This document shows positions 1-64,000 of a stretch of DNA of 64,000 nt, piece by piece. Each line of letters opens with the position of its first letter. Position 1 is the stretch's first letter. The stretch lies in the NCBI RefSeq assembly GCF_003182275.1, contig NZ_QGTR01000007.1, positions 1-64,000 of the forward strand. The letters run 5' to 3'. The stretch is from Hoeflea marina. Lineage in GTDB: Bacteria > Pseudomonadota > Alphaproteobacteria > Rhizobiales > Rhizobiaceae. The position numbers and the translations under genes are program-made. Below the pieces are notes generated by a model. The model made no database searches. It had not been told where the DNA came from and saw nothing but the letters and a program-made list of their open reading frames with translations.

Positions 1-10
1 CCTGGCTTGT

Positions 11-88
<78 letters not shown>

Positions 89-100
89 ATCAATCCAAAA

Positions 101-127
101 CCGCTCCCGCAAACCGGGGGCGGTTTT
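101..127 (+). terminator. rho-independent terminator of tRNA-fMet
   Basis: A 9-bp stem (CCGCTCCCG with CGGGGGCGG, one T-G wobble) has a CAAAC loop and is followed by TTTTT. It starts 14 nt after the tRNA CCA end. Confidence 0.85.
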
Positions 128-477
128 TGCGTTCAGGCGCCAAAGCACGCCCGGAACGCCGCATGCAGACAACTGCTGCGATGTCGCCAATCAGCCTGCG
201 ATCCCAAGGCCTTCCCGTCAGCCTGCCGCCCTCCCCAGCCTCCTGAATGGCGCGATACCGTTCCTCCGTCTTGGGGCGCGCGCGTGGCCGTAAGCCGTGC
301 CGTGAATTGGTCGCGGAGCAGGAGTTGGTCGATCGGTATCCACCGGCACGCAGGCGACGGCTTCTCAGTCAGTTCGATCTGTCTTGACAGGTTTTCCCGT
401 TGCGCGAGTATCACGCATTGCCGCCTTCGTTCTATTTCGCAGACGATCGCCCTTTGGACATCTCAAAGAGCCGAACC
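128..477. other. gene-free stretch between tRNA-fMet and the island
   Basis: I see no convincing gene in these roughly 350 bases on either strand. The open frames are short, lack good ribosome binding sites and resemble no family I know. If an integration scar beside the tRNA exists it should be here, but I see no integrase remnant and no clear repeat of the tRNA 3' end. Confidence 0.5.
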
Positions 478-1140
478 GTGTACGCCATCTCGATCCTCCG
501 GCTGGGGCCGGCCCATTTTCAGAATCTGGTCTACATCGTTTACGATGTGCGGACGAGGCATGCAGTCATCGTCGATCCTGCGTGGGACGAGCCGGCGATC
601 ACTGCCGCCTGTCATTCGCTCGGGCTAACGCTCCGCGGCATCCTTGTGACCCATTCGCATAGCGACCATGTCAGCGCGTTGACCGGATGCATCGGCGAAC
701 GGTCTGTCCCTGTGCTGATGTCGCGGAGTGAGGCCGAAAGAATTGGTTTGGCCGCCTCGTCCTTTCTGGATGTTCAGAACGCGGCCGAATACCGCCTCGG
801 CAGCTTGCGGGTCAAAGCGATAATGACTCCCGGCCATACGTCCGGTTCGATATGTTATCTGACCGATCAGGCCTTGTTCACCGGCGATACCCTCTTCATT
901 GAGGGATGCGGCGACTGTTCTTCGGAGGAGGGGTCTGTCCACGATATGTGGGAATCCATCCAGCGTCTCAAGGCTTGCATAGACGGAGACGTTCTCGTCT
1001 ATCCGGGACACCAGTACGAAAGCGGGCCCGGCGCCCGATTTTCATCGCTGCTCGAGAACAACATCTATTTGAGAATGAAGAACAGGGACACGTTTGCCGC
1101 CTTTGCAGGCAGGAAGAGCCTCAGAGGCGAAAACGGCTAG
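478..1140 (+). CDS. MBL-fold thioester hydrolase, PksB/BaeB type
   Basis: Metallo-beta-lactamase-fold hydrolase resembling PksB/BaeB, zinc hydrolases of trans-AT polyketide clusters that clip acyl groups off carrier proteins. The metal motif HSHSDH is at residues 59-64, followed by TPGHTSGS, FTGDTLF and YPGH. The stretch after FTGDTLF (EGCG, then M-ES-QR-K) and the C-terminal NNIYLR match PksB closely from memory. The GTG at 478 gives 220 aa, near the roughly 225-aa family length. An in-frame TTG at 400 would add 26 residues of no recognised homology. There is no polyketide synthase here, so the likely substrate is the stand-alone carrier protein encoded at 3408. Its end overlaps the convergent P450 by 4 nt. 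Confidence 0.82.
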   Translation: MYAISILRLGPAHFQNLVYIVYDVRTRHAVIVDPAWDEPAITAACHSLGLTLRGILVTHSHSDHVSALTGCIGERSVPVLMSRSEAERIGLAASSFLDVQNAAEYRLGSLRVKAIMTPGHTSGSICYLTDQALFTGDTLFIEGCGDCSSEEGSVHDMWESIQRLKACIDGDVLVYPGHQYESGPGARFSSLLENNIYLRMKNRDTFAAFAGRKSLRGENG

Positions 1141-2150
1141 GACGAGATCTTCTCCCGATGAACAGGGCATCTTGAGATCGACGTGCAGGTCGTGTGGCGG
1201 AAGGTTACCGGCCGCTGCACTCCCTCTGCCGATTCCATTGTGAAATCTCCGGGCACGAAGGTCATCAGTTTTTCCAGGTAGAGCTTCAACTCAGCCTTGG
1301 CGAGATTGCTTCCAGGACAACGGTGCCTGCCACGCCCCCAGACTAGATGATTGTCAGCCGTCAGCCGGGATGACTCACCCCGGGCATTCTCGTTTCGGTG
1401 CGATTTCATGATGTCGACATGCACGATGTCGCCCCGGCTGATCTCGATGTCCGCGAGCTTCATGTCTTTCGAACAATGGCGGGTTGCCAGCCCGAGGGGA
1501 ACATCGTCGATCAAGATCCGCAGGATTGCTCCATCCATCCCGTGGTCGGCAATGAGCCGTTCAAGCTCCTGATGCCGGCTATGCCAAACGCCGCACAGGA
1601 TCTTCATGGCTATGCCGGTTGTTTCCACGGCGCCGATGAGAAGGAGCGAAAGCTCGTTGATCCTATCCTTTGCAGAGGGCAATTCCCGGAAGATGTCACA
1701 TGCCCGTTCGAATTTGGGATCATGCGCATAGGCAAAGGCGGCCTTGCTGGCTTCCGTGTGGATGCCGTCTTCGAAATAGGTGACGATCGCCTTGATGTTC
1801 TGGTGATGGACCAGGGGATCGGTGTCCGGCAGGTTCATAAGCCTCAGCAGGATCCTGTTCGGAATGAAGGAGGTGGTCAGCAGGAGGTCATTGCGCTCCT
1901 CAGCCAGTCGGAAGCCCTCCACCATCGACGTTTCGATGATCTCCCGGTATTTTCGCTCGACATTGGTCCTGCTGAAGGCGCTCCGCCAGATTCGCTTGGA
2001 CTCCAGGTGATAGGGGCGTTCGGTGTCCAGCGCCGTGGCGCCGAGGATTTGGCGCGACAGACGCACCGGATAATCAGCCCGGAATACCGGATTGTCGAGC
2101 ACGAGGCACCCTTCGTGAAAGTCGTTAATATAGATTACCTTGTTCCTCAC
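1137..2150 (-). CDS. cytochrome P450, short form
   Basis: Haem monooxygenase fold. The Cys-ligand loop is WGRGRHRCPG with haem Cys278. The I-helix oxygen-activation motif is IGAVETTG, residues 172-179. At 337 aa it is shorter than typical bacterial P450s of about 400, the deficit being at the N terminus. The K-helix ExxR motif is not evident where expected (around residues 207-224, AILRILIDDVP), although that motif is nearly universal. The start is GTG with a strong AGGAGGAG Shine-Dalgarno about 6 nt upstream. It is transcribed divergently from the biosynthetic run at 2316 and ends convergently on the hydrolase. The probable role is oxidative tailoring of the cluster product or of a carrier-bound intermediate. 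The substrate is unknown. Confidence 0.85.
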   Translation of the reverse strand: MRNKVIYINDFHEGCLVLDNPVFRADYPVRLSRQILGATALDTERPYHLESKRIWRSAFSRTNVERKYREIIETSMVEGFRLAEERNDLLLTTSFIPNRILLRLMNLPDTDPLVHHQNIKAIVTYFEDGIHTEASKAAFAYAHDPKFERACDIFRELPSAKDRINELSLLLIGAVETTGIAMKILCGVWHSRHQELERLIADHGMDGAILRILIDDVPLGLATRHCSKDMKLADIEISRGDIVHVDIMKSHRNENARGESSRLTADNHLVWGRGRHRCPGSNLAKAELKLYLEKLMTFVPGDFTMESAEGVQRPVTFRHTTCTSISRCPVHREKISS

Positions 2151-2242
2151 CGCGTGCTCCTCCTATCGTAGATCGCATCTATCTGAGCCGATTTATCTAT
2201 TCCATACGTCAAGATGAATATTGGATTGGATACGATTGATGT

Positions 2243-2271
2243 TTGTCAGAATACCATTTATTGTATATATC
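2243..2271 (+). promoter_or_regulatory. candidate sigma-70 promoter of the biosynthetic run
   Basis: TTGTCA at 2243-2248 and TATATC at 2266-2271 are separated by 17 nt, in an AT-rich stretch between two divergent genes. Transcription would start near 2277. That would exclude the ATG at 2214 as translation start of the next gene and fits the TTG start at 2316. Confidence 0.45.
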
Positions 2272-2315
2272 GCCATTACAAAATTGGTTTGCTGAGCTGC
2301 CTGCAGGGGGTTCTT

Positions 2316-3392
2316 TTGACCGAGATATATTTTTCGCAGATCAAGGAGGATTCGTGGGTCGAGAAAGACCTGCTCTCCACCCACCCGAGCAGGCGGATCG
2401 TTGCCATCGGTTCTGGCGGATGCACGGCGTTCTCCCTGCTTGTGGACGATGTGGAGCGCCTGTACGCGGTGGATGCAAATCCGGCGCAATGCGCACTGAT
2501 TGACCTGAAGAAGGCTGCCATCCGGGCGCTCTGCCGGGAAGACTACCTGTCCTTTGTGGGGGAAGGGGACCGGATCGATCGCATGGAAGTCTATCGACGT
2601 CTTGTCGCCGACCTCCCGAGTTATGCGGCAGCGTTCTGGAACAGGCATCCCGGCAGAATTATCAAGGGCATCAACTATTCCGGAATGACCGAACGCTTCT
2701 ATCGCTTCATCGGCGATAATCTCCGATTGAACGTATGTTCTCCGGGCGCTTTGCAGGAACTGCTTGGCTGTGATGACGTGAATGAGCAAAGGGCACTTTA
2801 TGCCCGAAGCGTCAGGACGGAGAGCTGGCTGCTGGCTCTCCGCCTCATGTTCAGCAGGACCTCCCATGTTCCGTTCTATCCCGGCTTCTGGTTTACCGGA
2901 CGGGAAGAGACCATGTTTTCTGACTTCTTCATCGAACGCTTCGAGCACGAGATCGAAACGCGTCCGTTGCGGGGCAACTACTTCTTCTCGCAACTGATGT
3001 TCGGCACATTCGTCTTCGACGAACCCCGCGGCGTGCCGCCCTATATGTCGGCGGAACACTATGATGTCACGCGGCGCAACATCGACAAGCTGACGGTCGA
3101 GAACAAGCCGTTGCAGCATCTTATGATGGGGCTCGATGAAATCGACGGCTTCTATTTTTCCAATGTCTTTGACTGGGGCAAGGACAAGGACGCGGCCGAC
3201 GTGTGCCGAGGCATCCTGCATTGCAAGGCACAAGGCACGGCACGTTTCTTCTTCAGGAACATGTATCGCCCGACGTCTCTGCCCGACTTCTTTGCCGAGC
3301 GCTTCGATCGGAACGAGGAGCAGTCCCTGATCTCCTTCGCCAAGGAGCGCTCCATGCTCTACCGCCATGCCACGACCGGAACGATCAACTGA
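2316..3392 (+). CDS. BtaA-like SAM 3-amino-3-carboxypropyl transferase (DUF3419)
   Basis: Homologue of BtaA, which moves the 3-amino-3-carboxypropyl group of S-adenosylmethionine to diacylglycerol. Visible signatures of the family are KEDSWVE near the N terminus, the SAM-binding GSGGC (residues 32-36), then VDANPAQ (52-58) followed by LIDLKKAAI, and a closing domain with FFRNMYRP. I chose TTG at 2316 because AGGGGG lies 5 nt upstream. The in-frame ATG at 2214 would add 34 residues encoded by AT-rich DNA that also holds a promoter candidate. No BtaB-type methyltransferase is nearby, and a carrier protein and its ligase follow at once. The acceptor is therefore more likely a small molecule or carrier-bound amino acid than a lipid; that is inference. 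Confidence 0.8.
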   Translation: MTEIYFSQIKEDSWVEKDLLSTHPSRRIVAIGSGGCTAFSLLVDDVERLYAVDANPAQCALIDLKKAAIRALCREDYLSFVGEGDRIDRMEVYRRLVADLPSYAAAFWNRHPGRIIKGINYSGMTERFYRFIGDNLRLNVCSPGALQELLGCDDVNEQRALYARSVRTESWLLALRLMFSRTSHVPFYPGFWFTGREETMFSDFFIERFEHEIETRPLRGNYFFSQLMFGTFVFDEPRGVPPYMSAEHYDVTRRNIDKLTVENKPLQHLMMGLDEIDGFYFSNVFDWGKDKDAADVCRGILHCKAQGTARFFFRNMYRPTSLPDFFAERFDRNEEQSLISFAKERSMLYRHATTGTIN

Positions 3393-3407
3393 CAAGGGGG
3401 CAGTCGG

Positions 3408-3656
3408 ATGAAATCAACGACTTTTTCACAGGACATGCTGGCTTACATTGCAGGAAATTCCGCCGTTCCGAACATGCATTTCGATGAAGCCACGGACCTG
3501 ATCGAGACTGGCATCATCGACAGCTTCTCGATTATGTCTCTTCTGGCCTTCATTGCGGAAAAGACAGGCGTCAGGGTCGAACTCGAGGATCTCGTGCTTG
3601 ATACGATCCGTTCCGTCAGGGCCATGAACGAATCATTCAATCTGGGCGCTTCCTAG
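3408..3656 (+). CDS. stand-alone acyl/peptidyl carrier protein
   Basis: An 82-residue four-helix carrier protein. The phosphopantetheine attachment site is ETGIIDSFSIMSLLAFI with Ser39, followed by the family's typical helix III region (ELEDLVLDTIRSVRAM). It starts 15 nt after the transferase, with AGGGGG as ribosome binding site, and its stop codon directly abuts the ATG of the ligase gene. This is not the fatty-acid AcpP: the acidic DSLD-type motif is replaced by DSFS. Pairing with the adjacent aaRS-like ligase suggests that its pantetheine arm is loaded with an amino acid. Confidence 0.88.
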   Translation: MKSTTFSQDMLAYIAGNSAVPNMHFDEATDLIETGIIDSFSIMSLLAFIAEKTGVRVELEDLVLDTIRSVRAMNESFNLGAS

Positions 3657-4409
3657 ATGATCGGGCAGCACTCATTCTGCGTGACGCCGGCGCAGGAAGC
3701 GCTTTTCGATAGCGAACTGTCCAAGCTGGCGTGCTTTCGCAATGCCACGGCCGTTCGGCTGTCGCCTCTGCTCTCGGAGGAGTTCGTTCTTGCCGCCAAT
3801 TACATGAAGTCGTTCCCGCAGCATGCTTTTCGGGTCACGAACGGTCTGCACGAAGACTCCGGCTACCTGCTTTCGCCCACATGCTGCTATCCGGTGTTCT
3901 CGCACCTGAGCGGCCAGACGGTGACGCAAGGACGCATCTTTACCCACAAGAACCAGTGCTACCGCCGTGAGGACTACATCAGGATCGGCGAGCGGCAGTC
4001 CGCATTCCTCATGCGCGAATATATTGCCTTCAATCCGGATCTCGAGCTCATAAGAGCCTGGATAGACGACGTGAAGCTTCGCGTCAGCGGTCTTCTGGAA
4101 CGGTTCGGATTGGCACCGTCGCTGGATGTGGCAAGCGATCCCTTCTTCAATCCTGATGATTACAAGCACAAGATCCAGAAAGCGGAGAGGCTGAAGACGG
4201 AGTTCGTCATCGACGGGCTGGCCATCGGATCCGTCAACCTCCACTTACGCTCGTTTACCAACGCATGTTCGATTCGGGATCCGCAGGGACAACCGCCCCA
4301 TAGCGCTTGCTTCGGGCTTGGTTATGACCGGCTTGCGCATGTCCTGAACAAACATGGATCCGGCGAAGTGGCGCTCGGCGAGGAAGCTGGCCGGGAGGCG
4401 GACGCTTGA
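3657..4409 (+). CDS. amino acid:[carrier protein] ligase (class II aaRS-like)
   Basis: A 250-residue protein built on the class II aminoacyl-tRNA synthetase catalytic core and lacking any tRNA-binding domain. Motif 2 is seen around residues 94-122 (GRIFTHKNQCYRRED, then FLMREYI). Motif 3 is near the C terminus (SACFGLGYDRLA). Cys76 or Cys77, Glu121 and the motif 3 Cys fit the Cys-Glu-Cys zinc site of the seryl-tRNA-synthetase-like family. Described members in Bradyrhizobium and Agrobacterium activate glycine or alanine and load it onto a carrier protein; that comes from family knowledge. The gene is fused end-to-start to the carrier protein gene and its stop overlaps the next TTG start, so translation is probably coupled. 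Amino acid specificity cannot be read by eye. Confidence 0.85.
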   Translation: MIGQHSFCVTPAQEALFDSELSKLACFRNATAVRLSPLLSEEFVLAANYMKSFPQHAFRVTNGLHEDSGYLLSPTCCYPVFSHLSGQTVTQGRIFTHKNQCYRREDYIRIGERQSAFLMREYIAFNPDLELIRAWIDDVKLRVSGLLERFGLAPSLDVASDPFFNPDDYKHKIQKAERLKTEFVIDGLAIGSVNLHLRSFTNACSIRDPQGQPPHSACFGLGYDRLAHVLNKHGSGEVALGEEAGREADA

Positions 4410-5248
4410 ACCAAAACACCCGGCCTGCGGCCCTTTCCCGGTCGAGCGGCGTACCGTTCATCAAGATGCACGGGGCCGGCAACGACTTCGTGGTGATCGA
4501 CAGCCGCGGTTGCGTGCATGACGTTCAACGCGAACTCGTCGTGTTGATGGGCGATCGGCGACGCGGCGTGGGATTCGACCAGTTGGCCGAGCTTCTGGAC
4601 TCTGACGCTACCGGCGTCGATCTTCGACTGCGCTTCTGGAATGCGGACGGCAGCCTGGCGGAGGCTTGTGGCAATGCCACCAGATGTGTGGCCTCGCTGC
4701 TATTCGAAGAGGACGCTTCGCGTGCCGGGCTGAAGATCCAGACACCGCGCGGCATTCTATCGGCAGAAAGGCGCGAGGACCAGATCTGGGTGGATATGGG
4801 CGCGCCGCTGTTCGGCTGGGAGGAGATTCCGTTGGCCCGGCCCCTCGATGCGCGCGCCTTGCCGATTGCCGGTCAGCCGGATGCGGTCAGCATCGGCAAT
4901 CCCCATTGCGTCTTCTTCGTTGAGGATGCCGACTGCGCCAGAGTGGAGGAACTCGGCCCGTTGATGGAAAACGACGGCTTGTTTCCCGCCAGAACCAATG
5001 TCGAATTCGTCAGCCTTGTCTCGGAGAATGTGCTGAGGATGCGGGTATGGGAGCGCGGGACAGGGGTTACCCTTGCCTGCGGATCTGGTGCCTGTGCGGC
5101 AGCTGTCTGTGCCTATCATCGTGGACTGACGGATCACAGGACCAAGCTGCTGGTGGATGGAGGCGAACTGGAAGTCGATTGGTGTCATGACAGCCTGTGG
5201 TTGACGGGGCCGGTATGCAAGGTCTTTTCCGGCATGTTTCTCCCATGA
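4406..5248 (+). CDS. DapF-family amino acid epimerase
   Basis: PLP-independent epimerase of the diaminopimelate epimerase family, 280 aa. The N-terminal half begins with FIKMHGAGNDFVVID. The two catalytic cysteines sit in EACGNATRC (Cys88) and ERGTGVTLACGSGAC (Cys225), so both bases of the two-base mechanism are present. The TTG start overlaps the ligase stop codon (TTGA), and about 16 extra residues precede the conserved core. Lysine-pathway neighbours (dapA, dapD, lysA) are absent. In this context it more likely inverts an alpha centre of the cluster product, as the DapF-like histidine racemase CntK does in staphylopine synthesis. A plain second DapF cannot be excluded. Confidence 0.82.
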   Translation: MNQNTRPAALSRSSGVPFIKMHGAGNDFVVIDSRGCVHDVQRELVVLMGDRRRGVGFDQLAELLDSDATGVDLRLRFWNADGSLAEACGNATRCVASLLFEEDASRAGLKIQTPRGILSAERREDQIWVDMGAPLFGWEEIPLARPLDARALPIAGQPDAVSIGNPHCVFFVEDADCARVEELGPLMENDGLFPARTNVEFVSLVSENVLRMRVWERGTGVTLACGSGACAAAVCAYHRGLTDHRTKLLVDGGELEVDWCHDSLWLTGPVCKVFSGMFLP

Positions 5249-5343
5249 TGTTTCAAAGTGGAGCCGATGCGCCGTGACGACGGCCGCCGGTTCGACAAGA
5301 CACTTACCAGCAGCCGGCGGACAGACAGCAACAGGAGGCGGAC

Positions 5344-5961
5344 ATTTCGATCAATTTCCTTGCGCTCATGGGTGTGACGCTGGTTGCGACAATCAGCCCC
5401 GGACCCGGGACCATGACAATCGCCAACGCCTCCATGCAGAACGGCAGGCCGTTCGGGCTGGCGACGGCGAGCGGCATCCTGACGGGATCAGTCCTGTGGT
5501 CCTGCGGGGCGGCTTTTGGACTGGCTGCGATCATGGCGGCCAGTCCATGGACGTTCGAGCTGATGCGCTATGTCGGCGCCAGCTATCTCCTCTATCTGGC
5601 CTTCAAGGCCGCCCGGTCGGTTTTCGCAGAGGTGGCTGCCGGGCGTGATGTGCGAGGCAGACGATCGCTGAAGGCCGCCTATCTGCAAGGCATTGCCATT
5701 CACCTCACCAATCCGAAGGTCATCTTGTCATTCGGATCGGTCTATTCGGTCTTCACGCCTCCCGGTACAGACGTCGGCACGCTGTTGCTCGCGGTGCTCT
5801 TTCTCGGTCTGCAGAGTGCGACCGTCTTCTTCGCCTATGCCATTCTGTTCTCGATCAAGGGTGTGGTGGGCTTCTACAAGCGCATGTACCGCTGGTTCGA
5901 AGGCGCGTTCGGCCTGGTTTACGCAGCCGCGGGCCTTGCTCTCTTCCTCCATGCGTTCTGA
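5344..5961 (+). CDS. LysE/RhtB-family amino acid exporter
   Basis: Integral membrane exporter of about 205 aa with the family hallmark SPGPGTM in the first helix and the conserved HLTNPKVILSF segment in the middle. It has five to six hydrophobic segments. Start choice: the first ATG (5368) has no ribosome binding site and would put the PGP motif at residue 11 instead of about 20. An ATT at 5344 lies 5 nt after a perfect AGGAGG and restores the usual N terminus; no ATG, GTG or TTG lies in frame upstream before the stop at 5275. I annotate from the ATT and regard ATG 5368 as the conservative alternative. It probably exports the amino-acid-like product. Confidence 0.83.
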   Translation: MSINFLALMGVTLVATISPGPGTMTIANASMQNGRPFGLATASGILTGSVLWSCGAAFGLAAIMAASPWTFELMRYVGASYLLYLAFKAARSVFAEVAAGRDVRGRRSLKAAYLQGIAIHLTNPKVILSFGSVYSVFTPPGTDVGTLLLAVLFLGLQSATVFFAYAILFSIKGVVGFYKRMYRWFEGAFGLVYAAAGLALFLHAF

Positions 5962-5974
5962 AGGACAGACGTTC

Positions 5975-6856
5975 ATGCTGGCAGACCCAGGTCAAGACAA
6001 TCGGCAGGTTTACGTGAACGGCGCCTTTGTGCCGGCGGGCGAGGCGACGATTTCCGTCTTCGACCGAGGTTTCCTGATGGCCGACGCGGTGTACGAGGTG
6101 ACTGCAGTGGTGGGCGGCAAGCTTGTCGACCTGACCTGCCATATGAACCGCCTGCATCAGTCGCTGGAGGCACTTGAGATTCCCGATCCGCATTCGCTGG
6201 ATGCCTGGAGAGAGCTTCACAGAGCAGTCGTGGCGAGAAACAGCCTCGCCGAAGGCCTGGTTTATGTCCAGGTCAGCAGGGGTTCCACAGGTGAGCGCGA
6301 CATCGCACGACCTGAAGTGGATCCTTCGCCGACGGTCGTGCTGTTCTCAAGATCAATCCCGGGGTTCATGACTCCGCTGTCCATGCACACCGGCCTGAAG
6401 ATCATGTCCGTTCCCGATCTTCGCTGGGGCCGCTGCGACATCAAGAGCGTGCAACTCATCTACACCTCCATGGCCAAGCTGATCGCCAAGAGGTCGGGGG
6501 TCAACGATGTCTGGTATGTGGACAATGGCATCGTGACGGAGGGGACATCGCACAATGCGGGCATCGTGGTCGGACGCGAGATCATCACGCATCCCGCCGA
6601 CGCCGGCATCTTGCCCGGCGTCACCAGGGCGGCCTTGATCCGGCTCGCTCGGGAAGAGGGGTATCAGGTCAGTGAGCGAGGCTTTGCGCTGGAGGAGGCC
6701 TATGCCGCTTCCGAGGCTTTTGCCACCGCAGCGATGTCCTATTTCCTGCCGATCGTGCAAATTGACGGCCGGCGAATCGGGACTGGCACACCGGGAGAGA
6801 CCGTCCGCAAGCTCAGGAGGATCTACGCGGAAGAGGCGTTGAGACATGCCGAATGA
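5975..6856 (+). CDS. class IV (D-amino-acid type) aminotransferase
   Basis: Fold-type IV PLP enzyme, 293 aa. SVFDRGFLMADAVYEVT is the D-amino acid transaminase N-terminal signature. The Schiff-base lysine is Lys157 in DIKSVQL. VTEGTSHN and GILPGVTR are the cofactor phosphate regions. The length matches D-alanine aminotransferase (about 285). I chose ATG 5975, preceded by AAGGA, over ATG 5951, which has no binding site and overlaps the exporter. Together with the DapF-type epimerase it points to a D-configured or stereo-edited amino acid intermediate. It could also be a branched-chain aminotransferase or aminodeoxychorismate-lyase-like enzyme, but the first signature favours the D-amino acid group. 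Confidence 0.85.
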   Translation: MLADPGQDNRQVYVNGAFVPAGEATISVFDRGFLMADAVYEVTAVVGGKLVDLTCHMNRLHQSLEALEIPDPHSLDAWRELHRAVVARNSLAEGLVYVQVSRGSTGERDIARPEVDPSPTVVLFSRSIPGFMTPLSMHTGLKIMSVPDLRWGRCDIKSVQLIYTSMAKLIAKRSGVNDVWYVDNGIVTEGTSHNAGIVVGREIITHPADAGILPGVTRAALIRLAREEGYQVSERGFALEEAYAASEAFATAAMSYFLPIVQIDGRRIGTGTPGETVRKLRRIYAEEALRHAE

Positions 6857-7209
6857 GGTGGGAACGCGGCTTCGATCATTGCCGGGAGGACCTTGGCCAC
6901 CTCCTCGACGGCACCGCTGCGGTCAACGCGAAACCTGAAGCTACGGCCCGATCTCCACGGCGATCACCCTGCGGGTAGGCCCTACCCGGGCGCGGCGCCG
7001 GTTCGCGGGTTCCATCCTGACCGTCACCAGATCGCGCCGGACAAACGCACAGAGTCTCCCGTTCGGAAGCGGCTTCTTGCGTTCCGGCCCATATCCCGGC
7101 TTCATCAAGCCGATCATGCCGCCCATGCCCTTTCCATTCATCCCGACGTCATCGGGCTGGAAGCAATCCCGCGCGACCGCGACCGGGTCGCGATCGCGCG
7201 GGTAGGGTG
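6857..7209. other. gene-free stretch closing the island
   Basis: No convincing gene. A 66-codon minus-strand frame (6941-7141) begins with Met/Gly-rich residues and is followed by Arg-rich sequence, but it has no good ribosome binding site and no family I recognise. A small 7-bp inverted repeat (GGGTAGG and CCTACCC, one base apart) lies at 6973-6987 and a long one at 7168-7202. Confidence 0.45.
7168..7202. repeat. long GC inverted repeat downstream of the ALDH gene
   Basis: Two arms of about 17 bp, CCCGCGCGA(C/T)CGCGACC and its reverse complement with one mismatch, lie back to back almost without a loop. The position, 8 nt beyond the stop of the minus-strand aldehyde dehydrogenase, suits transcription termination or mRNA 3' protection, but there is no T run. 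Confidence 0.6.
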
Positions 7210-8688
7210 CTACCAGTTGACCGCGATGTACTTGGTCTCGCAGAATTCGAGAATGCCGTGATGGGCGCCCTCGCGGCCGAGGCCGGACTGCTTGACGCCG
7301 CCGAAGGGGGCTGCTGGGTCTGACGCCAAGCCCCGGTTGAGTCCGATCATGCCGCTTTCCAGCCGCTCCGAGACGCGGAAGCCACGCCCGAGATCTCGGG
7401 TGTAGACATAGGCGATCAGGCCGTATTCCGTGTCGTTGGCGGCCGCGATGACCTCGTCCTCGGTGCCGAACGTGGTAATGGCAGCGATCGGCCCGAAAAT
7501 CTCCTCGCGGGTGATGGCGGCATCGGCCGCGACATTGCTGATGACGGTGGGCGGGAAGTAGAAGCCGTCGCCCGACTGCTGCCTGCCGCCGGTGCGCAAC
7601 GTGGCGCCGCGGCTCACGGCTTCATCGACCAGCCCGGAGACGCGCTCGACGGCGTCCCGGTTGATCAGCGGTCCGCACTGCGTCGCCCTGTCATAGCCGG
7701 GGCCCACCTTCATGGCGCCCATGCGCTCGGAGAGTTTCACTGAAAAGGCCTCGGCGATCCCCTCCTGCACATAGAAGCGGTTGGCCGCCGTGCAGGCCTC
7801 GCCGCCATTGCGCATCTTGGCAATCATCGCGCCTTCGATGGCCGCGTCGAGATCGGCGTCGTCGAAGACGATGAAGGGCGCATTGCCGCCAAGCTCCATC
7901 GAGCAGGAGATCACGGTGTCGGCGGCTTCGTGCAGCAGCTTGCGGCCGACCTCTGTCGAGCCGGTGAACGAGAGTTTGCGCACCCGCGGATCATGCAGCA
8001 TGGCGCTCACGGCAGCACCGGATCGGCTGGTGGTGATGACGTTGACGACTCCGTCCGGAACCCCGGCCTCGGCATAGAGGGCCGCCAGCGCATAGGCCGT
8101 CAGCGGCGTCTCGGTGGCGGGCTTGAGCACGCAGGTGCACCCGGCGGCGAGCGCCGGGCCGATCTTGCGCGTGGCCATGGCAGCCGGGAAGTTCCATGGC
8201 GTCACCAGCACGGCGACACCGATGGGCTGCTGCTGGACGACGATCCGGTTGGCGCCCGACGGCGCCGTGGCGATCTCGCCGTTGAGCCGCACCGCCTCCT
8301 CGGAGAACCAGCGGAAGAACTCGGCCGCGTAGGCGACCTCGCCTTGCGCATCGCTCAGCGCCTTGCCGTTTTCCAGACTGATGAGTTCGGCCAGCATGTC
8401 CTTGCGCTCGATCATCAGTTCGAAGCAGCGGCGCAGGATTTCCGAGCGCTTCCGCGGCGCGGTCGCGGCCCAGGCCGGGCCTGCGCGGTGCGCGGCCGCG
8501 ACGGCCGCCATGGCGTCATCGATACCGGCGTCGGCCACCGAGGTGATGACGGCGCCGGTTGAGGGGTCGATGACGTCGATGCGCTTTCCGGTCGAGCCCT
8601 CGACCCACTGGCCGCCGATATGGAGATCGGTCGGCAGCGAGCCGATGTCGAAGCTTATCTGCGAGGCGAATGTCGGTTTGATGGTCAT
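7210..8688 (-). CDS. NAD(P)-dependent aldehyde dehydrogenase (succinate-semialdehyde type)
   Basis: Full-length 492-aa aldehyde dehydrogenase. The cofactor region includes TPWNFPAAM and FTGSTEVGRKLL. The general base Glu lies in MELGGNAPFIVF and the catalytic Cys in NGGEACTAANRF. The C-terminal PFGGVKQSGLGREG is typical of the GabD/succinate-semialdehyde group, so a small semialdehyde is the likely substrate. It is the last gene of a leftward operon, separated by only one base from the iron alcohol dehydrogenase. The pair would take an alcohol through an aldehyde to an acid. Expression is probably set by the divergent GntR regulator at 11045. Confidence 0.92.
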   Translation of the reverse strand: MTIKPTFASQISFDIGSLPTDLHIGGQWVEGSTGKRIDVIDPSTGAVITSVADAGIDDAMAAVAAAHRAGPAWAATAPRKRSEILRRCFELMIERKDMLAELISLENGKALSDAQGEVAYAAEFFRWFSEEAVRLNGEIATAPSGANRIVVQQQPIGVAVLVTPWNFPAAMATRKIGPALAAGCTCVLKPATETPLTAYALAALYAEAGVPDGVVNVITTSRSGAAVSAMLHDPRVRKLSFTGSTEVGRKLLHEAADTVISCSMELGGNAPFIVFDDADLDAAIEGAMIAKMRNGGEACTAANRFYVQEGIAEAFSVKLSERMGAMKVGPGYDRATQCGPLINRDAVERVSGLVDEAVSRGATLRTGGRQQSGDGFYFPPTVISNVAADAAITREEIFGPIAAITTFGTEDEVIAAANDTEYGLIAYVYTRDLGRGFRVSERLESGMIGLNRGLASDPAAPFGGVKQSGLGREGAHHGILEFCETKYIAVNW

Positions 8689-8689
8689 G

Positions 8690-9940
8690 TCAGTTGGCCT
8701 TTCGGTCTGTCCGGGAGGGGCGAAGGCTGGCGCGGTCGCCGCTGAAGGCGGCTGCCACCAGGGTCGCCATGGTGTCGAGTTCGATGGGGCGGGGATTGTT
8801 CTTGATCAGCCGTGCCGCGCCCATGGCCTGCTCGGCAATCTGCGGCAGTTGCGAGGACACGACGCCCAGATCGGCGATGGTCTTCGGGATGCCGATGGCG
8901 GCGAAAAGCTGCTCGACCGCGTCGATCGTGTCGCCCGCCTGCTCGGTGATCGTCCGCCCGGCTCCGTCGAGGCCCATGGCCTGGCCGATCTCGGCAAGCT
9001 CCGTCTCGCAATGCGAGCGGTTGAACTCCATCACATAGGGCATCATGACAGCCACGCCTGCGCCATGCGGCGTGTGGGTGAGCGCGCCGATCGGATATTG
9101 AATGGCATGCGCGGCGGCGGTGCCGGCGGTGCCGAAGGCGAGGCCGGCCGCGGTGGCGCCGAGCATCATGCGTTCGCGCGCCTCGCTGTCGCCACCGTTG
9201 TCGCAGGCCCGCTTGAGGCTGGCGGCGATGTGGCCGATGGCAAGCAGGGCATAATGATCGCTGAGCGCGTTCTTGCCGAGGAAGACATGGTCGTGGACGA
9301 TCGTGCCGGTGGGCTGGCGCCGAATGGTGGTGTACGCCTCGATGGCATGGGTCAGCGCATCGGCGCCCGAGACCGCGGTCAGGCCGCGCGGGCAGGACCA
9401 GGTCAGTTCCGGATCGCAGATGGCGGTGTGGCAGATGAGGTGCGGGCTGGCGATGCCGACCTTCACCGCCCGGTCCGGATCGGTGACGACCGCCACCGGG
9501 GTGACCTCCGAGCCGGTGCCCGAGGTGGTGGGCATCAGGATGAGCGGCAGCACGGGGCCGGGAACCTTGAACTCGCCGTAATAGTCCTGGATCCGGCCGC
9601 CATGGGCAAGCAGCAGGGCTGCGACCTTGGCGGCATCGAGACAGCTGCCGCCGCCGATGCCGATGACCAGATCGGCGTCCATCGCCTTGCCCGCCTGCAC
9701 GGCGGCGGCGATGCACTCGATCGGCAGTTCGGCGATGGTGCCGTCAAAGACGCGGGCCTCGACGCCTGCCTGCCGCACCGCTTCCACCAGCCGGAGAAAT
9801 TCCGGGTCGGCGCCCAGCCGCTCGTCGGTGACGATCAGGGCGCGACGTCCGAGTGATGCGGCGTAGCCTGCGAGCGCATCGCGCTGGCCGGTTCCGAAGA
9901 CGAGATTGCGCGGGGTGCGCAGTGTTCCAAACAACGACAA
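8690..9940 (-). CDS. iron-containing (group III) alcohol dehydrogenase
   Basis: 416-aa Fe-ADH family enzyme. The NAD-binding GGGSCLDAAK and the TSGTGSEVTPVAVV segment are present. Metal-site histidines lie in DALTHAIEAYTT and in GALTHTPHGAGV. I chose TTG 9940, with GGAGG 7 nt upstream, giving the standard family start SLFGTLRTPRNLVFG. A longer reading to 9988 would add 16 residues overlapping the preceding gene and has no support. The gene lies between the Ldh-family dehydrogenase and the aldehyde dehydrogenase. Members oxidise small alcohols or reduce aldehydes and maleylacetate; the true substrate cannot be told. Confidence 0.9.
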   Translation of the reverse strand: MSLFGTLRTPRNLVFGTGQRDALAGYAASLGRRALIVTDERLGADPEFLRLVEAVRQAGVEARVFDGTIAELPIECIAAAVQAGKAMDADLVIGIGGGSCLDAAKVAALLLAHGGRIQDYYGEFKVPGPVLPLILMPTTSGTGSEVTPVAVVTDPDRAVKVGIASPHLICHTAICDPELTWSCPRGLTAVSGADALTHAIEAYTTIRRQPTGTIVHDHVFLGKNALSDHYALLAIGHIAASLKRACDNGGDSEARERMMLGATAAGLAFGTAGTAAAHAIQYPIGALTHTPHGAGVAVMMPYVMEFNRSHCETELAEIGQAMGLDGAGRTITEQAGDTIDAVEQLFAAIGIPKTIADLGVVSSQLPQIAEQAMGAARLIKNNPRPIELDTMATLVAAAFSGDRASLRPSRTDRKAN

Positions 9941-9962
9941 ATGATGTCCTCCCGATGTGAAG

Positions 9963-10967
9963 TTATGCGGCTGCCTTGACGCCGGCAAGGCGCTGGACGG
10001 TTTCCCAGACTTCGTCGGCGAGCGGCACGCCGTCGCGGAGCCGCTCGGCGCGGCAGGTCCGCCCGCGCTCGCCCGGGATCATCACGCCGCCGAAGCCGGC
10101 GGCCGGTTCCATGGCGCGGATCTCGCTGAGATAGGCCTGCAGGTCGCGGCGCGGTCCCTTGATGACGATGAAGACGTCGCCCTTGTTGCAGATCTCGGTG
10201 TCGTCGAGCGTGCCGTGCACCTGCCGGCCGATGGCCGCGCCCGTGAGGCTGCTGACCATGAGCTCGAAGGCAAGCCCGAGCGCGTAGCCCTTGGCGCCGC
10301 CAAAAGGCGCGATGGCGCCGGACTTGGCCGCTTCCGCGTCGGTGGTTGGATTGCCATCGGCATCGAGCGCCCAGTGCGTCGGAATGGCTGCCTTGCGGTG
10401 CGCGTGATCGTGGATCTCACCCATCGAGACGACGCTGGTGGCGGTGTCCATCATGAAGGGCTCGCCGCCAGTCGGAATGCCGATGGCGACCGGATTGGTG
10501 CCGATCATCGCCCGTCGCGCGCCCCAGGGGTGCACGAGCGCCTCGCTGGTCGACAGCGCGATCACGGTGAAACCACGCGCGGCGACGCGCTCGGCGTACC
10601 AGCCGAGCATGCCGATGTGGTTGGAATTGGTGATGGCCGCGACCGCCGTGCCGCTGTCCTCGGCCCTTGCCATCAGCGTCTCCAGCGCTGCATTGGCGAC
10701 CACGGGACCGAGGCCGGTCTCGCCGTCGACGGCCAGGAAGGCCGCGCCGCGCCAGTCCTGCCGGCCGCTGGCGCGCGGGTCGGTGACGCCGTTGCCGATT
10801 CGCCGGACGATGCGCTCGAGCCTCAGCAGGCCGTGCGACGGCACGCCCCGCAGATCGGCCTCGACAAGGAGTTCAAGCTGCGTGTCGGCGTGGTCCGGCG
10901 GTACGCCGGCGCGTTCGAGCGCTCGCTTTGCCAGCTTTTCTAGAGTAGAAACGTCGATGACAGCCAA
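9963..10967 (-). CDS. Ldh-family malate/L-lactate/ureidoglycolate-type dehydrogenase
   Basis: 334-aa NAD(P)-dependent oxidoreductase of the malate/L-sulfolactate dehydrogenase family (PF02615), a fold distinct from Rossmann lactate dehydrogenases. Visible family marks are VEADLRGVPSHGLLRL, NSNHIGMLGWYAERVA and GTNPVAIGIP, plus FGGAKGYALGLAFELM. It probably interconverts a 2-hydroxy acid and a 2-oxo acid. It is the first gene of the leftward operon with the alcohol and aldehyde dehydrogenases, and its promoter region faces the GntR gene. A palindrome lies 8 nt upstream of its start. Confidence 0.9.
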   Translation of the reverse strand: MAVIDVSTLEKLAKRALERAGVPPDHADTQLELLVEADLRGVPSHGLLRLERIVRRIGNGVTDPRASGRQDWRGAAFLAVDGETGLGPVVANAALETLMARAEDSGTAVAAITNSNHIGMLGWYAERVAARGFTVIALSTSEALVHPWGARRAMIGTNPVAIGIPTGGEPFMMDTATSVVSMGEIHDHAHRKAAIPTHWALDADGNPTTDAEAAKSGAIAPFGGAKGYALGLAFELMVSSLTGAAIGRQVHGTLDDTEICNKGDVFIVIKGPRRDLQAYLSEIRAMEPAAGFGGVMIPGERGRTCRAERLRDGVPLADEVWETVQRLAGVKAAA

Positions 10968-10974
10968 GAATAAA

Positions 10975-10986
10975 ATCCGATCGGAT
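10975..10986. promoter_or_regulatory. palindromic operator candidate, GntR intergenic region
   Basis: ATCCGATCGGAT is a perfect 12-bp palindrome in the 77-bp gap between the divergent dehydrogenase operon and the GntR gene. It runs into ATCGGATATACGAT, an overlapping inverted repeat (ATCG, 6 bases, CGAT). The position suits autoregulation and control of the leftward operon by the adjacent FCD-type regulator. Confidence 0.5.
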
Positions 10987-11044
10987 ATACGATTTGGCGA
11001 TGACTATGCTGGCAAGTGCATGCCGCGTCAAGGGAGAAGGCCGG

Positions 11045-11743
11045 ATGGCAAGAGAGATCACAGGGGCGGCCGAAGCCGCGGGCGGGCTGCTGCGACGGCC
11101 GACGCGGCTCGGCGAGGAGGTCTACGGCGCCATCTATGCCCAGTTGATGTCGCTGAAGATCCCGCCGGGGGGGCGGATCTCGGTCGACAGCCTGGTGCGC
11201 GAGTTCGGGGTCTCGCAGACGCCGATCCGCGAGGCGCTCTCGCGGCTCGAGGCCCAGGGGCTGGTGGTCAAGACCCACCTGATCGGCTACAGCGCCGCCG
11301 ACCAGATCGGCCGCGACCGGCTGCACCAGCTCTATGAGCTGCGACTGCTGCTGGAGCCTTTCGCCGCGCGCCGTGCAGCCATTGCCGTCACTGACGAGAC
11401 CATCGCTTCGCTCGAGGCCGTGGACCGCGACATGCACGAGAAGAACCACGAGGACGCGCGTCTGGCCTATGGCGAATTCGCCCGCAGCGACGGTGCGTTT
11501 CATGACATGATCGCGCTCGTCTCCGGCAATGCCCTGGTGCACGAAACACTTGCCCGGCTGCATGTGCATGTGCATCTGTTCCGGCTGTATTTCCACGCCC
11601 GAGCGACCACGGACGCCAACGAGGAGCACGCCCGCATCCTCGCCGCGATGAGGCGCCGCGACCCCGATGGCGCCGAAGAGGCGATGCGCGAGCACATCGA
11701 GCGTTCGCGCGCCCGGTTCATGACGATCTTCGACCGCGACTGA
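11045..11743 (+). CDS. GntR-family transcriptional regulator, FCD type
   Basis: 232-aa regulator. The N-terminal winged helix contains ISVDSLVREFGVSQTPIREALSRLEAQGLV, and the all-helical FCD ligand-binding domain follows (LYELRLLLEPFAARRAA, then FHDMI and EEHARILAAM, where the metal-binding histidines sit). I chose ATG 11045, preceded by GGGAGAAGG, rather than ATG 10994, which has no binding site and would extend into the operator region. It is divergent from the Ldh/Fe-ADH/ALDH operon and probably represses it until a carboxylate ligand binds. It could also act on the aldolase operon downstream, which has its own promoter. Confidence 0.9.
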   Translation: MAREITGAAEAAGGLLRRPTRLGEEVYGAIYAQLMSLKIPPGGRISVDSLVREFGVSQTPIREALSRLEAQGLVVKTHLIGYSAADQIGRDRLHQLYELRLLLEPFAARRAAIAVTDETIASLEAVDRDMHEKNHEDARLAYGEFARSDGAFHDMIALVSGNALVHETLARLHVHVHLFRLYFHARATTDANEEHARILAAMRRRDPDGAEEAMREHIERSRARFMTIFDRD

Positions 11744-11932
11744 CCCAACCGCCGGTTCAGCCCGGACGATCGTGCCTGAAGGCGAGACGGGGCGGCGTTG
11801 CACAGCGTCGGCGCCCCATGTCAAGCCGCCGTCCAGATGCCCGCGCACCGGGGCTGTCCGACTGTCTTGTCCTGCCATTCCTCCCCGACTCCGCGCTGCG
11901 GCCCCGCCGCCGGTCATGCCGGATGCTGCCTA

Positions 11933-11975
11933 TTGACAGCTTTCAAAAAACCCGCAATGTATCGCTTACAAGAAG
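11933..11975 (+). promoter_or_regulatory. promoter with shared 11-bp motif, aldolase operon
   Basis: TTGACA at 11933-11938 is followed after 16-17 nt by CAATGTA. The -10 element overlaps the 11-mer AATGTATCGCT (11956-11966), which recurs at the same place in the IclR promoter (18596-18606). The ribosome binding site AGGAGG at 11998 precedes the GTG start of the aldolase. Confidence 0.55.
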
Positions 11976-12007
11976 ATTGTTCTGCACAGCGGAACATAGG
12001 AGGACGC

Positions 12008-12808
12008 GTGAACGGATCGGACTTCAGCACTTTCAGGTCGCGCTTCAGAAACGGAGAGCCGCTTTTCGGCACGTTCCTGAAGACCCCGACCACGCATGCC
12101 AGCGAGATCATGGGCTCGGTGGGCTTCGATTTCGTCGTCATCGACGAGGAACATGCCCCCTTCAATCCGGAAACCACCGACCAGATGCTGCTGGCGTGCA
12201 GGGCATCCGGGGTGGCGGGAATCGTCAGGGTCCGCGGTTCGGAGGCCTGCCACATCCTTCCGGTGCTTGATGGCGGCGCGACAGGCGTGCTCGTCCCGCA
12301 TGTCGACAGCGTGGCCAAGGCAAAGGCGGTCGTCGATGCCTGCCGCTATGCCACCGGTACCCGCGGTTTTTCCAACACCACGCGCGCTGGCGGCTTCGGC
12401 AGGGCGGGCTTCGCCGGGCATGTGTCCGAGCAGGACAACGGCGTCACTGTCATCGCCATGATCGAGGATCCGCACGCCATCGACCTGGTCGACCAGATCC
12501 TCGCCGTCGACGGAATTGATGGCGTCTTCATCGGCCGTGGCGATCTGACGATTGCCTACCGGCAGTGGGACGGCGGATCGCCTGCCGTGCGCGAGGCCAC
12601 CGACACCATTCTGGCCGCCGCCCGCAAGGCCGGAAAGCCGGTCTGCATCCTGGCCGGGTCGCTTGACGATGCCGCCGAGCTCACGGCCAAGGGCGCGTCC
12701 GCATTCATCCTCTCCTCCGACCAGGGCCTGATGCGTCAGGCGGCAATCAAGACGCTGGCCGATTTTTCCGAGCGGGTGGCGCAGTCGCTGGAGAAGGCCG
12801 ATGCCTGA
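12008..12808 (+). CDS. HpcH/HpaI-family class II aldolase
   Basis: 266-aa metal-dependent aldolase that cleaves or forms 4-hydroxy-2-oxo acids to give pyruvate plus an aldehyde. It has the family's FGTFLKTP start, DEEHAPF carrying the catalytic His, the VRVRG arginine, the metal-binding Glu in MIEDPHAI and Asp in FIGRGDLTIAY, a slight variant of the usual GPNDLS. The start is GTG 12008 behind AGGAGG. It is the first gene of a rightward catabolic operon with a DUF6282 protein and a TRAP transporter. The substrate is unknown; the absence of homoprotocatechuate genes argues against HpaI itself. Confidence 0.88.
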   Translation: MNGSDFSTFRSRFRNGEPLFGTFLKTPTTHASEIMGSVGFDFVVIDEEHAPFNPETTDQMLLACRASGVAGIVRVRGSEACHILPVLDGGATGVLVPHVDSVAKAKAVVDACRYATGTRGFSNTTRAGGFGRAGFAGHVSEQDNGVTVIAMIEDPHAIDLVDQILAVDGIDGVFIGRGDLTIAYRQWDGGSPAVREATDTILAAARKAGKPVCILAGSLDDAAELTAKGASAFILSSDQGLMRQAAIKTLADFSERVAQSLEKADA

Positions 12809-12948
12809 CGGGCGCTGCGGGGCCCGACGCGGCAGCACGGCCGCGCCGACTCCATGCGCCAATGTCGCATCATCCGAATGCCGCGGCAGGACCGCGGCGC
12901 TGATCACACGCCGATGCGCTGCGGAGCGGCGGCAGGAAGGATTGCTCA

Positions 12949-13857
12949 ATGAACACGCTATCTGAGACGCGCAAAACGGAAGTGGCCGAGCTGCTGGTCG
13001 GCGCCATCGACCTGCATTGCCACAGCGGACCGGCGGCGATGCCGCGGATTCTCGATCACCACGAGGCGCTGATGGATGCGGCCGGCGCCGGTTTCCGTGC
13101 GGTGCTCTACAAGGATCACTTCTATCTTGGCGTCGCCCATGCGGTGATGCTGGAGAAGCTGTTTCCGGAGACCGGCGTGCGGCTGTATTCGGGCGTCGCG
13201 CTTAACAACGCCTCGGGCGGCATCAATCCGCATGCGGTCAATCACGCCGCCAACATCGGCGCCAAGATCGTCTGGCTGCCGACGCTTTCGGCGGCCAATC
13301 ACATCGCCCAGACGGAGGGTGCCGCCAAGAATTTCCCGAAAACCGCCAGGCGTATGCTGCCGCCGATTCCGCTCAGTGCGCTGGACGCCAACGGGAATAT
13401 CACCGACGACACCAAGATGGTGCTCGATCTTGTCGCTGAAGCCGACATGATTCTTGCCGGTGGCCATCTGCCCGCATCCGAGCTCATCCAGGTGTTCGAG
13501 GAGGCAGGCAGGCGCGGCGTCAAGCGCATGCTGGTCAACCATCCCACCTATGTGGTCGGATGCACCGATGACGACATGCGCGAACTGGTCCGGCTGGGCG
13601 CCTATCTGGAACATTCCATCTGCATGTTCATCGAGGGCAAGGCCCTCGAATTCACGCCGCAGGATCTCGCCCACTACATCGAGATCGCCGGCGCGGACCG
13701 CACTGTGCTCTCCTCCGATCTCGGCCTGCAGGGCTCGCCGCGTCCGATCGAGGGCTTCCGCCAGATCGTCGCGCTGCTGCTCGACCTGCAGATCTCCAAG
13801 GCCGATATCCGGAAGATGATCGGAGACAATGCCGCCTGGCTGCTCGACATCAGCTAG
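12949..13857 (+). CDS. DUF6282 amidohydrolase-like protein
   Basis: 302-aa protein with the look of a metal-dependent TIM-barrel hydrolase. DLHCHSGPA near residue 22 is a metal-binding HxH, LYKDHFYLG follows, then WLPTLSAANH, LAGGHLPA, LVNHPTY and LSSDLGLQGSP. I recognise it as the DUF6282 group, whose activity has not to my knowledge been assigned. The ATG is preceded by GGAAGGA. It sits between an HpcH-type aldolase and a TRAP solute-binding protein, so hydrolysis of the imported compound or of a lactone or amide intermediate is plausible. The 140-nt gap upstream holds nothing else I can identify. Confidence 0.78.
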   Translation: MNTLSETRKTEVAELLVGAIDLHCHSGPAAMPRILDHHEALMDAAGAGFRAVLYKDHFYLGVAHAVMLEKLFPETGVRLYSGVALNNASGGINPHAVNHAANIGAKIVWLPTLSAANHIAQTEGAAKNFPKTARRMLPPIPLSALDANGNITDDTKMVLDLVAEADMILAGGHLPASELIQVFEEAGRRGVKRMLVNHPTYVVGCTDDDMRELVRLGAYLEHSICMFIEGKALEFTPQDLAHYIEIAGADRTVLSSDLGLQGSPRPIEGFRQIVALLLDLQISKADIRKMIGDNAAWLLDIS

Positions 13858-13906
13858 CCGGTGCGGAAAGACCAATCCATGTTGCACTGAAAAGGGAGGA
13901 AAACCA

Positions 13907-14899
13907 ATGTTCACACGTCGTAATATGCTCAAGACCGGTCTCGCCGCAGGCGTGGCGCTTTCAATGCCGTGGGTGGCGCGTGCCGCCACCCGGACGCTTC
14001 GCTTCGCGCACGCGGCCAACGAGATCCATCCGGGTCACAAGATCGCCACCAGCTTCGCCGAGGCGCTCGAGAAGCTCGTTCCGGGCGCCTTCGACATCCA
14101 GATCTTTCCGAACCGTCAGCTCGGCGACGACAAGCAGAACCTCGAATCGGTGATGGCCGGAACGCTCGACATCTGCAACGCCAGCGGCGTGCAGTTTCCG
14201 CTGGTCACCGGCCGGCCGGCGCTCGACGCCTACCAGCTGCCGTTCCTGATCCGCGACTACGACCATTTTGCCGAGATCTCCAAGACCGAGATCGCCCAGA
14301 AGATCCATGACGATCTGGAGCCCGCCGGCCTCATCGGCCTTGCCACCGCCGACATCGGCCAGCGCCACTTCCTGTCGGTCGCCAGCCCGGTGACCAGCAT
14401 CGACCAGTTCGTGGGGCTCAAGACCCGCATCGTTCCCGTGCCGCTGCACAAGGCGATCTGGGAAGCCGTCGGTGTCTCGCCCGTGGGTCTTCCCTACGGC
14501 GAAGTCTACGGCGCGCTTGAAACCAAGGTCATCGACGCCGTCGAGATCAACGTCTCCTCGATGCTCGGCGAGAACCTCTGGGAAGTTGGCAAGCACTTCA
14601 CGCTGACCGGCCACTATCCATGGCATTCGACGACGGCCATTGCCAAGAGCGTCTTCGATTCGCTCGACGCCGACATGCAGGGCGCCATGCGCGAGGCGGG
14701 CCGGGAGTCGGTCGTCGCCACGCTGGCCTATGCCAAGGAGCAGGATCTCACCGGCCGCGACGAACTGAAGAAGAAGGGCGTCGAGATCGTCACGCTCGAA
14801 GGCCTCGACAAGGTCAGGGAAAAGGTATCCCCTATCGTCGGCCAGTGGAGCGAGAAATCGCCGCTGATCGCCGAGTTCGTGGCTGCCGCCCGCGCCTGA
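13907..14899 (+). CDS. TRAP transporter solute-binding protein (DctP family)
   Basis: 330-aa periplasmic binding protein. The N terminus TRRNMLKTGLAAGVA is a twin-arginine-type signal with probable cleavage after ARA near residue 26. Mature features include FAHAANEIHPGHKIA, the QLGDDKQNLESVMAGTLDIC block and the carboxylate-binding arginine region GLKTRIVPVP. The ATG is preceded by GGGAGGA. It delivers an organic acid to the DctQM pair that follows. A strong hairpin between this gene and dctQ probably raises its transcript level over the membrane subunits. Confidence 0.93.
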   Translation: MFTRRNMLKTGLAAGVALSMPWVARAATRTLRFAHAANEIHPGHKIATSFAEALEKLVPGAFDIQIFPNRQLGDDKQNLESVMAGTLDICNASGVQFPLVTGRPALDAYQLPFLIRDYDHFAEISKTEIAQKIHDDLEPAGLIGLATADIGQRHFLSVASPVTSIDQFVGLKTRIVPVPLHKAIWEAVGVSPVGLPYGEVYGALETKVIDAVEINVSSMLGENLWEVGKHFTLTGHYPWHSTTAIAKSVFDSLDADMQGAMREAGRESVVATLAYAKEQDLTGRDELKKKGVEIVTLEGLDKVREKVSPIVGQWSEKSPLIAEFVAAARA

Positions 14900-14914
14900 G
14901 ATCGAGAACGGCGG

Positions 14915-14955
14915 ACACTGTCCCGTCGGGCCCCTCCGGCCCGGCGGGACAGTGT
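14915..14955 (+). terminator. intra-operon hairpin between dctP and dctQ
   Basis: A perfect 18-bp stem with one T-G wobble (ACACTGTCCCG(T/C)CGGGCC arms) and a CCTCC loop lies 15 nt after the dctP stop. There is no T run, so it looks more like an mRNA-stabilising or attenuating structure than a full terminator. Confidence 0.8.
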
Positions 14956-14991
14956 CGCATGAACGGCCCGTGTGGACGAGGGAGAGACAGC

Positions 14992-15576
14992 ATGCAAGCG
15001 AGCGAGGCAAGGCCAGGCCTGGGATATGCAATCGTCAGCGCCTATGAGCGGGCGATGCGGTTTGCCGCAGGCAGCATGATGGCGACGATCGTCATCATCA
15101 TGATCACCCAGGTGACCGCGCGCTACGTGTTCAACTCGTCGCTCATCTGGGCGGAGGAACTGTGCCGCTACATTCTGATCTGGATGACCTTCCTGCTGCT
15201 TGGCATGTCCTATCAGAAGGGCGAGTTCATTTCGCTCGAGATGCTGCCAGAGACCTTGTCCCTGACGGCACGCCGTGTCACCCGCATCGTCATGTCGGTG
15301 CCGACCCTCTTCTTTCTTGCGCTGATGACCTGGGCCGGCTGGACCTACGCCGCCCGCTTCGACAACCAGACGATTCCGGCGCTGGACTTCATCTGGGAGA
15401 GCATCGCCGGCGGAACGCTGAACATCTCGATCCGCTGGGTCTATGTGTCGGTCTCGGTCGGCTCGGCGCTGCTCTTCCTTCATATCTTCGTGGACCTGCT
15501 GCTGCGGGCCGGAAGGCTCTGGCGGGGTGAACCCGACAGCACGAAAACTCCCCCCGATTCCGGAGAAATCGCCTGA
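14992..15576 (+). CDS. TRAP transporter small permease (DctQ family)
   Basis: 194-aa membrane protein with four predicted helices. The second begins around residue 60 with LIWAEELCRYILIWMTFLLLG, the DctQ family signature in which W, EE and R are conserved. The C terminus is hydrophilic. The stop overlaps the dctM start (ATGA-type overlap at 15573-15576). It forms the inner-membrane complex with DctM and works with the binding protein upstream. Confidence 0.92.
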   Translation: MQASEARPGLGYAIVSAYERAMRFAAGSMMATIVIIMITQVTARYVFNSSLIWAEELCRYILIWMTFLLLGMSYQKGEFISLEMLPETLSLTARRVTRIVMSVPTLFFLALMTWAGWTYAARFDNQTIPALDFIWESIAGGTLNISIRWVYVSVSVGSALLFLHIFVDLLLRAGRLWRGEPDSTKTPPDSGEIA

Positions 15577-16856
15577 TGGCCGGCTTTCTTGCAGTCTTCG
15601 CCGTGCTCGTTGCCACGGGCGTTCCCATCGCGCTCGTGCTCGGGGTGGCCGGCACCGTCTATCTCTACATCTCCGGCAACGGGGCTCTGGTGCTGGCCCT
15701 GCCGCAGCGCATGATGGCCGGTGTCGACCAGTTCGTGCTGCTCACCATTCCCCTGTTTCTGCTGGCCGGCAACCTGATGAATGTCGGCGGAGTCACCGAC
15801 CGCATCGTCCATTTCGCCCGCGCCATGGTCGGTCACCGGCAGGGCGGAATGTCGGCGGTCACGGTGCTGTCGTCCGGCTTCTTCGCCGGCATCTCCGGCA
15901 GCGCCACCGCCGAGGCCTCGGCGCTGGGCTCGATCCTCATTCCCACCATGAGCAAGCAGGGCATGCCGCCGGCCTATGCCGCGGCGCTTGTCGGGGTGAG
16001 TTCGGTGATGGGGCCGATCATCCCGCCGTCGATCACCATGATCATCTACGGCGTGCTGTCCGGCGCCTCCATCGGCCAGCTGTTTCTGGCCGGCGTGGCG
16101 CCCGGCATCGGCATCGGCGCCGGGCTGCTGATCTATGCCACCTGGCGTGCCCGCCGCGACGGCTTTCCCACCACGCCGAAACTCGCCTGGGGCGAGCGGA
16201 TGTCCGCCACCCGACGCACCCTGCCGGCGCTGATCCTGCCGCTGATCATCCTGGTCGGCATCAAGGGCGGCATTTTCACCCCGACGGAGGCCGCAGCGGT
16301 GGCGGTGGCCTACGCCCTGGTCATCGGCCTCATCTATCGGGACCTGACGCCCGCCCGGATCTGGGAATCGCTCATCGCCACGGCCCTGGTGACCGCGTCG
16401 ATCCTGTTCATTACCTCGATGGCTTCCATCGTCTCCTTCGTGCTGACGCTCGAGCGCGCGCCGACGATGATCGCCAATCTGGTGCTCGAGATCACCGAGA
16501 ACAAGTATCTCATCCTGCTGATGCTCAATGTCTTCCTGCTGCTGCTTGGCATGTTCCTCGAGCCGATCTCGATCCTCATCCTGACGATGCCGATCCTGAT
16601 CAAGCTCGCCGCCATTATCGGAATGGACCCGGTGCAGTTCGGCACCATGGCGGTGCTCAACGTTGTCATCGGGCTGGCCACGCCACCGGTGGGGATCCTC
16701 CTGTTCATCGTGTCGGCGACGTCGGGCCAGCCGCTGTCGGCGGTGATCCGGGAAGCGGTTCCGCTGATCGGGATCTGCCTCGTGGTGCTGGCGCTCGTCG
16801 CCCTGGTGCCGGCATTCTCGCTCTTCATTCCCACCGCATTGCTTGCGGGCCACTGA
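15576..16856 (+). CDS. TRAP transporter large permease (DctM family)
   Basis: 426-aa polytopic membrane protein of the DctM/SiaM family. Visible marks are LLTIPLFLLAGNLM, SGSATAEASALGSILIP, the GVSSVMGPIIPPSITMIIYG segment and NVVIGLATPPVGILLF near the C terminus. It forms the Na+-coupled translocation path. It is the third gene of the TRAP set. The BKACE gene follows after 25 nt, so import is directly linked to catabolism of a keto or amino acid. Confidence 0.94.
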   Translation: MAGFLAVFAVLVATGVPIALVLGVAGTVYLYISGNGALVLALPQRMMAGVDQFVLLTIPLFLLAGNLMNVGGVTDRIVHFARAMVGHRQGGMSAVTVLSSGFFAGISGSATAEASALGSILIPTMSKQGMPPAYAAALVGVSSVMGPIIPPSITMIIYGVLSGASIGQLFLAGVAPGIGIGAGLLIYATWRARRDGFPTTPKLAWGERMSATRRTLPALILPLIILVGIKGGIFTPTEAAAVAVAYALVIGLIYRDLTPARIWESLIATALVTASILFITSMASIVSFVLTLERAPTMIANLVLEITENKYLILLMLNVFLLLLGMFLEPISILILTMPILIKLAAIIGMDPVQFGTMAVLNVVIGLATPPVGILLFIVSATSGQPLSAVIREAVPLIGICLVVLALVALVPAFSLFIPTALLAGH

Positions 16857-16881
16857 TCCAATTTCATTCGAGGAGACTTCC

Positions 16882-17817
16882 ATGACCAGGCAAGCGCGCA
16901 AAGTCATCATCACCTGTGCCGTGACGGGCTCGATCCACACGCCGTCGATGTCGCCGCATCTGCCCGTCACCGCGCAGGAGATTGCCGATGCCGCGGTCGG
17001 CGCGGCTGAGGCCGGAGCCGCCATCGTTCACCTGCACGCGCGCAATCCGGACAATGGCGAGCCGGTGCAGTCGCCGGAAGCCTTCGAACCGTTCCTGCGC
17101 GTCATCAAGCAGCGCTCCGACTGCGTGATCAACATCACCACCGGCGGCGCGGCGACGATGACCATCGAGGAGCGTCTCTCGCCGGTGGCTGCGTTCAAGC
17201 CCGAGGTCGCCTCCCTCAACATGGGCAGCATGAATTTCGGTCTGTTCCCGATGCTCGGCCGTTTCCCCGACCTGAAGCACGAATGGGAGCACAGCTATCT
17301 CGAGGGGTCGCGCTCGCGCGTCTTCCGCAACACCTTTGCCGACATCGAGAAGATCCTCACCACCTGCGCTGAGAACGGCACCCGCTTCGAGATCGAATGC
17401 TATGACATCGGCCATCTCTACACCTGCGCCCATTTCGTCGAGCGCGGGCTGATCAAGGCGCCGATCTTTATCCAGTCTGTGTTCGGCATTCTCGGCGGCA
17501 TCGGTGCGCATCCGGAGGATGTCATGCACATGCGGCGCACCGCCGATCGGCTGTTCGGGGACACTTACCAGTGGTCGGTGCTGGGGGCCGGACGCAACCA
17601 GATGAGCGTCGGCCTGCAGTCGATGCTGATGGGCGGACACATGCGCGTCGGGCTCGAGGACTCGATCTGGGCTGGCCCGGGCAAGCTTGCCACCAGCAAT
17701 GCCGAGCAGGTGGAAAAGGCGGTCCGCATGGTGCACGAAGCCGGCCTCGAGGTCGCCACGCCCGCCGAGGCGCGCGCCATCCTCGGCCTCAAGGGCGGCG
17801 ACCAGGTCGGCTTCTGA
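16882..17817 (+). CDS. beta-keto acid cleavage enzyme (BKACE, DUF849)
   Basis: 311-aa zinc TIM barrel related to 3-keto-5-aminohexanoate cleavage enzyme (Kce). It combines a beta-keto acid with acetyl-CoA to give acetoacetate plus a new acyl-CoA. ITCAVTGSIHTPSMSPHLPVT and IVHLHARNP form the substrate and zinc region. INITTGG, LNMGSMNFG and GGHMRVGLEDS follow in family order. The start is ATG after GAGGAGA. It is 25 nt downstream of dctM and overlaps the next gene by one base. A second, very similar BKACE lies at 33096 in a different operon. The keto-acid specificity is not readable without modelling the pocket. Confidence 0.92.
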   Translation: MTRQARKVIITCAVTGSIHTPSMSPHLPVTAQEIADAAVGAAEAGAAIVHLHARNPDNGEPVQSPEAFEPFLRVIKQRSDCVINITTGGAATMTIEERLSPVAAFKPEVASLNMGSMNFGLFPMLGRFPDLKHEWEHSYLEGSRSRVFRNTFADIEKILTTCAENGTRFEIECYDIGHLYTCAHFVERGLIKAPIFIQSVFGILGGIGAHPEDVMHMRRTADRLFGDTYQWSVLGAGRNQMSVGLQSMLMGGHMRVGLEDSIWAGPGKLATSNAEQVEKAVRMVHEAGLEVATPAEARAILGLKGGDQVGF

Positions 17818-18542
17818 TGAGCCGCCGCACAGTCCTCTTCGTCCTCGCCAATCCCGAGCCCGGCTCGTTCTGCCACGCGCTGGTGGATGCCGGACGCGTG
17901 GCGCTCGAGACCGCCGGGCACGATGTCCAGGTGAGCGACCTGTATACCCTCGGGTTCAACCCCGTGGCCGGGCGCCATGATTTTGTCGGCGCGGCCGATC
18001 CTGGCCGCTTTCACTACCAGTCCGAGCAGGCGAGGGCTGCGCGCCTCGGTGCCTTCTCCGCCGACATCGCGGCCGAGCAGCAGAAGGTCGCCGCCGCAGA
18101 CATTCTCGTTCCTGTCTTCCCGCTCTGGTGGGGCGGGCCGCCGGCGATGCTCAAGGGATGGTTCGAGCGGGTGCTGGCCTACGGCTTTGCCTATGTCGAC
18201 GGATACCGCTTCGAGAGCGGACTGTTCCGCGGCCGGCGGGCGGTCTTTGCCGTCACCACCGGCGGCACGCCGGCGCGATTCTCCGTCGACGGCGTCTATG
18301 GGCCGATCGAGGACGTGCTGATGCCGGTGCGGCGGCTCGGCCTCGAATATATGGGCTATGAGGTTTCCGAGGCCTTTGTCGCCTACGCGGCCCCGCGGGT
18401 CGAGCCGGAGGTCCGCAGCGAGTACCTGGCCGACTTCGCGGCCCGGCTCATGGAGGTGGCCGCGCTGCCCGTGGCGCCGGTGCGCAGCGACATCCATCCG
18501 CTTGACCTGGGTCCGGAGGCGGCATGGACCCGATCCGGCTGA
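17817..18542 (+). CDS. flavodoxin-fold NAD(P)H oxidoreductase
   Basis: 241-aa protein of the NAD(P)H quinone dehydrogenase/modulator-of-drug-activity family (flavodoxin-like fold). VLFVLANPEPGSFCHALVDAG is the FMN phosphate region; VPVFPLWWGGPPAMLKGWFERVLAYGFAY is the family's central signature, and TTGGTPARFS binds flavin. It is joined to BKACE by a one-base overlap (TGATG), so it belongs to the TRAP/BKACE operon and may reduce an unsaturated or quinone-like intermediate. It is the last gene before the IclR promoter. Confidence 0.88.
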   Translation: MSRRTVLFVLANPEPGSFCHALVDAGRVALETAGHDVQVSDLYTLGFNPVAGRHDFVGAADPGRFHYQSEQARAARLGAFSADIAAEQQKVAAADILVPVFPLWWGGPPAMLKGWFERVLAYGFAYVDGYRFESGLFRGRRAVFAVTTGGTPARFSVDGVYGPIEDVLMPVRRLGLEYMGYEVSEAFVAYAAPRVEPEVRSEYLADFAARLMEVAALPVAPVRSDIHPLDLGPEAAWTRSG

Positions 18543-18571
18543 AGGCGCGGCCTGGTGGCAGCGGAGCTGCG

Positions 18572-18617
18572 TTGACATGCAACTCAAATCTTTCTAATGT
18601 ATCGCTGTACGAAACAG
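18572..18617 (+). promoter_or_regulatory. IclR gene promoter and overlapping operator candidate
   Basis: TTGACA (18572-18577), 17 nt, TAATGT (18595-18600) is a near-consensus promoter. Overlapping it is TGTATCG-CTGTA-CGAAACA, a 19-bp imperfect palindrome (6 of 7 arm positions) starting at 18598. The 11-mer AATGTATCGCT is identical to that in the aldolase promoter at 11956. This fits autoregulation by the IclR protein and co-regulation of both units. Confidence 0.6.
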
Positions 18618-18765
18618 CATTTTGCAATTCTGGCGTTTCCGATGTTTTTCCTGGTTGAAGGATCGTTGCGACGCTGCCGGCGACAGGCGGCGGGGCAGGC
18701 TACGGTCCTGCTGCCCGCCTCCTGCGGCGTGACGCGCCAAGAGGCAATCGGCGAAGGGAAAGACA

Positions 18766-19548
18766 ATGCCGCGGATTGAAGGCAAGAGCGGAGACGGCGT
18801 GCAGGCCGTCAACCTGGCCCTGAGCATCATAGAACATCTTGCCCGCGAGCAGCGCGCCGTCGGCGTGACTACCCTGGCACAGGCGCTGGGTACCACCAAG
18901 AGCCGCATCCACCGCCACCTGCAGACGCTGGTCCAGGAGGGCTACATCGTCCAGCCCGTCGATTCCGACCGATACGCCTGTGGCCCGCGGCTGGTGGCGC
19001 TCGGGCGTGCGGTCAGCGACAGTCTCGATCTCGCCCACGTGGCAGCCGACCCGCTGCTGGAACTGCGCGATGCGCTGGGCCACTCGGCGGTCGTTTCGCA
19101 GATCACGCCGGACGGCATGCGGGTGCTGGCTACGGTTCCAGGCCGATCGGCCATCGAAATCGGCGTCCGCTCCGGCTCCATGCTGAGCTTCCACAGCTCC
19201 GCGCAGGGCAAGGCGGCGCTTGCCTTCTCCTCGGCGGAATTCCGCGCCCGCGTGCTCCGGTCCAAGCTCCAGGTCTTCACGCAACACACCATCGTCAGCC
19301 CGGAGGCGCTTGCCGCGGAACTCGACAAGGTGCGTGCCCAGGGCTGGGCCACGGCGCCAAACGAGACCGGAATCGGGCTCAACACACTGGCCGCGCCGAT
19401 CTTCGATTCGACCGGCGCCGTCTGCGGCACGGTCGGCATCGTCGACATGGTGCAGTTCATCGCCGGAACACCCTCCGAAGACCAGCGCGCGCGCACCATG
19501 GCCGCCGCCCAGCGGGTTTCCCGGGCACTTGGCCACGGCGCCCTCTGA
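18766..19548 (+). CDS. IclR-family transcriptional regulator
   Basis: 260-aa regulator. The N-terminal winged helix contains VTTLAQALGTTKSRIHRHLQTLVQEGYI, and a GAF-like IclR effector domain follows with MLSFHSSAQGKAALAF and WATAPNETGIGLNTLAAPIFD, both highly typical. It lies between the TRAP/BKACE operon and a cupin-SDR pair. A promoter with a palindrome sits about 150 nt upstream of its start, and the same core recurs upstream of the aldolase, so it is the best candidate regulator of the 12-21 kb catabolic region. Confidence 0.92.
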   Translation: MPRIEGKSGDGVQAVNLALSIIEHLAREQRAVGVTTLAQALGTTKSRIHRHLQTLVQEGYIVQPVDSDRYACGPRLVALGRAVSDSLDLAHVAADPLLELRDALGHSAVVSQITPDGMRVLATVPGRSAIEIGVRSGSMLSFHSSAQGKAALAFSSAEFRARVLRSKLQVFTQHTIVSPEALAAELDKVRAQGWATAPNETGIGLNTLAAPIFDSTGAVCGTVGIVDMVQFIAGTPSEDQRARTMAAAQRVSRALGHGAL

Positions 19549-19581
19549 TCCCAAAACATGCCGTCCGGCGGGCCGTCCATC

Positions 19582-19609
19582 TTGACAACGGCATTGTCGT
19601 GGCTATCGT
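19582..19609 (+). promoter_or_regulatory. candidate promoter of the cupin-SDR pair
   Basis: TTGACA (19582-19587) and TATCGT (19604-19609) are separated by 16 nt. Downstream, TGTTATGCAGACAAGAACA has short inverted ends (TGTT and AACA) and a loose resemblance to the IclR-region motif, too weak to call a site. Confidence 0.4.
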
Positions 19610-19677
19610 CAAAAACGGAACGATGTTATGCAGACAAGAACAGGTCGGATGTGTTCCAACCTGTCATGGAGGTGGGA

Positions 19678-20586
19678 ATGTACAACAGCACTGATCCGCG
19701 CGCGTCACTTGCGACCGCCAAGGCGGGGCCTGCGGCCAGCGAATTCGCGGCTGCGGAATACCTGAAATTCTACGAGAGCGCGCCGCAACTGGATGACGCC
19801 AGCGGCAGGACCTGGCTGGGGCGGGGACAAAATTTCGTCATCGCCTACAGCGAGGCCAGGCCGGGCGCGACCTTCTCGCGGACCGCGCAGATCGATGAAT
19901 ATGTCGTGCTGCTGCAGGATCCGGAGGCGTCGGCAACGATCAGCTGGCAGGGCAGCACTCAAACCGTTCCGGGGTACTCGATCGCCTTTGTGCCGCCGGG
20001 CGACAGCACCGTGACGATGCCCGCCGGCGGCAGGCTGGTGCGCATGTTCACCACCCGCTCCGACGATCTCTCGGCAGCCTGCGCCAATGCCGATGCCTAC
20101 TCCGAGCCGCATCCGAACATCCCGCCTTTCGTCGCCTGGCCGGAGCCGCGCGACGGACACAGGGTGCGCAGCTATTCGCTCGACGTGCCGGCCGAGCCGG
20201 GCCGCTTCGGCCGGATTTTCCGTTGCACCACCTTCATGGTCAACTGCCTTCCCGCGGAGCCTAAACCGCGCGACATCACCAAGCTGTCGCCTCACTATCA
20301 TGACGATTTCGAACAGTGCTCGCTGGCGCTCACGGGCTCGTTCACCCATCACATCCGCTGGCCGTGGACGCCTAATCTCAACGCCTGGCGCGCCGACGAC
20401 CACGAACTGTGCGGTTCGCCGTCGATCGCGGTCATCCCGCCTCCTGCGATCCACACCTCGCGGGCCATGGAGGACAGCGGCAATCAGCTCATCGACATCT
20501 TCTCGCCGCCGCGCGTGGACTTTTCCGAGAAGCCCGGATGGGTGCTCAATGCCGACGACTACCCGATGCCCGGTGCGGCGGCATGA
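19678..20586 (+). CDS. two-domain cupin-like protein, function unknown
   Basis: 302-aa protein with two cupin-like halves. The first contains RTAQIDEYVVLLQDPEA and VPGYSIAFVPPGDSTV, typical jelly-roll strands. The second contains SPHYHDDFEQCSLALTGSF, a likely metal site with several His and Glu, and ends in PPAIHTSRAM with another His. The ATG 19678 follows GGAGGTGGGA. It overlaps the SDR gene by ATGA, so the two act together. Cupins of this shape can be isomerases, lyases or dioxygenases; I do not recognise a characterised homologue. Confidence 0.75.
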   Translation: MYNSTDPRASLATAKAGPAASEFAAAEYLKFYESAPQLDDASGRTWLGRGQNFVIAYSEARPGATFSRTAQIDEYVVLLQDPEASATISWQGSTQTVPGYSIAFVPPGDSTVTMPAGGRLVRMFTTRSDDLSAACANADAYSEPHPNIPPFVAWPEPRDGHRVRSYSLDVPAEPGRFGRIFRCTTFMVNCLPAEPKPRDITKLSPHYHDDFEQCSLALTGSFTHHIRWPWTPNLNAWRADDHELCGSPSIAVIPPPAIHTSRAMEDSGNQLIDIFSPPRVDFSEKPGWVLNADDYPMPGAAA

Positions 20587-21332
20587 CGACGCTCACAGGC
20601 CTGCAAGGCAAGGTGGCTCTGGTCACCGGTGGATCGCGCGGGATCGGTGCGGCTGTCTCACGCCACCTCGTCTCCCTCGGGTGCCGGGTCGTCATCGCGT
20701 ACCGTTCCGACCACGAGGCGGCGGACAGGCTCGCCGTCGAGCTTGCGGGTGACAGCGGCGCCTGCACCGCGGTGCAGGCCGACGTGGCCGACCCGGAGGC
20801 GGTCACCGCGCTGATGGCGCGCGCCGTCGAGGTGTTTGGCGGGCTCGACATCCTGGTCAATTGCGCCGCCCTCGGGCATTACCGCGCGCTCGGCAAGATG
20901 GACGCGGCCTTCATCCGGTCGATCCTCGACACCAACGTCATGGGAACCGTGCTGATGACCGAGGCGGCGCTGCCGCATCTGCCATCGCCCGGCGGACGCA
21001 TCATCAATTTCGCCTCGGCGCTCGCCTACCGCCCCATTCCCACGAGCTCCGTCTATTCCGCCTCCAAGGCGGCGGTGGTCACCCTGACGCACGCCTTCGC
21101 CAAGGAACTGGGTCCCCGCGGCATCACCGTCAACGCGGTAGCGCCGGGCGTGATCGAGACCGACATGACGACGAAGATCATCGAGGAGCGCGGCGAGCAG
21201 ATCATCGCGATGACGCCGCTCGCCCGCATCGGCCAGCCCGGCGACATCGCCGGCATCGTCGGTTTCCTGGCCTCGACGGAGGCGGGATGGGTCACCGGCC
21301 GCACCATCATCGCCGATGGCGGGGTCACCTGA
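20583..21332 (+). CDS. SDR-family NAD(P)-dependent oxidoreductase
   Basis: 249-aa classical short-chain dehydrogenase. The cofactor motif is TGGSRGIG, followed by VNCAALG (NNAG equivalent with a Cys), the catalytic Ser in NFASALA, and YSASK with Tyr and Lys. The C-terminal IIADGGVT is standard. The start overlaps the cupin stop (ATGA). It probably interconverts a hydroxy and a keto group in the pathway handled by the TRAP/BKACE region. It ends at a bidirectional terminator shared with the convergent flavoprotein gene. Confidence 0.92.
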   Translation: MTTLTGLQGKVALVTGGSRGIGAAVSRHLVSLGCRVVIAYRSDHEAADRLAVELAGDSGACTAVQADVADPEAVTALMARAVEVFGGLDILVNCAALGHYRALGKMDAAFIRSILDTNVMGTVLMTEAALPHLPSPGGRIINFASALAYRPIPTSSVYSASKAAVVTLTHAFAKELGPRGITVNAVAPGVIETDMTTKIIEERGEQIIAMTPLARIGQPGDIAGIVGFLASTEAGWVTGRTIIADGGVT

Positions 21333-21375
21333 CAAGCGGCCGGGTGGGCTGCCGCGCTTGTGCCGTCATGAAAAA

Positions 21376-21405
21376 CCCGCGCCGATCGGTCATGATCGGC
21401 GCGGG
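21376..21405. terminator. bidirectional rho-independent terminator
   Basis: A 12-bp perfect stem (CCCGCGCCGATC and its complement) has a GGTCAT loop, with AAAAA on the left and CTT on the right. It sits between the convergent SDR and FAD/GcvT genes; the A-tract side makes a good T tail for the minus-strand transcript. Confidence 0.8.
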
Positions 21406-21434
21406 CTTGGCTATGCCGTCGGCGGATTGGTCGA

Positions 21435-23996
21435 TCAGCTGCGCGGCTTGAGGTTCTCCGGATCGTAGAGCGGCTTGTAACCGACCGCCGCCACCTCGAC
21501 CGGGTAGGCCTCGCTGAAATACTCGACCTGCAGCTTGCGTCCGACCTGGCAGTAATCCCAGGGCAGATAGGCGAGCGCGATGTTGCTGCCGATGGTCGGA
21601 CCAAAAGCGACCGACGTGGTGTAGGAAATCCGCCCGAGCTCATCGACGAGCGTCCTGCCGGTCTCGGGGTCCATCACCGGCATGGCGCCGACCGGATAGC
21701 GCTTGACGCCCGCCGAATCCGTGTTCCCGGTCATCACCAGGGTGCAGAGCATGGCCGGCTGGTGGTCGCGCGCCTTGTATTCGAGATGTTTCGCCTTGCC
21801 GCGGAAGTCGGCTTCCTTGACCTTGGGCCGCGCCAGGTCGGCTTCGATCAGATTGTACTGGGTGAGCAGGTCGCCGTTCTGCAGCCGCAGGCTCTTTTCC
21901 ATTCGCCGCGAATTGGCATAGGTCTCGACGCCGAAGGCCATCACGCCGGTGGCGCGCAGTGCGTCCCAGACGGCGAGGCCATCCTCGTACTTCATGTGCA
22001 GTTCCCAACCCTGCTCACCGACATAGGAGAGGCGGAAGGCCGACACCGTCCTGCCAGCGATGTCGATGGGCTTGATGGCGGCAAAGGCGAAGTTCTCCAC
22101 ATCCAGACCGGCCGGATCGGCGACCACCTTCTTCAGCGTATCGCGGGCGTTCGGGCCCCAGATGCCGATGGTGATGAACTTCTCGGTGACGTCGGTGATG
22201 GTGACGTCGAACCCCTTGTCCTCGGCGACGCGGCGCACGTAGTGCAGGTCGCGCGGGCCGGCATCGGCGCCGTTGATCAGGCGGCAGCGGTCGGCCATGC
22301 GGATGACCGTGAAATCGGCGCGCACCATGCCCTCGTCGTCGAGGAAGTGGGTGTAGATGCCCTTGCCGATGTTGGCGTCTCCGCCGATCTTGGCGGCGCA
22401 CAGCCATTCGAGCAGATCGACATGGTCCGGCCCCTCGATGTCGACCATGTGGAAATGGCTGAGATTGACGATGCCGCAATCCTCGCTCATCGCCAGGTGC
22501 TCGGCATTGGAGACGCGCCAGAAATGGCGGTTGTCCCATTCCGCCGCGCGGACCGGGACCCTTTCGCCATATTTCTCCAAGAGGTGCTCGTTGGCGCTGT
22601 AGCCGTGGGCACGCTCCCAGCCGCCGAGTTCCATGAAGTGGCCGCCGAGTTCGACCTCGCGCTCATAGAAGGGCGAGCGCTTGACGTTGCGGCCCGAGGC
22701 ATAGGGCTCGCGCGGATGGATGGCGGGGAAATAGATCTTCTGGGCGGCCTCGCGGCTGCGGCCCTCGATGAACTCCTCGGTCATCTGGTGCGGGTAGAAA
22801 CGGGCGTAATCGATGGAGTTGTGGTCGATTTCTGTGCGGCCATCGGTCATCCAGTCGGCGATCAGCTTGCCGTAGCCGGGGGCGTCCTTGACCCAGATGG
22901 CGACGCAATACCAGAGGCCGCGGACCTTCTGGCTCTCGCCGCAGGAGGCGCCGCCTGCTGCAGAGACCTGCAGCAGGCCGTTGAAGGAATGGCTTTCGTT
23001 GTAGCCGAGTTCGCCCAGGATCGGGGTCAGTTCCATGGCGCGCTCCAGCGGGCCGATGATCTGCTCCATGTCGAGGTCGCGCTGCGAGGGCGAAAGCCGC
23101 GCCTCGTGCTTTTCCAGGATCTCGCGCGGATGGCACAGGCGCGGATTGTCGGTCTCGTAGTAGCCCCACTCGATCTGGCCGCCCTCGGCGGTCTTCGGAT
23201 CACCGGTGTCGCGCATATAGGCGGAGTTGCCCTGGTCGCGCAGCAGCGGAAAGCCGATGTCCTTGCCGGTTCCCTCGAACTCGTTGTACGGGCCGAAGAA
23301 AGTGAGTGGATGGTCGACCGGCATGACCGGCAGGTCCTCGCCCACCATGTCGGCAATCAGCCGGCCCCAGATGCCGGCGCAGACGATGACACGATCGGCC
23401 ATGATGGTGCCGCGATGGGTGACGACACCCTTGATGTGGCCATTCTCGACGATCAGCGACTGGGCGGCGGTGTTGCCGAAGATGGCGAGCTTGCCGCTCT
23501 TTTCCGCTGCGTCCACCAGCTTGCCGGCAACCGTCTGCGACCGCGGTATGACAAGTCCGGCATCGGGGTCGAACAGGCCGCCCTGAACCATGTCCTCCTC
23601 GATCAGCGGAAACTTCTGTTTGATTTCGGCGGGACCGACAAAATGCGCGCGCGTGCCGAACGCCTTGGCCGATGACAGCTTGCGCTTGATCTCGAGCATC
23701 CAGGCGTCGTCGCCGGCCCGGGCCACTTCCAGCCCGCCGATGCGGGCGTAGTGCCCCATCTTCTCGTAGAAATCGATCGAGTACTGCGTGGTCCAGACCG
23801 AGAGATAGTCGTGGGACGTTGTGTAGCAGAAGTCAGAAGCATGAGCGGTGGAACCGATGTCGGTCGGAATGCCGGACTTGTCGATGCCGACAATGTCATC
23901 CCATCCCCGCTCGATGAGATGGTGAGCGATGGAGGCGCCCACGATTCCACCCAGTCCGATGATTACGACCTTCGCCTTCTGCGGAAACTCTGCCAT
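21435..23996 (-). CDS. FAD-dependent dehydrogenase with GcvT domain (dimethylglycine/sarcosine type)
   Basis: 853-aa fusion. The N-terminal DAO domain begins VVIIGLGGIVGASIAHHL (FAD-binding GxGxxG) and runs to about residue 390. A linker domain follows. The C-terminal half is an aminomethyltransferase (GcvT) fold with LSYVGEQGWELHMKYEDG and ETYANSRRMEKSLR. This layout is that of dimethylglycine dehydrogenase and sarcosine-dehydrogenase-like enzymes, which oxidise an N-methyl amine and pass the one-carbon unit to tetrahydrofolate. It is monocistronic. Substrate among dimethylglycine, sarcosine or another methylated amine is not decidable here. Confidence 0.9.
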   Translation of the reverse strand: MAEFPQKAKVVIIGLGGIVGASIAHHLIERGWDDIVGIDKSGIPTDIGSTAHASDFCYTTSHDYLSVWTTQYSIDFYEKMGHYARIGGLEVARAGDDAWMLEIKRKLSSAKAFGTRAHFVGPAEIKQKFPLIEEDMVQGGLFDPDAGLVIPRSQTVAGKLVDAAEKSGKLAIFGNTAAQSLIVENGHIKGVVTHRGTIMADRVIVCAGIWGRLIADMVGEDLPVMPVDHPLTFFGPYNEFEGTGKDIGFPLLRDQGNSAYMRDTGDPKTAEGGQIEWGYYETDNPRLCHPREILEKHEARLSPSQRDLDMEQIIGPLERAMELTPILGELGYNESHSFNGLLQVSAAGGASCGESQKVRGLWYCVAIWVKDAPGYGKLIADWMTDGRTEIDHNSIDYARFYPHQMTEEFIEGRSREAAQKIYFPAIHPREPYASGRNVKRSPFYEREVELGGHFMELGGWERAHGYSANEHLLEKYGERVPVRAAEWDNRHFWRVSNAEHLAMSEDCGIVNLSHFHMVDIEGPDHVDLLEWLCAAKIGGDANIGKGIYTHFLDDEGMVRADFTVIRMADRCRLINGADAGPRDLHYVRRVAEDKGFDVTITDVTEKFITIGIWGPNARDTLKKVVADPAGLDVENFAFAAIKPIDIAGRTVSAFRLSYVGEQGWELHMKYEDGLAVWDALRATGVMAFGVETYANSRRMEKSLRLQNGDLLTQYNLIEADLARPKVKEADFRGKAKHLEYKARDHQPAMLCTLVMTGNTDSAGVKRYPVGAMPVMDPETGRTLVDELGRISYTTSVAFGPTIGSNIALAYLPWDYCQVGRKLQVEYFSEAYPVEVAAVGYKPLYDPENLKPRS

Positions 23997-24146
23997 TGCG
24001 TTCGACCCTGATTGTGCGTGAAGGCAGAATTTAGGATCTGCGGCTGCGAGACTAGAGCCTGTCTACGACATTCTCGGCGTGCTGCACGACGGGTGCCGCG
24101 AGCGCAGGTGATTCCGCAGGGCGGTGCAGGCCGGGAATTGCCGATG

Positions 24147-26486
24147 TCATCCAGCCCTCGGCAGGGGCCTGATGACCGGGTGATGTCCCGCCAGCATCGA
24201 GCCTATGACATCGGGGGCGACAGGCCGGCTGAAATGGAAGCCCTGAACCTCGTCGCAGCCATTGCGCCGCAGGATCTCGAGCTGCTCGCCCGTCTCGACG
24301 CCTTCGGCGATGACCTTCATGCGCAGATTCTGGCCAAGCGAGATAATGGCGGCAACGATGCCGAGGTCGCTGTCGTCGCTGGCGAGGTTGCTGATGAAGC
24401 ACTTGTCGATTTTCAGCCGGGCAACGGGAAAGGACTTGAGCGCGCTAAGGTTGGAGTAGCCGGTTCCGAAATCATCGATGGCGAAGCGGACACCCAGCTC
24501 GCGCAGGTCGTTCATGGTGGCAATGGCCTGGTCCATGTTCTGCATCAGCAGGCTCTCGGTCAGTTCAAGCTCCAGGCAGCCGGCATCAAGGCCACTGAGA
24601 TCAAGGGCATGCTTGACCCGGCAGACCCAGGTCCTGTCGGAGAACTGGCGCGCGGACACGTTCACGCAGACGGTGAGCGGCGCGAGCCCGGCGTCCTGCC
24701 AGGACTTGTTCTGGCGGCAGGCCTCCTGCAGTACCCAGTCGCCCAGTGGCACGATCAGGCCGGAGGATTCGGCCAGGGGAATGAAGTCCGCCGGCGAGAT
24801 CAGCCCCTTGACCGGGTGGTCCCAGCGCACGAGCGCCTCGATGCTGACCATCCTGCCGGAGGCAAGGTCGATCTGGGGCTGATAGCGAAGATGGAATTCG
24901 CCACCGGAAATTGCCGTTCTCAGTTCTTCGATCTGGTTGAGCCGGCCATGGACCCTGGAATTCATCTCGGTGGTGTAGAACTGGAAATTGTCGCGGCCAG
25001 CCTCCTTCGCCTTGTACATCGCGGCGTCCGCGTTGATCAGCAAGGTCTCCGTCGATCTGCCATCGGCCGGATAGGTCGCCACGCCCATGGAGCAGGTGAT
25101 GTGAAACGCATGGCCATCGACCATGAATGGCTTGCTGATCTCGGCGCGGATGCGTTCCAGGACTTCCAGGTTCGCGGCGGGATCGTCGGCCTGGCCGGCG
25201 AGCAGGATAACGAATTCGTCGCCGCCGATCCGGACAATCGTGTTGCCGGGGCCGACACAGCTCTGCATCCGCCGCGCCACGGTGCTCAACACGGTGTCGC
25301 CTGCGGTGTGGCCGAGGCTGTCATTGACCAGCTTGAAGTTGTCGAGGTCAAGAAAGACAAGCGAGAGGCACGTTCTTTCCGGTCTCGCCTCGCCAATGGC
25401 CCGGTCGATGCGCTCCTCCAGAAGGGTCCGGTTGAGCAGACCTGTGAGGGCATCGTGATGGGCCAGATGGTTGATCTGGTCCTCGGCATGCTTGCGCTCG
25501 ATCGCGATGGCCGCCAGCCGCACGGCATCATGGGTGAGTTCGAGTTCGGCCGCCCCCGGGCTTGCCACCCTGCCGGTGTACATGGCGAAGGTCCCGAGCA
25601 CCGTGCCTTGATGCGAGAGGATCGGATTGGACCAGCAGGAGCGCAGGCCATGGAGCTCGGCAAGCTCCTGAAATCCTTCCCACCGCGGGTCGTTGGCGAT
25701 GTCGGATACAACCACCGGCATGCCGTGATAGGCCGCGGTTCCGCAGGAGCCGACGCTTGCGCCGATCGTCACGCCGTCGATGGCATCGACATAGGCGGGC
25801 GGCAGGCTTGGTGCCGCGCCATGGTGGAGTTGCCTGGTCCTCGCGTCGTAGAGCAGCACGGAGCAGAATACACCCTCCATCTGGTGCTCGATCACCTGAA
25901 CCAGGGAATTGAGCACGTCGAAGACCGAATCGTTCCTGGCGATCATCTCCAGCACTCGCGTCTGTCCCTCAAGCAGAATGTCCGAGCGCTTGCGCTTGGT
26001 GATGTCGCGGGAGACGCCGACAATGCCGATGATCTCTCCTGCCGCGTTGTGCAAGGGCAATTTCGAGGTCGACAGCCATCGCCGCGTTCCCGAAGAGAGC
26101 TGCACATGCTCCTCGCTGTCGAGCATCGGCTTGCCGGTCTGGAGAATTCGAAGCTCATCGTCGTGAAGCTTCCTGGCCCGTTCAACGGGCTGAAGATCGG
26201 CATCCGTCTTGCCGCACAGGTCCGAAGGGTCGGCAAAGCCGAGATCAACCGCGATCGTCCGATTGGCGATCAGGTAACGGTGCTGCATGTCCTTGACGAA
26301 GAGATAGTCCGGCACGTGGTCGATCATGGCCCTGAGCGAGGTCAGCTCGGAGAACAGCGGATGCTTCGCTGTTCCGGCAACGCGGCCGGGGTGTCTCAGT
26401 TCGACCGCAGCGGATCTGAGCGCCTCAACAATATCATCGCTGGTTGCGCCAGCTACCGGGCCAAATGCGGATCTGCTTGTCGCCAA
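24147..26486 (-). CDS. PAS-GAF-GGDEF-EAL c-di-GMP signalling protein
   Basis: 779-aa cytoplasmic sensor with no membrane segment. A PAS domain (about 48-165) ends with GIVGVSRDITKRKRSD. A GAF domain (about 180-330) has GASVGSCGTAAYHG and a CWSNPILSHQG phytochrome-like stretch. The GGDEF domain (about 345-500) has an intact RIGGDEF. The EAL domain (about 520-765) has SIEALVRWDHP, NVSARQF, ELTES, DDFGTGYSN and KIDKCFI, all catalytic positions apparently kept. Both cyclase and phosphodiesterase activity are possible. It is transcribed alone, 150 nt upstream of the flavoprotein gene, with no obvious functional link. Confidence 0.93.
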   Translation of the reverse strand: MATSRSAFGPVAGATSDDIVEALRSAAVELRHPGRVAGTAKHPLFSELTSLRAMIDHVPDYLFVKDMQHRYLIANRTIAVDLGFADPSDLCGKTDADLQPVERARKLHDDELRILQTGKPMLDSEEHVQLSSGTRRWLSTSKLPLHNAAGEIIGIVGVSRDITKRKRSDILLEGQTRVLEMIARNDSVFDVLNSLVQVIEHQMEGVFCSVLLYDARTRQLHHGAAPSLPPAYVDAIDGVTIGASVGSCGTAAYHGMPVVVSDIANDPRWEGFQELAELHGLRSCWSNPILSHQGTVLGTFAMYTGRVASPGAAELELTHDAVRLAAIAIERKHAEDQINHLAHHDALTGLLNRTLLEERIDRAIGEARPERTCLSLVFLDLDNFKLVNDSLGHTAGDTVLSTVARRMQSCVGPGNTIVRIGGDEFVILLAGQADDPAANLEVLERIRAEISKPFMVDGHAFHITCSMGVATYPADGRSTETLLINADAAMYKAKEAGRDNFQFYTTEMNSRVHGRLNQIEELRTAISGGEFHLRYQPQIDLASGRMVSIEALVRWDHPVKGLISPADFIPLAESSGLIVPLGDWVLQEACRQNKSWQDAGLAPLTVCVNVSARQFSDRTWVCRVKHALDLSGLDAGCLELELTESLLMQNMDQAIATMNDLRELGVRFAIDDFGTGYSNLSALKSFPVARLKIDKCFISNLASDDSDLGIVAAIISLGQNLRMKVIAEGVETGEQLEILRRNGCDEVQGFHFSRPVAPDVIGSMLAGHHPVIRPLPRAG

Positions 26487-26684
26487 TTTCCATCCCCGAT
26501 TGGTTTCAGTTTGGGGTGCTCAGCCGCGAGTTATACTCAGAACTCATAATCAACTACTAAACGCGTGCACGTGAGATTCCGGTATCAAAAACTGAACTCA
26601 TCGAAAGAACTGGTTAAGAAAAGTCTGCGTTCTCGGGATGGCTCGGTCTGCCGCGCCCGGGCTTTCGCAGGCGTTGACGGCGTT

Positions 26685-27644
26685 CTAGCGGTAGATCCGA
26701 TCGTCCATCGGCGTGCGGTCGATCAGATCGGTGATGGCCCTGAGCATGGCCGTTTCCGCGCGGTTGGGCTTGGAATGCGGGTTCCAGACCACATGCACAT
26801 CGATTGCCGGAGGATTGTCGTATGGCGGCAGCCGCCACAACCGGCCGCGCTCGACGTCCTCGCGCACCACATGGAGCGGAAGCGGGCCGATACCGAGGCC
26901 GGCAATGATCATGCGGCGGACCTCCTCGAGGTTCGGCGAGGTGCCGACGATGCGCGCATCCAGCTTCGCCTCTGCGCGCATTTCGGCAACCGGACGGAGG
27001 GCGTCACCCATCTGGTCGGTGACGAAGCTGACCGAGGAATGGCCCTCCAGATCCGCGACCGCGACTCCCTCGCGGCCGAAGAGCGGATGGGTGGGACCGC
27101 AGAAGAGCCCGAAATACTCCCGGAACAGGCGCCGGTATTCGAGCTGCGGGCTGCGATCCATCACCAGGCAGATCGCCAGCGAGGCGCGGCGGGCGGCGAT
27201 GGCGGAGAGCGCGCTGCGGCTGGCCATGATCTCGATGGAAAGCGTGGCGCGGGGGTGGTCAATGTGGAAGCGGTTCAGCATCGCGTCGACCAGCGGGCTG
27301 ACCACATGGCTGGCCATGACGATGCGGACATGGCCGCTGACCTCGTCCTCGACATCGCGAATGACGGTACCGAGCCTGAGGATGGCGCTGTGGATGTCGA
27401 TGGCCTCGTCATAGAGCAGCCTGCCGGCGGCGGTGAGCTCGAACCTGCCGGGCTTGCGGTTGATGAGACGCTTGCCGAGGCGATCCTCAAGACGCTTGAG
27501 GGCGCTGGAAACCGTGGGCTGCTTCAGGCTGAGCCGTTCGGCGGCGTCGGTCACCGAGCGCGATCCGGCGAGCACCAGAAAAGTGCGCAGCAGGTTCCAG
27601 TCCAGATCTCGGGCCAGACGTTCGGGCGGGGTGAGACTGCTCAT
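26685..27644 (-). CDS. LysR-family transcriptional regulator
   Basis: 319-aa LysR-type regulator. The N-terminal HTH reads WNLLRTFLVLAGSRSVTDAAERLSLKQPTVSSALKRLE, followed by the co-inducer domain with FHIDHPRATLSIEIM and the C-terminal IAGLGIGPLPLHVV. It is divergent from the polyamine-type ABC operon with a 109-bp intergenic region rich in short inverted repeats, the usual layout for a LysR activator of its neighbour. A polyamine or its degradation product is a reasonable ligand guess. Confidence 0.92.
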   Translation of the reverse strand: MSSLTPPERLARDLDWNLLRTFLVLAGSRSVTDAAERLSLKQPTVSSALKRLEDRLGKRLINRKPGRFELTAAGRLLYDEAIDIHSAILRLGTVIRDVEDEVSGHVRIVMASHVVSPLVDAMLNRFHIDHPRATLSIEIMASRSALSAIAARRASLAICLVMDRSPQLEYRRLFREYFGLFCGPTHPLFGREGVAVADLEGHSSVSFVTDQMGDALRPVAEMRAEAKLDARIVGTSPNLEEVRRMIIAGLGIGPLPLHVVREDVERGRLWRLPPYDNPPAIDVHVVWNPHSKPNRAETAMLRAITDLIDRTPMDDRIYR

Positions 27645-27647
27645 CTC

Positions 27648-27696
27648 ATTATCAATATCATCAATGATGACAATATCAATTATCTATTTGATCAAT
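27648..27696. promoter_or_regulatory. AT-rich divergent control region with repeated ATCAAT motifs
   Basis: This 49-bp AT-rich block between the LysR gene and the transporter operon carries AATATCAAT-type repeats and the inverted repeat TCATC-AAT-GATGA at 27658-27670. It has the size and position expected for LysR recognition and activation sites. I do not assign exact -35 and -10 elements. Confidence 0.5.
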
Positions 27697-27753
27697 ATGT
27701 CGAGGGCTCCCATCATGGGTCAACGACAAAAGCGCCGGGGAGCGCTCTGGATC

Positions 27754-28620
27754 ATGAGCATTGAGGCACGAGAGGCGCGGCAGCCGTGGATTCTGCTGGC
27801 GCCGGCACTGACGGCGATCTGCCTGCTGCTGATCGTGCCGCTGATGTTCATCGTGGTCTACTCCTTCTGGCTCAAGAGCGCGCAGGGCGCCGACACGCCG
27901 GGCTTCTTCCTCGACAACTGGCAGGAGGTGCTGACAGACGGTTTCTATCGCGACATCCTCTTCAACACGCTGAAGATCTCGGCCATCACCACGATCGCCT
28001 GCGCCTTGCTCGGCTATCCCGCCGCCTATTTCATAGCGCGCTCCAAAGGCAACAAGCTGATCCTGCTGGTGCTGCTGATGCTGCCGTTCTGGATCAGCTA
28101 CATCATCCGGACCATGAGCTGGATCAACATTCTCGGAGTGTCCGGCGCGCTCAATTCGGCGCTCATCTGGCTCGGCATCATCGGCGAGCCGATCCAGATG
28201 CTCTACAATGAAACCACGGTGATCCTGGGTCTCGTGCATTTTCTGCTGCCGTTCATGGTGCTCAACATTTTCGTCAGCCTCGACGGCATCGACACCAATC
28301 TGGAAGACGCAGCGGCTTCGCTGGGCGCGACGCGCTGGCAGGGATTCCTGCAGGTGACGCTGCCGCTGTCGCTGCCCGGACTGGCCGCGGGCGGGCTGCT
28401 TTGCTTCGTGCTCGCCGCCGGCACCTACATCACCCCGGTCATCCTCGGCGGACCGCGGGACGCGATGTTCGCAAACCTGGTCTACGAGGCGATCATCCGG
28501 CAGCTCAACTGGCCGCTTGGCTCGGCGCTGTCGCTGCTGCTGCTCATCGTGCTGGGCGCGCTGGTGCTCATCTACAACCGCTATCTCGGCATGGCGCAAC
28601 TGGCGAAGGGGCTTGGCTGA
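27754..28620 (+). CDS. polyamine-type ABC transporter permease (PotB-like)
   Basis: 288-aa inner-membrane permease with six helices. The EAA-loop equivalent is DAAASLGATRWQGFLQVTLPLSLPG. YIIRTMSWINILG is typical of PotB/PotH. Start candidates are ATG 27697, 27715 (GAGGG 8 nt upstream) and 27754 (GGGGAG 11 nt upstream); I use 27754 because it gives the usual short N terminus ahead of PWILLAPAL. It overlaps the next permease by one base. It is the first gene of the operon controlled by the divergent LysR protein. Confidence 0.88.
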   Translation: MSIEAREARQPWILLAPALTAICLLLIVPLMFIVVYSFWLKSAQGADTPGFFLDNWQEVLTDGFYRDILFNTLKISAITTIACALLGYPAAYFIARSKGNKLILLVLLMLPFWISYIIRTMSWINILGVSGALNSALIWLGIIGEPIQMLYNETTVILGLVHFLLPFMVLNIFVSLDGIDTNLEDAAASLGATRWQGFLQVTLPLSLPGLAAGGLLCFVLAAGTYITPVILGGPRDAMFANLVYEAIIRQLNWPLGSALSLLLLIVLGALVLIYNRYLGMAQLAKGLG

Positions 28621-29405
28621 TGGGCTGGCGTCTGATCCGCACCTACACGGTCCTGGTCTATCTGTTCATGTTCCTGCCGATCGCGGTGGTGGTGCTGCTG
28701 TCGTTCAATGCCAACCAGTTCGGCAGCTTCCCGATGACGGGGCTTTCCACCCGCTGGTTCGAGGTGCTCTGGAACAACGATGCGATCATGCGGGCCTTCC
28801 GAACCTCGATCGTGCTGGGGTTGATGACGGCGGTGATCTCCACCGTTCTTGGCGTGCTGGCCAGCCTGGCGCTGGTGCGGTACGCCATCCCGGGGCGCAA
28901 CCTGATCACAACGCTGCTGATCGCGCCGATCCTGGTGCCGGAAGTGGTGCTTGCGGTGGCGTTGCTGCTGTTCCTGAACTTCCTCAATATCGGCAAGAGC
29001 TTCACGCTGCTTCTGATGGGCCACGTCATCTTCACTCTGCCCTTCGTCATTCTGGTGGTGCAGGCAAGGCTGGTGAGCATCCGCCGCGATGTCGAGGAGG
29101 CGGCGCTCAGTCTCGGCGCTTCGCCGATGCAGACATTCTTCGCCATCACCCTTCCGCTGCTGATGCCGGCGGTGGCGGCCGGCGGCCTGTTCGCCTTCAC
29201 CATCAGCTTTGATGACATCACCGGAACCCTGTTCTGGAAGCCGGGCGGTATCGAGACCGTGCCGACGCAGATCTTCTCGATGCTGCGCAATTCGATCTCT
29301 CCGGAGATCAACGCCCTTGGCACGGTCATCATCGTGCTGACCGTCGGGCTGCCGCTGATGGGCGCGGCCATTGCCCGGAAACTCTCAACCAGAAGCGGCG
29401 GATGA
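28620..29405 (+). CDS. polyamine-type ABC transporter permease (PotC-like)
   Basis: 261-aa permease. FMFLPIAVVVLLSFNANQFG and STRWFEVLWNN are typical of PotC/PotI. The EAA motif is EAALSLGASPMQTFFAITLPLLMPA, the contact site for the ATPase. TISFDDITGTLFW near residue 200 corresponds to the conserved FDD of spermidine/putrescine permeases. It overlaps the upstream permease by one base and the binding-protein gene by ATGA, giving a translationally coupled set. Confidence 0.92.
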   Translation: MGWRLIRTYTVLVYLFMFLPIAVVVLLSFNANQFGSFPMTGLSTRWFEVLWNNDAIMRAFRTSIVLGLMTAVISTVLGVLASLALVRYAIPGRNLITTLLIAPILVPEVVLAVALLLFLNFLNIGKSFTLLLMGHVIFTLPFVILVVQARLVSIRRDVEEAALSLGASPMQTFFAITLPLLMPAVAAGGLFAFTISFDDITGTLFWKPGGIETVPTQIFSMLRNSISPEINALGTVIIVLTVGLPLMGAAIARKLSTRSGG

Positions 29406-30589
29406 ACCGCCCGATCGACCTTGAACCACGGATGGAGAACCAGATGGACGATACAAGACGCTACGAACGACTGCGCGAGCGGTTCCAGAACGGCGACATC
29501 AGCCGCCGCAATTTCTTCGGCCTTCTCGGCGCCGCGGGCGCCGCCTATGGCCTGCAGATGCCCTTCGCCCGGCAGGCATTCGCCGCCGGAGACGTCAGCC
29601 AGGTCCGTTTTGACGGCTGGGGCGGGGTCGTCTCGGAGGCCTTCCGCAAATATGCCTTCGATCCCTACACTGCCAAGACCGGCATCAAGGTCGTGGACGG
29701 AACGTTCCCCGGCGGCGATGAATACCTCGCGCAGGTGCGAGCCAGTCAGCCCGGCGAGTACAACATCGCCCATCTGTCGGGCGTGTTCGATTACGCCCGC
29801 TATCACAGCTTCGAACTGAACAGCGAGCTCAACCTCGACAACATCCCGAACATGACCAATGTCATGCCGGCGCTGATGAATGCATTCAAGTCGATCACGC
29901 CCGACAGCCTCAGCGCGGCGCCCTACAACTACGGCACGACAGGCCTCGCCTACAACCGCAAGCATATCAGCGACGAGGAAATGAAGGAGAAGGGCGCCAA
30001 GATCCTCATCGACGAGAAGTACAAGGGCAAGATCGGCGGCTGGAGCGACTGGCGCACGCGCCTCTGGTACGCGGCGTTGCAGACGGGTCAGAGCCCCAAT
30101 GACATCCAGGACATGGATGCGGCCTGGGATGCCGTGCGCAAGCATCGCGATCTGGCGCTGAAATACTGGGCCTCGGGCGCCGAACTGATGAGCCTGCTGG
30201 CGGAAGAGGAAATCTACGTCACCGAAGGCTGGTCGGGCCGCATCTACGCCCTGCAGGAGCAAGGCCACGACATCGGCTATTTCGATCCGCCGCAGAGCTT
30301 CGGATGGCAGGAGTGCCTGTTCGTGATCAAGGGCAGCCCGATGGCGGCCTGCGAAGAGCTGATCAACTTCATGCTCGACAAGGAGACCTCGATCGCGGTG
30401 GCGGAGGGCCAGAGCTATCCGCCCGCGCTCGACCCGACCAAGGTCGATCTCGGCGAGAAGATCCCGAAGCTGCCGGCCTTCGATCCGACCGGCACGCTGT
30501 CCGGCCTGACATTTGCCAATCCGAACTACTGGAACGGCAACGAGGCAGACTGGTCGAAAGAGTTCGCCCGCGTCCAGCGCGGCTACTGA
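29402..30589 (+). CDS. polyamine-type ABC solute-binding protein (PotD-like), Tat signal
   Basis: 395-aa extracytoplasmic binding protein. SRRNFFGLLGAAGAAYG around residue 35 is a twin-arginine signal, so it is probably exported folded, with cleavage near AFAAGD. The mature part has WGGVVSEAFRKYAF, FPGGDEYLAQVRA and AEEEIYVTEGWSGR, in the order seen in PotD/PotF-like proteins. The long leader before the RR motif leaves the start open; ATG 29402 overlaps the permease stop, and ATG 29432 or 29444 are alternatives. The downstream acetylpolyamine hydrolase supports a polyamine-like ligand. Confidence 0.9.
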   Translation: MNRPIDLEPRMENQMDDTRRYERLRERFQNGDISRRNFFGLLGAAGAAYGLQMPFARQAFAAGDVSQVRFDGWGGVVSEAFRKYAFDPYTAKTGIKVVDGTFPGGDEYLAQVRASQPGEYNIAHLSGVFDYARYHSFELNSELNLDNIPNMTNVMPALMNAFKSITPDSLSAAPYNYGTTGLAYNRKHISDEEMKEKGAKILIDEKYKGKIGGWSDWRTRLWYAALQTGQSPNDIQDMDAAWDAVRKHRDLALKYWASGAELMSLLAEEEIYVTEGWSGRIYALQEQGHDIGYFDPPQSFGWQECLFVIKGSPMAACEELINFMLDKETSIAVAEGQSYPPALDPTKVDLGEKIPKLPAFDPTGTLSGLTFANPNYWNGNEADWSKEFARVQRGY

Positions 30590-30652
30590 TCGATGCCCGG
30601 CCCCGCCGCCACGGTGGGGCCGGATCCTTCCCCAATCCGGAGGCCTGATGCC

Positions 30653-31741
30653 GTGAGCGCCGTTTCCCTGACCAAAATCGTCAAGCGATTTGGCGAGTAC
30701 ACCGCCGTGCATCCGATGTCGCTCGACATCGCCCAAGGCAGTTTCATCACCTTGCTGGGACCGTCCGGTTGCGGCAAGACCACGACGCTGCGGATGATCG
30801 CCGGCCTGCTCGATCCGAGCGAGGGCGAGATCGCCATCAATGGCAGGCGTGTCAACGACGTGCCGATCCACAAGCGCAATCTCGGGCTGGTGTTCCAGAA
30901 CTACGCCCTGTTTCCGCACAAGACGGTTGCCGAGAATGTCGCCTTCGGTCTCAACTACCGCAATGTCGGCAAGGAGGAGGCCAGGCGGAAGGTCGCGGCC
31001 GCGCTTGACCTGGTGCAGCTGCCCGATGTCGGCGGCCGCTACCCGAAGCAATTGTCCGGCGGCCAGCAGCAGCGCATCGCGCTGGCGCGCGCCATCGTCA
31101 TCGAACCCGACGTGCTGCTGCTCGACGAGCCGCTGTCGGCGCTCGACGCCAATCTGCGCGAGGACATGCGCGTCGAGCTCAAACGCATCCAGCAGCGCAT
31201 CGGCGTGACCACCATCTTCGTCACCCATGATCAGACCGAAGCGCTTGCAATGTCCGACCAGATCATCGTCATGTCCGAGGGCCGGGTGGAGCAGGTCGGC
31301 GCGCCGGAAGCGGTCTACAACACGCCGGCGACCGAATTCGTCGCCCAGTTTCTGGGCGCCTCCAACATTCTGCCCGCCCAGTGCACCACTGTCTCCGGGA
31401 ACGAACTCGCGCTGGAACTGCCGGACTTCCCCCGCTTCGCGATCCCGCGGGAGCGCGGGCCGGATATTTCGCAGTCCGGCCCCGTGCGGCTGGTCATCCG
31501 GGCGGAAAAGTTGCATCTGATGCCGGCCGGGACATCTGCGGACGGGATCCTGTCCGTCGCCGCCACGGTCGAGAACGTCGACTACCAGGGCCAGTCTGCC
31601 CGCTACTTCCTGCGGGTGGGCGACCAGCATCTGCAGGCGATCAACATGATTGAAGACCATCCCTTCACCACCGGTGCCCAGGTGGTCTTGCGGTTCCGGG
31701 CGAAGGATTGCGCGGCGCTGCCGCTGGAGAAACATTCGTGA
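30653..31741 (+). CDS. polyamine-type ABC transporter ATPase (PotA-like)
   Basis: 362-aa ATPase. Walker A is GPSGCGKTT, the Q-loop is in VFQNYALFPH, the signature is LSGGQQQR, Walker B is LLLDEPLSALD, the switch His is in VTHDQTEA, and a TOBE-type C-terminal domain follows. I chose GTG 30653 with GGAGG about 10 nt upstream, which starts at AVSLTKIVKRFG; a longer frame to 30593 would add unrelated residues. The stop overlaps the GTG of the aminotransferase gene. It energises the two permeases upstream. Confidence 0.94.
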   Translation: MSAVSLTKIVKRFGEYTAVHPMSLDIAQGSFITLLGPSGCGKTTTLRMIAGLLDPSEGEIAINGRRVNDVPIHKRNLGLVFQNYALFPHKTVAENVAFGLNYRNVGKEEARRKVAAALDLVQLPDVGGRYPKQLSGGQQQRIALARAIVIEPDVLLLDEPLSALDANLREDMRVELKRIQQRIGVTTIFVTHDQTEALAMSDQIIVMSEGRVEQVGAPEAVYNTPATEFVAQFLGASNILPAQCTTVSGNELALELPDFPRFAIPRERGPDISQSGPVRLVIRAEKLHLMPAGTSADGILSVAATVENVDYQGQSARYFLRVGDQHLQAINMIEDHPFTTGAQVVLRFRAKDCAALPLEKHS

Positions 31742-33084
31742 AACCCAAGAGCCACCTGTTCTATCAGACCCGCTCCCGCAGGCCGATGCTGGCGGAGGCG
31801 CGCGGCGTCTACATGTGGGATGTCGACGGCAAGCGCTACCTCGACGGATCGTCGGGGGCGATGGTCAGCAATATCGGCCACTCCAATCCGCGCGTGCTCG
31901 ACGCCATGCGGCGGCAGATGGAGAAATCGACCTTCGGCTACCGGCTGCATTTCGAGACGGAGCCCGCCGAACTGCTCGCAGCTCGCGTGGCCTCGCTCTC
32001 GCCCGAAGGCATGGAGAAGGTGTTCTTCGTTTCCGGCGGCTCGGAGGCGGTGGAGAGCGCCATCAAGCTGGCACGGCAATATGCCGTGACCGTGGGGCAG
32101 GGATCGCGCTGGAAGGTGATTTCGCGCACTCCGAGCTATCACGGCTCCACGCTGGGCGCGCTGGCGCTCACCGGCTATGCGCCGCTCGCCGATCCATTCC
32201 TGCCGATGATGCAGGCCATGCCGAAGGTTCCCGCCCCGCGCGCCTATCTCGACGGCCTGGCGATGGACGATCCCGCCACTGGCGCCCATTACGCGGCGAT
32301 GCTGGAGGCAAAGATCATCGAGGAAGGCCCCGACACGGTGCTGGCCTTCATCCAGGAACCGATCGGGGGAGCCTCCACCGGCGCCCTGGTGCCGCCGGCG
32401 GGCTACATGCAGGCGGTGCGCGAGATCTGCGACAGGCACGGCGTGCTCCTGATCCATGACGAGGTCATGTCGGGCGGCGGACGCACCGGCAAGTTCATGG
32501 GCGCCGAGCACTGGGGCGTCGAGCCCGACATCATCGCCATATCCAAGGGGTTCGGCGCCGGCTACGCGCCGCTGGGCGCGATGATTGCCCATGACCGGCT
32601 GATCGATCCGGTGCTCGACGCCGGCGGCTTCCAGCACGGCCACACCTATGCCGGCAATCCGCTGGCCTGTGCGGCGGGCCTGGCGGTCCTCGAGGAGATC
32701 GAGACCGGCGGGCTGATGCAGAACGCCGCCCATGTCGGCGGCCTCTTGAAGGCGCGGCTCGAGGCACTGATGCAGCGCTTCTCCTTCATCGGCGATGTGC
32801 GCGGCGAGGGGCTGCTGCTGGCGTTCGAACTCGTGTCCGATCGCCAGACGATGCAGCCGTTGCCGAAAGCGCTCAACGCCTATCTGGAACTGGTGGAACT
32901 TGCCTATGAGGAGGGCCTGATCATCTATTCGCGCCGGACGCGCGGCGGCATCGAGGGCGATCATTTCCTGGTCTGTCCGCCGATGATCATCACCGAGGGC
33001 CAGGTCGACGAGATCATCGACATGCTGACGACCGCACTCGACAAGTTCGCCGCCCGGGCCGGGCTTGCCATGGCGACGGCCTGA
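31738..33084 (+). CDS. class III PLP aminotransferase
   Basis: 448-aa omega-type aminotransferase (ornithine/putrescine/beta-alanine group). SGGSEAVESAIKLARQY binds the PLP phosphate, YHGSTLGALALTG is the aromatic stacking region, HDEVMSGGGRTGK holds the ring-binding Asp, and the Schiff-base Lys is in AISKGFGAGYAPLGAMI. The start is GTG 31738, overlapping the ATPase stop (GTGA) with GGAG upstream. In this operon it probably transaminates the deacetylated polyamine or the amino acid derived from it. BKACE follows 11 nt later and could cleave a beta-keto acid product. Confidence 0.92.
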   Translation: MKPKSHLFYQTRSRRPMLAEARGVYMWDVDGKRYLDGSSGAMVSNIGHSNPRVLDAMRRQMEKSTFGYRLHFETEPAELLAARVASLSPEGMEKVFFVSGGSEAVESAIKLARQYAVTVGQGSRWKVISRTPSYHGSTLGALALTGYAPLADPFLPMMQAMPKVPAPRAYLDGLAMDDPATGAHYAAMLEAKIIEEGPDTVLAFIQEPIGGASTGALVPPAGYMQAVREICDRHGVLLIHDEVMSGGGRTGKFMGAEHWGVEPDIIAISKGFGAGYAPLGAMIAHDRLIDPVLDAGGFQHGHTYAGNPLACAAGLAVLEEIETGGLMQNAAHVGGLLKARLEALMQRFSFIGDVRGEGLLLAFELVSDRQTMQPLPKALNAYLELVELAYEEGLIIYSRRTRGGIEGDHFLVCPPMIITEGQVDEIIDMLTTALDKFAARAGLAMATA

Positions 33085-33095
33085 CAGGAAGCAGC

Positions 33096-34022
33096 ATGTC
33101 CAAGATCATCATATCCTGCGCCGTCACCGGCTCTATCCACACGCCGTCGATGTCGCCCTACCTGCCCGTGACCCCCGAGGCGATTGCCGGACAGGCGATC
33201 GCCGCCGCCGAAGCGGGCGCCGCAATCCTGCACCTGCATGCGCGCGATCCCGGCACGGGACGGCCGTCGGCGTCGCCCGAGCACTACAGGGCGTTCCTCC
33301 CAGTCATCGCCGCAGCCACCGATGCCGTGATCAACCTGACCACCGGCGGCAGCGCGGTGATGACGCTCGACCAGCGCCTTGCCGCGCCGCTGGCCATGAA
33401 GCCGGAGATGTGCTCGCTCAACATGGGGACGATGAATTTCGCCCTCTATCCAATGCTCGGCAAGCGCACTGAATGGCTTCACGACTGGGAGGAGCCGTTC
33501 CTGCGCGAGTCCGACGATCTGGTGTTCAAGAACACGCCGCGCGACATCGAGGGCGTGCTCAGGCTGATGGGCGAGCAGCGCGGAGCCCGCTTCGAATTCG
33601 AATGCTACGATGTGAGCCATCTCTACATGCTCAGGCATTTCGCCGACCGCGGGCTCATCCGCACGCCGATGTTCATCCAGTTCGTCATGGGCGTGCTGGG
33701 CGGCATCGCCGCCGAGCCGGAGCATCTGGCCCATCTCAGGCAGACGGCGGACAGCCTGTTCGGCGAAGATTATATGTTCTCGGTGCTGGCCGCCGGCCGC
33801 CAGCAGATGGCGCTGGCCAGGCTCGGCGCCGCGATGGGCGGCCATGTTCGGGTCGGCCTCGAGGACAATCTCTACATCGCCCGCGGCCAGCTGGCGAAAT
33901 CCAATGCCGAGCAGGTGGCGCTGGTGCGTGAAATCGTCGAAAATCTCGGACGTGCGGTGGCAACGCCCGACGAGGCGCGGACAATGCTCGGACTGAAGGG
34001 CAAGGCAGGGGTGGCGTTTTGA
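33096..34022 (+). CDS. beta-keto acid cleavage enzyme (BKACE, DUF849), second copy
   Basis: 308-aa paralogue of the enzyme at 16882, with the same opening block ISCAVTGSIHTPSMSPYLPVT, the LHLHARDP zinc pair, INLTTGG, LNMGTMNFA and GGHVRVGLEDN. The two share long identical stretches, yet their neighbours differ: here a class III aminotransferase precedes and a GNAT follows. Kce-type enzymes act on 3-keto-5-aminohexanoate, an aminotransferase-linked intermediate, so an amino-keto acid made by the upstream enzyme is a sensible substrate guess. The stop overlaps the region of the GNAT start. Confidence 0.92.
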   Translation: MSKIIISCAVTGSIHTPSMSPYLPVTPEAIAGQAIAAAEAGAAILHLHARDPGTGRPSASPEHYRAFLPVIAAATDAVINLTTGGSAVMTLDQRLAAPLAMKPEMCSLNMGTMNFALYPMLGKRTEWLHDWEEPFLRESDDLVFKNTPRDIEGVLRLMGEQRGARFEFECYDVSHLYMLRHFADRGLIRTPMFIQFVMGVLGGIAAEPEHLAHLRQTADSLFGEDYMFSVLAAGRQQMALARLGAAMGGHVRVGLEDNLYIARGQLAKSNAEQVALVREIVENLGRAVATPDEARTMLGLKGKAGVAF

Positions 34023-34024
34023 GC

Positions 34025-34510
34025 ATGACCGAAATCAGCATCCGACCGGCCGTCATCGAGGATGCGGCGAGATTGAACGCAGCGCTGCGCCAGTTGTCGC
34101 TGGACATGGATGATGTGCACCGCGCCAGCGACGCCGACATCGTCAGATTCTGCTTCGGTCCGTCACCGGTCATGCATGCGCTGCTGGCCGAGACGGACGA
34201 CGGACAAGTCGCCGGCGTCGCCGCCTACTCGCCCTTCTTCTCGACCACGCTTGGCGCCGTCGGGCTTTACGTCTCGGATCTCTGGGTGGCCGAGTCGGGA
34301 CGCGGCCGGCAATTCGGTGTCAGGCTGCTGTCGGCCGTGCGCGCGGCCGGACGGCGGGCCTGGGAGGCGGAGTTCATCCGGCTCAATGTCTACCACACCA
34401 ATCCGCGGGCGCTGGCCTTCTACGAGCGCATCGGCTTCGTCCACAACACCGAAACACAGTTCGTGACCCTCAGGGGCGCCGCCTATGACAGACTGGGAGA
34501 TGCCCAATGA
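34025..34510 (+). CDS. GNAT-family N-acetyltransferase
   Basis: 161-aa acetyltransferase. Acetyl-CoA is bound by VSDLWVAESGRGRQFGVRLLSAV (the R/Q-x-x-G-x-G/A motif variant RGRQFG) and the C-terminal NVYHTNPRALAFYERIGFV is the typical last helix and strand. An in-frame TTG at 34019 is an alternative start; AGGGGTGG precedes both. It overlaps the amidohydrolase gene by 4 nt. Having an acetyltransferase next to a deacetylase suggests spermidine/diamine acetylation or acetylation of a degradation intermediate. Confidence 0.87.
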   Translation: MTEISIRPAVIEDAARLNAALRQLSLDMDDVHRASDADIVRFCFGPSPVMHALLAETDDGQVAGVAAYSPFFSTTLGAVGLYVSDLWVAESGRGRQFGVRLLSAVRAAGRRAWEAEFIRLNVYHTNPRALAFYERIGFVHNTETQFVTLRGAAYDRLGDAQ

Positions 34511-35529
34511 AGGCGATTTTCGACGCGCGCCAATCGGCGCATGACCCCAAGCACTTCATGGCCAACGGCCGGCTCTCGCCCAACCCGGAACAGCCGCAGC
34601 GCATCGCCGAGCTCACGCGCGGGGCGGACGCGGCGGGCTGCAGGTTCATCAAGCCCAGCGATCACGGCGCGGGGCCGATCGCCGAGATCCACTCGCCGGA
34701 ATATCTGGTCTTTCTCGAGACGATTCACGGCCGCTGGATCCGCACCGAGGGCGCCTCGGAAGAGGTAATCCCCAACATCCATCCCGACCGGCGCACGGCA
34801 AGCTATCCACGTTCCGCCTCCGGACAGGCCGGCTTTCACCAGGCTGACACATCCTGTCCGATTGCCGCCGGCACCTGGCAGTCGGCCTATTGGTCGGCGC
34901 AATCGGCGCTGAGCGCGGTGGACACGGTGCTGGCGGGCGAACCCGCCGCCTATGCCCTCTGCAGACCTCCTGGCCATCATGCCTTCTCCGATCTCGCCGG
35001 CGGGTTCTGCTTTCTCAACAATTCGGCGATCGCGGCGCAGGCGCTCAGGCGCGCCGGCCGCCGGCCCGCCATCCTCGATGTCGACGTGCATCATGGCAAC
35101 GGCACGCAGGGCATTTTCTACGGCAGCCGCGATGTGCTGACCGTCTCGATCCATGCCGATCCGGCGCGCTTCTATCCCTTCTTCTGGGGCCATGCCGAGG
35201 AGCGCGGCGAGGGCGAGGGGCTGGGCTACAATCTCAACCTGCCGCTGCCGCGCGGCAGCGACGACGGCGAATTCCTGGCCGCGCTGGAGATCGCACTGGC
35301 GCGAATCCGCGCATTCGGCGCCGATGCGCTGGTGGTGGCCCTTGGTCTCGATGCCCACGAGAATGATCCCTTCCACGGCTTCAAGGTGACGACCCCGGGC
35401 TTCGGCCGCATCGCGGCGGCGATCGCCGGACTTGGATTGCCATCCGTCATCGTCCAGGAAGGCGGTTACCTGTCCGCCGATCTCGGCGACAATCTGACCA
35501 GCTTCCTCAACGGGTATGAGAACGCATGA
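34507..35529 (+). CDS. acetylpolyamine amidohydrolase (HDAC family)
   Basis: 340-aa zinc deacetylase of the arginase/histone-deacetylase fold. The His pair is in RPPGHHAFSD (157-158). Zinc ligands are Asp193 and His195 in ILDVDVHHGNGTQ and Asp282 in GLDAHENDP. These numbers and the length match Mycoplana acetylpolyamine amidohydrolase (Asp195, His197, Asp284; 341 aa) almost residue for residue, from memory. It removes acetyl groups from N-acetylated putrescine, cadaverine or spermidine, giving substrates for the aminotransferase upstream. It is the strongest evidence that the operon handles polyamines. Confidence 0.92.
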   Translation: MKAIFDARQSAHDPKHFMANGRLSPNPEQPQRIAELTRGADAAGCRFIKPSDHGAGPIAEIHSPEYLVFLETIHGRWIRTEGASEEVIPNIHPDRRTASYPRSASGQAGFHQADTSCPIAAGTWQSAYWSAQSALSAVDTVLAGEPAAYALCRPPGHHAFSDLAGGFCFLNNSAIAAQALRRAGRRPAILDVDVHHGNGTQGIFYGSRDVLTVSIHADPARFYPFFWGHAEERGEGEGLGYNLNLPLPRGSDDGEFLAALEIALARIRAFGADALVVALGLDAHENDPFHGFKVTTPGFGRIAAAIAGLGLPSVIVQEGGYLSADLGDNLTSFLNGYENA

Positions 35530-35602
35530 CGGGCCGCGCAGGCCATGTATAAGGAAAGGAAAATTCGCCAGCGCCACGCATCCGCGTGCCCCTCTTCAGG
35601 AA

Positions 35603-38392
35603 ATGACAATGCAAGCAGCAAGCCAGCGCCCCGCCGGGAAGTTCGCCTTTGAGCTGTTTGTGGCCGTCGCCGTCATAGGGCTCGTCTGCGCGCTCGGGCC
35701 GTGGTGGGCCGTGTATGAGTTCAACCCCGACGAGGGCTTCAACCTGCAGAAGGCGGTGCTGGTTTCACAGGGGCATGCGCTCTACTCCGAGATCTGGAGC
35801 GATCAACCACCGCTGCTGACCTACTGGCTGGCTGTGGTCCACGACCTCTTTCCATTTTCAGTCGTGGCGGCACGCGCGACAGTGCTGCTGTTTGCAGCGG
35901 TGCTTGCGGTCAGCCTGTTCAGGGTGGTGGCCAGGTTCGAAGGCCTCTTCGCTGCAGCGGTCAGTGTGATCCTGTTGGCTTCGAGCAGCCTGTTTCTCGA
36001 ACTCGGCGTTTCCGTGATGATCGGGTTGCCCGCCGTGACCCTGGCGCTGGTTGCAATCGATGTCGCCACCAGCGGCACACCGCGCAGCCGCGCCTTTCAT
36101 GCCGCCGCCGCCGGCGGTGTGTTCGCCCTCGCATTGCTCACCAAGATGTTCGTGTTCATCATGGTGCCGGCCGTTCTGGTCGCCCTCTGGTTTGGCGTGC
36201 CGCGTCAGGTCAGCAACAGCATGCGCGCCACGGCTCTTTCGCTTGTCCTCTTCCTGATTTTCGCAGCGTCGGTGATGGCTGTCGTGCTTGCCATGCTGGG
36301 ATTGTCGGCGGAGCAACTGGTCGGCACTCATCTGGCGGCGAGGCAGTCCGACGAGTTCGCGGGCATCGGCGGGTTCAGGGACCTTTTCAGCCTGTTGCGG
36401 CACGGTGCATTGATCCCGCACTGGTTTGTGGTTCTCTTTGGCCTGGCGGCATTCTGGGTACGACCCCGTTCACCGCTGTTGATCCCGATGCTGTGGCTGG
36501 TTTCCGGCGTGGCTGTCCTTGGCTTCCACCGGCCTCTCTGGAACCATCAGGCGTTGATCCTGGTGCCGCCGCTTTGCTGGCTTGGCGCCGCCGGCTTCAA
36601 GAGCCTCTTTGTTCCCGGTGAGCGGCTTGGTTTTGCCGAGATGCTGTTGGAGAAGTCCGGTCCCCGGATGCGGATGTCCGCTCTGGCGGGGGTGATGGTC
36701 CTCATTGGAGTGATCGCAGCCCATGCGGTCAGGGAAGTCCGCCATGTTCGCGAGCTCTTCAGTTCCGGCCCTTCTATAGCCGAAGCGGCGGCGCAGACCC
36801 GATTGGCCTTGTACGACCGCGGCGCAGGGTCCCTGATCGTCGATCACCCGATTGACGCCTATTACCTTCACCGGGGCGTACCAGCCAATCTGGCGGTATG
36901 GTCCGCCAAGCGGGTGGCGATCGGCCAAATGCCGGAGGCTGAAGTCCTTGAAGACATCAAGGCACATCCCGGCAGTCCGGTCCTGCTGCGGCGGCACAGC
37001 TTCACGCAGGGCTTTCTCAATCGCGTGGCCGATCACGTTCCAGCCGTTGCCGTATCCACCCAACGCTATGGGGGTCCGGATATCCACTTCTTTGCCCCTG
37101 CAGGGCCGGCTTCCGATCTCGAAACCCGGTTGCTAGCGCAACTGCCTGCCGTCGTGGCCGGCAGCATGGGTGGAGTGGCCGGGCCAAATGCCGGGGAACG
37201 GTTGGCGCGGCCGCAATCCATGAATGTTCTCCCGGACAGGTCGGTTGTCGCCAGACCGCCGGGCTCGGCACAGGAACTGGGTGCCTGCCTCGTCGCCGCA
37301 TCCCGGATTGCGCAGAGCAGGCGGCTGTTTCTGGAGGCGGCCGGCGTCGGAAACGCGCTCGCCTGCGTCCAGACCAGGAATGGCGGGTGGGCGGAGCATG
37401 CGTCCACGATGGCTGGTTGCACCGGCAATGTCGGCCACGCGAGCGCGGACGAGGTCGAGACCCTGGATGACGGGACAATGCCATCCATTCTCTATTTCAG
37501 CTTCGACCTGGCGGACAGATTCGGCGAGCTGTCGCTCGACAAGCCGGCATGGCTGACCGGCATGATCGAGCGGGCGCTTTCGTTCTCGGTCCAATCCCAG
37601 CTGGCGGATGGCAGCTGGCCCCAGACCATCGGCGGAAACCGCTATCACAAGCTCGCCACCCTCAATGACGACACGATGACCGGAATGATCCGCGTCCTGC
37701 TGGTCGGCTACCAGCGTTACCATGATCCCGCCTATCTTGCCGCGGCGCGCCGGGGTGGAGACTTCCTGTTGCGGGCGCAACACAAAGCCGGGCAAACCGG
37801 TTTCGCGCAGCAATATGCAGAGTCGCTGGAGATCGAACCCGCGCGCAAGTTCGAACCGCCTGCGTTTTCGTCGCTTGAAACCGGCTATGCGATCAACGCC
37901 CTGATCGACCTGCATCTAGTAACCGGTGACAAGCGTTTCCTTGTTGCCGCCGAGGCGGCCGCAGACTGGTTGAGGTCGAGCCAGATTGCGCCTGAGACAT
38001 GGGCCCGACTGTATGAAGTCGGGATCAACAGGCCGGTCTACGCCGATCGATCCGGGGCGGTCACCTACAGGCTCGAGGACCTGTCGGTCAGCGAGCAGCG
38101 CTCGTACCGCTGGATCGGCGGACGGGAGGTTTTTCCGGAGATCGGTGTGGCGCTCGATCGCATGGACAAGCTTCGGCTCGGCACGAAGAACCTCCGGGAC
38201 CATGACGCAACCGTTGCGGCGGCGAGCCTGCTTGCGGCCACTCCGACTGCGCGCCTGCCATTGACGGCTGCAGGCGGCATGGCTGTCGCCGACGACCTGG
38301 GCTCAACCCGGGGATTTGCGGTGTATTGCGCTGGTCTGGTGGCCTCGGCCATGCAGGCGGACGCAGCGGTCCAGGATGGGACAGATCCATGA
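35603..38392 (+). CDS. GT-C membrane glycosyltransferase fused to pectic-acid-lyase-like domain
   Basis: 929-aa protein in one uninterrupted frame. Residues 1-385 have about ten hydrophobic helices and the GT-C/PMT hallmarks YEFNPDEGFN (acidic pair 43-44 in the first outer loop) and SDQPPLLTYWLAV. About 386-505 form a soluble domain. Residues 555-929 resemble the alpha/alpha-toroid pectic acid lyase family (PelA, PF09492): RNGGW, QLADGSWPQ, TLNDDTMTGM, then FAQQYAESLEIEPARKFEPPAF and SLETG. No signal peptide precedes this half; it would be placed outside by the last helix. I know of no described fusion of this type. The starts ATG 35603 and 35609 are equivalent. It interrupts the polyamine operon and may be a later insertion. 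Confidence 0.75.
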   Translation: MTMQAASQRPAGKFAFELFVAVAVIGLVCALGPWWAVYEFNPDEGFNLQKAVLVSQGHALYSEIWSDQPPLLTYWLAVVHDLFPFSVVAARATVLLFAAVLAVSLFRVVARFEGLFAAAVSVILLASSSLFLELGVSVMIGLPAVTLALVAIDVATSGTPRSRAFHAAAAGGVFALALLTKMFVFIMVPAVLVALWFGVPRQVSNSMRATALSLVLFLIFAASVMAVVLAMLGLSAEQLVGTHLAARQSDEFAGIGGFRDLFSLLRHGALIPHWFVVLFGLAAFWVRPRSPLLIPMLWLVSGVAVLGFHRPLWNHQALILVPPLCWLGAAGFKSLFVPGERLGFAEMLLEKSGPRMRMSALAGVMVLIGVIAAHAVREVRHVRELFSSGPSIAEAAAQTRLALYDRGAGSLIVDHPIDAYYLHRGVPANLAVWSAKRVAIGQMPEAEVLEDIKAHPGSPVLLRRHSFTQGFLNRVADHVPAVAVSTQRYGGPDIHFFAPAGPASDLETRLLAQLPAVVAGSMGGVAGPNAGERLARPQSMNVLPDRSVVARPPGSAQELGACLVAASRIAQSRRLFLEAAGVGNALACVQTRNGGWAEHASTMAGCTGNVGHASADEVETLDDGTMPSILYFSFDLADRFGELSLDKPAWLTGMIERALSFSVQSQLADGSWPQTIGGNRYHKLATLNDDTMTGMIRVLLVGYQRYHDPAYLAAARRGGDFLLRAQHKAGQTGFAQQYAESLEIEPARKFEPPAFSSLETGYAINALIDLHLVTGDKRFLVAAEAAADWLRSSQIAPETWARLYEVGINRPVYADRSGAVTYRLEDLSVSEQRSYRWIGGREVFPEIGVALDRMDKLRLGTKNLRDHDATVAAASLLAATPTARLPLTAAGGMAVADDLGSTRGFAVYCAGLVASAMQADAAVQDGTDP

Positions 38393-38585
38393 TCACACGG
38401 CGGGGAGTCCAGGGCGCGTCGGTGCATGCCCGCCTGCTGCCATGGGAGCGGGAATTGCGCCGGCCAGCCCGAAATCCCCGCAGCAAAGCCGTACCCGGCT
38501 TGCATCACGCCAAAATCGCGGTTCGCGCATTTGCGGACAATCTGACTGCAACCGGACACGGTTCCCCGAAGGGACATGAGACCCA

Positions 38586-39707
38586 ATGAGCATGACATCG
38601 GACATTCTGGTCATCGGCGGCGGCATCGCCGGCATCAGCGCGGCGGCACGGCTGGCAGCCGATGCCAGGGTGACGGTGCTGGAGACCGAAGCGATGATCG
38701 GCCACCATTCCACCGGGCGGTCGGCGGCCATCTTCATCCGCAATTACGGCAATGCGACGCTGCGCGCCCTCAATGCCGCCTCGGCGCCGTTCCTGGCCGA
38801 TCCGCAGGGCATCGCGGAGTCGAGCCTGTTGTCGCCGCGCGGCGAGATGCTGGTGGCGACGGAGGAGGACCTGCCGAAGCTCGAAGCCTATCTCGACGGC
38901 AGCGACGGCCTGGAGCGGCTGTCGCCGGCGCAGGCGCTGGAACTGGTGCCGATCCTGCGCGTGGAGGCCATTGCCGCCGCGGCCATCGAATGGGACGCGC
39001 AGGACATCGATGTCGACCGCATGCTGCAGGGCTTCGCCCGCCGGCTCAGGGCGCATGGCGGCAGCATCGTCACCGGCGCGCCGGTCGGGTCCATCGTGCG
39101 CCGCGACGGTCTCTGGACGGTCTCGACGCCCGCCGGCGAGTTCAGCGCGCCGATCGTCATCAATGCTGCGGGCGGCTGGGCCGACCTGGTGGCGCAGATG
39201 GCCGGAGTGCGGACGGTCGGACTGAAGGCGCTCAGGCGCTCGGCGGCGCTGATCCCGGCGCCCGACGGGTTTGACATCGGCAAATGGCCGTTGTTCGGCA
39301 ACGCCGGCGACCAGTGGTACGCCAAGCCGGAAGCCGGCAAGCTGATGATTTCCCCCGCCGAGGAGGATCCGGTCGAGCCGCACGACGTCTGGGCCGACGA
39401 CATGGTGATCGCCGAGGGCCTCTATCGCTTCGAGCAGGCGGTGACGATTCCGGTGACCCGGGTCGAGCATTCCTGGGCCGGGATGCGGACATTTGCGCCG
39501 GACCGCACGCCGGTGGTGGGCTTCGCGCCGGAGGCGGAGGGGTTCTTCTGGCTCGCCGGCCAGGGCGGCTACGGCATGCAGACGGCGCCGGCGCTGTCCG
39601 CGCTGGCGGCCGATCTCTGCCTCGGACGGGTATCGGCGCTGGCCCCGGCTGTGGTAGAGGCGCTTAGCCCCGGACGGGACTCACTGAAAATTCAACAAGG
39701 AAACTAG
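38586..39707 (+). CDS. FAD-dependent D-amino acid dehydrogenase, DauA-like
   Basis: 373-aa flavoprotein of the DAO family. ILVIGGGIAGISAAARLA binds the ADP part of FAD, and GHHSTGRSAAIF matches Pseudomonas D-arginine dehydrogenase DauA (GYHSTGRSAAHY) very well. LLSPRGEM, HSWAGMRTFAPDRTPVVGF and LAGQGGYGMQTAPA also follow DauA in order. It oxidises a D-amino acid to the imino acid, which hydrolyses to the 2-oxo acid and ammonia. RidA follows after 2 nt, as expected for an imine-producing enzyme. The 193 bases upstream hold no gene. Confidence 0.88.
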   Translation: MSMTSDILVIGGGIAGISAAARLAADARVTVLETEAMIGHHSTGRSAAIFIRNYGNATLRALNAASAPFLADPQGIAESSLLSPRGEMLVATEEDLPKLEAYLDGSDGLERLSPAQALELVPILRVEAIAAAAIEWDAQDIDVDRMLQGFARRLRAHGGSIVTGAPVGSIVRRDGLWTVSTPAGEFSAPIVINAAGGWADLVAQMAGVRTVGLKALRRSAALIPAPDGFDIGKWPLFGNAGDQWYAKPEAGKLMISPAEEDPVEPHDVWADDMVIAEGLYRFEQAVTIPVTRVEHSWAGMRTFAPDRTPVVGFAPEAEGFFWLAGQGGYGMQTAPALSALAADLCLGRVSALAPAVVEALSPGRDSLKIQQGN

Positions 39708-39709
39708 CC

Positions 39710-40057
39710 ATGAGTGATATCAAACGCATCGAAACCGGTCCGCGCATGAGCCAGGCTGTCGTCCACGGCAATGTCGCCTATCTGGCTGGCCAGGTGGGCA
39801 CGGCCGGCGCCAGCGTCACGGTGCAGACCCAGGACATTCTCGCCAATATCGACCGTCTGCTGGCCTCCGTCGGCTCCGACAAGAGCAAGATCCTGCAGAC
39901 CACAATCTGGATGGCCTCGATGGACGATTTCGCCGAGATGAACGCCGTCTGGGACGGTTGGGTCTCGCAGGGCAACGCGCCGGCGCGCGCAACCGGCGAA
40001 GCCAGGCTGGCGACACCCGACTACAAGGTCGAGATCATCGTCATCGCCGCGATCTGA
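39710..40057 (+). CDS. RidA-family enamine/imine deaminase
   Basis: 115-aa YjgF/YER057c/UK114 family protein. VAYLAGQVGT and ATGEARLATPDYKVEIIVIAA carry the conserved Arg (TGEAR here, VARV-type positions) and the C-terminal signature. It hydrolyses reactive imines made by PLP or flavin enzymes. Its position directly behind the DauA-like dehydrogenase explains it well. A strong terminator 55 nt downstream closes the operon. Confidence 0.92.
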   Translation: MSDIKRIETGPRMSQAVVHGNVAYLAGQVGTAGASVTVQTQDILANIDRLLASVGSDKSKILQTTIWMASMDDFAEMNAVWDGWVSQGNAPARATGEARLATPDYKVEIIVIAAI

Positions 40058-40112
40058 AGCCAAACGGCTGACGCGTTGCAAGGCCCCTCGCCGGGCAATG
40101 AGAGTTGACGGG

Positions 40113-40148
40113 ACACCCGCCGGAACCAACCGGCGGGTGTTGTCGTTT
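40113..40148 (+). terminator. terminator of the polyamine-type operon
   Basis: An 11-bp perfect stem (ACACCCGCCGG with CCGGCGGGTGT) has an AACCAA loop, followed by TGTCGTTT. It lies 55 nt after ridA. Confidence 0.8.
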
Positions 40149-40208
40149 CGGCAGATGCGTCCGTCGAGACCGCCCGCCCGGGCGCAGGGCCGCATCTGGA
40201 GACCTGCC

Positions 40209-40610
40209 ATGAGCACTCAGTCGATCACCATCGATCTTCCGATCAATCGTCCCCGGAACGAGGTGTGGGATGCCATCACCACGCCCGGAGGCATCGCCGG
40301 ATGGTGGGTGGCCGGCAACATCGCCCCGGTGGTGGGACATCGCTTCACGCTCGACATGGGCAACTGGGGACTTGTGGAATGCGTGGTCATCGAGGCCACC
40401 CCGCTCGAGCGCCTGGTCTACGCGTTTGCCGACTGGAAGCTCAGCTGGATCCTGGCGGAGGAGGACGGCGCGACCCGGCTGACGCTCGAGCATTCCGGTT
40501 TCAATCTCGACAATCCGCGCCACCAGCTGGCCTTCGACGCGATGAGCAAAGGCTGGCGCGAGAGCCTTCTGCCCAGGCTGGCCTCGACGCTTTACGCCGA
40601 ACCCGCCTGA
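40209..40610 (+). CDS. SRPBCC (AHSA1-like) protein
   Basis: 133-aa START/Bet v1-like fold protein. It begins ITIDLPINRPRNEVWDAITTPGGIAGWWVAG, the standard AHSA1 opening, continues with HRFTLDMGNWG and ends with the helix AFDAMSKGWRESLLPRLAS. Members bind small hydrophobic ligands or act as stress-linked accessory proteins; no catalytic residue can be pointed out. It sits alone after the terminator of the polyamine operon and before the long regulatory region of the sugar-type ABC operon. Confidence 0.82.
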   Translation: MSTQSITIDLPINRPRNEVWDAITTPGGIAGWWVAGNIAPVVGHRFTLDMGNWGLVECVVIEATPLERLVYAFADWKLSWILAEEDGATRLTLEHSGFNLDNPRHQLAFDAMSKGWRESLLPRLASTLYAEPA

Positions 40611-40679
40611 GGCGGAACCGCACCGGAGCCGGAATGCGAACCGGTCGGCCCGGCAGGACGTGGCGGCCAGGCGCGACGC

Positions 40680-40866
40680 TTGTTTAGTAATTTTGGCGCA
40701 ATGCGGGATGAATACTCAACGCGCCGGATTAGTTCGCCCTGCTTGTTCCTTGTAAGATTTCACAAAAAAATCAATTGTTGCAATGCAAAATCGCTGATCC
40801 TCCCGATCAGGCCGGCATCAACGGACGCTCTTGCAATGTTTAGTGATTTCTGTCTTACTAAACATC
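40680..40866 (+). promoter_or_regulatory. operator/promoter region of the ABC-Dha operon
   Basis: The 359-bp gene-free gap 40611-40969 is AT-rich for this genome. It carries ATGTTTAGT (40836-40844) and its perfect inverse ACTAAACAT (40857-40865), 12 bp apart, plus an extra half site TGTTTAGT at 40680-40687. TTGCAA (40831) and TTACTA (40855) could be the -35 and -10 with an 18-bp spacer, so the palindrome would sit on the promoter, as expected for repression. TTGCA-A-TGCAA (40778) and CTGATC/GATCAG (40794) are further short inverted repeats. Confidence 0.55.
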
Positions 40867-40969
40867 AAGCTGAACATCGGCGGTGGGGATACTGTCTTTC
40901 AGCTGTGCAGGATTGAGGAATGTCTGCGGAAGGGGCGGCGACGGGTCGTCCCGGATTTGGGAGGATAGC

Positions 40970-42301
40970 ATGCACCGTATCAAGACGATGGCGCTTGGCG
41001 TCAGCTCGGCCGCCCTGTTGACCGGGATGGCCGCCACCGGCGCGCAAGCCGAAGAACTCACCCTCTGCTGGGCGGCCTGGGATCCGGCCAATGCGCTGGT
41101 CGAGCTCAGCAAGGATTTCACCGCCGAATCCGGCATCGGCATGAAGTTCGAATTCGTGCCCTGGACCAACTATGCCGACCGGTTCCTGAACGAACTCAAC
41201 TCCAAGGGCCAGCTCTGCGACCTGATCATCGGCGACAGCCAGTGGATCGGCGGCTCGGCCGAGAACGGCCACTATGTCAAGCTGAACGACTTCTTCGACA
41301 AGGAAGGCATCAGCATGGACGACTTCGTGCCGGCCACAGTGGTCGGCTACTCCGAGTGGCCGAAGAACAGCCCGAACTACTGGGCGCTGCCGGCCATGGG
41401 TGACGTGGTCGGCTGGACCTACCGCAGGGACTGGTTCGAGAAGCCCGAACTGCAGGCGGAGTTCAAGGAAAAGTTCGGCCGGGACCTGGCGCCGCCGACA
41501 ACCTTTGAAGAGCTCCGGCAGATCGGCGAGTTCTTCCAGAAGCGCGAGATCGACGGCAAGACGGTCTATGGCGCCTCGATCTACACCGAGCGCGGCTCGG
41601 AGGGCATCACCATGGGCGCGATGGACGTGCTCTATTCCTTCGGCTTCAAATACGAGAACCCCGATCAGCCCTACGACATGGAAGGCTTCGTCAACTCGGA
41701 GGATTCGGTCAAGGGGCTCGAATTCTACAAGGCGCTGTATGATTGCTGCACGCCGCCCGGATCATCCAACAGCTACATGGGCGAGGGCATCGACGCCTTC
41801 AAATCCGGCCAGGTGGCCATGCACATGAACTTCGCCTTCACCTGGCCCGGCCTCTACAAGGACGAAGCAGTGGGCGGCGACAAGGTCGGCTTCTTCGTCA
41901 ATCCGAAGGGTCCCGGCGGCGACCAGTATGCCCAACTCGGCGGCCAGGGCATCTCGGTGGTGTCCTACTCGCAGCACCAGGAGGCGGCGCTCAAATACAT
42001 CAAGTGGTTCGCCGACAAGGACGTGCAGGCCAAGTGGTGGTCGCTCGGCGGATATTCCTGCCTGAAGGCGGTGGTCGAGGACCCGGGATTCCCAGCCAGC
42101 CAGCCCTATGCGCAGACCTTCCTCGATTCGATGGCGATCGTGAAGGACTTCTGGGCCGAGCCCAGCTACGCCTCGCTGCTGCAGGCATCGCAGAAGCGCT
42201 TCCATGACTATGTGGTCGCCGGCAATGGCACCGCCAAGGAAGCCCTCGACAATCTGGTCAAGGACTGGACCGAGGTCTTCGAGGACGACGGCAAGCTCTG
42301 A
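40970..42301 (+). CDS. carbohydrate-type ABC solute-binding protein
   Basis: 443-aa family 1 binding protein. A Sec signal peptide ends at GAQA near residue 27. The mature part starts ELTLCWAAWDPANALVELSKDFTAESG and contains MKFEFVPWTNYADRF and YWALPAMGDVVGWTYRRDWFE, typical of sugar and polyol binders; VEKAVKYIKW-type helices appear late (ALKYIKWFADKDVQAKWW). The ATG is preceded by GGGAGGA. It is the first gene of a ten-gene operon that ends in dihydroxyacetone kinase genes, so the ligand is probably dihydroxyacetone, glycerol or a polyol oxidised to it; this is inference. Confidence 0.9.
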   Translation: MHRIKTMALGVSSAALLTGMAATGAQAEELTLCWAAWDPANALVELSKDFTAESGIGMKFEFVPWTNYADRFLNELNSKGQLCDLIIGDSQWIGGSAENGHYVKLNDFFDKEGISMDDFVPATVVGYSEWPKNSPNYWALPAMGDVVGWTYRRDWFEKPELQAEFKEKFGRDLAPPTTFEELRQIGEFFQKREIDGKTVYGASIYTERGSEGITMGAMDVLYSFGFKYENPDQPYDMEGFVNSEDSVKGLEFYKALYDCCTPPGSSNSYMGEGIDAFKSGQVAMHMNFAFTWPGLYKDEAVGGDKVGFFVNPKGPGGDQYAQLGGQGISVVSYSQHQEAALKYIKWFADKDVQAKWWSLGGYSCLKAVVEDPGFPASQPYAQTFLDSMAIVKDFWAEPSYASLLQASQKRFHDYVVAGNGTAKEALDNLVKDWTEVFEDDGKL

Positions 42302-42317
42302 GCATCCTCCCCGGGCC

Positions 42318-42355
42318 CGTCCCGCGCCGCCTGGTCCGGCGCGGGACGGATTTTC
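42318..42355 (+). terminator. hairpin after the binding-protein gene
   Basis: A 12-bp perfect GC stem (CGTCCCGCGCCG and its complement) has a CCTGGTC loop, followed by GATTTTCTT. It lies 17 nt after the binding-protein stop and about 165 nt before the first permease. It is probably a leaky terminator or RNA-stabilising end that keeps binding protein in excess. Confidence 0.75.
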
Positions 42356-42520
42356 TTCCATGCTGCTTTGGACTGACCCCGTGACATTGATCTCAAGGTT
42401 ACATCTGGCCGCTGCCGCCGCTTCAGGCAGGCCCCGTTGCGGCGGGGCGCGGATCGCAGGCCCGGCGCGGACCGGGATAGGCTCCCGCCGCGGCTCGGCC
42501 AATCCGGGCGGAGCGCGCCG

Positions 42521-43489
42521 GTGACCGACAGCCAATCCAGCGTACTCGACCGCACTGCCGAACGGCTTGCCGCCGCCACTCCGGTGCCCCTGGCGCGCAA
42601 GGTGCGGGGCTTGAGCGACAAGGGCCTTGCCTGGCTCTTCATCACGCCGACCATGCTGCTGCTGCTGGCCATCAACATCTTTCCTCTGATCTGGGCGATC
42701 TATCTCTCCTTCACCAACTACCGCGCCAACCGGCCCAACGAGATCGTCAAGAATGTCGGGCTGTCCAATTACCAGCGCATCCTCGGTGACCAGGACATCT
42801 GGATCGCCATGCAGGCCACCGCGCATTTCGTCTTCTGGACCATCGCGCTGCAAACCCTGATCGGCTTCACGCTCGCCTACCTCATCGACCGCAAGTTCCG
42901 CGGGCATGCCTTCTGGACCACGGTCATCCTGGTGCCGATGATGCTGTCGCCGGCGGTGGTGGGCAATTTCTGGCGCTTTCTCTACCAGCCGCAGATCGGC
43001 CTGTTCGCCTATGCGGTGTCATTCTTCACCGGCATTTCGCCGACAGAGATCGAGATGCTGTCCAACGTGCATCTGGCGCCGTGGGCGATCATCATCGTCG
43101 ATACCTGGATGTGGACGCCCTATGTGATGCTGATCTGCCTGGCCGGCCTGCGCTCGATCCCGGACTACATCTACGAGGCGGCGGAGGTCGACCGCGCCTC
43201 GCACTGGCGGCAGCTCTGGTCGATCACGCTGCCGATGGCGCTGCCCTTCATCATGCTGGCGGTGCTGTTCCGCGGCATCGAGAACTTCAAAATGTTCGAC
43301 ATGGTCAATCTGCTCACCGGCGGCGGACCCGGCTCGACGACGGAGGTGGCCTCGATCACGCTCAAGCGCGAGGCATTCGAGAAATGGCGCACCGGCTATT
43401 CCTCCGCCTTCGCCATCATCCTGTTCGTCGCCGTCTTCGGCCTCGCCAACATCTATGTCAAAGTCTTGAACCGGGTGAAGAACCGATGA
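42521..43489 (+). CDS. carbohydrate-type ABC permease (MalF-like family)
   Basis: 322-aa permease with six helices after a 45-residue cytoplasmic tail. LAWLFITPTMLLLLAINIFPLIWAIYLSFTNY opens the membrane part, and the EAA loop is EAAEVDRASHWRQLWSITLPMALP. I chose GTG 42521 because the upstream frame is Arg-rich and unlike the family; no clear ribosome binding site is visible, so the start is uncertain. It overlaps the second permease by ATGA. Confidence 0.88.
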   Translation: MTDSQSSVLDRTAERLAAATPVPLARKVRGLSDKGLAWLFITPTMLLLLAINIFPLIWAIYLSFTNYRANRPNEIVKNVGLSNYQRILGDQDIWIAMQATAHFVFWTIALQTLIGFTLAYLIDRKFRGHAFWTTVILVPMMLSPAVVGNFWRFLYQPQIGLFAYAVSFFTGISPTEIEMLSNVHLAPWAIIIVDTWMWTPYVMLICLAGLRSIPDYIYEAAEVDRASHWRQLWSITLPMALPFIMLAVLFRGIENFKMFDMVNLLTGGGPGSTTEVASITLKREAFEKWRTGYSSAFAIILFVAVFGLANIYVKVLNRVKNR

Positions 43490-44433
43490 GCGCCGCCGCC
43501 CACTCCGTCGTCGAACCGGGCCTGACCTCGAAGCGGGTCGCCGGCGCCATCGTCATCCTCTACGCGGTCATCACCATGGTGCCGTTGTTCTGGATCTTTG
43601 CCACCAGTTTCAAGACGCCGCCCGATTCGATCGCCTATCCGCCGAAGATCCTGTTCGAGCCCAGCATCGAGGGCTACTGCAACCTGTTCACGACGCGCAC
43701 CCGGCAGACGGCCGAGTACATCGCCTCGCTGCCCCCGGCGACGAGCTTCTGCGACGAGACCACGCGCAAGCGCAACATGGTGATCGCCGGGCAGTCGAAC
43801 TTCCTGCCGCGCTTCGTCAATTCGCTGATCATCGCCTTCGGATCCACGTTCTGCGCGGTGTTCCTGGGCACGCTGGCCGCCTACGGGTTCTCGCGATTCA
43901 AGGTGCCGCTTGCCGACGACCTGCTGTTCTTCATCCTGTCGACGCGGATGATGCCGCCGATCGCGGTGGCGATCCCGATCTACCTGATGTACCGCGAGCT
44001 CGGCCTCTCCGACACGGCGCTCGGCATGATCCTTCTCTACACCGCGGTCAATGTCTCGCTCGCCGTCTGGTTGCTCAAGGGGTTCATCGACGAGATCCCG
44101 CGCGAATACGAGGAGGCGGCGATGATCGACGGCTACACCCGCATGGGCGCCTTCTTCAAGGTGGTGCTGCCGCAGGCCACCACCGGGATCGCCGCCACCG
44201 CCATCTTCTGCCTGATCTTCGCCTGGAACGAATATGCGTTTGCGGCGCTGCTGACCTCGGGCACGGCGCAGACGGCGCCGCCCTTCATCCCGACGATCAT
44301 CGGCGAGGGCGGCCAGGACTGGCCGGCGGTAGCCGCCGGCACCACCATCTTCCTGGTGCCGATCCTGGTCTTCACCATCCTTCTGCGCAAGCAGCTCCTG
44401 CGCGGGATCACCTTCGGGGCGGTGCGCAAATGA
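43486..44433 (+). CDS. carbohydrate-type ABC permease (MalG-like family)
   Basis: 315-aa permease. VPLFWIFATSFKTPPDSIAYPPK is the classical start of MalG-type subunits, and the EAA loop is EEAAMIDGYTRMGAFFKVVLPQ. A loop of about 50 residues after the first helix (with TTRTRQTAEYIASLPPATSF) is longer than in typical members and may contact the binding protein. It overlaps both neighbours by 4 nt, as expected for a co-translated complex. Confidence 0.93.
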   Translation: MSAAAHSVVEPGLTSKRVAGAIVILYAVITMVPLFWIFATSFKTPPDSIAYPPKILFEPSIEGYCNLFTTRTRQTAEYIASLPPATSFCDETTRKRNMVIAGQSNFLPRFVNSLIIAFGSTFCAVFLGTLAAYGFSRFKVPLADDLLFFILSTRMMPPIAVAIPIYLMYRELGLSDTALGMILLYTAVNVSLAVWLLKGFIDEIPREYEEAAMIDGYTRMGAFFKVVLPQATTGIAATAIFCLIFAWNEYAFAALLTSGTAQTAPPFIPTIIGEGGQDWPAVAAGTTIFLVPILVFTILLRKQLLRGITFGAVRK

Positions 44434-44636
44434 GCGGCAAGACAATCGCCAAGAGGCAAGGCCGATGGCCGGTCTATCTCCGGCGCGGCATCCTGGAGAA
44501 CATTGCCATCGGTCTCATCGGCCTCGGTTTCCTGATGCTGTTCCAGCCCTTCGCGCTGGTGCTCTACACCTTTTCCTTCATCACCATGCTGGTCGGAACG
44601 GTGATGTTCATCGTCGTCTCCAAGTTCCCGGAGTAG
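44430..44636 (+). CDS. small two-helix membrane protein of the ABC operon
   Basis: 68-aa protein with a basic N-terminal tail (KRQGRWPVYLRRG) and two hydrophobic segments (about 22-40 and 42-63), ending in a short charged tail. It is placed by ATGA overlap after the permease and 4 nt before the first ATPase, so it is certainly translated with the transporter. I do not recognise a family. It may be an accessory subunit of the importer, comparable in position to the small glpU product of rhizobial glycerol operons, though without sequence resemblance that I can see. Confidence 0.75.
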   Translation: MSGKTIAKRQGRWPVYLRRGILENIAIGLIGLGFLMLFQPFALVLYTFSFITMLVGTVMFIVVSKFPE

Positions 44637-44640
44637 ATGG

Positions 44641-45738
44641 ATGGCCGAGATCCGCATCGAGAACCTCAACAAGAAATTCGGCGACTTCGTCGCGCTCAAG
44701 GACTCGAGCTTCACTGTCGAGGACGGAGAGTTTCTGGCGCTGCTGGGCCCCTCGGGTTGCGGCAAGACGACGACGCTGAGGATGATCGCCGGGCTGGAAC
44801 TGCCGACCGCCGGTCGCATCCTGCTCGACGGCGAGGACGTCACCTTCAACCGGGCTCGCGACCGCGACATCGCCTTCGTCTTCCAGTTGTTCGCGCTCTA
44901 TCCGCACATGAACGTGCGCCGGAACATCGGCTTTCCGCTGCTGGCCCAGGGCGTGTCGCGATCCGAGATCAAGCGGCAGGTCGAGGCCACGGCCCGGCTT
45001 CTGCAGATCGACCATATCCTCGAGAAACCGGTCTCTGGCCTGGCCGGTGGCGACCGGCAGCGGGTGGCGCTCGGGCGCGCCATCGTGCGACGGCCGAAAT
45101 GCTTCCTGATGGACGAGCCGCTGGGCACGCTCGATGCGGAGTTCCGCAATGTCATGGTGCGCGAATTGCGGGAGCTGCATACGCGGATCCATGCGACGAC
45201 GGTCTATGTCACCCACGACCAACTGGAAGCCATGGCGATGGCAGACAAGATCGCGGTGATGAATCATGGCGTCATCGAGCAGTTCGGCACGCCGCAGGAG
45301 ATCTACGACCGACCCGCCTCGATGTATGTCGCCGATTTCATCGGTTCGCCACCGATGAATTTCCTTGCCGTTACCAGCGCTCTCACAAAGGGCAGCCGCA
45401 GCGTCGCCATCGGTGCGGCGGAGGTGGCGGTCCCCGAGGTGGTCGAGGACCTCGACGGCGGAGCGGTGGCGCTCGGCGTCCGGCCGGAGCACATCCGTTT
45501 CAATGACAGCGCGACGCTGCGCGGTTCGGTCTACGGCGTCGAATATCTCGGCACCACGCAGATCGTCGTGGTCGAGACGGCCGACGGATTCTGCAAGGCG
45601 CGGGTGTCCGCCGGGCTGCGTGTGACCCGCGGCGAAACCGTCGGACTGGATCTCGATACACCCAAGCTGACGCTGTTTCGCCGGCAGGGCGGCAAGGCTA
45701 TCCGCACGGCGCCCGCTCCGGAGGTCCACCATGGCTGA
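44641..45738 (+). CDS. ABC transporter ATPase with variant signature (LAGGD)
   Basis: 365-aa ATPase. Walker A is GPSGCGKTT, the Q-loop is VFQLFALYPH, Walker B is FLMDEPLGTLD, and the switch His is in VTHDQLEA. The ABC signature reads LAGGDRQR instead of LSGGQ, changing the Ser and the Gln that contact the partner's ATP. A TOBE-like C-terminal domain follows. The second ATPase in the operon has a near-standard LSGGE, so the pair probably forms a heterodimer with one weakened site. It starts 4 nt after the small membrane protein gene. Confidence 0.93.
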   Translation: MAEIRIENLNKKFGDFVALKDSSFTVEDGEFLALLGPSGCGKTTTLRMIAGLELPTAGRILLDGEDVTFNRARDRDIAFVFQLFALYPHMNVRRNIGFPLLAQGVSRSEIKRQVEATARLLQIDHILEKPVSGLAGGDRQRVALGRAIVRRPKCFLMDEPLGTLDAEFRNVMVRELRELHTRIHATTVYVTHDQLEAMAMADKIAVMNHGVIEQFGTPQEIYDRPASMYVADFIGSPPMNFLAVTSALTKGSRSVAIGAAEVAVPEVVEDLDGGAVALGVRPEHIRFNDSATLRGSVYGVEYLGTTQIVVVETADGFCKARVSAGLRVTRGETVGLDLDTPKLTLFRRQGGKAIRTAPAPEVHHG

Positions 45739-46753
45739 AGTCAGGCTTTCGCGACTGAGCAAGAGCTTCGGCGCCGCGGCGGCGGTGAGCGGGCTGGACC
45801 TCACCATTGCCGACGGCGAGTTCGTGGTGCTGCTGGGTCCGACCGGCGCCGGCAAGACGACCACGCTGAGGCTGATCGCCGGCCTGGAGCGCCCGGATGC
45901 GGGGTCGGTGACCATCGGGGGCGAGGAGGTCACCGCGCGCTCTCCGGCGGAGCGCGACGTCGCCTTCGTGTTCCAGCAGTATTCGCTCTATCCGCATCTC
46001 TCGGTCTACGACAACCTGGCCTTCCCGCTGCGCTCCCCCGCCCGGCGTCTGCCGGCCGCGGAGGTCGACGCCCGGGTGCGGGAGATCGCAGGGCTGGTGC
46101 GCATCGACCACAAGCTCGACAGCCGCTCGACCAGATTGTCGGGCGGCGAAATGCAGCGGGTGGCGATCGGCCGGGCGTTGGTGCGCAAGCCATCGATCTT
46201 TCTGATGGACGAGCCGCTGTCCTCGCTGGACGCCAAGTTACGCGCCGATCTCCGGCTCGAGCTCAAGCGCATCCAGAGCGATGTCGGCTCGACACTGCTC
46301 TATGTCACCCACGACCAGATCGAGGCGATGACCATGGCCGACCGCATCGGCATTCTCTCCGGCGGCGAACTGGTCCAGCTCGGCACCCCGCGCGACATCT
46401 ACACCAGTCCCGCCAACCTGCATGTGGCGGCGAGGCTCGGCAATCCGCAGATCAATCTGGTCGAGCCGGGCCTGATCCCGTGCCAATCGGTGCCGCGGGG
46501 CACACGGACGATCGGCGCCCGAACGGAGCATGTGGAAGTCGAGAAGGCCGCTGCCGGGGCCGCCGCCAATGCGAGGATCGACTGGATCGAGCATCTGGGC
46601 GACCAGAACCACCTGCACATTGCGGTGGACGGTCGGAGAATCACGTTGCTCGCCGACCCCTATTCGGGCTTCAAAGCTGGGGACGCGGTGGCGATCCGGC
46701 TCAGGGAGCCGCTGTTCTTCGGCGCCGACGACAGGAGGATTTCCCATGGCTGA
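45731..46753 (+). CDS. ABC transporter ATPase, second subunit
   Basis: 340-aa ATPase. Walker A is GPTGAGKTT, the Q-loop is VFQQYSLYPH, the signature is LSGGEMQR, Walker B is FLMDEPLSSLD, and the switch His is in VTHDQIEA. It overlaps the first ATPase by 8 nt. Two non-identical ATPases in one operon recall the glpST pair of rhizobial glycerol importers, which fits a glycerol or dihydroxyacetone-type substrate. The C-terminal regulatory domain is shorter than that of the first ATPase. Confidence 0.93.
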   Translation: MAEVRLSRLSKSFGAAAAVSGLDLTIADGEFVVLLGPTGAGKTTTLRLIAGLERPDAGSVTIGGEEVTARSPAERDVAFVFQQYSLYPHLSVYDNLAFPLRSPARRLPAAEVDARVREIAGLVRIDHKLDSRSTRLSGGEMQRVAIGRALVRKPSIFLMDEPLSSLDAKLRADLRLELKRIQSDVGSTLLYVTHDQIEAMTMADRIGILSGGELVQLGTPRDIYTSPANLHVAARLGNPQINLVEPGLIPCQSVPRGTRTIGARTEHVEVEKAAAGAAANARIDWIEHLGDQNHLHIAVDGRRITLLADPYSGFKAGDAVAIRLREPLFFGADDRRISHG

Positions 46754-46771
46754 GCTGGTCGGGAGGACGCG

Positions 46772-47383
46772 ATGACACGGCTGTCGAGCGATGATTTCCG
46801 GGCTCTCGTCACCGCCATGGCGAGCGCGGTTGCGGACAATGCCGAACGGCTGACAGAGCTGGACCGGGCCATCGGCGACGGCGATCACGGTGCCAACATG
46901 CAGCGCGGCTTCGACGCGGTGGCGGCAGATCTCGACACACTGGCAGCCAAGCCATTGCCCGAAGCCCTCAAGGCGGCCGGCATGAAGCTGGTGATGACCG
47001 TGGGCGGGGCGTCCGGGCCGCTTGTCGGCACCTTCTTCATGACGCTCGGCAAGGAACTGCCCGAGGAGTTCGACCGGGCGGGCTTCACTGAAGCCTTTTC
47101 GAAGGCGGTGGCGGCGGTAGCCGCGCGCGGAAAGTCGCATCAGGGCCAGAAGACGCTGCTCGACGTGCTCTTCCCGATGCAGGCGGCGCTCGAGGACGGC
47201 AAGTCCGTCGGCGAGATCGCAACCATTGCGGGGCAGGCTGCGGAGGCGACGATACCGATTCTGGCCACGCGCGGCCGGGCCTCCTTCCTGGGCGAGCGGT
47301 CTATCGGCCATATGGATCCCGGGGCGGCCTCGGTGGCGCTGCTGGCCTCGGTGGCAGCGAGCATGCTGGAACAACAGCCATGA
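46772..47383 (+). CDS. dhaL: dihydroxyacetone kinase subunit DhaL
   Basis: 203-aa ADP-binding subunit. ELDRAIGDGDHGANMQRGF (31-47) provides the three Asp residues that hold two Mg ions and ADP. VGGASGPLVGTFFM and the helix with SHQGQKTLLDVLFP follow the family order, and GHMDPGAASVALL closes the barrel. ADP stays bound and is rephosphorylated by DhaM, so ATP is not used. The gene lies 18 nt after the ABC ATPase and ahead of dhaM. Confidence 0.93.
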   Translation: MTRLSSDDFRALVTAMASAVADNAERLTELDRAIGDGDHGANMQRGFDAVAADLDTLAAKPLPEALKAAGMKLVMTVGGASGPLVGTFFMTLGKELPEEFDRAGFTEAFSKAVAAVAARGKSHQGQKTLLDVLFPMQAALEDGKSVGEIATIAGQAAEATIPILATRGRASFLGERSIGHMDPGAASVALLASVAASMLEQQP

Positions 47384-47396
47384 AGGAGAGTTGCGC

Positions 47397-47783
47397 ATGA
47401 ATGTCGGCATTGTCATTGTTTCGCATTCGCCGCTGGTGGCCGAGGGTGCTGCGCAGATGGTGCGCCAGATGGTCGGAGACGAGGTGCCGCTCGCCTGGTG
47501 CGGCGGCGACCCCTCGGGCGGGCTCGGCACCAGCGTCGAGGCGATCACCAATGCCATCGAGTCCGTCTGGTCGGAGGCCGGCGTCGCCGTGCTGGTTGAT
47601 CTCGGCGGTGCGGAAACCAATTCGGAAATGGCGATCGAGTTCATCGGCGAGCCGCGGGCATCGCGGATCGTCATCTGCAACGCACCGATCGTGGAAGGCG
47701 CCATCATGGCGGCGACCGAGGCCTCCGGTGGCGCTGCGCTCAGCAGCGTGGTAGCCACGGCGGAGGAACTGTCTCCGCTATGA
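47397..47783 (+). CDS. dhaM: phosphotransferase subunit DhaM (EIIA-Man-like domain only)
   Basis: 128-aa protein of the EIIA-mannose fold. The phosphorylated His is His10 in GIVIVSHSPLVAEG. LGGAETNSEMAIEF and APIVEGAIMAA are typical. In E. coli, DhaM carries HPr and enzyme I-like domains in the same chain. Here the protein ends after the EIIA domain and the other two parts are separate genes immediately downstream. The ATG is preceded by AAGGAGAG. It hands phosphate to DhaL-bound ADP. Confidence 0.9.
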   Translation: MNVGIVIVSHSPLVAEGAAQMVRQMVGDEVPLAWCGGDPSGGLGTSVEAITNAIESVWSEAGVAVLVDLGGAETNSEMAIEFIGEPRASRIVICNAPIVEGAIMAATEASGGAALSSVVATAEELSPL

Positions 47784-47805
47784 GCAGGACGAAAGGACCA
47801 TATTC

Positions 47806-48114
47806 ATGACCGGCTTTGCGACCGCGGAAGTCATCATCAGCAACGATGTCGGGTTGCATGCACGGCCGTCGGTCAAGTTCACCAAGCTTGCCAAGCTCTA
47901 TCCCTGCTCGGTCGAGATCGCCCTGAGCTCGGAGGGGCCGTGGCTCAATGCCAAGAGCATCGTCAAGGTCATGGGCGCCAAGGCGCCGAAGGGCACGCGC
48001 ATCCTGCTGCGGGCTTCGGGCGACCAGTCCGGCGAGGCGGTTGCCGCGCTGCGCGCGCTGGTCGAGCGGCATTTCGATGAAGGCCAGGGCGATGCCGGAC
48101 CTGATCAGGCTTAG
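47806..48114 (+). CDS. HPr-like phosphocarrier of the Dha system
   Basis: 102-aa HPr-family protein. His18 lies in NDVGLHARPSVKF, the standard phosphorylation site, and LNAKSIVKVMG corresponds to the regulatory Ser region. The C terminus is extended relative to about 85-aa HPr and overlaps the enzyme I gene by 23 nt. It is probably a dedicated carrier between the adjacent enzyme I and DhaM. Its sequence differs from the general rhizobial NPr type, but I cannot exclude wider cross-talk. Confidence 0.88.
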   Translation: MTGFATAEVIISNDVGLHARPSVKFTKLAKLYPCSVEIALSSEGPWLNAKSIVKVMGAKAPKGTRILLRASGDQSGEAVAALRALVERHFDEGQGDAGPDQA

Positions 48115-49714
48115 CGGCAGGACCGCCAGTCCCGGATTTGCGGCGGGGCCGATCCACATCGTCGGTGAAGCGCGCACGTCCTATCGGCCGCTGGGTTCGG
48201 CCGAGGCAGAAGAGGCGGCCCTGCGCCAGGCGGTCGCGGCTGCCGCCGAAGCGACCGCGGACAGCATGAGGGGGCTCGACGAGGAGGCCGCCTCCATCAT
48301 CGAGTTCCAGCTGGCGATGCTCGAGGACGACACATTCGTCGACGCCAGCCTGGCGCGGATCCAGAGCGGCGTGACGGCATTCAATGCCTGGGCCAAAGTG
48401 CTTGATCTCGAGGTCGAGGACTACCGCGCGTCGGATGACCCGTATTTCCAGGCCAGGTCGGCCGATCTCGCCGACATCCGCGACCGGGTGCTCGATATCC
48501 TCACCGGCGCGGTGCAGCAGCCGGTGCCGCCCGGCGCCATCCAGGTGGCGACCGACATGTCGCCCAGCCATTTCCTGGCGCAGGACTGGGACAAGGGCGG
48601 AGGGCTGGCGCTGAGGGCGGGCAGCGTCAGCAGCCATGTGTCGATGCTGGCGCGGTCGCGCGGCATACCGGCACTGGTCGGCATCGGATTCGGAGCCGTG
48701 CCCGACCTGGCGGCGGCGCTGCTGGATGCGGAAAGCGGCGTGCTGCTGATCCATCCCGACGAGATCAGCCGGACGCAGTTTGACGAGACCCGGGGTGCAA
48801 GCCGCGCGGCCGCGACCGCCGCCGGCAGAGATGTGGACCGCCCGGCGTCCACCGCCGACGGCGAGGCCGTGGCGGTGATGGTCAACATCGCCCAGCCCGG
48901 CGATGTCGGCCGCATTCCGATCGGCCACTGCGACGGGGTCGGGCTGATGCGGACCGAATTCCTGTTCGGCGGCACCCACGGACTGCCCGACGAGGCCACG
49001 CAACTCGATGCCTATCTCAAGGTGCTGGTATGGGCGGCCGGCAAGCCGGTCACCATCCGCAGCATCGACGCCGGCGGCGACAAGCCGGTGGAGGGCCTGA
49101 CCATCGCCGAGGACAATCCGTTCCTGGGCATGCGGGGCATCCGGCTGTCGCTGGCCAAGCCGGAGATCTTCCGGGTGCAGATCAGGGCGCTGCTGCGCGC
49201 CGCGCCGCGGGGCGCGCTCAAGGTCATGCTGCCGATGGTTTCGGTGCCCGGCGAGATCGACAGCGCCCTGGCGCTGTTTGCCGAGGAGGCCGAGGGACTG
49301 GCGGGACGCGGCATCGCCCATGCCATGCCGGAGATCGGCATCATGGTCGAAGTGCCGTCGGTCGCGGTGACACCCGAGCGCTTTTTCCGGGCGGCGTTCC
49401 TCTCCATTGGCTCGAATGACCTGACCCAGTATGTGCTGGCTGCCTCGCGCGACAATGCGGCCCTGGGCGCGCTGTCCAGCGCGGCCGATCCGGCGGTTCT
49501 CAGACTGATCGGCACTGTCGCGGCCCATGGTGCGGCGGCCGGAATCGAGGTCAGCCTTTGCGGCGACGCGGCAAGCGATCCGAAGCTGGTTCCGCTGCTG
49601 CTCGCCGCCGGGCTGCGGCGGCTGTCGGTCGCCCCGGCCCAGCTGGCGGCGGTGAAGGCCGCGGTCCGCGCCTGGTCGAGGACGAGCGCGGTGGTCACCG
49701 AGGGGGAAAGCTAG
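48092..49714 (+). CDS. PTS enzyme I (PEP:HPr phosphotransferase), Dha-dedicated
   Basis: 540-aa enzyme I. The N-terminal part starts LSGRTASPGFAAGP. The phospho-His is His182 in AGSVSSHVSMLARSRGIPALVG. The PEP-binding TIM barrel has VGLMRTEFLFGG, IRSIDAGGDKPV, NPFLGMRGIR, GIMVEVPSVAV, SIGSNDLTQYVLA and the catalytic Cys in EVSLCGDAA. It is slightly shorter than the usual 575 aa. ATG 48092 is preferred, 48077 being an alternative; both overlap the HPr gene. It feeds phosphate from PEP through HPr and DhaM to DhaL. Confidence 0.92.
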   Translation: MPDLIRLSGRTASPGFAAGPIHIVGEARTSYRPLGSAEAEEAALRQAVAAAAEATADSMRGLDEEAASIIEFQLAMLEDDTFVDASLARIQSGVTAFNAWAKVLDLEVEDYRASDDPYFQARSADLADIRDRVLDILTGAVQQPVPPGAIQVATDMSPSHFLAQDWDKGGGLALRAGSVSSHVSMLARSRGIPALVGIGFGAVPDLAAALLDAESGVLLIHPDEISRTQFDETRGASRAAATAAGRDVDRPASTADGEAVAVMVNIAQPGDVGRIPIGHCDGVGLMRTEFLFGGTHGLPDEATQLDAYLKVLVWAAGKPVTIRSIDAGGDKPVEGLTIAEDNPFLGMRGIRLSLAKPEIFRVQIRALLRAAPRGALKVMLPMVSVPGEIDSALALFAEEAEGLAGRGIAHAMPEIGIMVEVPSVAVTPERFFRAAFLSIGSNDLTQYVLAASRDNAALGALSSAADPAVLRLIGTVAAHGAAAGIEVSLCGDAASDPKLVPLLLAAGLRRLSVAPAQLAAVKAAVRAWSRTSAVVTEGES

Positions 49715-49716
49715 TC

Positions 49717-50130
49717 ATGGCCAGCCCGACCGGCGAAGAGACGATCCGCGCCTACAAGCTCATCCTGGCGCGGGTGGTGGACAAGCGGCCCTCGGGCACG
49801 CGGCAGCGGCTGGCCGACGCACTGGGCAAGCACCGCAGCTTCGTCACCCAGATCACGTCGGCCGCCTATGCCACGCCGCTGCCGGCGCCGCATCTGCCGA
49901 TCGTGTTCTCGGTCTGCCATTTCAGCCCGGCCGAGCAGCAGGAATTCCTCGCCGCCTATCGCCTCGCCCATCCCGGGCGGCTGGCGAAGCCGGTCACGGG
50001 CAAGCGCCTGCGGCATCTGTCGATCATGGTGCCGGACATGGGCGACGAGGAGAAGAACCGGATGTTCGACCAGGCCATCGTCGAGTTCGCGCACAAGATC
50101 AGCCTGATCACCGGCGAAACCGAGAATTGA
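49717..50130 (+). CDS. small HTH-like protein of Dha operons, function unknown
   Basis: 137-aa soluble protein. Residues 22-50 (DKRPSGTRQRLADALGKHRSFVTQITS) look like a helix-turn-helix of the XRE sort: a helix with LADALG, a turn, then a recognition-like helix. The middle is Pro/His-rich (PLPAPHLPIVFSVCHFS) and the end is acidic with MFDQAIVEFAHKIS. It lies between enzyme I and dhaK with 2 and 28 nt gaps, so it belongs to the operon and may be its regulator or an adaptor to DhaK. I know no assigned function. Confidence 0.7.
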   Translation: MASPTGEETIRAYKLILARVVDKRPSGTRQRLADALGKHRSFVTQITSAAYATPLPAPHLPIVFSVCHFSPAEQQEFLAAYRLAHPGRLAKPVTGKRLRHLSIMVPDMGDEEKNRMFDQAIVEFAHKISLITGETEN

Positions 50131-50158
50131 AGCGTCCGCAGGGGCGAGGGGGGACGAG

Positions 50159-51160
50159 ATGAAGAAACTGATGAATGGCGCCGACACGATCCTGTCTGAA
50201 AGCCTTGCGGGGTTCACGCAGGCCCATGCGGATATCGTCACACTCGACGGCTCGGGCAAGTTCGTCCGCCGGCGCGAGCTCAGGCCCGGCAAGGTGGCGC
50301 TGGTCTCCGGCGGCGGTTCGGGTCACGAGCCGCTGCATGCGGGCTTCGTCGGCATCGGCATGCTCGACGCCGCCTGTCCCGGGCAGGTCTTCACGTCGCC
50401 GACGCCCGACCAGATGGTGGAGGCGGCGCAGGCCGTCGATACCGGCGCGGGCGTGCTCTTCATCGTCAAGAACTACGAGGGCGACGTGATGAATTTCGAC
50501 ATGGCCGCCGAGATGATGGCGGACATGACCGGCGCCCAGGTGCAGCAACTGATCACCAACGACGACATCGCGGTGGAGGATTCCCTGTTCACCACCGGTC
50601 GGCGCGGAGTGGCCGGGACGCTGGTGGTCGAGAAGATCGTCGGCGCCGCCGCCGAGCAGGGCATGGATCTGGCCGGGCTCAAGGCGCTGGGCGAACGCGT
50701 CAACCGCGCCTGCCGGTCCTTCGGCGTGGCCCTGTCCAGTTGCACCGTTCCCGCGGCCGGCAAGCCGACCTTCGACATCGGCGAGGGGGAGATGGAGTTC
50801 GGGGTCGGCATTCATGGCGAGCCCGGACGGCGGCGGGCGCCACTGGCAACAGCCGACGCGATTGCCGCGGAGATGTGCGAGGGCATCGTCAAGGACCTCG
50901 GCCAGGTGGCGGGCCGCAATGCGCTGCTGTTCGTCAACGGCTTCGGCGGCACGCCGCTGATGGAGCTCTATCTGATGCATCACAGCGCCCGCCGGCTGTT
51001 CGAGGGGCACGGGGTGCAGATCGCCCGCTCGCTCACCGGGTCCTATGTCACGGCGCTCGACATGGCCGGCTGCTCGATCACCCTGGCGCTGCTCGACGAC
51101 GATCTGCTCGCGCTCTGGGATGCGCCGGTGCGGACAGCGGCATTGCGCTGGGGCGTTTGA
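50159..51160 (+). CDS. dhaK: dihydroxyacetone kinase subunit DhaK
   Basis: 333-aa substrate-binding subunit. VSGGGSGHEPLHAGFVG (50-65) and FIVKNYEGDVMNFDMA line the pocket. His219 in FGVGIHGEPG corresponds to the His that binds dihydroxyacetone covalently as a hemiaminal (His218 in E. coli). ATG 50159 is preceded by GGGGGGA. It is the last gene of the operon, which is unusual because dhaK usually comes first. The operon converts dihydroxyacetone to its phosphate for triose metabolism. Confidence 0.95.
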   Translation: MKKLMNGADTILSESLAGFTQAHADIVTLDGSGKFVRRRELRPGKVALVSGGGSGHEPLHAGFVGIGMLDAACPGQVFTSPTPDQMVEAAQAVDTGAGVLFIVKNYEGDVMNFDMAAEMMADMTGAQVQQLITNDDIAVEDSLFTTGRRGVAGTLVVEKIVGAAAEQGMDLAGLKALGERVNRACRSFGVALSSCTVPAAGKPTFDIGEGEMEFGVGIHGEPGRRRAPLATADAIAAEMCEGIVKDLGQVAGRNALLFVNGFGGTPLMELYLMHHSARRLFEGHGVQIARSLTGSYVTALDMAGCSITLALLDDDLLALWDAPVRTAALRWGV

Positions 51161-51266
51161 AGCGGTTCGGCCGACGTGTCCGGAGGCGTGCGGGCTGGTC
51201 TGCGCGCCGCGCATATGAGAGCTCGCTGATGCCGGCGCGGCCGCTTAACACTTGTGAAAGGCTGAG

Positions 51267-51305
51267 CCCTTAGACTTTGACGCTCGTAGTGCGTAAGGGT
51301 TTTTT
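51267..51305 (+). terminator. candidate terminator after dhaK
   Basis: CCCTTA (51267-51272) and TAAGGG (51294-51299) flank a 21-nt loop that can form a small inner CGC/GCG pair, and TTTTTT follows directly. The stem is short and the loop long, so efficiency is uncertain. The T run ends 6 nt before the ATG of the next gene. Confidence 0.5.
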
Positions 51306-51310
51306 GGGTC

Positions 51311-52015
51311 ATGGCCGCTGCCAAGCGCCGACTGTTCAGCGCGTTTCATCTGTCGCGCAAGCTGGCCGTCCTGGCCGGAGGCTTCCTGGTCATCCTGGGC
51401 GCTTCGGGGACGGCTGCGGTGATGTTCGCCGCGCCGGGCGGCCTGATCCCGGGTCTCGGCGAGCCCGCCGGCGGCCACTGCGACACCATCTATCACGCAG
51501 CCTTCAAGCGCGCCGGCGAGGTGCGGCTGTTTTCGGTCATCCGCACCGATGACCAGGATCCGGCGATGCGCGTCCGGACCGGCCTGCGGCTTGCCCGGGT
51601 GCTGACGGAGTCCCGCCATGCGGATCTGGTCACGGTGCTGGTCACCGATGTCCACGGCCCGCAGCAGCGAACGGACCTGCGCGGTCCGGCCGTCGGCGTC
51701 GAAGTCGTCCATGCCCCGGATCTCAACCGCACCCGCGCCACCACCCGGTCCTGGGAGGTGCGCTACATCGACACCCAGCCGACGTCCGCCGGCCTGTATT
51801 TCGGCGACAGGATCGACATGAGCGTGACCGACATCGAGAAGTCGATGGCCTCGATCGACAAGATCGAGGGCTGCGATGGCGATCTCGCCAAGGCCGAGGC
51901 GGAAGCCGCAACGGCGGCCAAGGCCGGTGGTCATGGAAAACCGGCGGCCGGCCACGACAAGCCCGCCGAGCACGCAGCCGCCCCGGACGCGCACGCCAAA
52001 CCTGCCGCACACTGA
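51311..52015 (+). CDS. membrane-anchored protein with Ala/His/Lys-rich tail, unknown
   Basis: 234-aa protein. A basic N terminus (KRRLFSAFHLSRK) and one hydrophobic helix (about 18-42) indicate an inner-membrane anchor with the rest outside. The middle has a mixed alpha/beta look (VRTGLRLARVLTESRHADLVTVLVTDVHGP, LNRTRATTRSWEVRYID) and the last 40 residues are low-complexity, rich in Ala, His, Lys and Pro, as in metal-binding or disordered tails. I do not recognise the family. A terminator-like hairpin abuts its start, so its promoter must lie within or its message is attenuated; a later start such as ATG 51419 is possible but would remove the helix. Confidence 0.65.
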   Translation: MAAAKRRLFSAFHLSRKLAVLAGGFLVILGASGTAAVMFAAPGGLIPGLGEPAGGHCDTIYHAAFKRAGEVRLFSVIRTDDQDPAMRVRTGLRLARVLTESRHADLVTVLVTDVHGPQQRTDLRGPAVGVEVVHAPDLNRTRATTRSWEVRYIDTQPTSAGLYFGDRIDMSVTDIEKSMASIDKIEGCDGDLAKAEAEAATAAKAGGHGKPAAGHDKPAEHAAAPDAHAKPAAH

Positions 52016-52098
52016 TCTGGGCGACGGTCCGCCGTCCGGTCGATGCCGCCGGAGCCTGAGCCAGCCGCTCGGGCCGGCGATGCCGGGCGCGAAAGTCG

Positions 52099-53592
52099 TT
52101 ACTCGGCGCGGTTCTTCTGGGCCGGAAACAGGATGACGTCCCGGATCGACGGCGAATTGGTCAGCAGCATGATCAGCCGGTCGACGCCGATGCCGAGCCC
52201 GCCGGCGGGCGGCATGCCCTGATCGATGGCGGAGAGGAATTCCTCGTCAAGCTGCTTGTCCTTCTCGCCGCGGGCATGGGACTGCTCGAGCTGCTCGACC
52301 ATGCGCTTGCGCTGCTCCTCCGGATCGTTGAGCTCCGAGAAGGCGTTGCCCAGTTCCCAGGCGTTGCAGTAGGTCTCGAACCGCTCGACCAGCCGCGGTT
52401 CGCCGGGAACCTCCTTGGCAAACGGCGAGATGTCCTTCGGAAAATGCGTGACATGGGCAGGCTGGATCAGTGTCGCCTCGACCTTCTCCTCGAAGATGAA
52501 GGCCAGGCACTCGCCCCAGGTCCAGTCCTTCTCGACCTCGAAACCGGCAGCCTTTGCCGCCGCGCGGGCCTCCTCGTCGGTCTTCATGGCGAGGAAGTCG
52601 ATTCCGGTGACCTCCTTGACGGCGTCGGGCATCGGCACCCGCCGGAACGGGCCCTTGAAGGACATCTCGGTCTCGCCGAAGGGGAACTCCGTCTTGCCGT
52701 GAATGGCGATGGCCAGCCGCTCGAACAGCCGTTCGACGAGGTCCATGATGTCCTCGTAGTCGGCATAGGCCCAGTAGCACTCCATCATGGTGAATTCCGG
52801 ATTGTGCCGGGTGGAAACGCCTTCGTTGCGGAAATTGCGGTTGATCTCGAAGACCTTGTCGCTCAGGCCGGAAACCAGCGTGCGCTTCAGGAACAGTTCC
52901 GGCGCGATGCGCAGATACATGTCCAGCTTGAGGGTGTTGTGGTGGGTCTTGAACGGCTCGGCGGTGGCGCCGCCATACACCGAATGCAGCATCGGGGTCT
53001 CGACTTCCATGAAGCCGTCGTCCTCCATGAAGCGGCGGATACCGGAAACGATCCTCGAGCGCTGCTGGAAGCGCAGCTTGGAATCCTCATTGGTCATGAT
53101 GTCCAGATGGCGCTTGCGGTAGCGCATCTCGATGTCGGTCAGCCCGTGCCACTTTTCGGGCATCGGCAGCAACGCCTTGGTCAGCATGGTGATATCATGG
53201 GCATTGATGGTCAGTTCGCCGCGCTTGGTGCGCCGGACCATGCCGGTCACGCCGATGATGTCGCCGAGATCGATGAGCGGCAGCAGCGAGCGCGCCTCTT
53301 CAGGCGTCGTGTCCTTGTGCGAGAAGATCTGGATCTTGCCCGAGGCGTCGTGGATGTCCATGAACATGCCGGAGTTGCGCGACGAATGCACGCGGCCCGC
53401 CACGGTGACGATGTCTCCGGATTCCGTGTCCAGCTCGAGGTCGGCATATTTGTCCGCCAGCTCGACATTGGTCATCGAGCGGTGAAAATGCGCCGGGTAG
53501 ACGGTGTCGAGCTTCTCGCGCAGAAGCGCCAGCTTCTGGGCGCGCACCTCGGTGACATCGGAAGACAGGGCGGCGGTGGTCGTGTCGGTCAT
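52099..53592 (-). CDS. lysS: lysyl-tRNA synthetase, class II
   Basis: 497-aa class II synthetase. The N-terminal OB-fold anticodon domain (about 60-165) has VTVAGRVHSSRNSGMFMDIHD. The catalytic domain has motif 1 in FMEDDGFMEVETPML, motif 2 in INRNFRNEGVSTRHNPEFTMMECYWAY and motif 3 in GGLGIGVDRLIMLL, all complete. It charges tRNA-Lys in the cytoplasm. It lies 17 nt downstream of gltX on the same strand and is probably co-transcribed with it. Confidence 0.96.
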   Translation of the reverse strand: MTDTTTAALSSDVTEVRAQKLALLREKLDTVYPAHFHRSMTNVELADKYADLELDTESGDIVTVAGRVHSSRNSGMFMDIHDASGKIQIFSHKDTTPEEARSLLPLIDLGDIIGVTGMVRRTKRGELTINAHDITMLTKALLPMPEKWHGLTDIEMRYRKRHLDIMTNEDSKLRFQQRSRIVSGIRRFMEDDGFMEVETPMLHSVYGGATAEPFKTHHNTLKLDMYLRIAPELFLKRTLVSGLSDKVFEINRNFRNEGVSTRHNPEFTMMECYWAYADYEDIMDLVERLFERLAIAIHGKTEFPFGETEMSFKGPFRRVPMPDAVKEVTGIDFLAMKTDEEARAAAKAAGFEVEKDWTWGECLAFIFEEKVEATLIQPAHVTHFPKDISPFAKEVPGEPRLVERFETYCNAWELGNAFSELNDPEEQRKRMVEQLEQSHARGEKDKQLDEEFLSAIDQGMPPAGGLGIGVDRLIMLLTNSPSIRDVILFPAQKNRAE

Positions 53593-53609
53593 CTCGTGTC
53601 TCTCTTCAG

Positions 53610-55064
53610 TCAGGCGGGCTCGACCATCGAAGCGACCACTGCGGCCGCCACCTTGAGGCGCTGGCGGACGACCGAACGGCCGAGCAGTGCCATGGAATCA
53701 AACACCGGCAGCGAGCGGGAACTGCCGGAAACGGCGACGAACAGCGGCGGCGTGACGACCCGCAGCTTCTTGCCCATCCGTTCGGACATCGCGCGCAGTT
53801 CCTCCTCGATGGTGGCGACGTTCCATTCCAGGATCTTTTCCAGATCGGTCTGGACGGTGGTGAGGATCTCCAGCGTTTCCGCCGGCGAGGTCTTCAGCCT
53901 GGCAAAGGAGTCCGGAGTCAGTCCGACGTCGCTGGCCAGCATGAAGCCCGCCAGTTGCGGCAATTCGCCCAGCTTCGAGATGCGGCTCTGCGCCAGCTTG
54001 AGGCCCTCGGTCAGGCGGCCGTTCTCCGACGCCCAGTCGAGCACGCGGGCGATGAACTCCTCCGGCGTCAGTTTCTCGCGCAGCCAGCGGCCGTTGAGCC
54101 AGTCAAGCTTCTGCACATCGAAGATGGCGCCGGCCTTGGACAGGTTGTCGGGGTCGAACTTGCCGGTGAGCTCGTCCATCGACATCAGCTCCTCGCCCTC
54201 GCCGATCTGCACGAAGAACAGGCCGAGGAAGTTCATCAGCGCTTCCGGCATGTAGCCGAGCGCCGAATAATACGAGATCGATGTCGGGTTCTTGCGCTTG
54301 GAGAGCTTCGACTTGTCGGCATTGCGCATCAGCGACAGGTGCATGAAAACCGGCGGCTCGAGGTCGAGATACTGGTAGAGCAGGATGTGCTTGGGCACAG
54401 AGGACAGCCATTCCTCGCCGCGCGCCACGTGGGTAATCTTCATCATGTGATCGTCGACCACATTGGCCATGTGGTAGGTCGGCATGCCGTCCGCCTTGAG
54501 CAGCACCTGCATGTCGACGGCGTCCCACGGAATCTCGACTTCGCCGTAGACGCCGTCGGTGAACTTGCACACGCCCTCGGTCGGGATCTTCATGCGCACC
54601 ACATTCGGCTCGCCGGCGGCAAGCCGGGTGCCGACCTCCTCGGCCGACAGACCAAGGCAGTGACCATCGTATTTCGGTGGCTTTCCGCTGGCGCGCTGCG
54701 CCTCGCGCATGGCCGTCAGCCGCTCGGGCGTGCAGAAGCAGTGGAAGCCGTGGCCGCCGGCGACGATCCTGTCGACATATGGACGGTAGATATCCTTGCG
54801 CTCGCTCTGGCGATAGGGGCCATAGGGGCCGCCGACATCAGGGCCTTCCGACCAGGTCAGGCCGCACCACTTCAGCGCGTCGAGCACCTTCTGTTCGAAT
54901 TCGGGGGTCGAACGCTGTGCGTCCGTGTCCTCGATGCGGAGAATGAACTCGCCGCCCATCTTCTTGGCGAAGAGATAATTGAAAAGGGCGATGTAGGCCG
55001 TGCCCACATGCGGTTCGCCGGTCGGAGACGGTGCAATCCGCACCCGCGTCGCAGTGTTTGCCAT
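53610..55064 (-). CDS. gltX: glutamyl-tRNA synthetase
   Basis: 484-aa class I synthetase. The HIGH motif appears as PSPTGEPHVGTAYIALFN, the KMSKS motif as DKSKLSKRKNPTS, and LRIEDTDAQRS is the Glu-binding arginine region. CFCTPERL and the helical C-terminal anticodon domain follow. The length is standard. Alphaproteobacteria often carry two GltX paralogues, one of them misacylating tRNA-Gln; which type this is cannot be told by eye. It is divergent from the LacI-xyl operon. Confidence 0.95.
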   Translation of the reverse strand: MANTATRVRIAPSPTGEPHVGTAYIALFNYLFAKKMGGEFILRIEDTDAQRSTPEFEQKVLDALKWCGLTWSEGPDVGGPYGPYRQSERKDIYRPYVDRIVAGGHGFHCFCTPERLTAMREAQRASGKPPKYDGHCLGLSAEEVGTRLAAGEPNVVRMKIPTEGVCKFTDGVYGEVEIPWDAVDMQVLLKADGMPTYHMANVVDDHMMKITHVARGEEWLSSVPKHILLYQYLDLEPPVFMHLSLMRNADKSKLSKRKNPTSISYYSALGYMPEALMNFLGLFFVQIGEGEELMSMDELTGKFDPDNLSKAGAIFDVQKLDWLNGRWLREKLTPEEFIARVLDWASENGRLTEGLKLAQSRISKLGELPQLAGFMLASDVGLTPDSFARLKTSPAETLEILTTVQTDLEKILEWNVATIEEELRAMSERMGKKLRVVTPPLFVAVSGSSRSLPVFDSMALLGRSVVRQRLKVAAAVVASMVEPA

Positions 55065-55370
55065 GATGATCGTCGCTCGATTGTCAGTCCGGTCGCAGCA
55101 GATGCATGCGCGGGCGTTTCGCCGCGCCGGTCACACGGCCCCGTCAACACCCGGAGGCCGCCCCGGCATGGGCCGCGTTAGGCCATATTGCATCGGCGCC
55201 GTCAAGTATCGCCGCCGTTGCGGGTTGACGGCCCGGTCGCTGATGGCGGAATTCCGGTCGCCGATGAGGCGCGCGAACAAAATGATTTACGTACCTCAGG
55301 AACTCGGCTAAACAGCCGACCGGATGAGGCTGCGGGGCCTCAAGGAGGCGGCGTGTCCGGGGAGGACTGC
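55065..55370. other. divergent gltX / LacI-xyl intergenic region
   Basis: These 306 bases hold no gene I can support. They must contain the promoters of gltX-lysS (left) and of the LacI gene (right). TTTACGTACC near 55290 has a TACGTA core that could be part of a LacI-type operator, but it is a single short palindrome and weak evidence. Confidence 0.4.
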
Positions 55371-56393
55371 ATGCGACCCACTGTGCACGACATCGCCACC
55401 ATCGCGGGCGTCAGCCTGGCCACCGTCGACCGTGTGCTCAACGGCCGCCCCGGGGTGCGCCGGCAGACCATCGCCAAGGTCGAGACGGCGGTGCAGTCAC
55501 TGGGTTATGTCCGCGACGTGACGGCCGCCAACCTGGCCCGGAGACGCGTCTATCCGCTGGTCTTCATCCTTCCCGAAGGTCCCAACAGCTTCATGCGCAA
55601 TCTGGAGCGCGAGGTTCACGCAGCCAGCGAGCGGTCGTCGGATGAGCGGACCTCCATCCGCCTGGTCACCGTGCCGGCCTTCGACGCCAAGGCGATGGCG
55701 GCGGCATTGGACAGGCTTTCCGCCGACGAGGTGGCCGGGGTGGCGCTGGTGGCGACCGACACCACCAGCGTCGTGGCATCCGTCGACCGGCTGGTCTCCG
55801 ACGGCGTGCCGGTGGTCACGCTGGTCTCCGATCTGCCCGGCTCGCGCCGCTCGCATTTCTGCGGCATCGACAATGTGGCGGCCGGGCGCACCGCCGCCGG
55901 CCTGATCGGCCGCTTTGCCTCCCGGCCCTCCGGAAAGGTGCTGGTGGTCGCGGGCTCGATGCGGCTGTCGGACCACACGGGTCGGGCCAGCGGCTTTGCC
56001 GAGGTGATGGCACGCGAGTTTCCGCAGCTTTCGATCATGGGACCTGTGGAGGGCCGCGACGATTCCAACATGGTGCGCAAGGTCGTCAGCGTGGCGCTCG
56101 ACGCCCATCCGGAGATCACGGCCATCTACAATCTGGGCGCCGGAAATCGCGGCCTGGTGGAGGCGCTGAGCGGCCATCGCGGCGCGAGACCCGCCGTGGT
56201 CGCGCATGAGGTCACCGAGCACTCGCGCCGGGCACTGGCCGACGGCCTGATCGACGCGGTCATCAACCAGGATTGCGGCCACGAGGTGCGCAGCGCGATC
56301 CGGGTGCTGAAGGCGCGCGCCGACGGGCTCGACCCGGTCGCTGCCCAGGAGCGCATCCGCATCGACATATTCCTGCGCGACAATCTTCCCTGA
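55371..56393 (+). CDS. LacI-family transcriptional regulator of the xylose genes
   Basis: 340-aa regulator. The N-terminal HTH is PTVHDIATIAGVSLATVDRVLNGRPGV, with the hinge helix AANLARRR, followed by a periplasmic-binding-protein-type domain (FILPEGPNSFMRNLEREV, GIDNVAAGRTAAGLIGRF). The ATG follows GGGGAGGA. It is directly upstream of xylB and xylA in the same direction, so it most likely senses xylose or a related sugar and controls this operon, and itself if co-transcribed. Confidence 0.9.
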   Translation: MRPTVHDIATIAGVSLATVDRVLNGRPGVRRQTIAKVETAVQSLGYVRDVTAANLARRRVYPLVFILPEGPNSFMRNLEREVHAASERSSDERTSIRLVTVPAFDAKAMAAALDRLSADEVAGVALVATDTTSVVASVDRLVSDGVPVVTLVSDLPGSRRSHFCGIDNVAAGRTAAGLIGRFASRPSGKVLVVAGSMRLSDHTGRASGFAEVMAREFPQLSIMGPVEGRDDSNMVRKVVSVALDAHPEITAIYNLGAGNRGLVEALSGHRGARPAVVAHEVTEHSRRALADGLIDAVINQDCGHEVRSAIRVLKARADGLDPVAAQERIRIDIFLRDNLP

Positions 56394-56449
56394 CGGGCAT
56401 GTCGCGCCGGCCCGACACCCGACCTCACTGCATCACAAGGAAGCCCCAC

Positions 56450-57904
56450 ATGTATCTCGGACTGGATCTCGGAACCTCCTCGGTCAAGGCGATGCTCATC
56501 GACGACCGGCAGCGGGTGATCGGCACGGCCAGCGGCGCACTGACGGTGGAACGGCCGCATCCGGGATGGTCGGAGCAGGATCCGGCAAGCTGGATCGAGG
56601 CAACCCGATCGGCTCTCGGCCAGTTGCGCCGAAACCATGCCGACGCGCTGAGCGCGGTGCGCGGCATCGGATTGTCCGGCCACATGCACGGCGCCACCGC
56701 CATCGACGCATCCGGCGCGGTGCTGCGCCCCTGCATCCTGTGGAACGACACCCGCAGCCATGCCGAGGCAGCAGAACTCGACGCCAATCCGATCTTCCGG
56801 GCGCTCACCGGCAACATCGTCTTCCCCGGTTTCACGGCCCCGAAGCTGAAATGGATGCAGAGCCACGAGCCGGAGCTGTTCTCGCGCGTCGCCACGGTGC
56901 TGTTGCCGAAGGACTATCTGCGGCTGTGGCTGACCGGCGAGAAGATCTCCGAGATGTCGGATGCGGCGGGCACCTCCTGGCTCGACACCGGCCGGCGTGC
57001 CTGGAACAGCGATCTGCTGGCCGCCACCGGACTGACGATGAGCCAGATGCCGTCGCTGGTGGAAGGAACCGAGCGGGCCGGTGCGCTGCGCCGCGAGGCT
57101 GCGGCTGAGCTTGGCCTGCCCGCCGGCATTCCGGTTGCGGGCGGGGCCGGCGACAATGCGGCCTCGGCCTGCGGCATGGGCACCGTGGCCGACGGCCATG
57201 CCTTTGCCTCGCTCGGCACCTCCGGGGTGCTGTTTGCGGCCAATGGCAGCTATCTGCCGAACCCCGCCAGCGCCGTGCATGCCTTCTGCCACGCCCTGCC
57301 GGGCACATGGCACCAGATGGGCGTGATCCTGTCGGCAACGGATTCGCTCAACTGGCTTTCGGGCGTGACCGGCACAGATCCGTCGGTGCTGACCGGAGAA
57401 CTGGGCGAGACGCTGCAGGCGCCGGGATCCGTCACCTTCCTGCCCTACCTCTCGGGCGAGCGGACGCCGCACAACGATGCCCGCATTCGCGGCTCCTTCA
57501 CCGGTCTCGGGCACGAATCGGACCGGCCGGCGCTGACCCGCGCCGTGGTCGAGGGCGTGGCCTTCGCCTTCCGCGACAGCCTCGAGGCGCTGCGCCAGGC
57601 CGGCACCACGCTCGAGCGGGTCACGGCCATCGGCGGCGGATCGCGGTCGCGCTACTGGCTGGAGGTGCTGGCCACGGTGCTCGACCTGCCGGTCGACATC
57701 CCCGCCGACGGCGACTTCGGCGCCGCCTACGGCGCGGCCCGGCTGGGCCTGATCGCCACCGAAAACGCCGATCCGCTGGCCGTCTGCACGCAGCCGGAGA
57801 CGGCCGGCACCATTCTTCCCGATCGCGACCACGCGGCATCCTTCGATGCGGCCTATCAGCGTTATCGCGCCCTCTATCCCGCCATCAAAGGAGCAACAGC
57901 ATGA
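56450..57904 (+). CDS. xylB: xylulokinase
   Basis: 484-aa FGGY-family sugar kinase. [17 protein letters not shown] is the phosphate 1 region, and [26 protein letters not shown] and [11 protein letters not shown] are typical of XylB. The active-site region [14 protein letters not shown] and [22 protein letters not shown] near the C terminus complete the family pattern. It phosphorylates D-xylulose to D-xylulose 5-phosphate for the pentose phosphate pathway. It overlaps xylA by ATGA. Confidence 0.95.
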
Positions 57905-59211
57905 GCACGGGTTTTTTCGGCAATCTGACCTCAATCCCGTTCGAGGGCCCCGACAGCAGGAACCCGCTGGCGTTCCGCCACTACAATCCCGAGGAGATGG
58001 TGATGGGCAAGCGGATGGAGGACCATCTGCGCTTCGCCGTCGCCTATTGGCACTCCTTCACCTGGCCGGGCGGCGACCCGTTCGGCGGCCAGACCTTCGA
58101 GCGGCCCTGGTTCGGTGACACGATGGACAAGGCGCGGCTCAAGGCCGACGTCGCCTTCGAGATGTTCAGCCTGCTCAAGGCGCCGTATTTCTGCTTCCAC
58201 GATCTCGATGTCCGGCCGGAAGGCGATACCTTCGCCGAGAGCAGAAAGAACCTCGAGACCATCGCCGACCATTTCGAGACACGGATGGCCGAAACTGGCG
58301 TCAAGCTGCTCTGGGGCACGGCGAACCTGTTCTCGCACCGCCGCTTCATGGCGGGAGCCTCGACCAATCCGGATCCGGACGTGTTCGCCTATTCGGCGGC
58401 AACCGTGAAGGCCTGCATGGACGTGACCAAGCGGCTCAAGGGCGAGAACTACGTGCTCTGGGGCGGCCGCGAGGGCTACGAGACGCTGCTCAACACCGAT
58501 ATGGGCCGCGAACTCGACCAGATGGGCCGGTTTCTCAATCTCGTCGTCGAGTACAAGCACAAGATCGGCTTCACCGGCACAATCCTGATCGAGCCGAAGC
58601 CGCAGGAGCCGACCAAGCACCAGTACGACTATGACGTTGCCACGGTCTATGGCTTCCTCAAGCGCTACGGGCTTGAGAACGAGGTCCGGGTCAACATCGA
58701 GCAGGGCCATGCCATCCTCGCCGGCCATTCCTTCGAGCATGAACTGGCGACCGCGCGCGCGCTCGGCATCTTCGGTTCCATCGACATGAACCGCAACGAC
58801 TACCAGTCCGGCTGGGACACCGACCAGTTCCCCAACAATGTGCCGGAAATGGCGCTGGCCTACTACCAGGTGCTGCTGGCGGGTGGCTTCACCACCGGCG
58901 GCACCAATTTCGACGCCAAGCTCAGGCGCCAGTCGCTGGATGCGGAAGACCTGCTGATCGCCCATATCGGCGGCATGGACTGCTGCGCCCGCGGCCTCAA
59001 GGCAGCCGCAGCGATGGTCGAGGACAAGGCGCTGTCGGGTCCGCTCGATCAGCGCTACGCCGGCTGGGACAAGCCGCAGGCGCAGGCGATGCTGAAGGGA
59101 CCGGAAACGCTGGATTCGATTGCGGCCCGCGTCGAGGCCGACGGCATCGATCCGCAGCCGCGTTCGGGCAGGCAGGAATATCTCGAAAACATCGTCAACC
59201 GCTACGTCTGA
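57901..59211 (+). CDS. xylA: xylose isomerase
   Basis: 436-aa class II xylose isomerase. The catalytic His lies in [12 protein letters not shown], the metal Glu in [16 protein letters not shown], then [36 protein letters not shown] and [15 protein letters not shown], all intact. It converts D-xylose to D-xylulose. The start overlaps the xylB stop, and a terminator follows 11 nt after its own stop. No xylose ABC transporter is visible in this window. Confidence 0.97.
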
Positions 59212-59222
59212 CGATCCCCTCT

Positions 59223-59251
59223 CCGGCGGCGGCAGATGTCGCCGCCGGTTT
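59223..59251 (+). terminator. terminator of the xyl operon
   Basis: A 9-bp GC stem (CCGGCGGCG with CGCCGCCGG) has a GCAGATGT loop, followed by TTTG. It lies 11 nt after the xylA stop. Confidence 0.7.
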
Positions 59252-59319
59252 GCATTCGACCCTGATGCGCGGTAATCCGGGCGCAATATTCCTTCGGGAA
59301 CCCGTGTCTGGAGAATGAA

Positions 59320-60120
59320 ATGCAGTTTGCCCGCCTCAACGGTGTCACCCTTCACCACCAGGTCATCGGCGCGGCGCCGGGCCGGCCCACCATCGTGTTC
59401 GCCAATTCGCTCGGCACCGACTTCCGCATCTGGCGCGACGTGATCGTCCGGCTCGCCGGCGACTATGGCCTCATCACCTACGACAAGCGCGGCCATGGTC
59501 TCTCCGAAACGGGCAATTCGCCCTACACGATGGACGACCATGTCGGCGATCTCGCGGCTCTGCTCGACCACTACCAGGCAAGCCAGGTGATCGTCTGCGG
59601 CGTCTCGGTCGGCGGCATGATCGCGCAGGGGCTGGCGGCAAGCCGGCCGGACCTGGTCCGGGCGCTGATCCTTTGCGACACCGGCCACAAGATCGGCACG
59701 CCCGAGATGTGGGACGCCCGCATCGCCGCCTGCCGGGAGGGGGGCCTCGCCTCGATGTCGGACGCCATTCTCGAGCGCTGGTTCACCAAGGAGTTCCGCA
59801 AGCCGGAGAATGCCGAATTCACCGGCTACCGGATGATGCTGGAGCGCACGCCGCTGGACGGCTACATCGGCACCTGCGCCGCCATCCGCGACGCCGATTA
59901 CACCATGCATGCCGGCCTGATCGAGGTGCCGACGATCTGCGTGGTCGGCACGGAAGACGGCTCGACGCCGCCGTCGCTGGTGGGCGAACTCGCCCGTCTG
60001 ATCCCCGGTGCGCTGTACCAGGAAATTCCACACGCGGCGCATCTGCCCAGCATCGAGGCGCCGGTGGTGCTTGCCGACGTGATCCGCGCATTTGTTGATC
60101 GCCTGCCGACCGCCGAGTAG
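59320..60120 (+). CDS. 3-oxoadipate enol-lactonase-like alpha/beta hydrolase (PcaD type)
   Basis: 266-aa alpha/beta hydrolase. The oxyanion region is VFANSLGTDFRIW, typical of PcaD, YDKRGHGLSE follows, the nucleophile is Ser96 in VCGVSVGGMIAQGLA, and the catalytic His is in PHAAHLPSIEAP. This pattern is that of enol-lactonases of the beta-ketoadipate pathway, but no pcaC, pcaG, pcaH or pcaB is near. A sugar lactonase or esterase role next to xylose and glycosidase genes is an alternative. It is 23 nt upstream of the GH1 gene. Confidence 0.82.
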   Translation: MQFARLNGVTLHHQVIGAAPGRPTIVFANSLGTDFRIWRDVIVRLAGDYGLITYDKRGHGLSETGNSPYTMDDHVGDLAALLDHYQASQVIVCGVSVGGMIAQGLAASRPDLVRALILCDTGHKIGTPEMWDARIAACREGGLASMSDAILERWFTKEFRKPENAEFTGYRMMLERTPLDGYIGTCAAIRDADYTMHAGLIEVPTICVVGTEDGSTPPSLVGELARLIPGALYQEIPHAAHLPSIEAPVVLADVIRAFVDRLPTAE

Positions 60121-60143
60121 CTCCGCCCTTCAAGGAGGTTCCC

Positions 60144-61523
60144 ATGCCCATGATCCGTTCGCCCAAGGCACTGGCCCACCGGTTTCCCGGGGATTTCGTT
60201 TTCGGCGTGGCCACGGCCGCCTACCAGATCGAGGGCGCCGTGCGCGCCGACGGCCGCAGGCCGTCGATCTGGGATGCGTTCTCGCACATGCCTGGCCGGG
60301 TCCGCGACGGCGACACCGGCGACGTCGCCTGTGACCACTACAACCGGCTCGAGGCCGATCTCGACCTGATGGCCTCGCTCGGCGTCGGCGCCTATCGCTT
60401 TTCCATCGCCTGGCCGCGGGTGCTCCCCGACGGGGAAGGCGGGGTCAACGAGGCGGGACTGGATTTCTACGATCGGCTGATCGACGGCTGCAAGGCCCGC
60501 GGCATCCAGACCTTCGCGACGCTCTATCACTGGGACCTGCCGCTGCAGATCGCCGGCTTCGGCGGCTGGACCAACCGTGACACGGCCCATGCGTTCGCCC
60601 GCTATGCCGGACTGGTGGCAAGGCGATTGGGCGACCGGCTCGACAGTGTCGCCACCTTCAACGAGCCATGGTGCTCGGTCTATCTCGGCCATCTGATGGG
60701 CGTGCATGCGCCCGGAGAACGCTCGATGCAGGCGGCGATGGCGGCCCTGCACACAACCAATCTGGCGCACGGACTCGGCGTGCAGGCGATCCGCGCCGAG
60801 CGCGGCGGGCTTGCGACGGGCATCGTGCTCAATGCCATGGCGGTGATCCCGGCCAGCGACAGGTCGGCGGACCTGGATGCCGCCGAACGCGCCAGCGACT
60901 TTCACAACGGCGCCTTCTTCGGCCCGCTGTTCGCCGGCCGCTATCCGGACGCGATGCTCGCCGCCTGCGCCGACCTGGCGCCGCTGATCCGTGACGGCGA
61001 CATGGCGAAGATCCGGCAGCCACTCGATTTCTGGGGCCTGAACTACTACACGCCCATGCGGGTGGCTCACGACAGCGATCCCAAGGCAGTCTTCCCGCGG
61101 ACCGTGGCCGCGCCCTTCGTCCACCCGGAGAAGACCGACATCGGCTGGGAAATCGACCCGACGGGACTGAGCCACGTGGTGCGCGACCTCTACGGACGCT
61201 ACAAGCTGCCGCAGTTCTACATCACCGAGAACGGTGCGGCCGACAACACCGGCATCGAGAACGGCGCCGTCAGCGACACGATGCGGCTCGACTATCTCAC
61301 CGAGCATCTCAATGTGGCCGCCGACCTGATCGCCGAGGGATTTGCGCTCAAGGGTTACTTCGCCTGGAGCCTGATGGACAATTTCGAGTGGGCCGAGGGC
61401 TACGCCATGCGCTTCGGGTTGATCCATGTCGATTACGGGACGCAGATCCGCACCATCAAGCAGTCCGGCCACTGGTACCGGGACCTGGTCACCGTGCACC
61501 GGTCCGCCGACGCTTCGGCCTAA
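60144..61523 (+). CDS. GH1 beta-glucosidase
   Basis: 459-aa family 1 glycosidase, cytoplasmic (no signal peptide). It opens with FVFGVATAAYQIEGA and RPSIWDAFSH. The acid/base is Glu174 in TFNEPWCSVYLG and the nucleophile Glu362 in FYITENGAADN. AWSLMDNFEWAEGY contacts the sugar. The length and all catalytic residues are standard. It would release glucose or xylose from imported disaccharides. The ATG follows AAGGAGG. A pair of palindromes begins at its stop. Confidence 0.95.
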   Translation: MPMIRSPKALAHRFPGDFVFGVATAAYQIEGAVRADGRRPSIWDAFSHMPGRVRDGDTGDVACDHYNRLEADLDLMASLGVGAYRFSIAWPRVLPDGEGGVNEAGLDFYDRLIDGCKARGIQTFATLYHWDLPLQIAGFGGWTNRDTAHAFARYAGLVARRLGDRLDSVATFNEPWCSVYLGHLMGVHAPGERSMQAAMAALHTTNLAHGLGVQAIRAERGGLATGIVLNAMAVIPASDRSADLDAAERASDFHNGAFFGPLFAGRYPDAMLAACADLAPLIRDGDMAKIRQPLDFWGLNYYTPMRVAHDSDPKAVFPRTVAAPFVHPEKTDIGWEIDPTGLSHVVRDLYGRYKLPQFYITENGAADNTGIENGAVSDTMRLDYLTEHLNVAADLIAEGFALKGYFAWSLMDNFEWAEGYAMRFGLIHVDYGTQIRTIKQSGHWYRDLVTVHRSADASA

Positions 61524-61571
61524 TGCATGTCGCCCGAAAGTGTGCAGCGGTTTCGGGATCACGACATGCAT
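61523..61571. repeat. intergenic palindrome with nested stem
   Basis: Outer arms ATGCATGTCG (61523-61532) and CGACATGCAT (61562-61571) enclose inner arms CCCGAAA (61533-61539) and TTTCGGG (61551-61557). It begins right behind the beta-glucosidase stop. Palindromes of this wording are, as I recall, scattered in rhizobial genomes; a genome search would settle that. Confidence 0.65.
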
Positions 61572-61582
61572 CATTACAAAGA

Positions 61583-61628
61583 GCTAAAGCGCATCGCGTG
61601 AATCTGAATTCATGCGATGCGCTTTAGC
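61583..61628. repeat. palindrome or bidirectional terminator with CTGA loop
   Basis: A 15-bp perfect stem (GCTAAAGCGCATCGC and its complement) extends through six more pairs (GTGAAT with ATTCAT, one wobble) to a CTGA loop, 21 bp in all. It lies between convergent genes, and its right arm contains the TAA stop codon of the minus-strand epimerase. This is the second unit of a two-part rhizobial-type intergenic element. Confidence 0.7.
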
Positions 61629-62628
61629 GCACCACGAAGCCGTGGGCGAAGGGATCCTCGTCGTCATCGATGACGATGGAGTTGCGTCCGGTTTCCACCG
61701 CCCAGCCGGCGATCGACGGAATGATGGCGGGCTTGCCGCCGACTTCCGCCGCCGCTTCCACCCGGCCGTGGAACAGCGAGCCGATGATGCTCTCATGGAC
61801 GAAATCGTCGCCCGGCTTGAGCTTGCCCTTTGCCGCCCACTGCGCCATGCGCGCCGATGTGCCGGTGCCGCAGGGCGAGCGGTCGATGGCCTTGTCGCCA
61901 TAGAACACCGCGTTGCGGGCGCTGGCTTCCGGCCGGGTCGGCGCTCCGGTCCAGAGGATGTGGCTGAGCCCCCGGATCTCCGGCTTTTCGGGATGGACGA
62001 ATGTGTGGTCGCGGTTGAGCGCGTCGCGCAATGCCGGGCTGAGCCGGACCAGATCGCCGGCCGTCATGTCGGCCATGTCGCGGAAATTGTCCTGGGCGTC
62101 GACGATGGCGTAGAAATTGCCGCCATAGGCGACGTCGACGATGAGATCGCCGAGACCCGGACAGTGGGTCCTGAGGCCGGTCGAATGCAGGAAGGCCGGC
62201 ACATTGGTGAGCCGCACCTCGGTGACCTTGCGGCCGGTCTGGGTGTAGCGGGCGACGATGCGGCCGGCCGGCGTGTCGATGGCCAGCACGCCCGGCTCGC
62301 GCGGTCGCACCAGGCCGTTCTCGATCGCCATGGTCACCGTGCCGATGGTGCCGTGGCCGCACATCGGCAGGCAGCCGGAGGTCTCGATGAACAGGAAGCC
62401 GATGTCGCAGTCGTCGCGGGTCGGCGGATACAGGATGGAGCCCGACATCATGTCGTGGCCGCGCGGCTCGAACATCAGCCCGGTGCGGATCCAGTCGAAC
62501 TCGGCCAGGAAATGCGCCCGCCGCTCCAGCATGGTGGCGCCTTCGAGCAGCGGCCCGCCGCCGGCCACCAGCCGGACCGGATTGCCGCAGGTGTGGCCGT
62601 CAATGCAGAAGAACGTGTTGCGCGCCAT
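61624..62628 (-). CDS. 4-hydroxyproline 2-epimerase (proline racemase family)
   Basis: 334-aa PLP-independent epimerase. The two catalytic Cys are Cys90 in LPMCGHGTIG and Cys252 in DRSPCGTGTSA. Having Cys at both places marks proline racemase and 4-hydroxyproline epimerase, whereas dehydratases have a Thr or Ser. FCIDGHTCGNPVRLV opens the protein. It turns trans-4-hydroxy-L-proline into cis-4-hydroxy-D-proline, the first step of its breakdown. A flavin D-amino acid dehydrogenase is encoded 24 nt upstream on the same strand, which supports hydroxyproline over proline. Confidence 0.92.
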   Translation of the reverse strand: MARNTFFCIDGHTCGNPVRLVAGGGPLLEGATMLERRAHFLAEFDWIRTGLMFEPRGHDMMSGSILYPPTRDDCDIGFLFIETSGCLPMCGHGTIGTVTMAIENGLVRPREPGVLAIDTPAGRIVARYTQTGRKVTEVRLTNVPAFLHSTGLRTHCPGLGDLIVDVAYGGNFYAIVDAQDNFRDMADMTAGDLVRLSPALRDALNRDHTFVHPEKPEIRGLSHILWTGAPTRPEASARNAVFYGDKAIDRSPCGTGTSARMAQWAAKGKLKPGDDFVHESIIGSLFHGRVEAAAEVGGKPAIIPSIAGWAVETGRNSIVIDDDEDPFAHGFVVR

Positions 62629-62652
62629 GGAGTCCTCGGAGACGGATAGGGG

Positions 62653-63900
62653 TCAGAAACGGTCGGGCCGGAAAGGCCGAATGTCAATGGACGGCGCCTT
62701 GCCCGCCACTAGATCGGCGGCTAGCCGGCCCATGGCGGCCGACTGGGTCAGTCCCAGATGACCGTTGCCGAAGGCGAGAATCACGCCCGGTGCGCCGGGC
62801 AGTTCACCCATCACCGGCAGGCTGTCGGGCAAGGAGGGCCGATAGCCCATCCATTGCGTGCCGCCTTCCGGCTTGAGGCCGGGCAGAAATCTCGATGCCT
62901 TGTCGAGAATGGTCCTGGCGCGGTCGAAATTGGGCGGCAGGTCGAGGCCTGCGAGTTCGACGGTTCCGGCGACCCGCAATCCGGTCTCGAGCGGCGTGAT
63001 GACGAAGCCGTGGCCGCCGAAGATCAACTGGCGGCGGACATCGAAGGCGCCCACCGGCAGGGTGGTGGCGTAGCCGCGCTCGGTCTCGAGCGGAATCCGG
63101 GGCCCGGTCAGGGAGCCGAGCAGCCGGGTCGACCATGCGCCGGCGGCGACGACGATGCGCGCGGCGGCGCGGCGGCTGCCATCCTCCATCACCAGCCGCG
63201 TGCCATAGCCGTCCCGTTCGAGCGCGCGAACGCCTGCGCGCTCGAAACGGGCTCCATGCCGCTCGGCATGATCCCAGAGCCTGAGCGCGAGGCTGTGGGG
63301 ATCGGAGACGGTCTTCCAGCCCGGCACGAAGGTGCCGGCGACAAAGCTCGGGGCCAGTCCCGGCTGCAGATCCGCCAGTTCGCCGCCGCGCAGATGCGCG
63401 ATGGCGATGCCGGCCTTCTCGCGGCGCTGCCAGCCGGGCGCCGCGGCGCGGAATTCCGTCTCGGATTCATAGAGCTCCAGCGATCCGTCATGACGGATCA
63501 TCGAGGACAGGCCGGCACGCTCATAGAGGGCGAGAGCCTCACGTTCCGCCAGCTGCATCAGGGACGCCTGCGCAAGGATGCTGGCCTCGACCCGCGACGG
63601 CTGGGAAGCGCGCCAGAACTGCCACAGCCAGGGGGTCAGCTTCGGCAGATAGGCAGGGCGGATGGCCAGCGGGCCCAACGGGTCGAGCAGCCAGCGCGGC
63701 GCCCTGCGCATGATCTTCGGCGAGGCCAGCGGCATGATGTCGGAAAAGGCGAGCGCAGCGGCGTTGCCCCGGCTGGTCTCCTCGGCGATGCCCGAACGGT
63801 CGAGCACCGTGACCTTGTGGCCGGCCTCGGCGAGCAGGGCCGCGGCGCTGACGCCAACTATGCCCGCGCCGATGACGATGACGTCACGCCCGTCGCTCAT
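62653..63900 (-). CDS. FAD-dependent D-amino acid (D-hydroxyproline) dehydrogenase
   Basis: 415-aa DAO-family flavoprotein resembling DadA. VIVIGAGIVGVSAAALLAEAG binds FAD, and TSRGNAAALAFSDIMPLASP and LETERGYATTLP are typical of the DadA group. GTQWMGYRPSLPDSLPVMG and FGNGHLGLTQSAAMG are the C-terminal flavin contacts. With the epimerase gene following, oxidation of cis-4-hydroxy-D-proline to pyrroline-4-hydroxy-2-carboxylate is the likely reaction. The ATG overlaps the stop of the upstream partial gene (ATGA). Confidence 0.9.
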   Translation of the reverse strand: MSDGRDVIVIGAGIVGVSAAALLAEAGHKVTVLDRSGIAEETSRGNAAALAFSDIMPLASPKIMRRAPRWLLDPLGPLAIRPAYLPKLTPWLWQFWRASQPSRVEASILAQASLMQLAEREALALYERAGLSSMIRHDGSLELYESETEFRAAAPGWQRREKAGIAIAHLRGGELADLQPGLAPSFVAGTFVPGWKTVSDPHSLALRLWDHAERHGARFERAGVRALERDGYGTRLVMEDGSRRAAARIVVAAGAWSTRLLGSLTGPRIPLETERGYATTLPVGAFDVRRQLIFGGHGFVITPLETGLRVAGTVELAGLDLPPNFDRARTILDKASRFLPGLKPEGGTQWMGYRPSLPDSLPVMGELPGAPGVILAFGNGHLGLTQSAAMGRLAADLVAGKAPSIDIRPFRPDRF

Positions 63901-64000
63901 CGGACCTCGCCTGACTTGCGCGCCGCCAGCATCTGCCGGTGGCGGATGCGGTAGCGGGCGCGGTCCTCCTCGCTGCGGCTGGCATGGCAGTGCGGGCAGG
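63897..64000 (-). CDS. 3' end of an upstream gene (partial), CPHCH motif
   Basis: An open minus-strand frame runs from the window edge to a TGA that overlaps the dehydrogenase start, leaving the last 33 residues. The visible end contains CPHCHASRSEEDRARYR and closes with AARKSGEVR. CPxC-type pairs bind Zn or an Fe-S cluster, and the tail is highly basic. The overlap shows that it belongs to the hydroxyproline operon. The family cannot be named from this fragment. Confidence 0.6.
   Translation of the reverse strand, partial: CPHCHASRSEEDRARYRIRHRQMLAARKSGEVR

What the first reader, a model, noticed from the sequence alone, without database searches (positions are those of the whole stretch)
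478..6856. Compact carrier-protein pathway without PKS or NRPS: candidate undescribed amino acid or metallophore biosynthesis system
Seen: a PksB-type hydrolase, P450, BtaA-like SAM transferase, stand-alone carrier protein, aaRS-like amino acid:carrier ligase, DapF-family epimerase, LysE exporter and D-amino-acid aminotransferase, six of them in one direction with overlaps or small gaps (up to 95 nt). Known: each family separately. Inference: an amino acid is loaded on the carrier by the ligase; the 3-amino-3-carboxypropyl group of SAM is added; P450, epimerase and aminotransferase tailor it; the MBL enzyme releases it; LysE exports it. I know no described cluster with this set.
Basis: partly seen in the sequence, partly recalled or inferred. 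Interest (0 to 1): 0.92.

Follow-up and report, generated by a model that had tools for sequence, protein, structure and literature searches.

The report
Acquired carrier-protein amino-acid biosynthesis operon
A foreign-looking block of eight genes beside a tRNA gene seems to build and export a small unusual amino acid on a carrier protein, using an enzyme from a branch separate from its well-known lipid-making relatives; the product is unknown and no second copy of the gene set was found.

Summary
In detail: eight ORFs lie at 478-6856, six co-directional (three of them abut or overlap), families as named. All eight share low GC3 (0.64-0.76, against 0.78-0.87 in five genes to the right). The block sits beside tRNA-Met, and its right-hand neighbour has another flank in a congener: probably acquired as a unit. 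New points: (1) the 'BtaA' is not a BtaA. It changes 30 of 62 conserved columns and groups with one MAG protein outside the BtaA-type clades. (2) The ligase keeps the zinc triad and class-II motif residues. (3) The DapF keeps 61 of 64 conserved columns, so its substrate should be DAP or something like it, unless it is a spare target enzyme. (4) The 'P450' keeps its haem cysteine but lacks ExxR. No syntenic copy was found, in searches with limited reach. Best reading: a carrier-tethered amino acid receives a SAM-derived aminocarboxypropyl group, is released, epimerised and exported; the transfer step is inferred. The metallophore reading has no support. New variant of a known kind; product undetermined.

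The parts
11..87 (+). tRNA-Met (CAT) at the left edge of the contig, a plausible integration site
   Evidence: ARAGORN; the window starts at base 1 of contig C7
478..1140 (+). P0001 MBL-fold hydrolase, proposed thioester release
   Evidence: PF00753 E 2.4e-17; NCBIfam SolJ E 1.2e-54, below cut-off; HSHSDH metal motif in the sequence; PDB hits
1137..2150 (-). P0002 short, divergent P450-like protein: haem Cys loop present, ExxR absent
   Evidence: PF00067 E 1.1e-5; alignments to solved P450s and to a G289 P450; AGGAGG before the GTG start
2316..3392 (+). P0003 DUF3419 protein outside the BtaA-type clades, proposed SAM aminocarboxypropyl transferase (open frame with ATG from 2214)
   Evidence: PF11899 E 2.8e-45; 30 of 62 conserved columns changed; tree; model pLDDT 85.9
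3408..3656 (+). P0004 stand-alone carrier protein, Ser in GIIDS for phosphopantetheine (motif recalled)
   Evidence: PF00550 20.8 bits; sequence
3657..4409 (+). P0005 class-II aaRS-like amino acid:[carrier protein] ligase homologue, short form
   Evidence: Bll0957 E 1.8e-18; C77/E121/C218 and R103/E105/R225 invariant in 23 rows; Foldseek E 2.7e-19
4406..5248 (+). P0006 DapF-family epimerase with the DapF catalytic and contact residues
   Evidence: TIGR00652 235.9 bits; 61 of 64 conserved columns kept; named residues
5344..5961 (+). P0007 LysE/RhtB-type amino-acid exporter (first ATG 5368; likely ATT start 5344)
   Evidence: PF01810 E 2.2e-28; sequence
5975..6856 (+). P0008 class IV (D-amino acid type) aminotransferase
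   Evidence: PF01063 E 6.5e-40; PRK06680 311.3 bits; catalytic Lys and Glu aligned to 1daa (their roles are recalled)
478..6856 (.). Whole block, low GC and GC3; probable acquired island, right edge between 6857 and 7205
   Evidence: congener G005 similarity starts at 7206 and its flank differs

Best explanation
A horizontally acquired operon that makes and exports a small non-protein amino acid. Supported by sequence: P0005 is an aaRS-like carrier-protein ligase with the catalytic residues intact and a carrier protein P0004 beside it; P0003 is a DUF3419 protein outside the betaine-lipid clades; P0006 is an intact DapF-type epimerase; P0007 belongs to the amino-acid exporters. Inferred: P0005 adenylates an L-amino acid and loads it on the phosphopantetheine arm of P0004; [quoted passage not shown] P0001 hydrolyses the thioester; the freed compound has two alpha-amino-acid ends, so the DapF-type pocket can turn one centre from L to D; P0008 transaminates that D end or balances the pool; P0007 exports the product. 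P0002 may oxidise the tethered residue first, but its missing ExxR makes this the weakest step. The order of steps and the identity of the amino acid are not known.
For: Operon packing; shared low GC3 of all eight genes; zinc triad and motif 2/3 residues invariant in P0005 and Bll0957 as top fold match; a carrier-protein gene near the ligase in 5 of the 6 plasmid ligase loci viewed, L070-L074 (in L074 the gene is unnamed but matches P0004), the sixth, L110, having no annotation; in Streptomyces L070 the same cassette logic, oxygenase + ACP + ligase + MBL hydrolase; P0003 loses about half of the BtaA-conserved columns but keeps D87, invariant in 34 rows; P0006 keeps the DapF residues; aminocarboxypropyl transfer from SAM to small molecules is established chemistry (PMC10491745, passages).
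Against: No second copy of the set was found. P0001 and P0002 are outside the operon. P0002 lacks ExxR. The only close relative of P0003 (L111) has none of the other seven genes matched within its 11 kb locus and no ligase match in its genome (a negative without a positive control). Other DUF3419 genes outside the BtaA-type clades sit beside genes that I read as lipid genes. The P0003 model gives only weak fold matches (none at E<=0.001). P0005 is far below its curated cut-off. No chemistry was tested.
Confidence: 0.45

Rival explanations
1. Self-protection version: the operon makes an amino-acid antimetabolite that blocks DAP or D-amino-acid metabolism, and P0006 (and perhaps P0008) are spare, insensitive copies of the target enzymes rather than pathway enzymes.
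For: P0006 is an almost unaltered DapF (61 of 64 columns; above the curated cut-off), and the genome has its own DapF (42%) and D-aminotransferase-like gene (49%).
Against: P0006 overlaps P0005 by 4 nt within the operon, which fits a pathway step as well. A related DapF-fold enzyme works in an antibiotic pathway (O-ureidoserine racemase matched; PMC8142540, passages).
Confidence: 0.22
2. Lipid or envelope version: P0003 modifies a lipid head group and the ligase/carrier pair supplies an aminoacyl group for it, as D-alanylation does.
For: DUF3419 is known from betaine lipids; other members outside the BtaA-type clades (L113, L116, L128) lie beside genes that I read as phospholipid or acyltransferase genes (my reading, no family search).
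Against: No acyltransferase, MBOAT or methyltransferase family in the block; the LysE exporter and DapF point to a soluble amino acid; P0003 is on a different branch from those members.
Confidence: 0.1
3. Metallophore of the staphylopine type (racemase + aminocarboxypropyl transferase + dehydrogenase).
For: A DapF-type epimerase and a possible aminocarboxypropyl transferase occur together, as in the cnt operon (the comparison is recalled).
Against: P0003 is DUF3419, not NAS/CntL; no opine dehydrogenase in the eight genes and no TonB receptor or siderophore family in 30 chosen further window ORFs; a carrier protein is not used in that pathway (recalled).
Confidence: 0.04
4. Neighbours by chance or a decaying island: several genes moved together without forming one pathway, and P0002 is on its way out.
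For: No synteny found elsewhere; P0002 lacks ExxR; P0001 and P0002 face other ways.
Against: Abutting or overlapping co-directional genes, intact catalytic residues in P0005, P0006 and P0008, similar GC3 throughout.
Confidence: 0.15

Closest known systems
Amino acid:[carrier protein] ligase Bll0957 (Bradyrhizobium) and its carrier protein
   Same: Fold, zinc ligands, motif 2/3 residues, adjacent carrier-protein gene
   Different: P0005 is 250 aa, shorter at the N-terminus, 26-31% identical to the 22 relatives aligned, far below the curated NCBIfam cut-off; it sits in a DUF3419/DapF/LysE operon
BtaA, SAM:diacylglycerol aminocarboxypropyl transferase
   Same: Pfam family DUF3419 and invariant residues such as D87
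   Different: Outside the BtaA-type clades, 30 of 62 conserved columns changed, no BtaB in the block; the genome has another DUF3419 copy (L082) inside a BtaA-type clade
Carrier-tethered amino-acid tailoring modules (adenylation enzyme + carrier protein + oxygenase + thioesterase, e.g. nikkomycin NikP1/NikQ; recalled)
   Same: Load, tailor on the carrier, release
   Different: aaRS-like ligase instead of an ANL adenylation domain; a possible SAM aminocarboxypropyl transferase and a DapF are added
Streptomyces sp. NBC_00335 plasmid cassette (L070)
   Same: Diiron oxygenase, ACP, aaRS-like ligase, PPTase and MBL hydrolase in a row
   Different: Diiron oxygenase instead of a P450-like protein; own PPTase genes; lies among ketosynthase genes; no DUF3419, DapF or LysE annotated in the 25 kb viewed
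D-cycloserine O-ureidoserine racemase (7vdy) and CntK (recalled)
   Same: DapF-fold epimerase inside a small-molecule pathway (E 4e-44 for 7vdy)
   Different: P0006 is closer to housekeeping DapF (48-52% to the ten best class matches)

Membership tests
Amino acid:[carrier protein] ligase | Zinc ligands Cys-Glu-Cys and class-II motif 2/3 arginines | tested here: met
   C77, E121, C218, R103, R225 invariant in 23 rows; that C77/E121/C218 are the zinc ligands is recalled from Bll0957
Amino acid:[carrier protein] ligase | Adjacent carrier protein | tested here: met
   P0004 ends 0 nt before P0005
Amino acid:[carrier protein] ligase | Curated equivalog score NF005479 | tested here: not met
   97.7 bits, cut-off 357: a homologue, not filed in this equivalog
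Amino acid:[carrier protein] ligase | Aminoacylates the carrier protein | not testable with these tools
   needs enzyme assay
BtaA (betaine lipid) | DUF3419 domain | tested here: met
   E 2.8e-45
BtaA (betaine lipid) | Falls in the BtaA clade | tested here: not met
   separated by a 100/99 branch in a 29-row tree; that the two large clades are BtaA is inferred, none of their rows was tested
BtaA (betaine lipid) | BtaB N-methyltransferase partner | tested here: not met
   no methyltransferase family among the other seven genes
Diaminopimelate epimerase | Curated equivalog score, two catalytic Cys, substrate-contact residues | tested here: met
   235.9 vs 114.65 bits; N26 Q59 N79 C88 N165 N198 E216 R217 C225; the roles of these residues are recalled
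Diaminopimelate epimerase | Acts on DAP | not testable with these tools
   needs enzyme assay
D-amino-acid transaminase | Curated score PRK06680 (NF005209) | tested here: not met
   311.3 bits, cut-off 320: just under; catalytic Lys and Glu align
Cytochrome P450 | Haem-ligating Cys loop | tested here: met
   WGRGRHRCPG aligned to solved P450s
Cytochrome P450 | ExxR motif of the K helix | tested here: not met
   LRILI where TamI and the G289 P450 have EE(F/L)LR
Staphylopine-type metallophore operon | CntL/NAS-type transferase and opine dehydrogenase | tested here: not met
   no such Pfam family in the eight genes
NRPS/PKS cluster | Condensation, ketosynthase or ANL adenylation domain | tested here: not met
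   none in the eight genes

The most novel reading that the evidence does not exclude
The operon makes an ether-bridged (or similarly bridged) bis-amino acid, a mimic of diaminopimelate: an amino acid held on a carrier protein is alkylated by a SAM aminocarboxypropyl transferase from a DUF3419 branch that does not make lipids, then released, turned into the meso form by a DapF-type enzyme and exported by LysE. It would be the first SAM aminocarboxypropyl transfer onto a carrier-tethered substrate and the first DUF3419 enzyme outside lipid chemistry (first as far as I know; the listings of searches and the review passages show none, but these lists are capped and the library is partial).
Probability: 0.22. 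Interest if true: 0.85.

Novelty: new variant of a known kind. Interest (0 to 1): 0.58.

Why it matters
If right, it gives aaRS-like carrier-protein ligases a defined metabolic setting, shows DUF3419 acting outside membrane lipids, and offers a compact set of eight genes that can be moved into a laboratory host to test for a new DAP-like amino acid, a compound class that touches cell-wall and lysine synthesis. It also marks a gene set that searches built on NRPS/PKS signature domains would be expected to miss.

Tried and rejected
Synteny searches. P0003: 61 genomes incl. own (38 matched; all matches but the window copy at 23-30% identity); 289 class genomes (8 incl. own at E<=1e-20, best other 31%); 398 phylum genomes with the two-row profile A4 (29 incl. 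own at E<=1e-15, best other E 6e-37); plasmids (12 records, under 30%); genome contigs with P0003 alone (46 stretches, no relative) and with A3 (344 stretches, 252 relatives, best 80 kept: L111 at 36% and E 1e-58, next E 2e-26). These scans need short conserved peptides, so relatives lacking them are missed. P0005: 93 of 397 order genomes and 87 plasmid records. P0002: 2 of 397 incl. own at E<=1e-12, no plasmid. Co-occurrence: of 87 loci only the three window loci and L074 (P0004+P0005) matched two or more of the eight proteins; of 82 loci none. Limits: loci from the genome search are about 3-4 kb long, so only some 1.5 kb on each side was seen; of the 93 ligase genomes only 29 besides the window had a locus, and of the 87 plasmid records I viewed six.

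Viral scans gave one 25% relative and none. DapF and MBL plasmid neighbourhoods and one more ligase locus gave nothing syntenic (searches showed no annotation in the stretch).

Ligase tree: P0005 has an end branch of 8 changes per column; its place is unsure and not used. Foldseek on the P0003 model: no hit at E<=0.001, weak matches, mostly SAM methyltransferases. Island ends: no second copy of the tRNA 3' end in the window; no integrase family among the 38 window proteins scanned with Pfam, but ORFs at 6893-12808 and others were not scanned, and the left side is cut by the contig end. PHROGs gave only two uninformative matches. Literature: searches showed no paper on such a cluster in the listings that I saw (empty; some searches listed 15-20 of 111 to 13,839 papers). 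PMC10817482 and PMC10204066 held nothing of use in the passages searched.

Rows left out before counts: one of 138 P0003 loci, L110, a ligase locus, had no match, and L111 was kept out of the reference columns; three pairs of rows are identical (L009/L194, L076/L112, L081/L197), and rows are related, so they are not independent. In one search the 30 DapF rows are 29 of the best class matches plus the genome's own. In one search I chose 28 of the 137 relatives (the seven strong deviants, L167 and a spread).


Full report
Observation. The window begins at base 1 of contig C7 of a 5.26 Mb draft genome. A tRNA-Met lies at 11-87. P0003 to P0008 run in one direction with gaps of 15, 0, -4, 95 and 13 nt if P0007 begins at the ATT at 5344 and P0008 at the ATG at 5975. 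P0001 (plus) and P0002 (minus) are convergent, and P0002 is divergent from P0003. Start corrections are my reading of the sequence: TTG 2316 for P0003 behind GGGGG, supported by the low confidence of residues 1-24 in the model and by an ATG at the equivalent place in its relative L111, whose frame is open further upstream; P0002 has AGGAGG before its GTG, so its short N-terminus is probably real. Promoter and terminator scans were near their shuffles and say nothing.

Foreign origin. GC of the 1 kb windows from 1 to 7000 is 0.54-0.63, against 0.62-0.69 from 7001 to 16000. GC3 is 0.64-0.76 in the eight genes and 0.78-0.87 in five genes to the right. In the congener G005 the neighbouring aldehyde dehydrogenase gene (my naming) is present, 89% over 1130 bases and 87% over 370 bases, on two contigs, but the DNA beyond it is unrelated to the block and holds no tRNA in 8 kb; similarity begins at window 7206. 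I read this as an acquired block next to a tRNA gene. No repeat of the tRNA end was found in the window, no integrase was met among the 38 proteins scanned, and the left side is cut by the contig end, so the island is likely but not proven.

P0003. It belongs to DUF3419, the family of BtaA. In 137 aligned relatives (L111 not used as reference), 62 columns are at least 90% conserved; P0003 changes 30 of them, while the median relative changes under 2%. Seven other rows deviate by 43-50%: L080, L116, L111, L138, L128, L113 and L124. In a tree of P0003 and 28 chosen relatives, P0003 and L111 are sisters (100/99), grouped with the other six deviants apart from the two BtaA-type clades (100/99); the tree is rooted at the midpoint and has long branches (L138, L111, L080, L128). 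The genome's second DUF3419 copy (L082) falls inside a BtaA-type clade. Thus 'BtaA-like' holds for the family but not for membership. L111 is a MAG contig (39% identity, 35-36%), far ahead of the next of 252 relatives in the species-wide scan (E 1e-58 against 2e-26); none of the other seven proteins matched in its 11 kb, and a search of its genome for P0005 was empty (no positive control). Several of the other deviants lie beside genes that I read as lipid genes, which is why a lipid rival is kept. The structure model (mean pLDDT 85.9) gives only weak matches, mostly to SAM methyltransferases, in the PDB.

P0005 and P0004. P0005 matches the solved ligase Bll0957 by sequence (E 2e-18) and by fold (E 3e-19, TM 0.76 over the query, model pLDDT 78.5). 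In 23 aligned ligases C77, E121, C218, R103, E105 and R225 are invariant; that the first three hold zinc is recalled from the Bll0957 structures. It is shorter than its relatives and scores far below the curated NCBIfam cut-off, so I call it a homologue that should work like a ligase and do not file it in that equivalog. Against 34 ligases it changes 24 of 60 conserved columns; four ligases from plasmid loci with natural-product-like neighbours (L070, L072, L073, L074) deviate to a similar degree (39-48%), L071 by 11% and the rest little. Five of the six plasmid ligase loci viewed have a carrier-protein gene close by (in L074 it is unnamed but matches P0004); the sixth has no annotation. In L070 a diiron oxygenase, ACP, ligase, PPTase and MBL hydrolase stand in a row, a separate case of the load, oxidise, release logic. 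The genome has one PF01648 phosphopantetheinyl transferase match, so the carrier can probably be activated. It also has another ligase homologue (31%, C4:487641), about 1.6 kb from a PF00550 match (C4:485884).

P0006 and P0008. P0006 passes the curated DapF cut-off and keeps 61 of 64 columns that are at least 95% conserved in 30 alphaproteobacterial DapF proteins. N26, Q59, N79, C88, G89, N90, N165, N198, E216, R217, C225 and G226 are all present; their roles in catalysis and in binding both ends of DAP are recalled. It is 48-52% identical to the ten best of 228 matching class genomes and 42% to the genome's own DapF. An enzyme this little changed should act on DAP or on another compound with two alpha-amino-acid ends. 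That fits a product made by adding an aminocarboxypropyl group to an amino acid, but it fits a spare target enzyme too. P0008 is 49% identical to a second aminotransferase of the genome and just misses the PRK06680 cut-off; the Lys and Glu that I recall as catalytic in 1daa align.

P0002 and P0001. P0002 has the haem loop WGRGRHRCPG and an I-helix GAVETT, but where TamI and the G289 P450 read EE(F/L)LR it reads LRILI. No close relative was found: 2 of 397 order genomes including its own, the other at 27%, and no plasmid. I therefore do not rely on an oxidation step. P0001 has the HSHSDH motif and matches MBL structures of the hydroxyacylglutathione hydrolase and persulfide dioxygenase type and, below cut-off, SolJ; thioester release is an inference.

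Mechanism. The best-supported chain is: load (P0005, P0004), alkylate with the aminocarboxypropyl group of SAM (P0003), release (P0001), epimerise (P0006), adjust by transamination (P0008), export (P0007). Loading and export follow from the families; the alkylation step is the key inference, and the substrate is unknown. Aminocarboxypropyl transfer to small molecules is known from NAS, CntL, MccD, NAT, BtaA and discadenine synthase (PMC10491745, passages); the passages that I saw name no carrier-bound substrate.

Against. No syntenic copy was found; the details and limits are under Tried and rejected. The block could be rare, or it could be a mixture. The eight genes hold no NAS/CntL-type gene or opine dehydrogenase, and 30 further window ORFs that I chose (26 with a Pfam match) gave no TonB or siderophore family, so the metallophore reading is set aside.

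Verdict. It is a new variant of a known kind, carrier-tethered amino-acid tailoring, with one part, a DUF3419 protein outside the BtaA-type clades, that would be new to small-molecule biosynthesis if its proposed reaction is shown.

Noticed in passing
window 5333-5346: The LysE gene has AGGAGG followed by an in-frame ATT upstream of the first ATG (5368), giving a fuller LysE N-terminus; possible ATT start codon.
   Followed up: no
L070:10780-14392: Streptomyces plasmid cassette of diiron oxygenase, ACP, aaRS-like ligase, PPTase and MBL hydrolase beside ketosynthase genes: a separate user of the ligase-ACP-oxygenase-MBL logic.
   Followed up: partly
L113, L116, L128, L124, L138, L080: DUF3419 proteins outside the BtaA-type clades, five of them in MAGs of several phyla, some beside genes I read as decarboxylase, acyltransferase and PEP-synthase-like genes; possibly unknown lipid pathways.
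   Followed up: partly
G000:C4:485884-488165: Another aa:CP ligase homologue of this genome lies about 1.6 kb from a PF00550 carrier-protein match, a separate pathway.
   Followed up: no
window 35516-38392: ORF of 958 aa that joins a PMT_2 mannosyltransferase-type domain with a pectic acid lyase domain, an odd fusion.
   Followed up: no
window 34507-35529: Histone-deacetylase-family gene (PF00850) near class III aminotransferase and beta-keto acid cleavage enzyme genes.
   Followed up: no
NZ_OY970457.1 417984-418841 (hit H83): Mycobacterium riyadhense plasmid carries a DUF3419 protein 29% identical to the L111 relative; neighbourhood not viewed.
   Followed up: no
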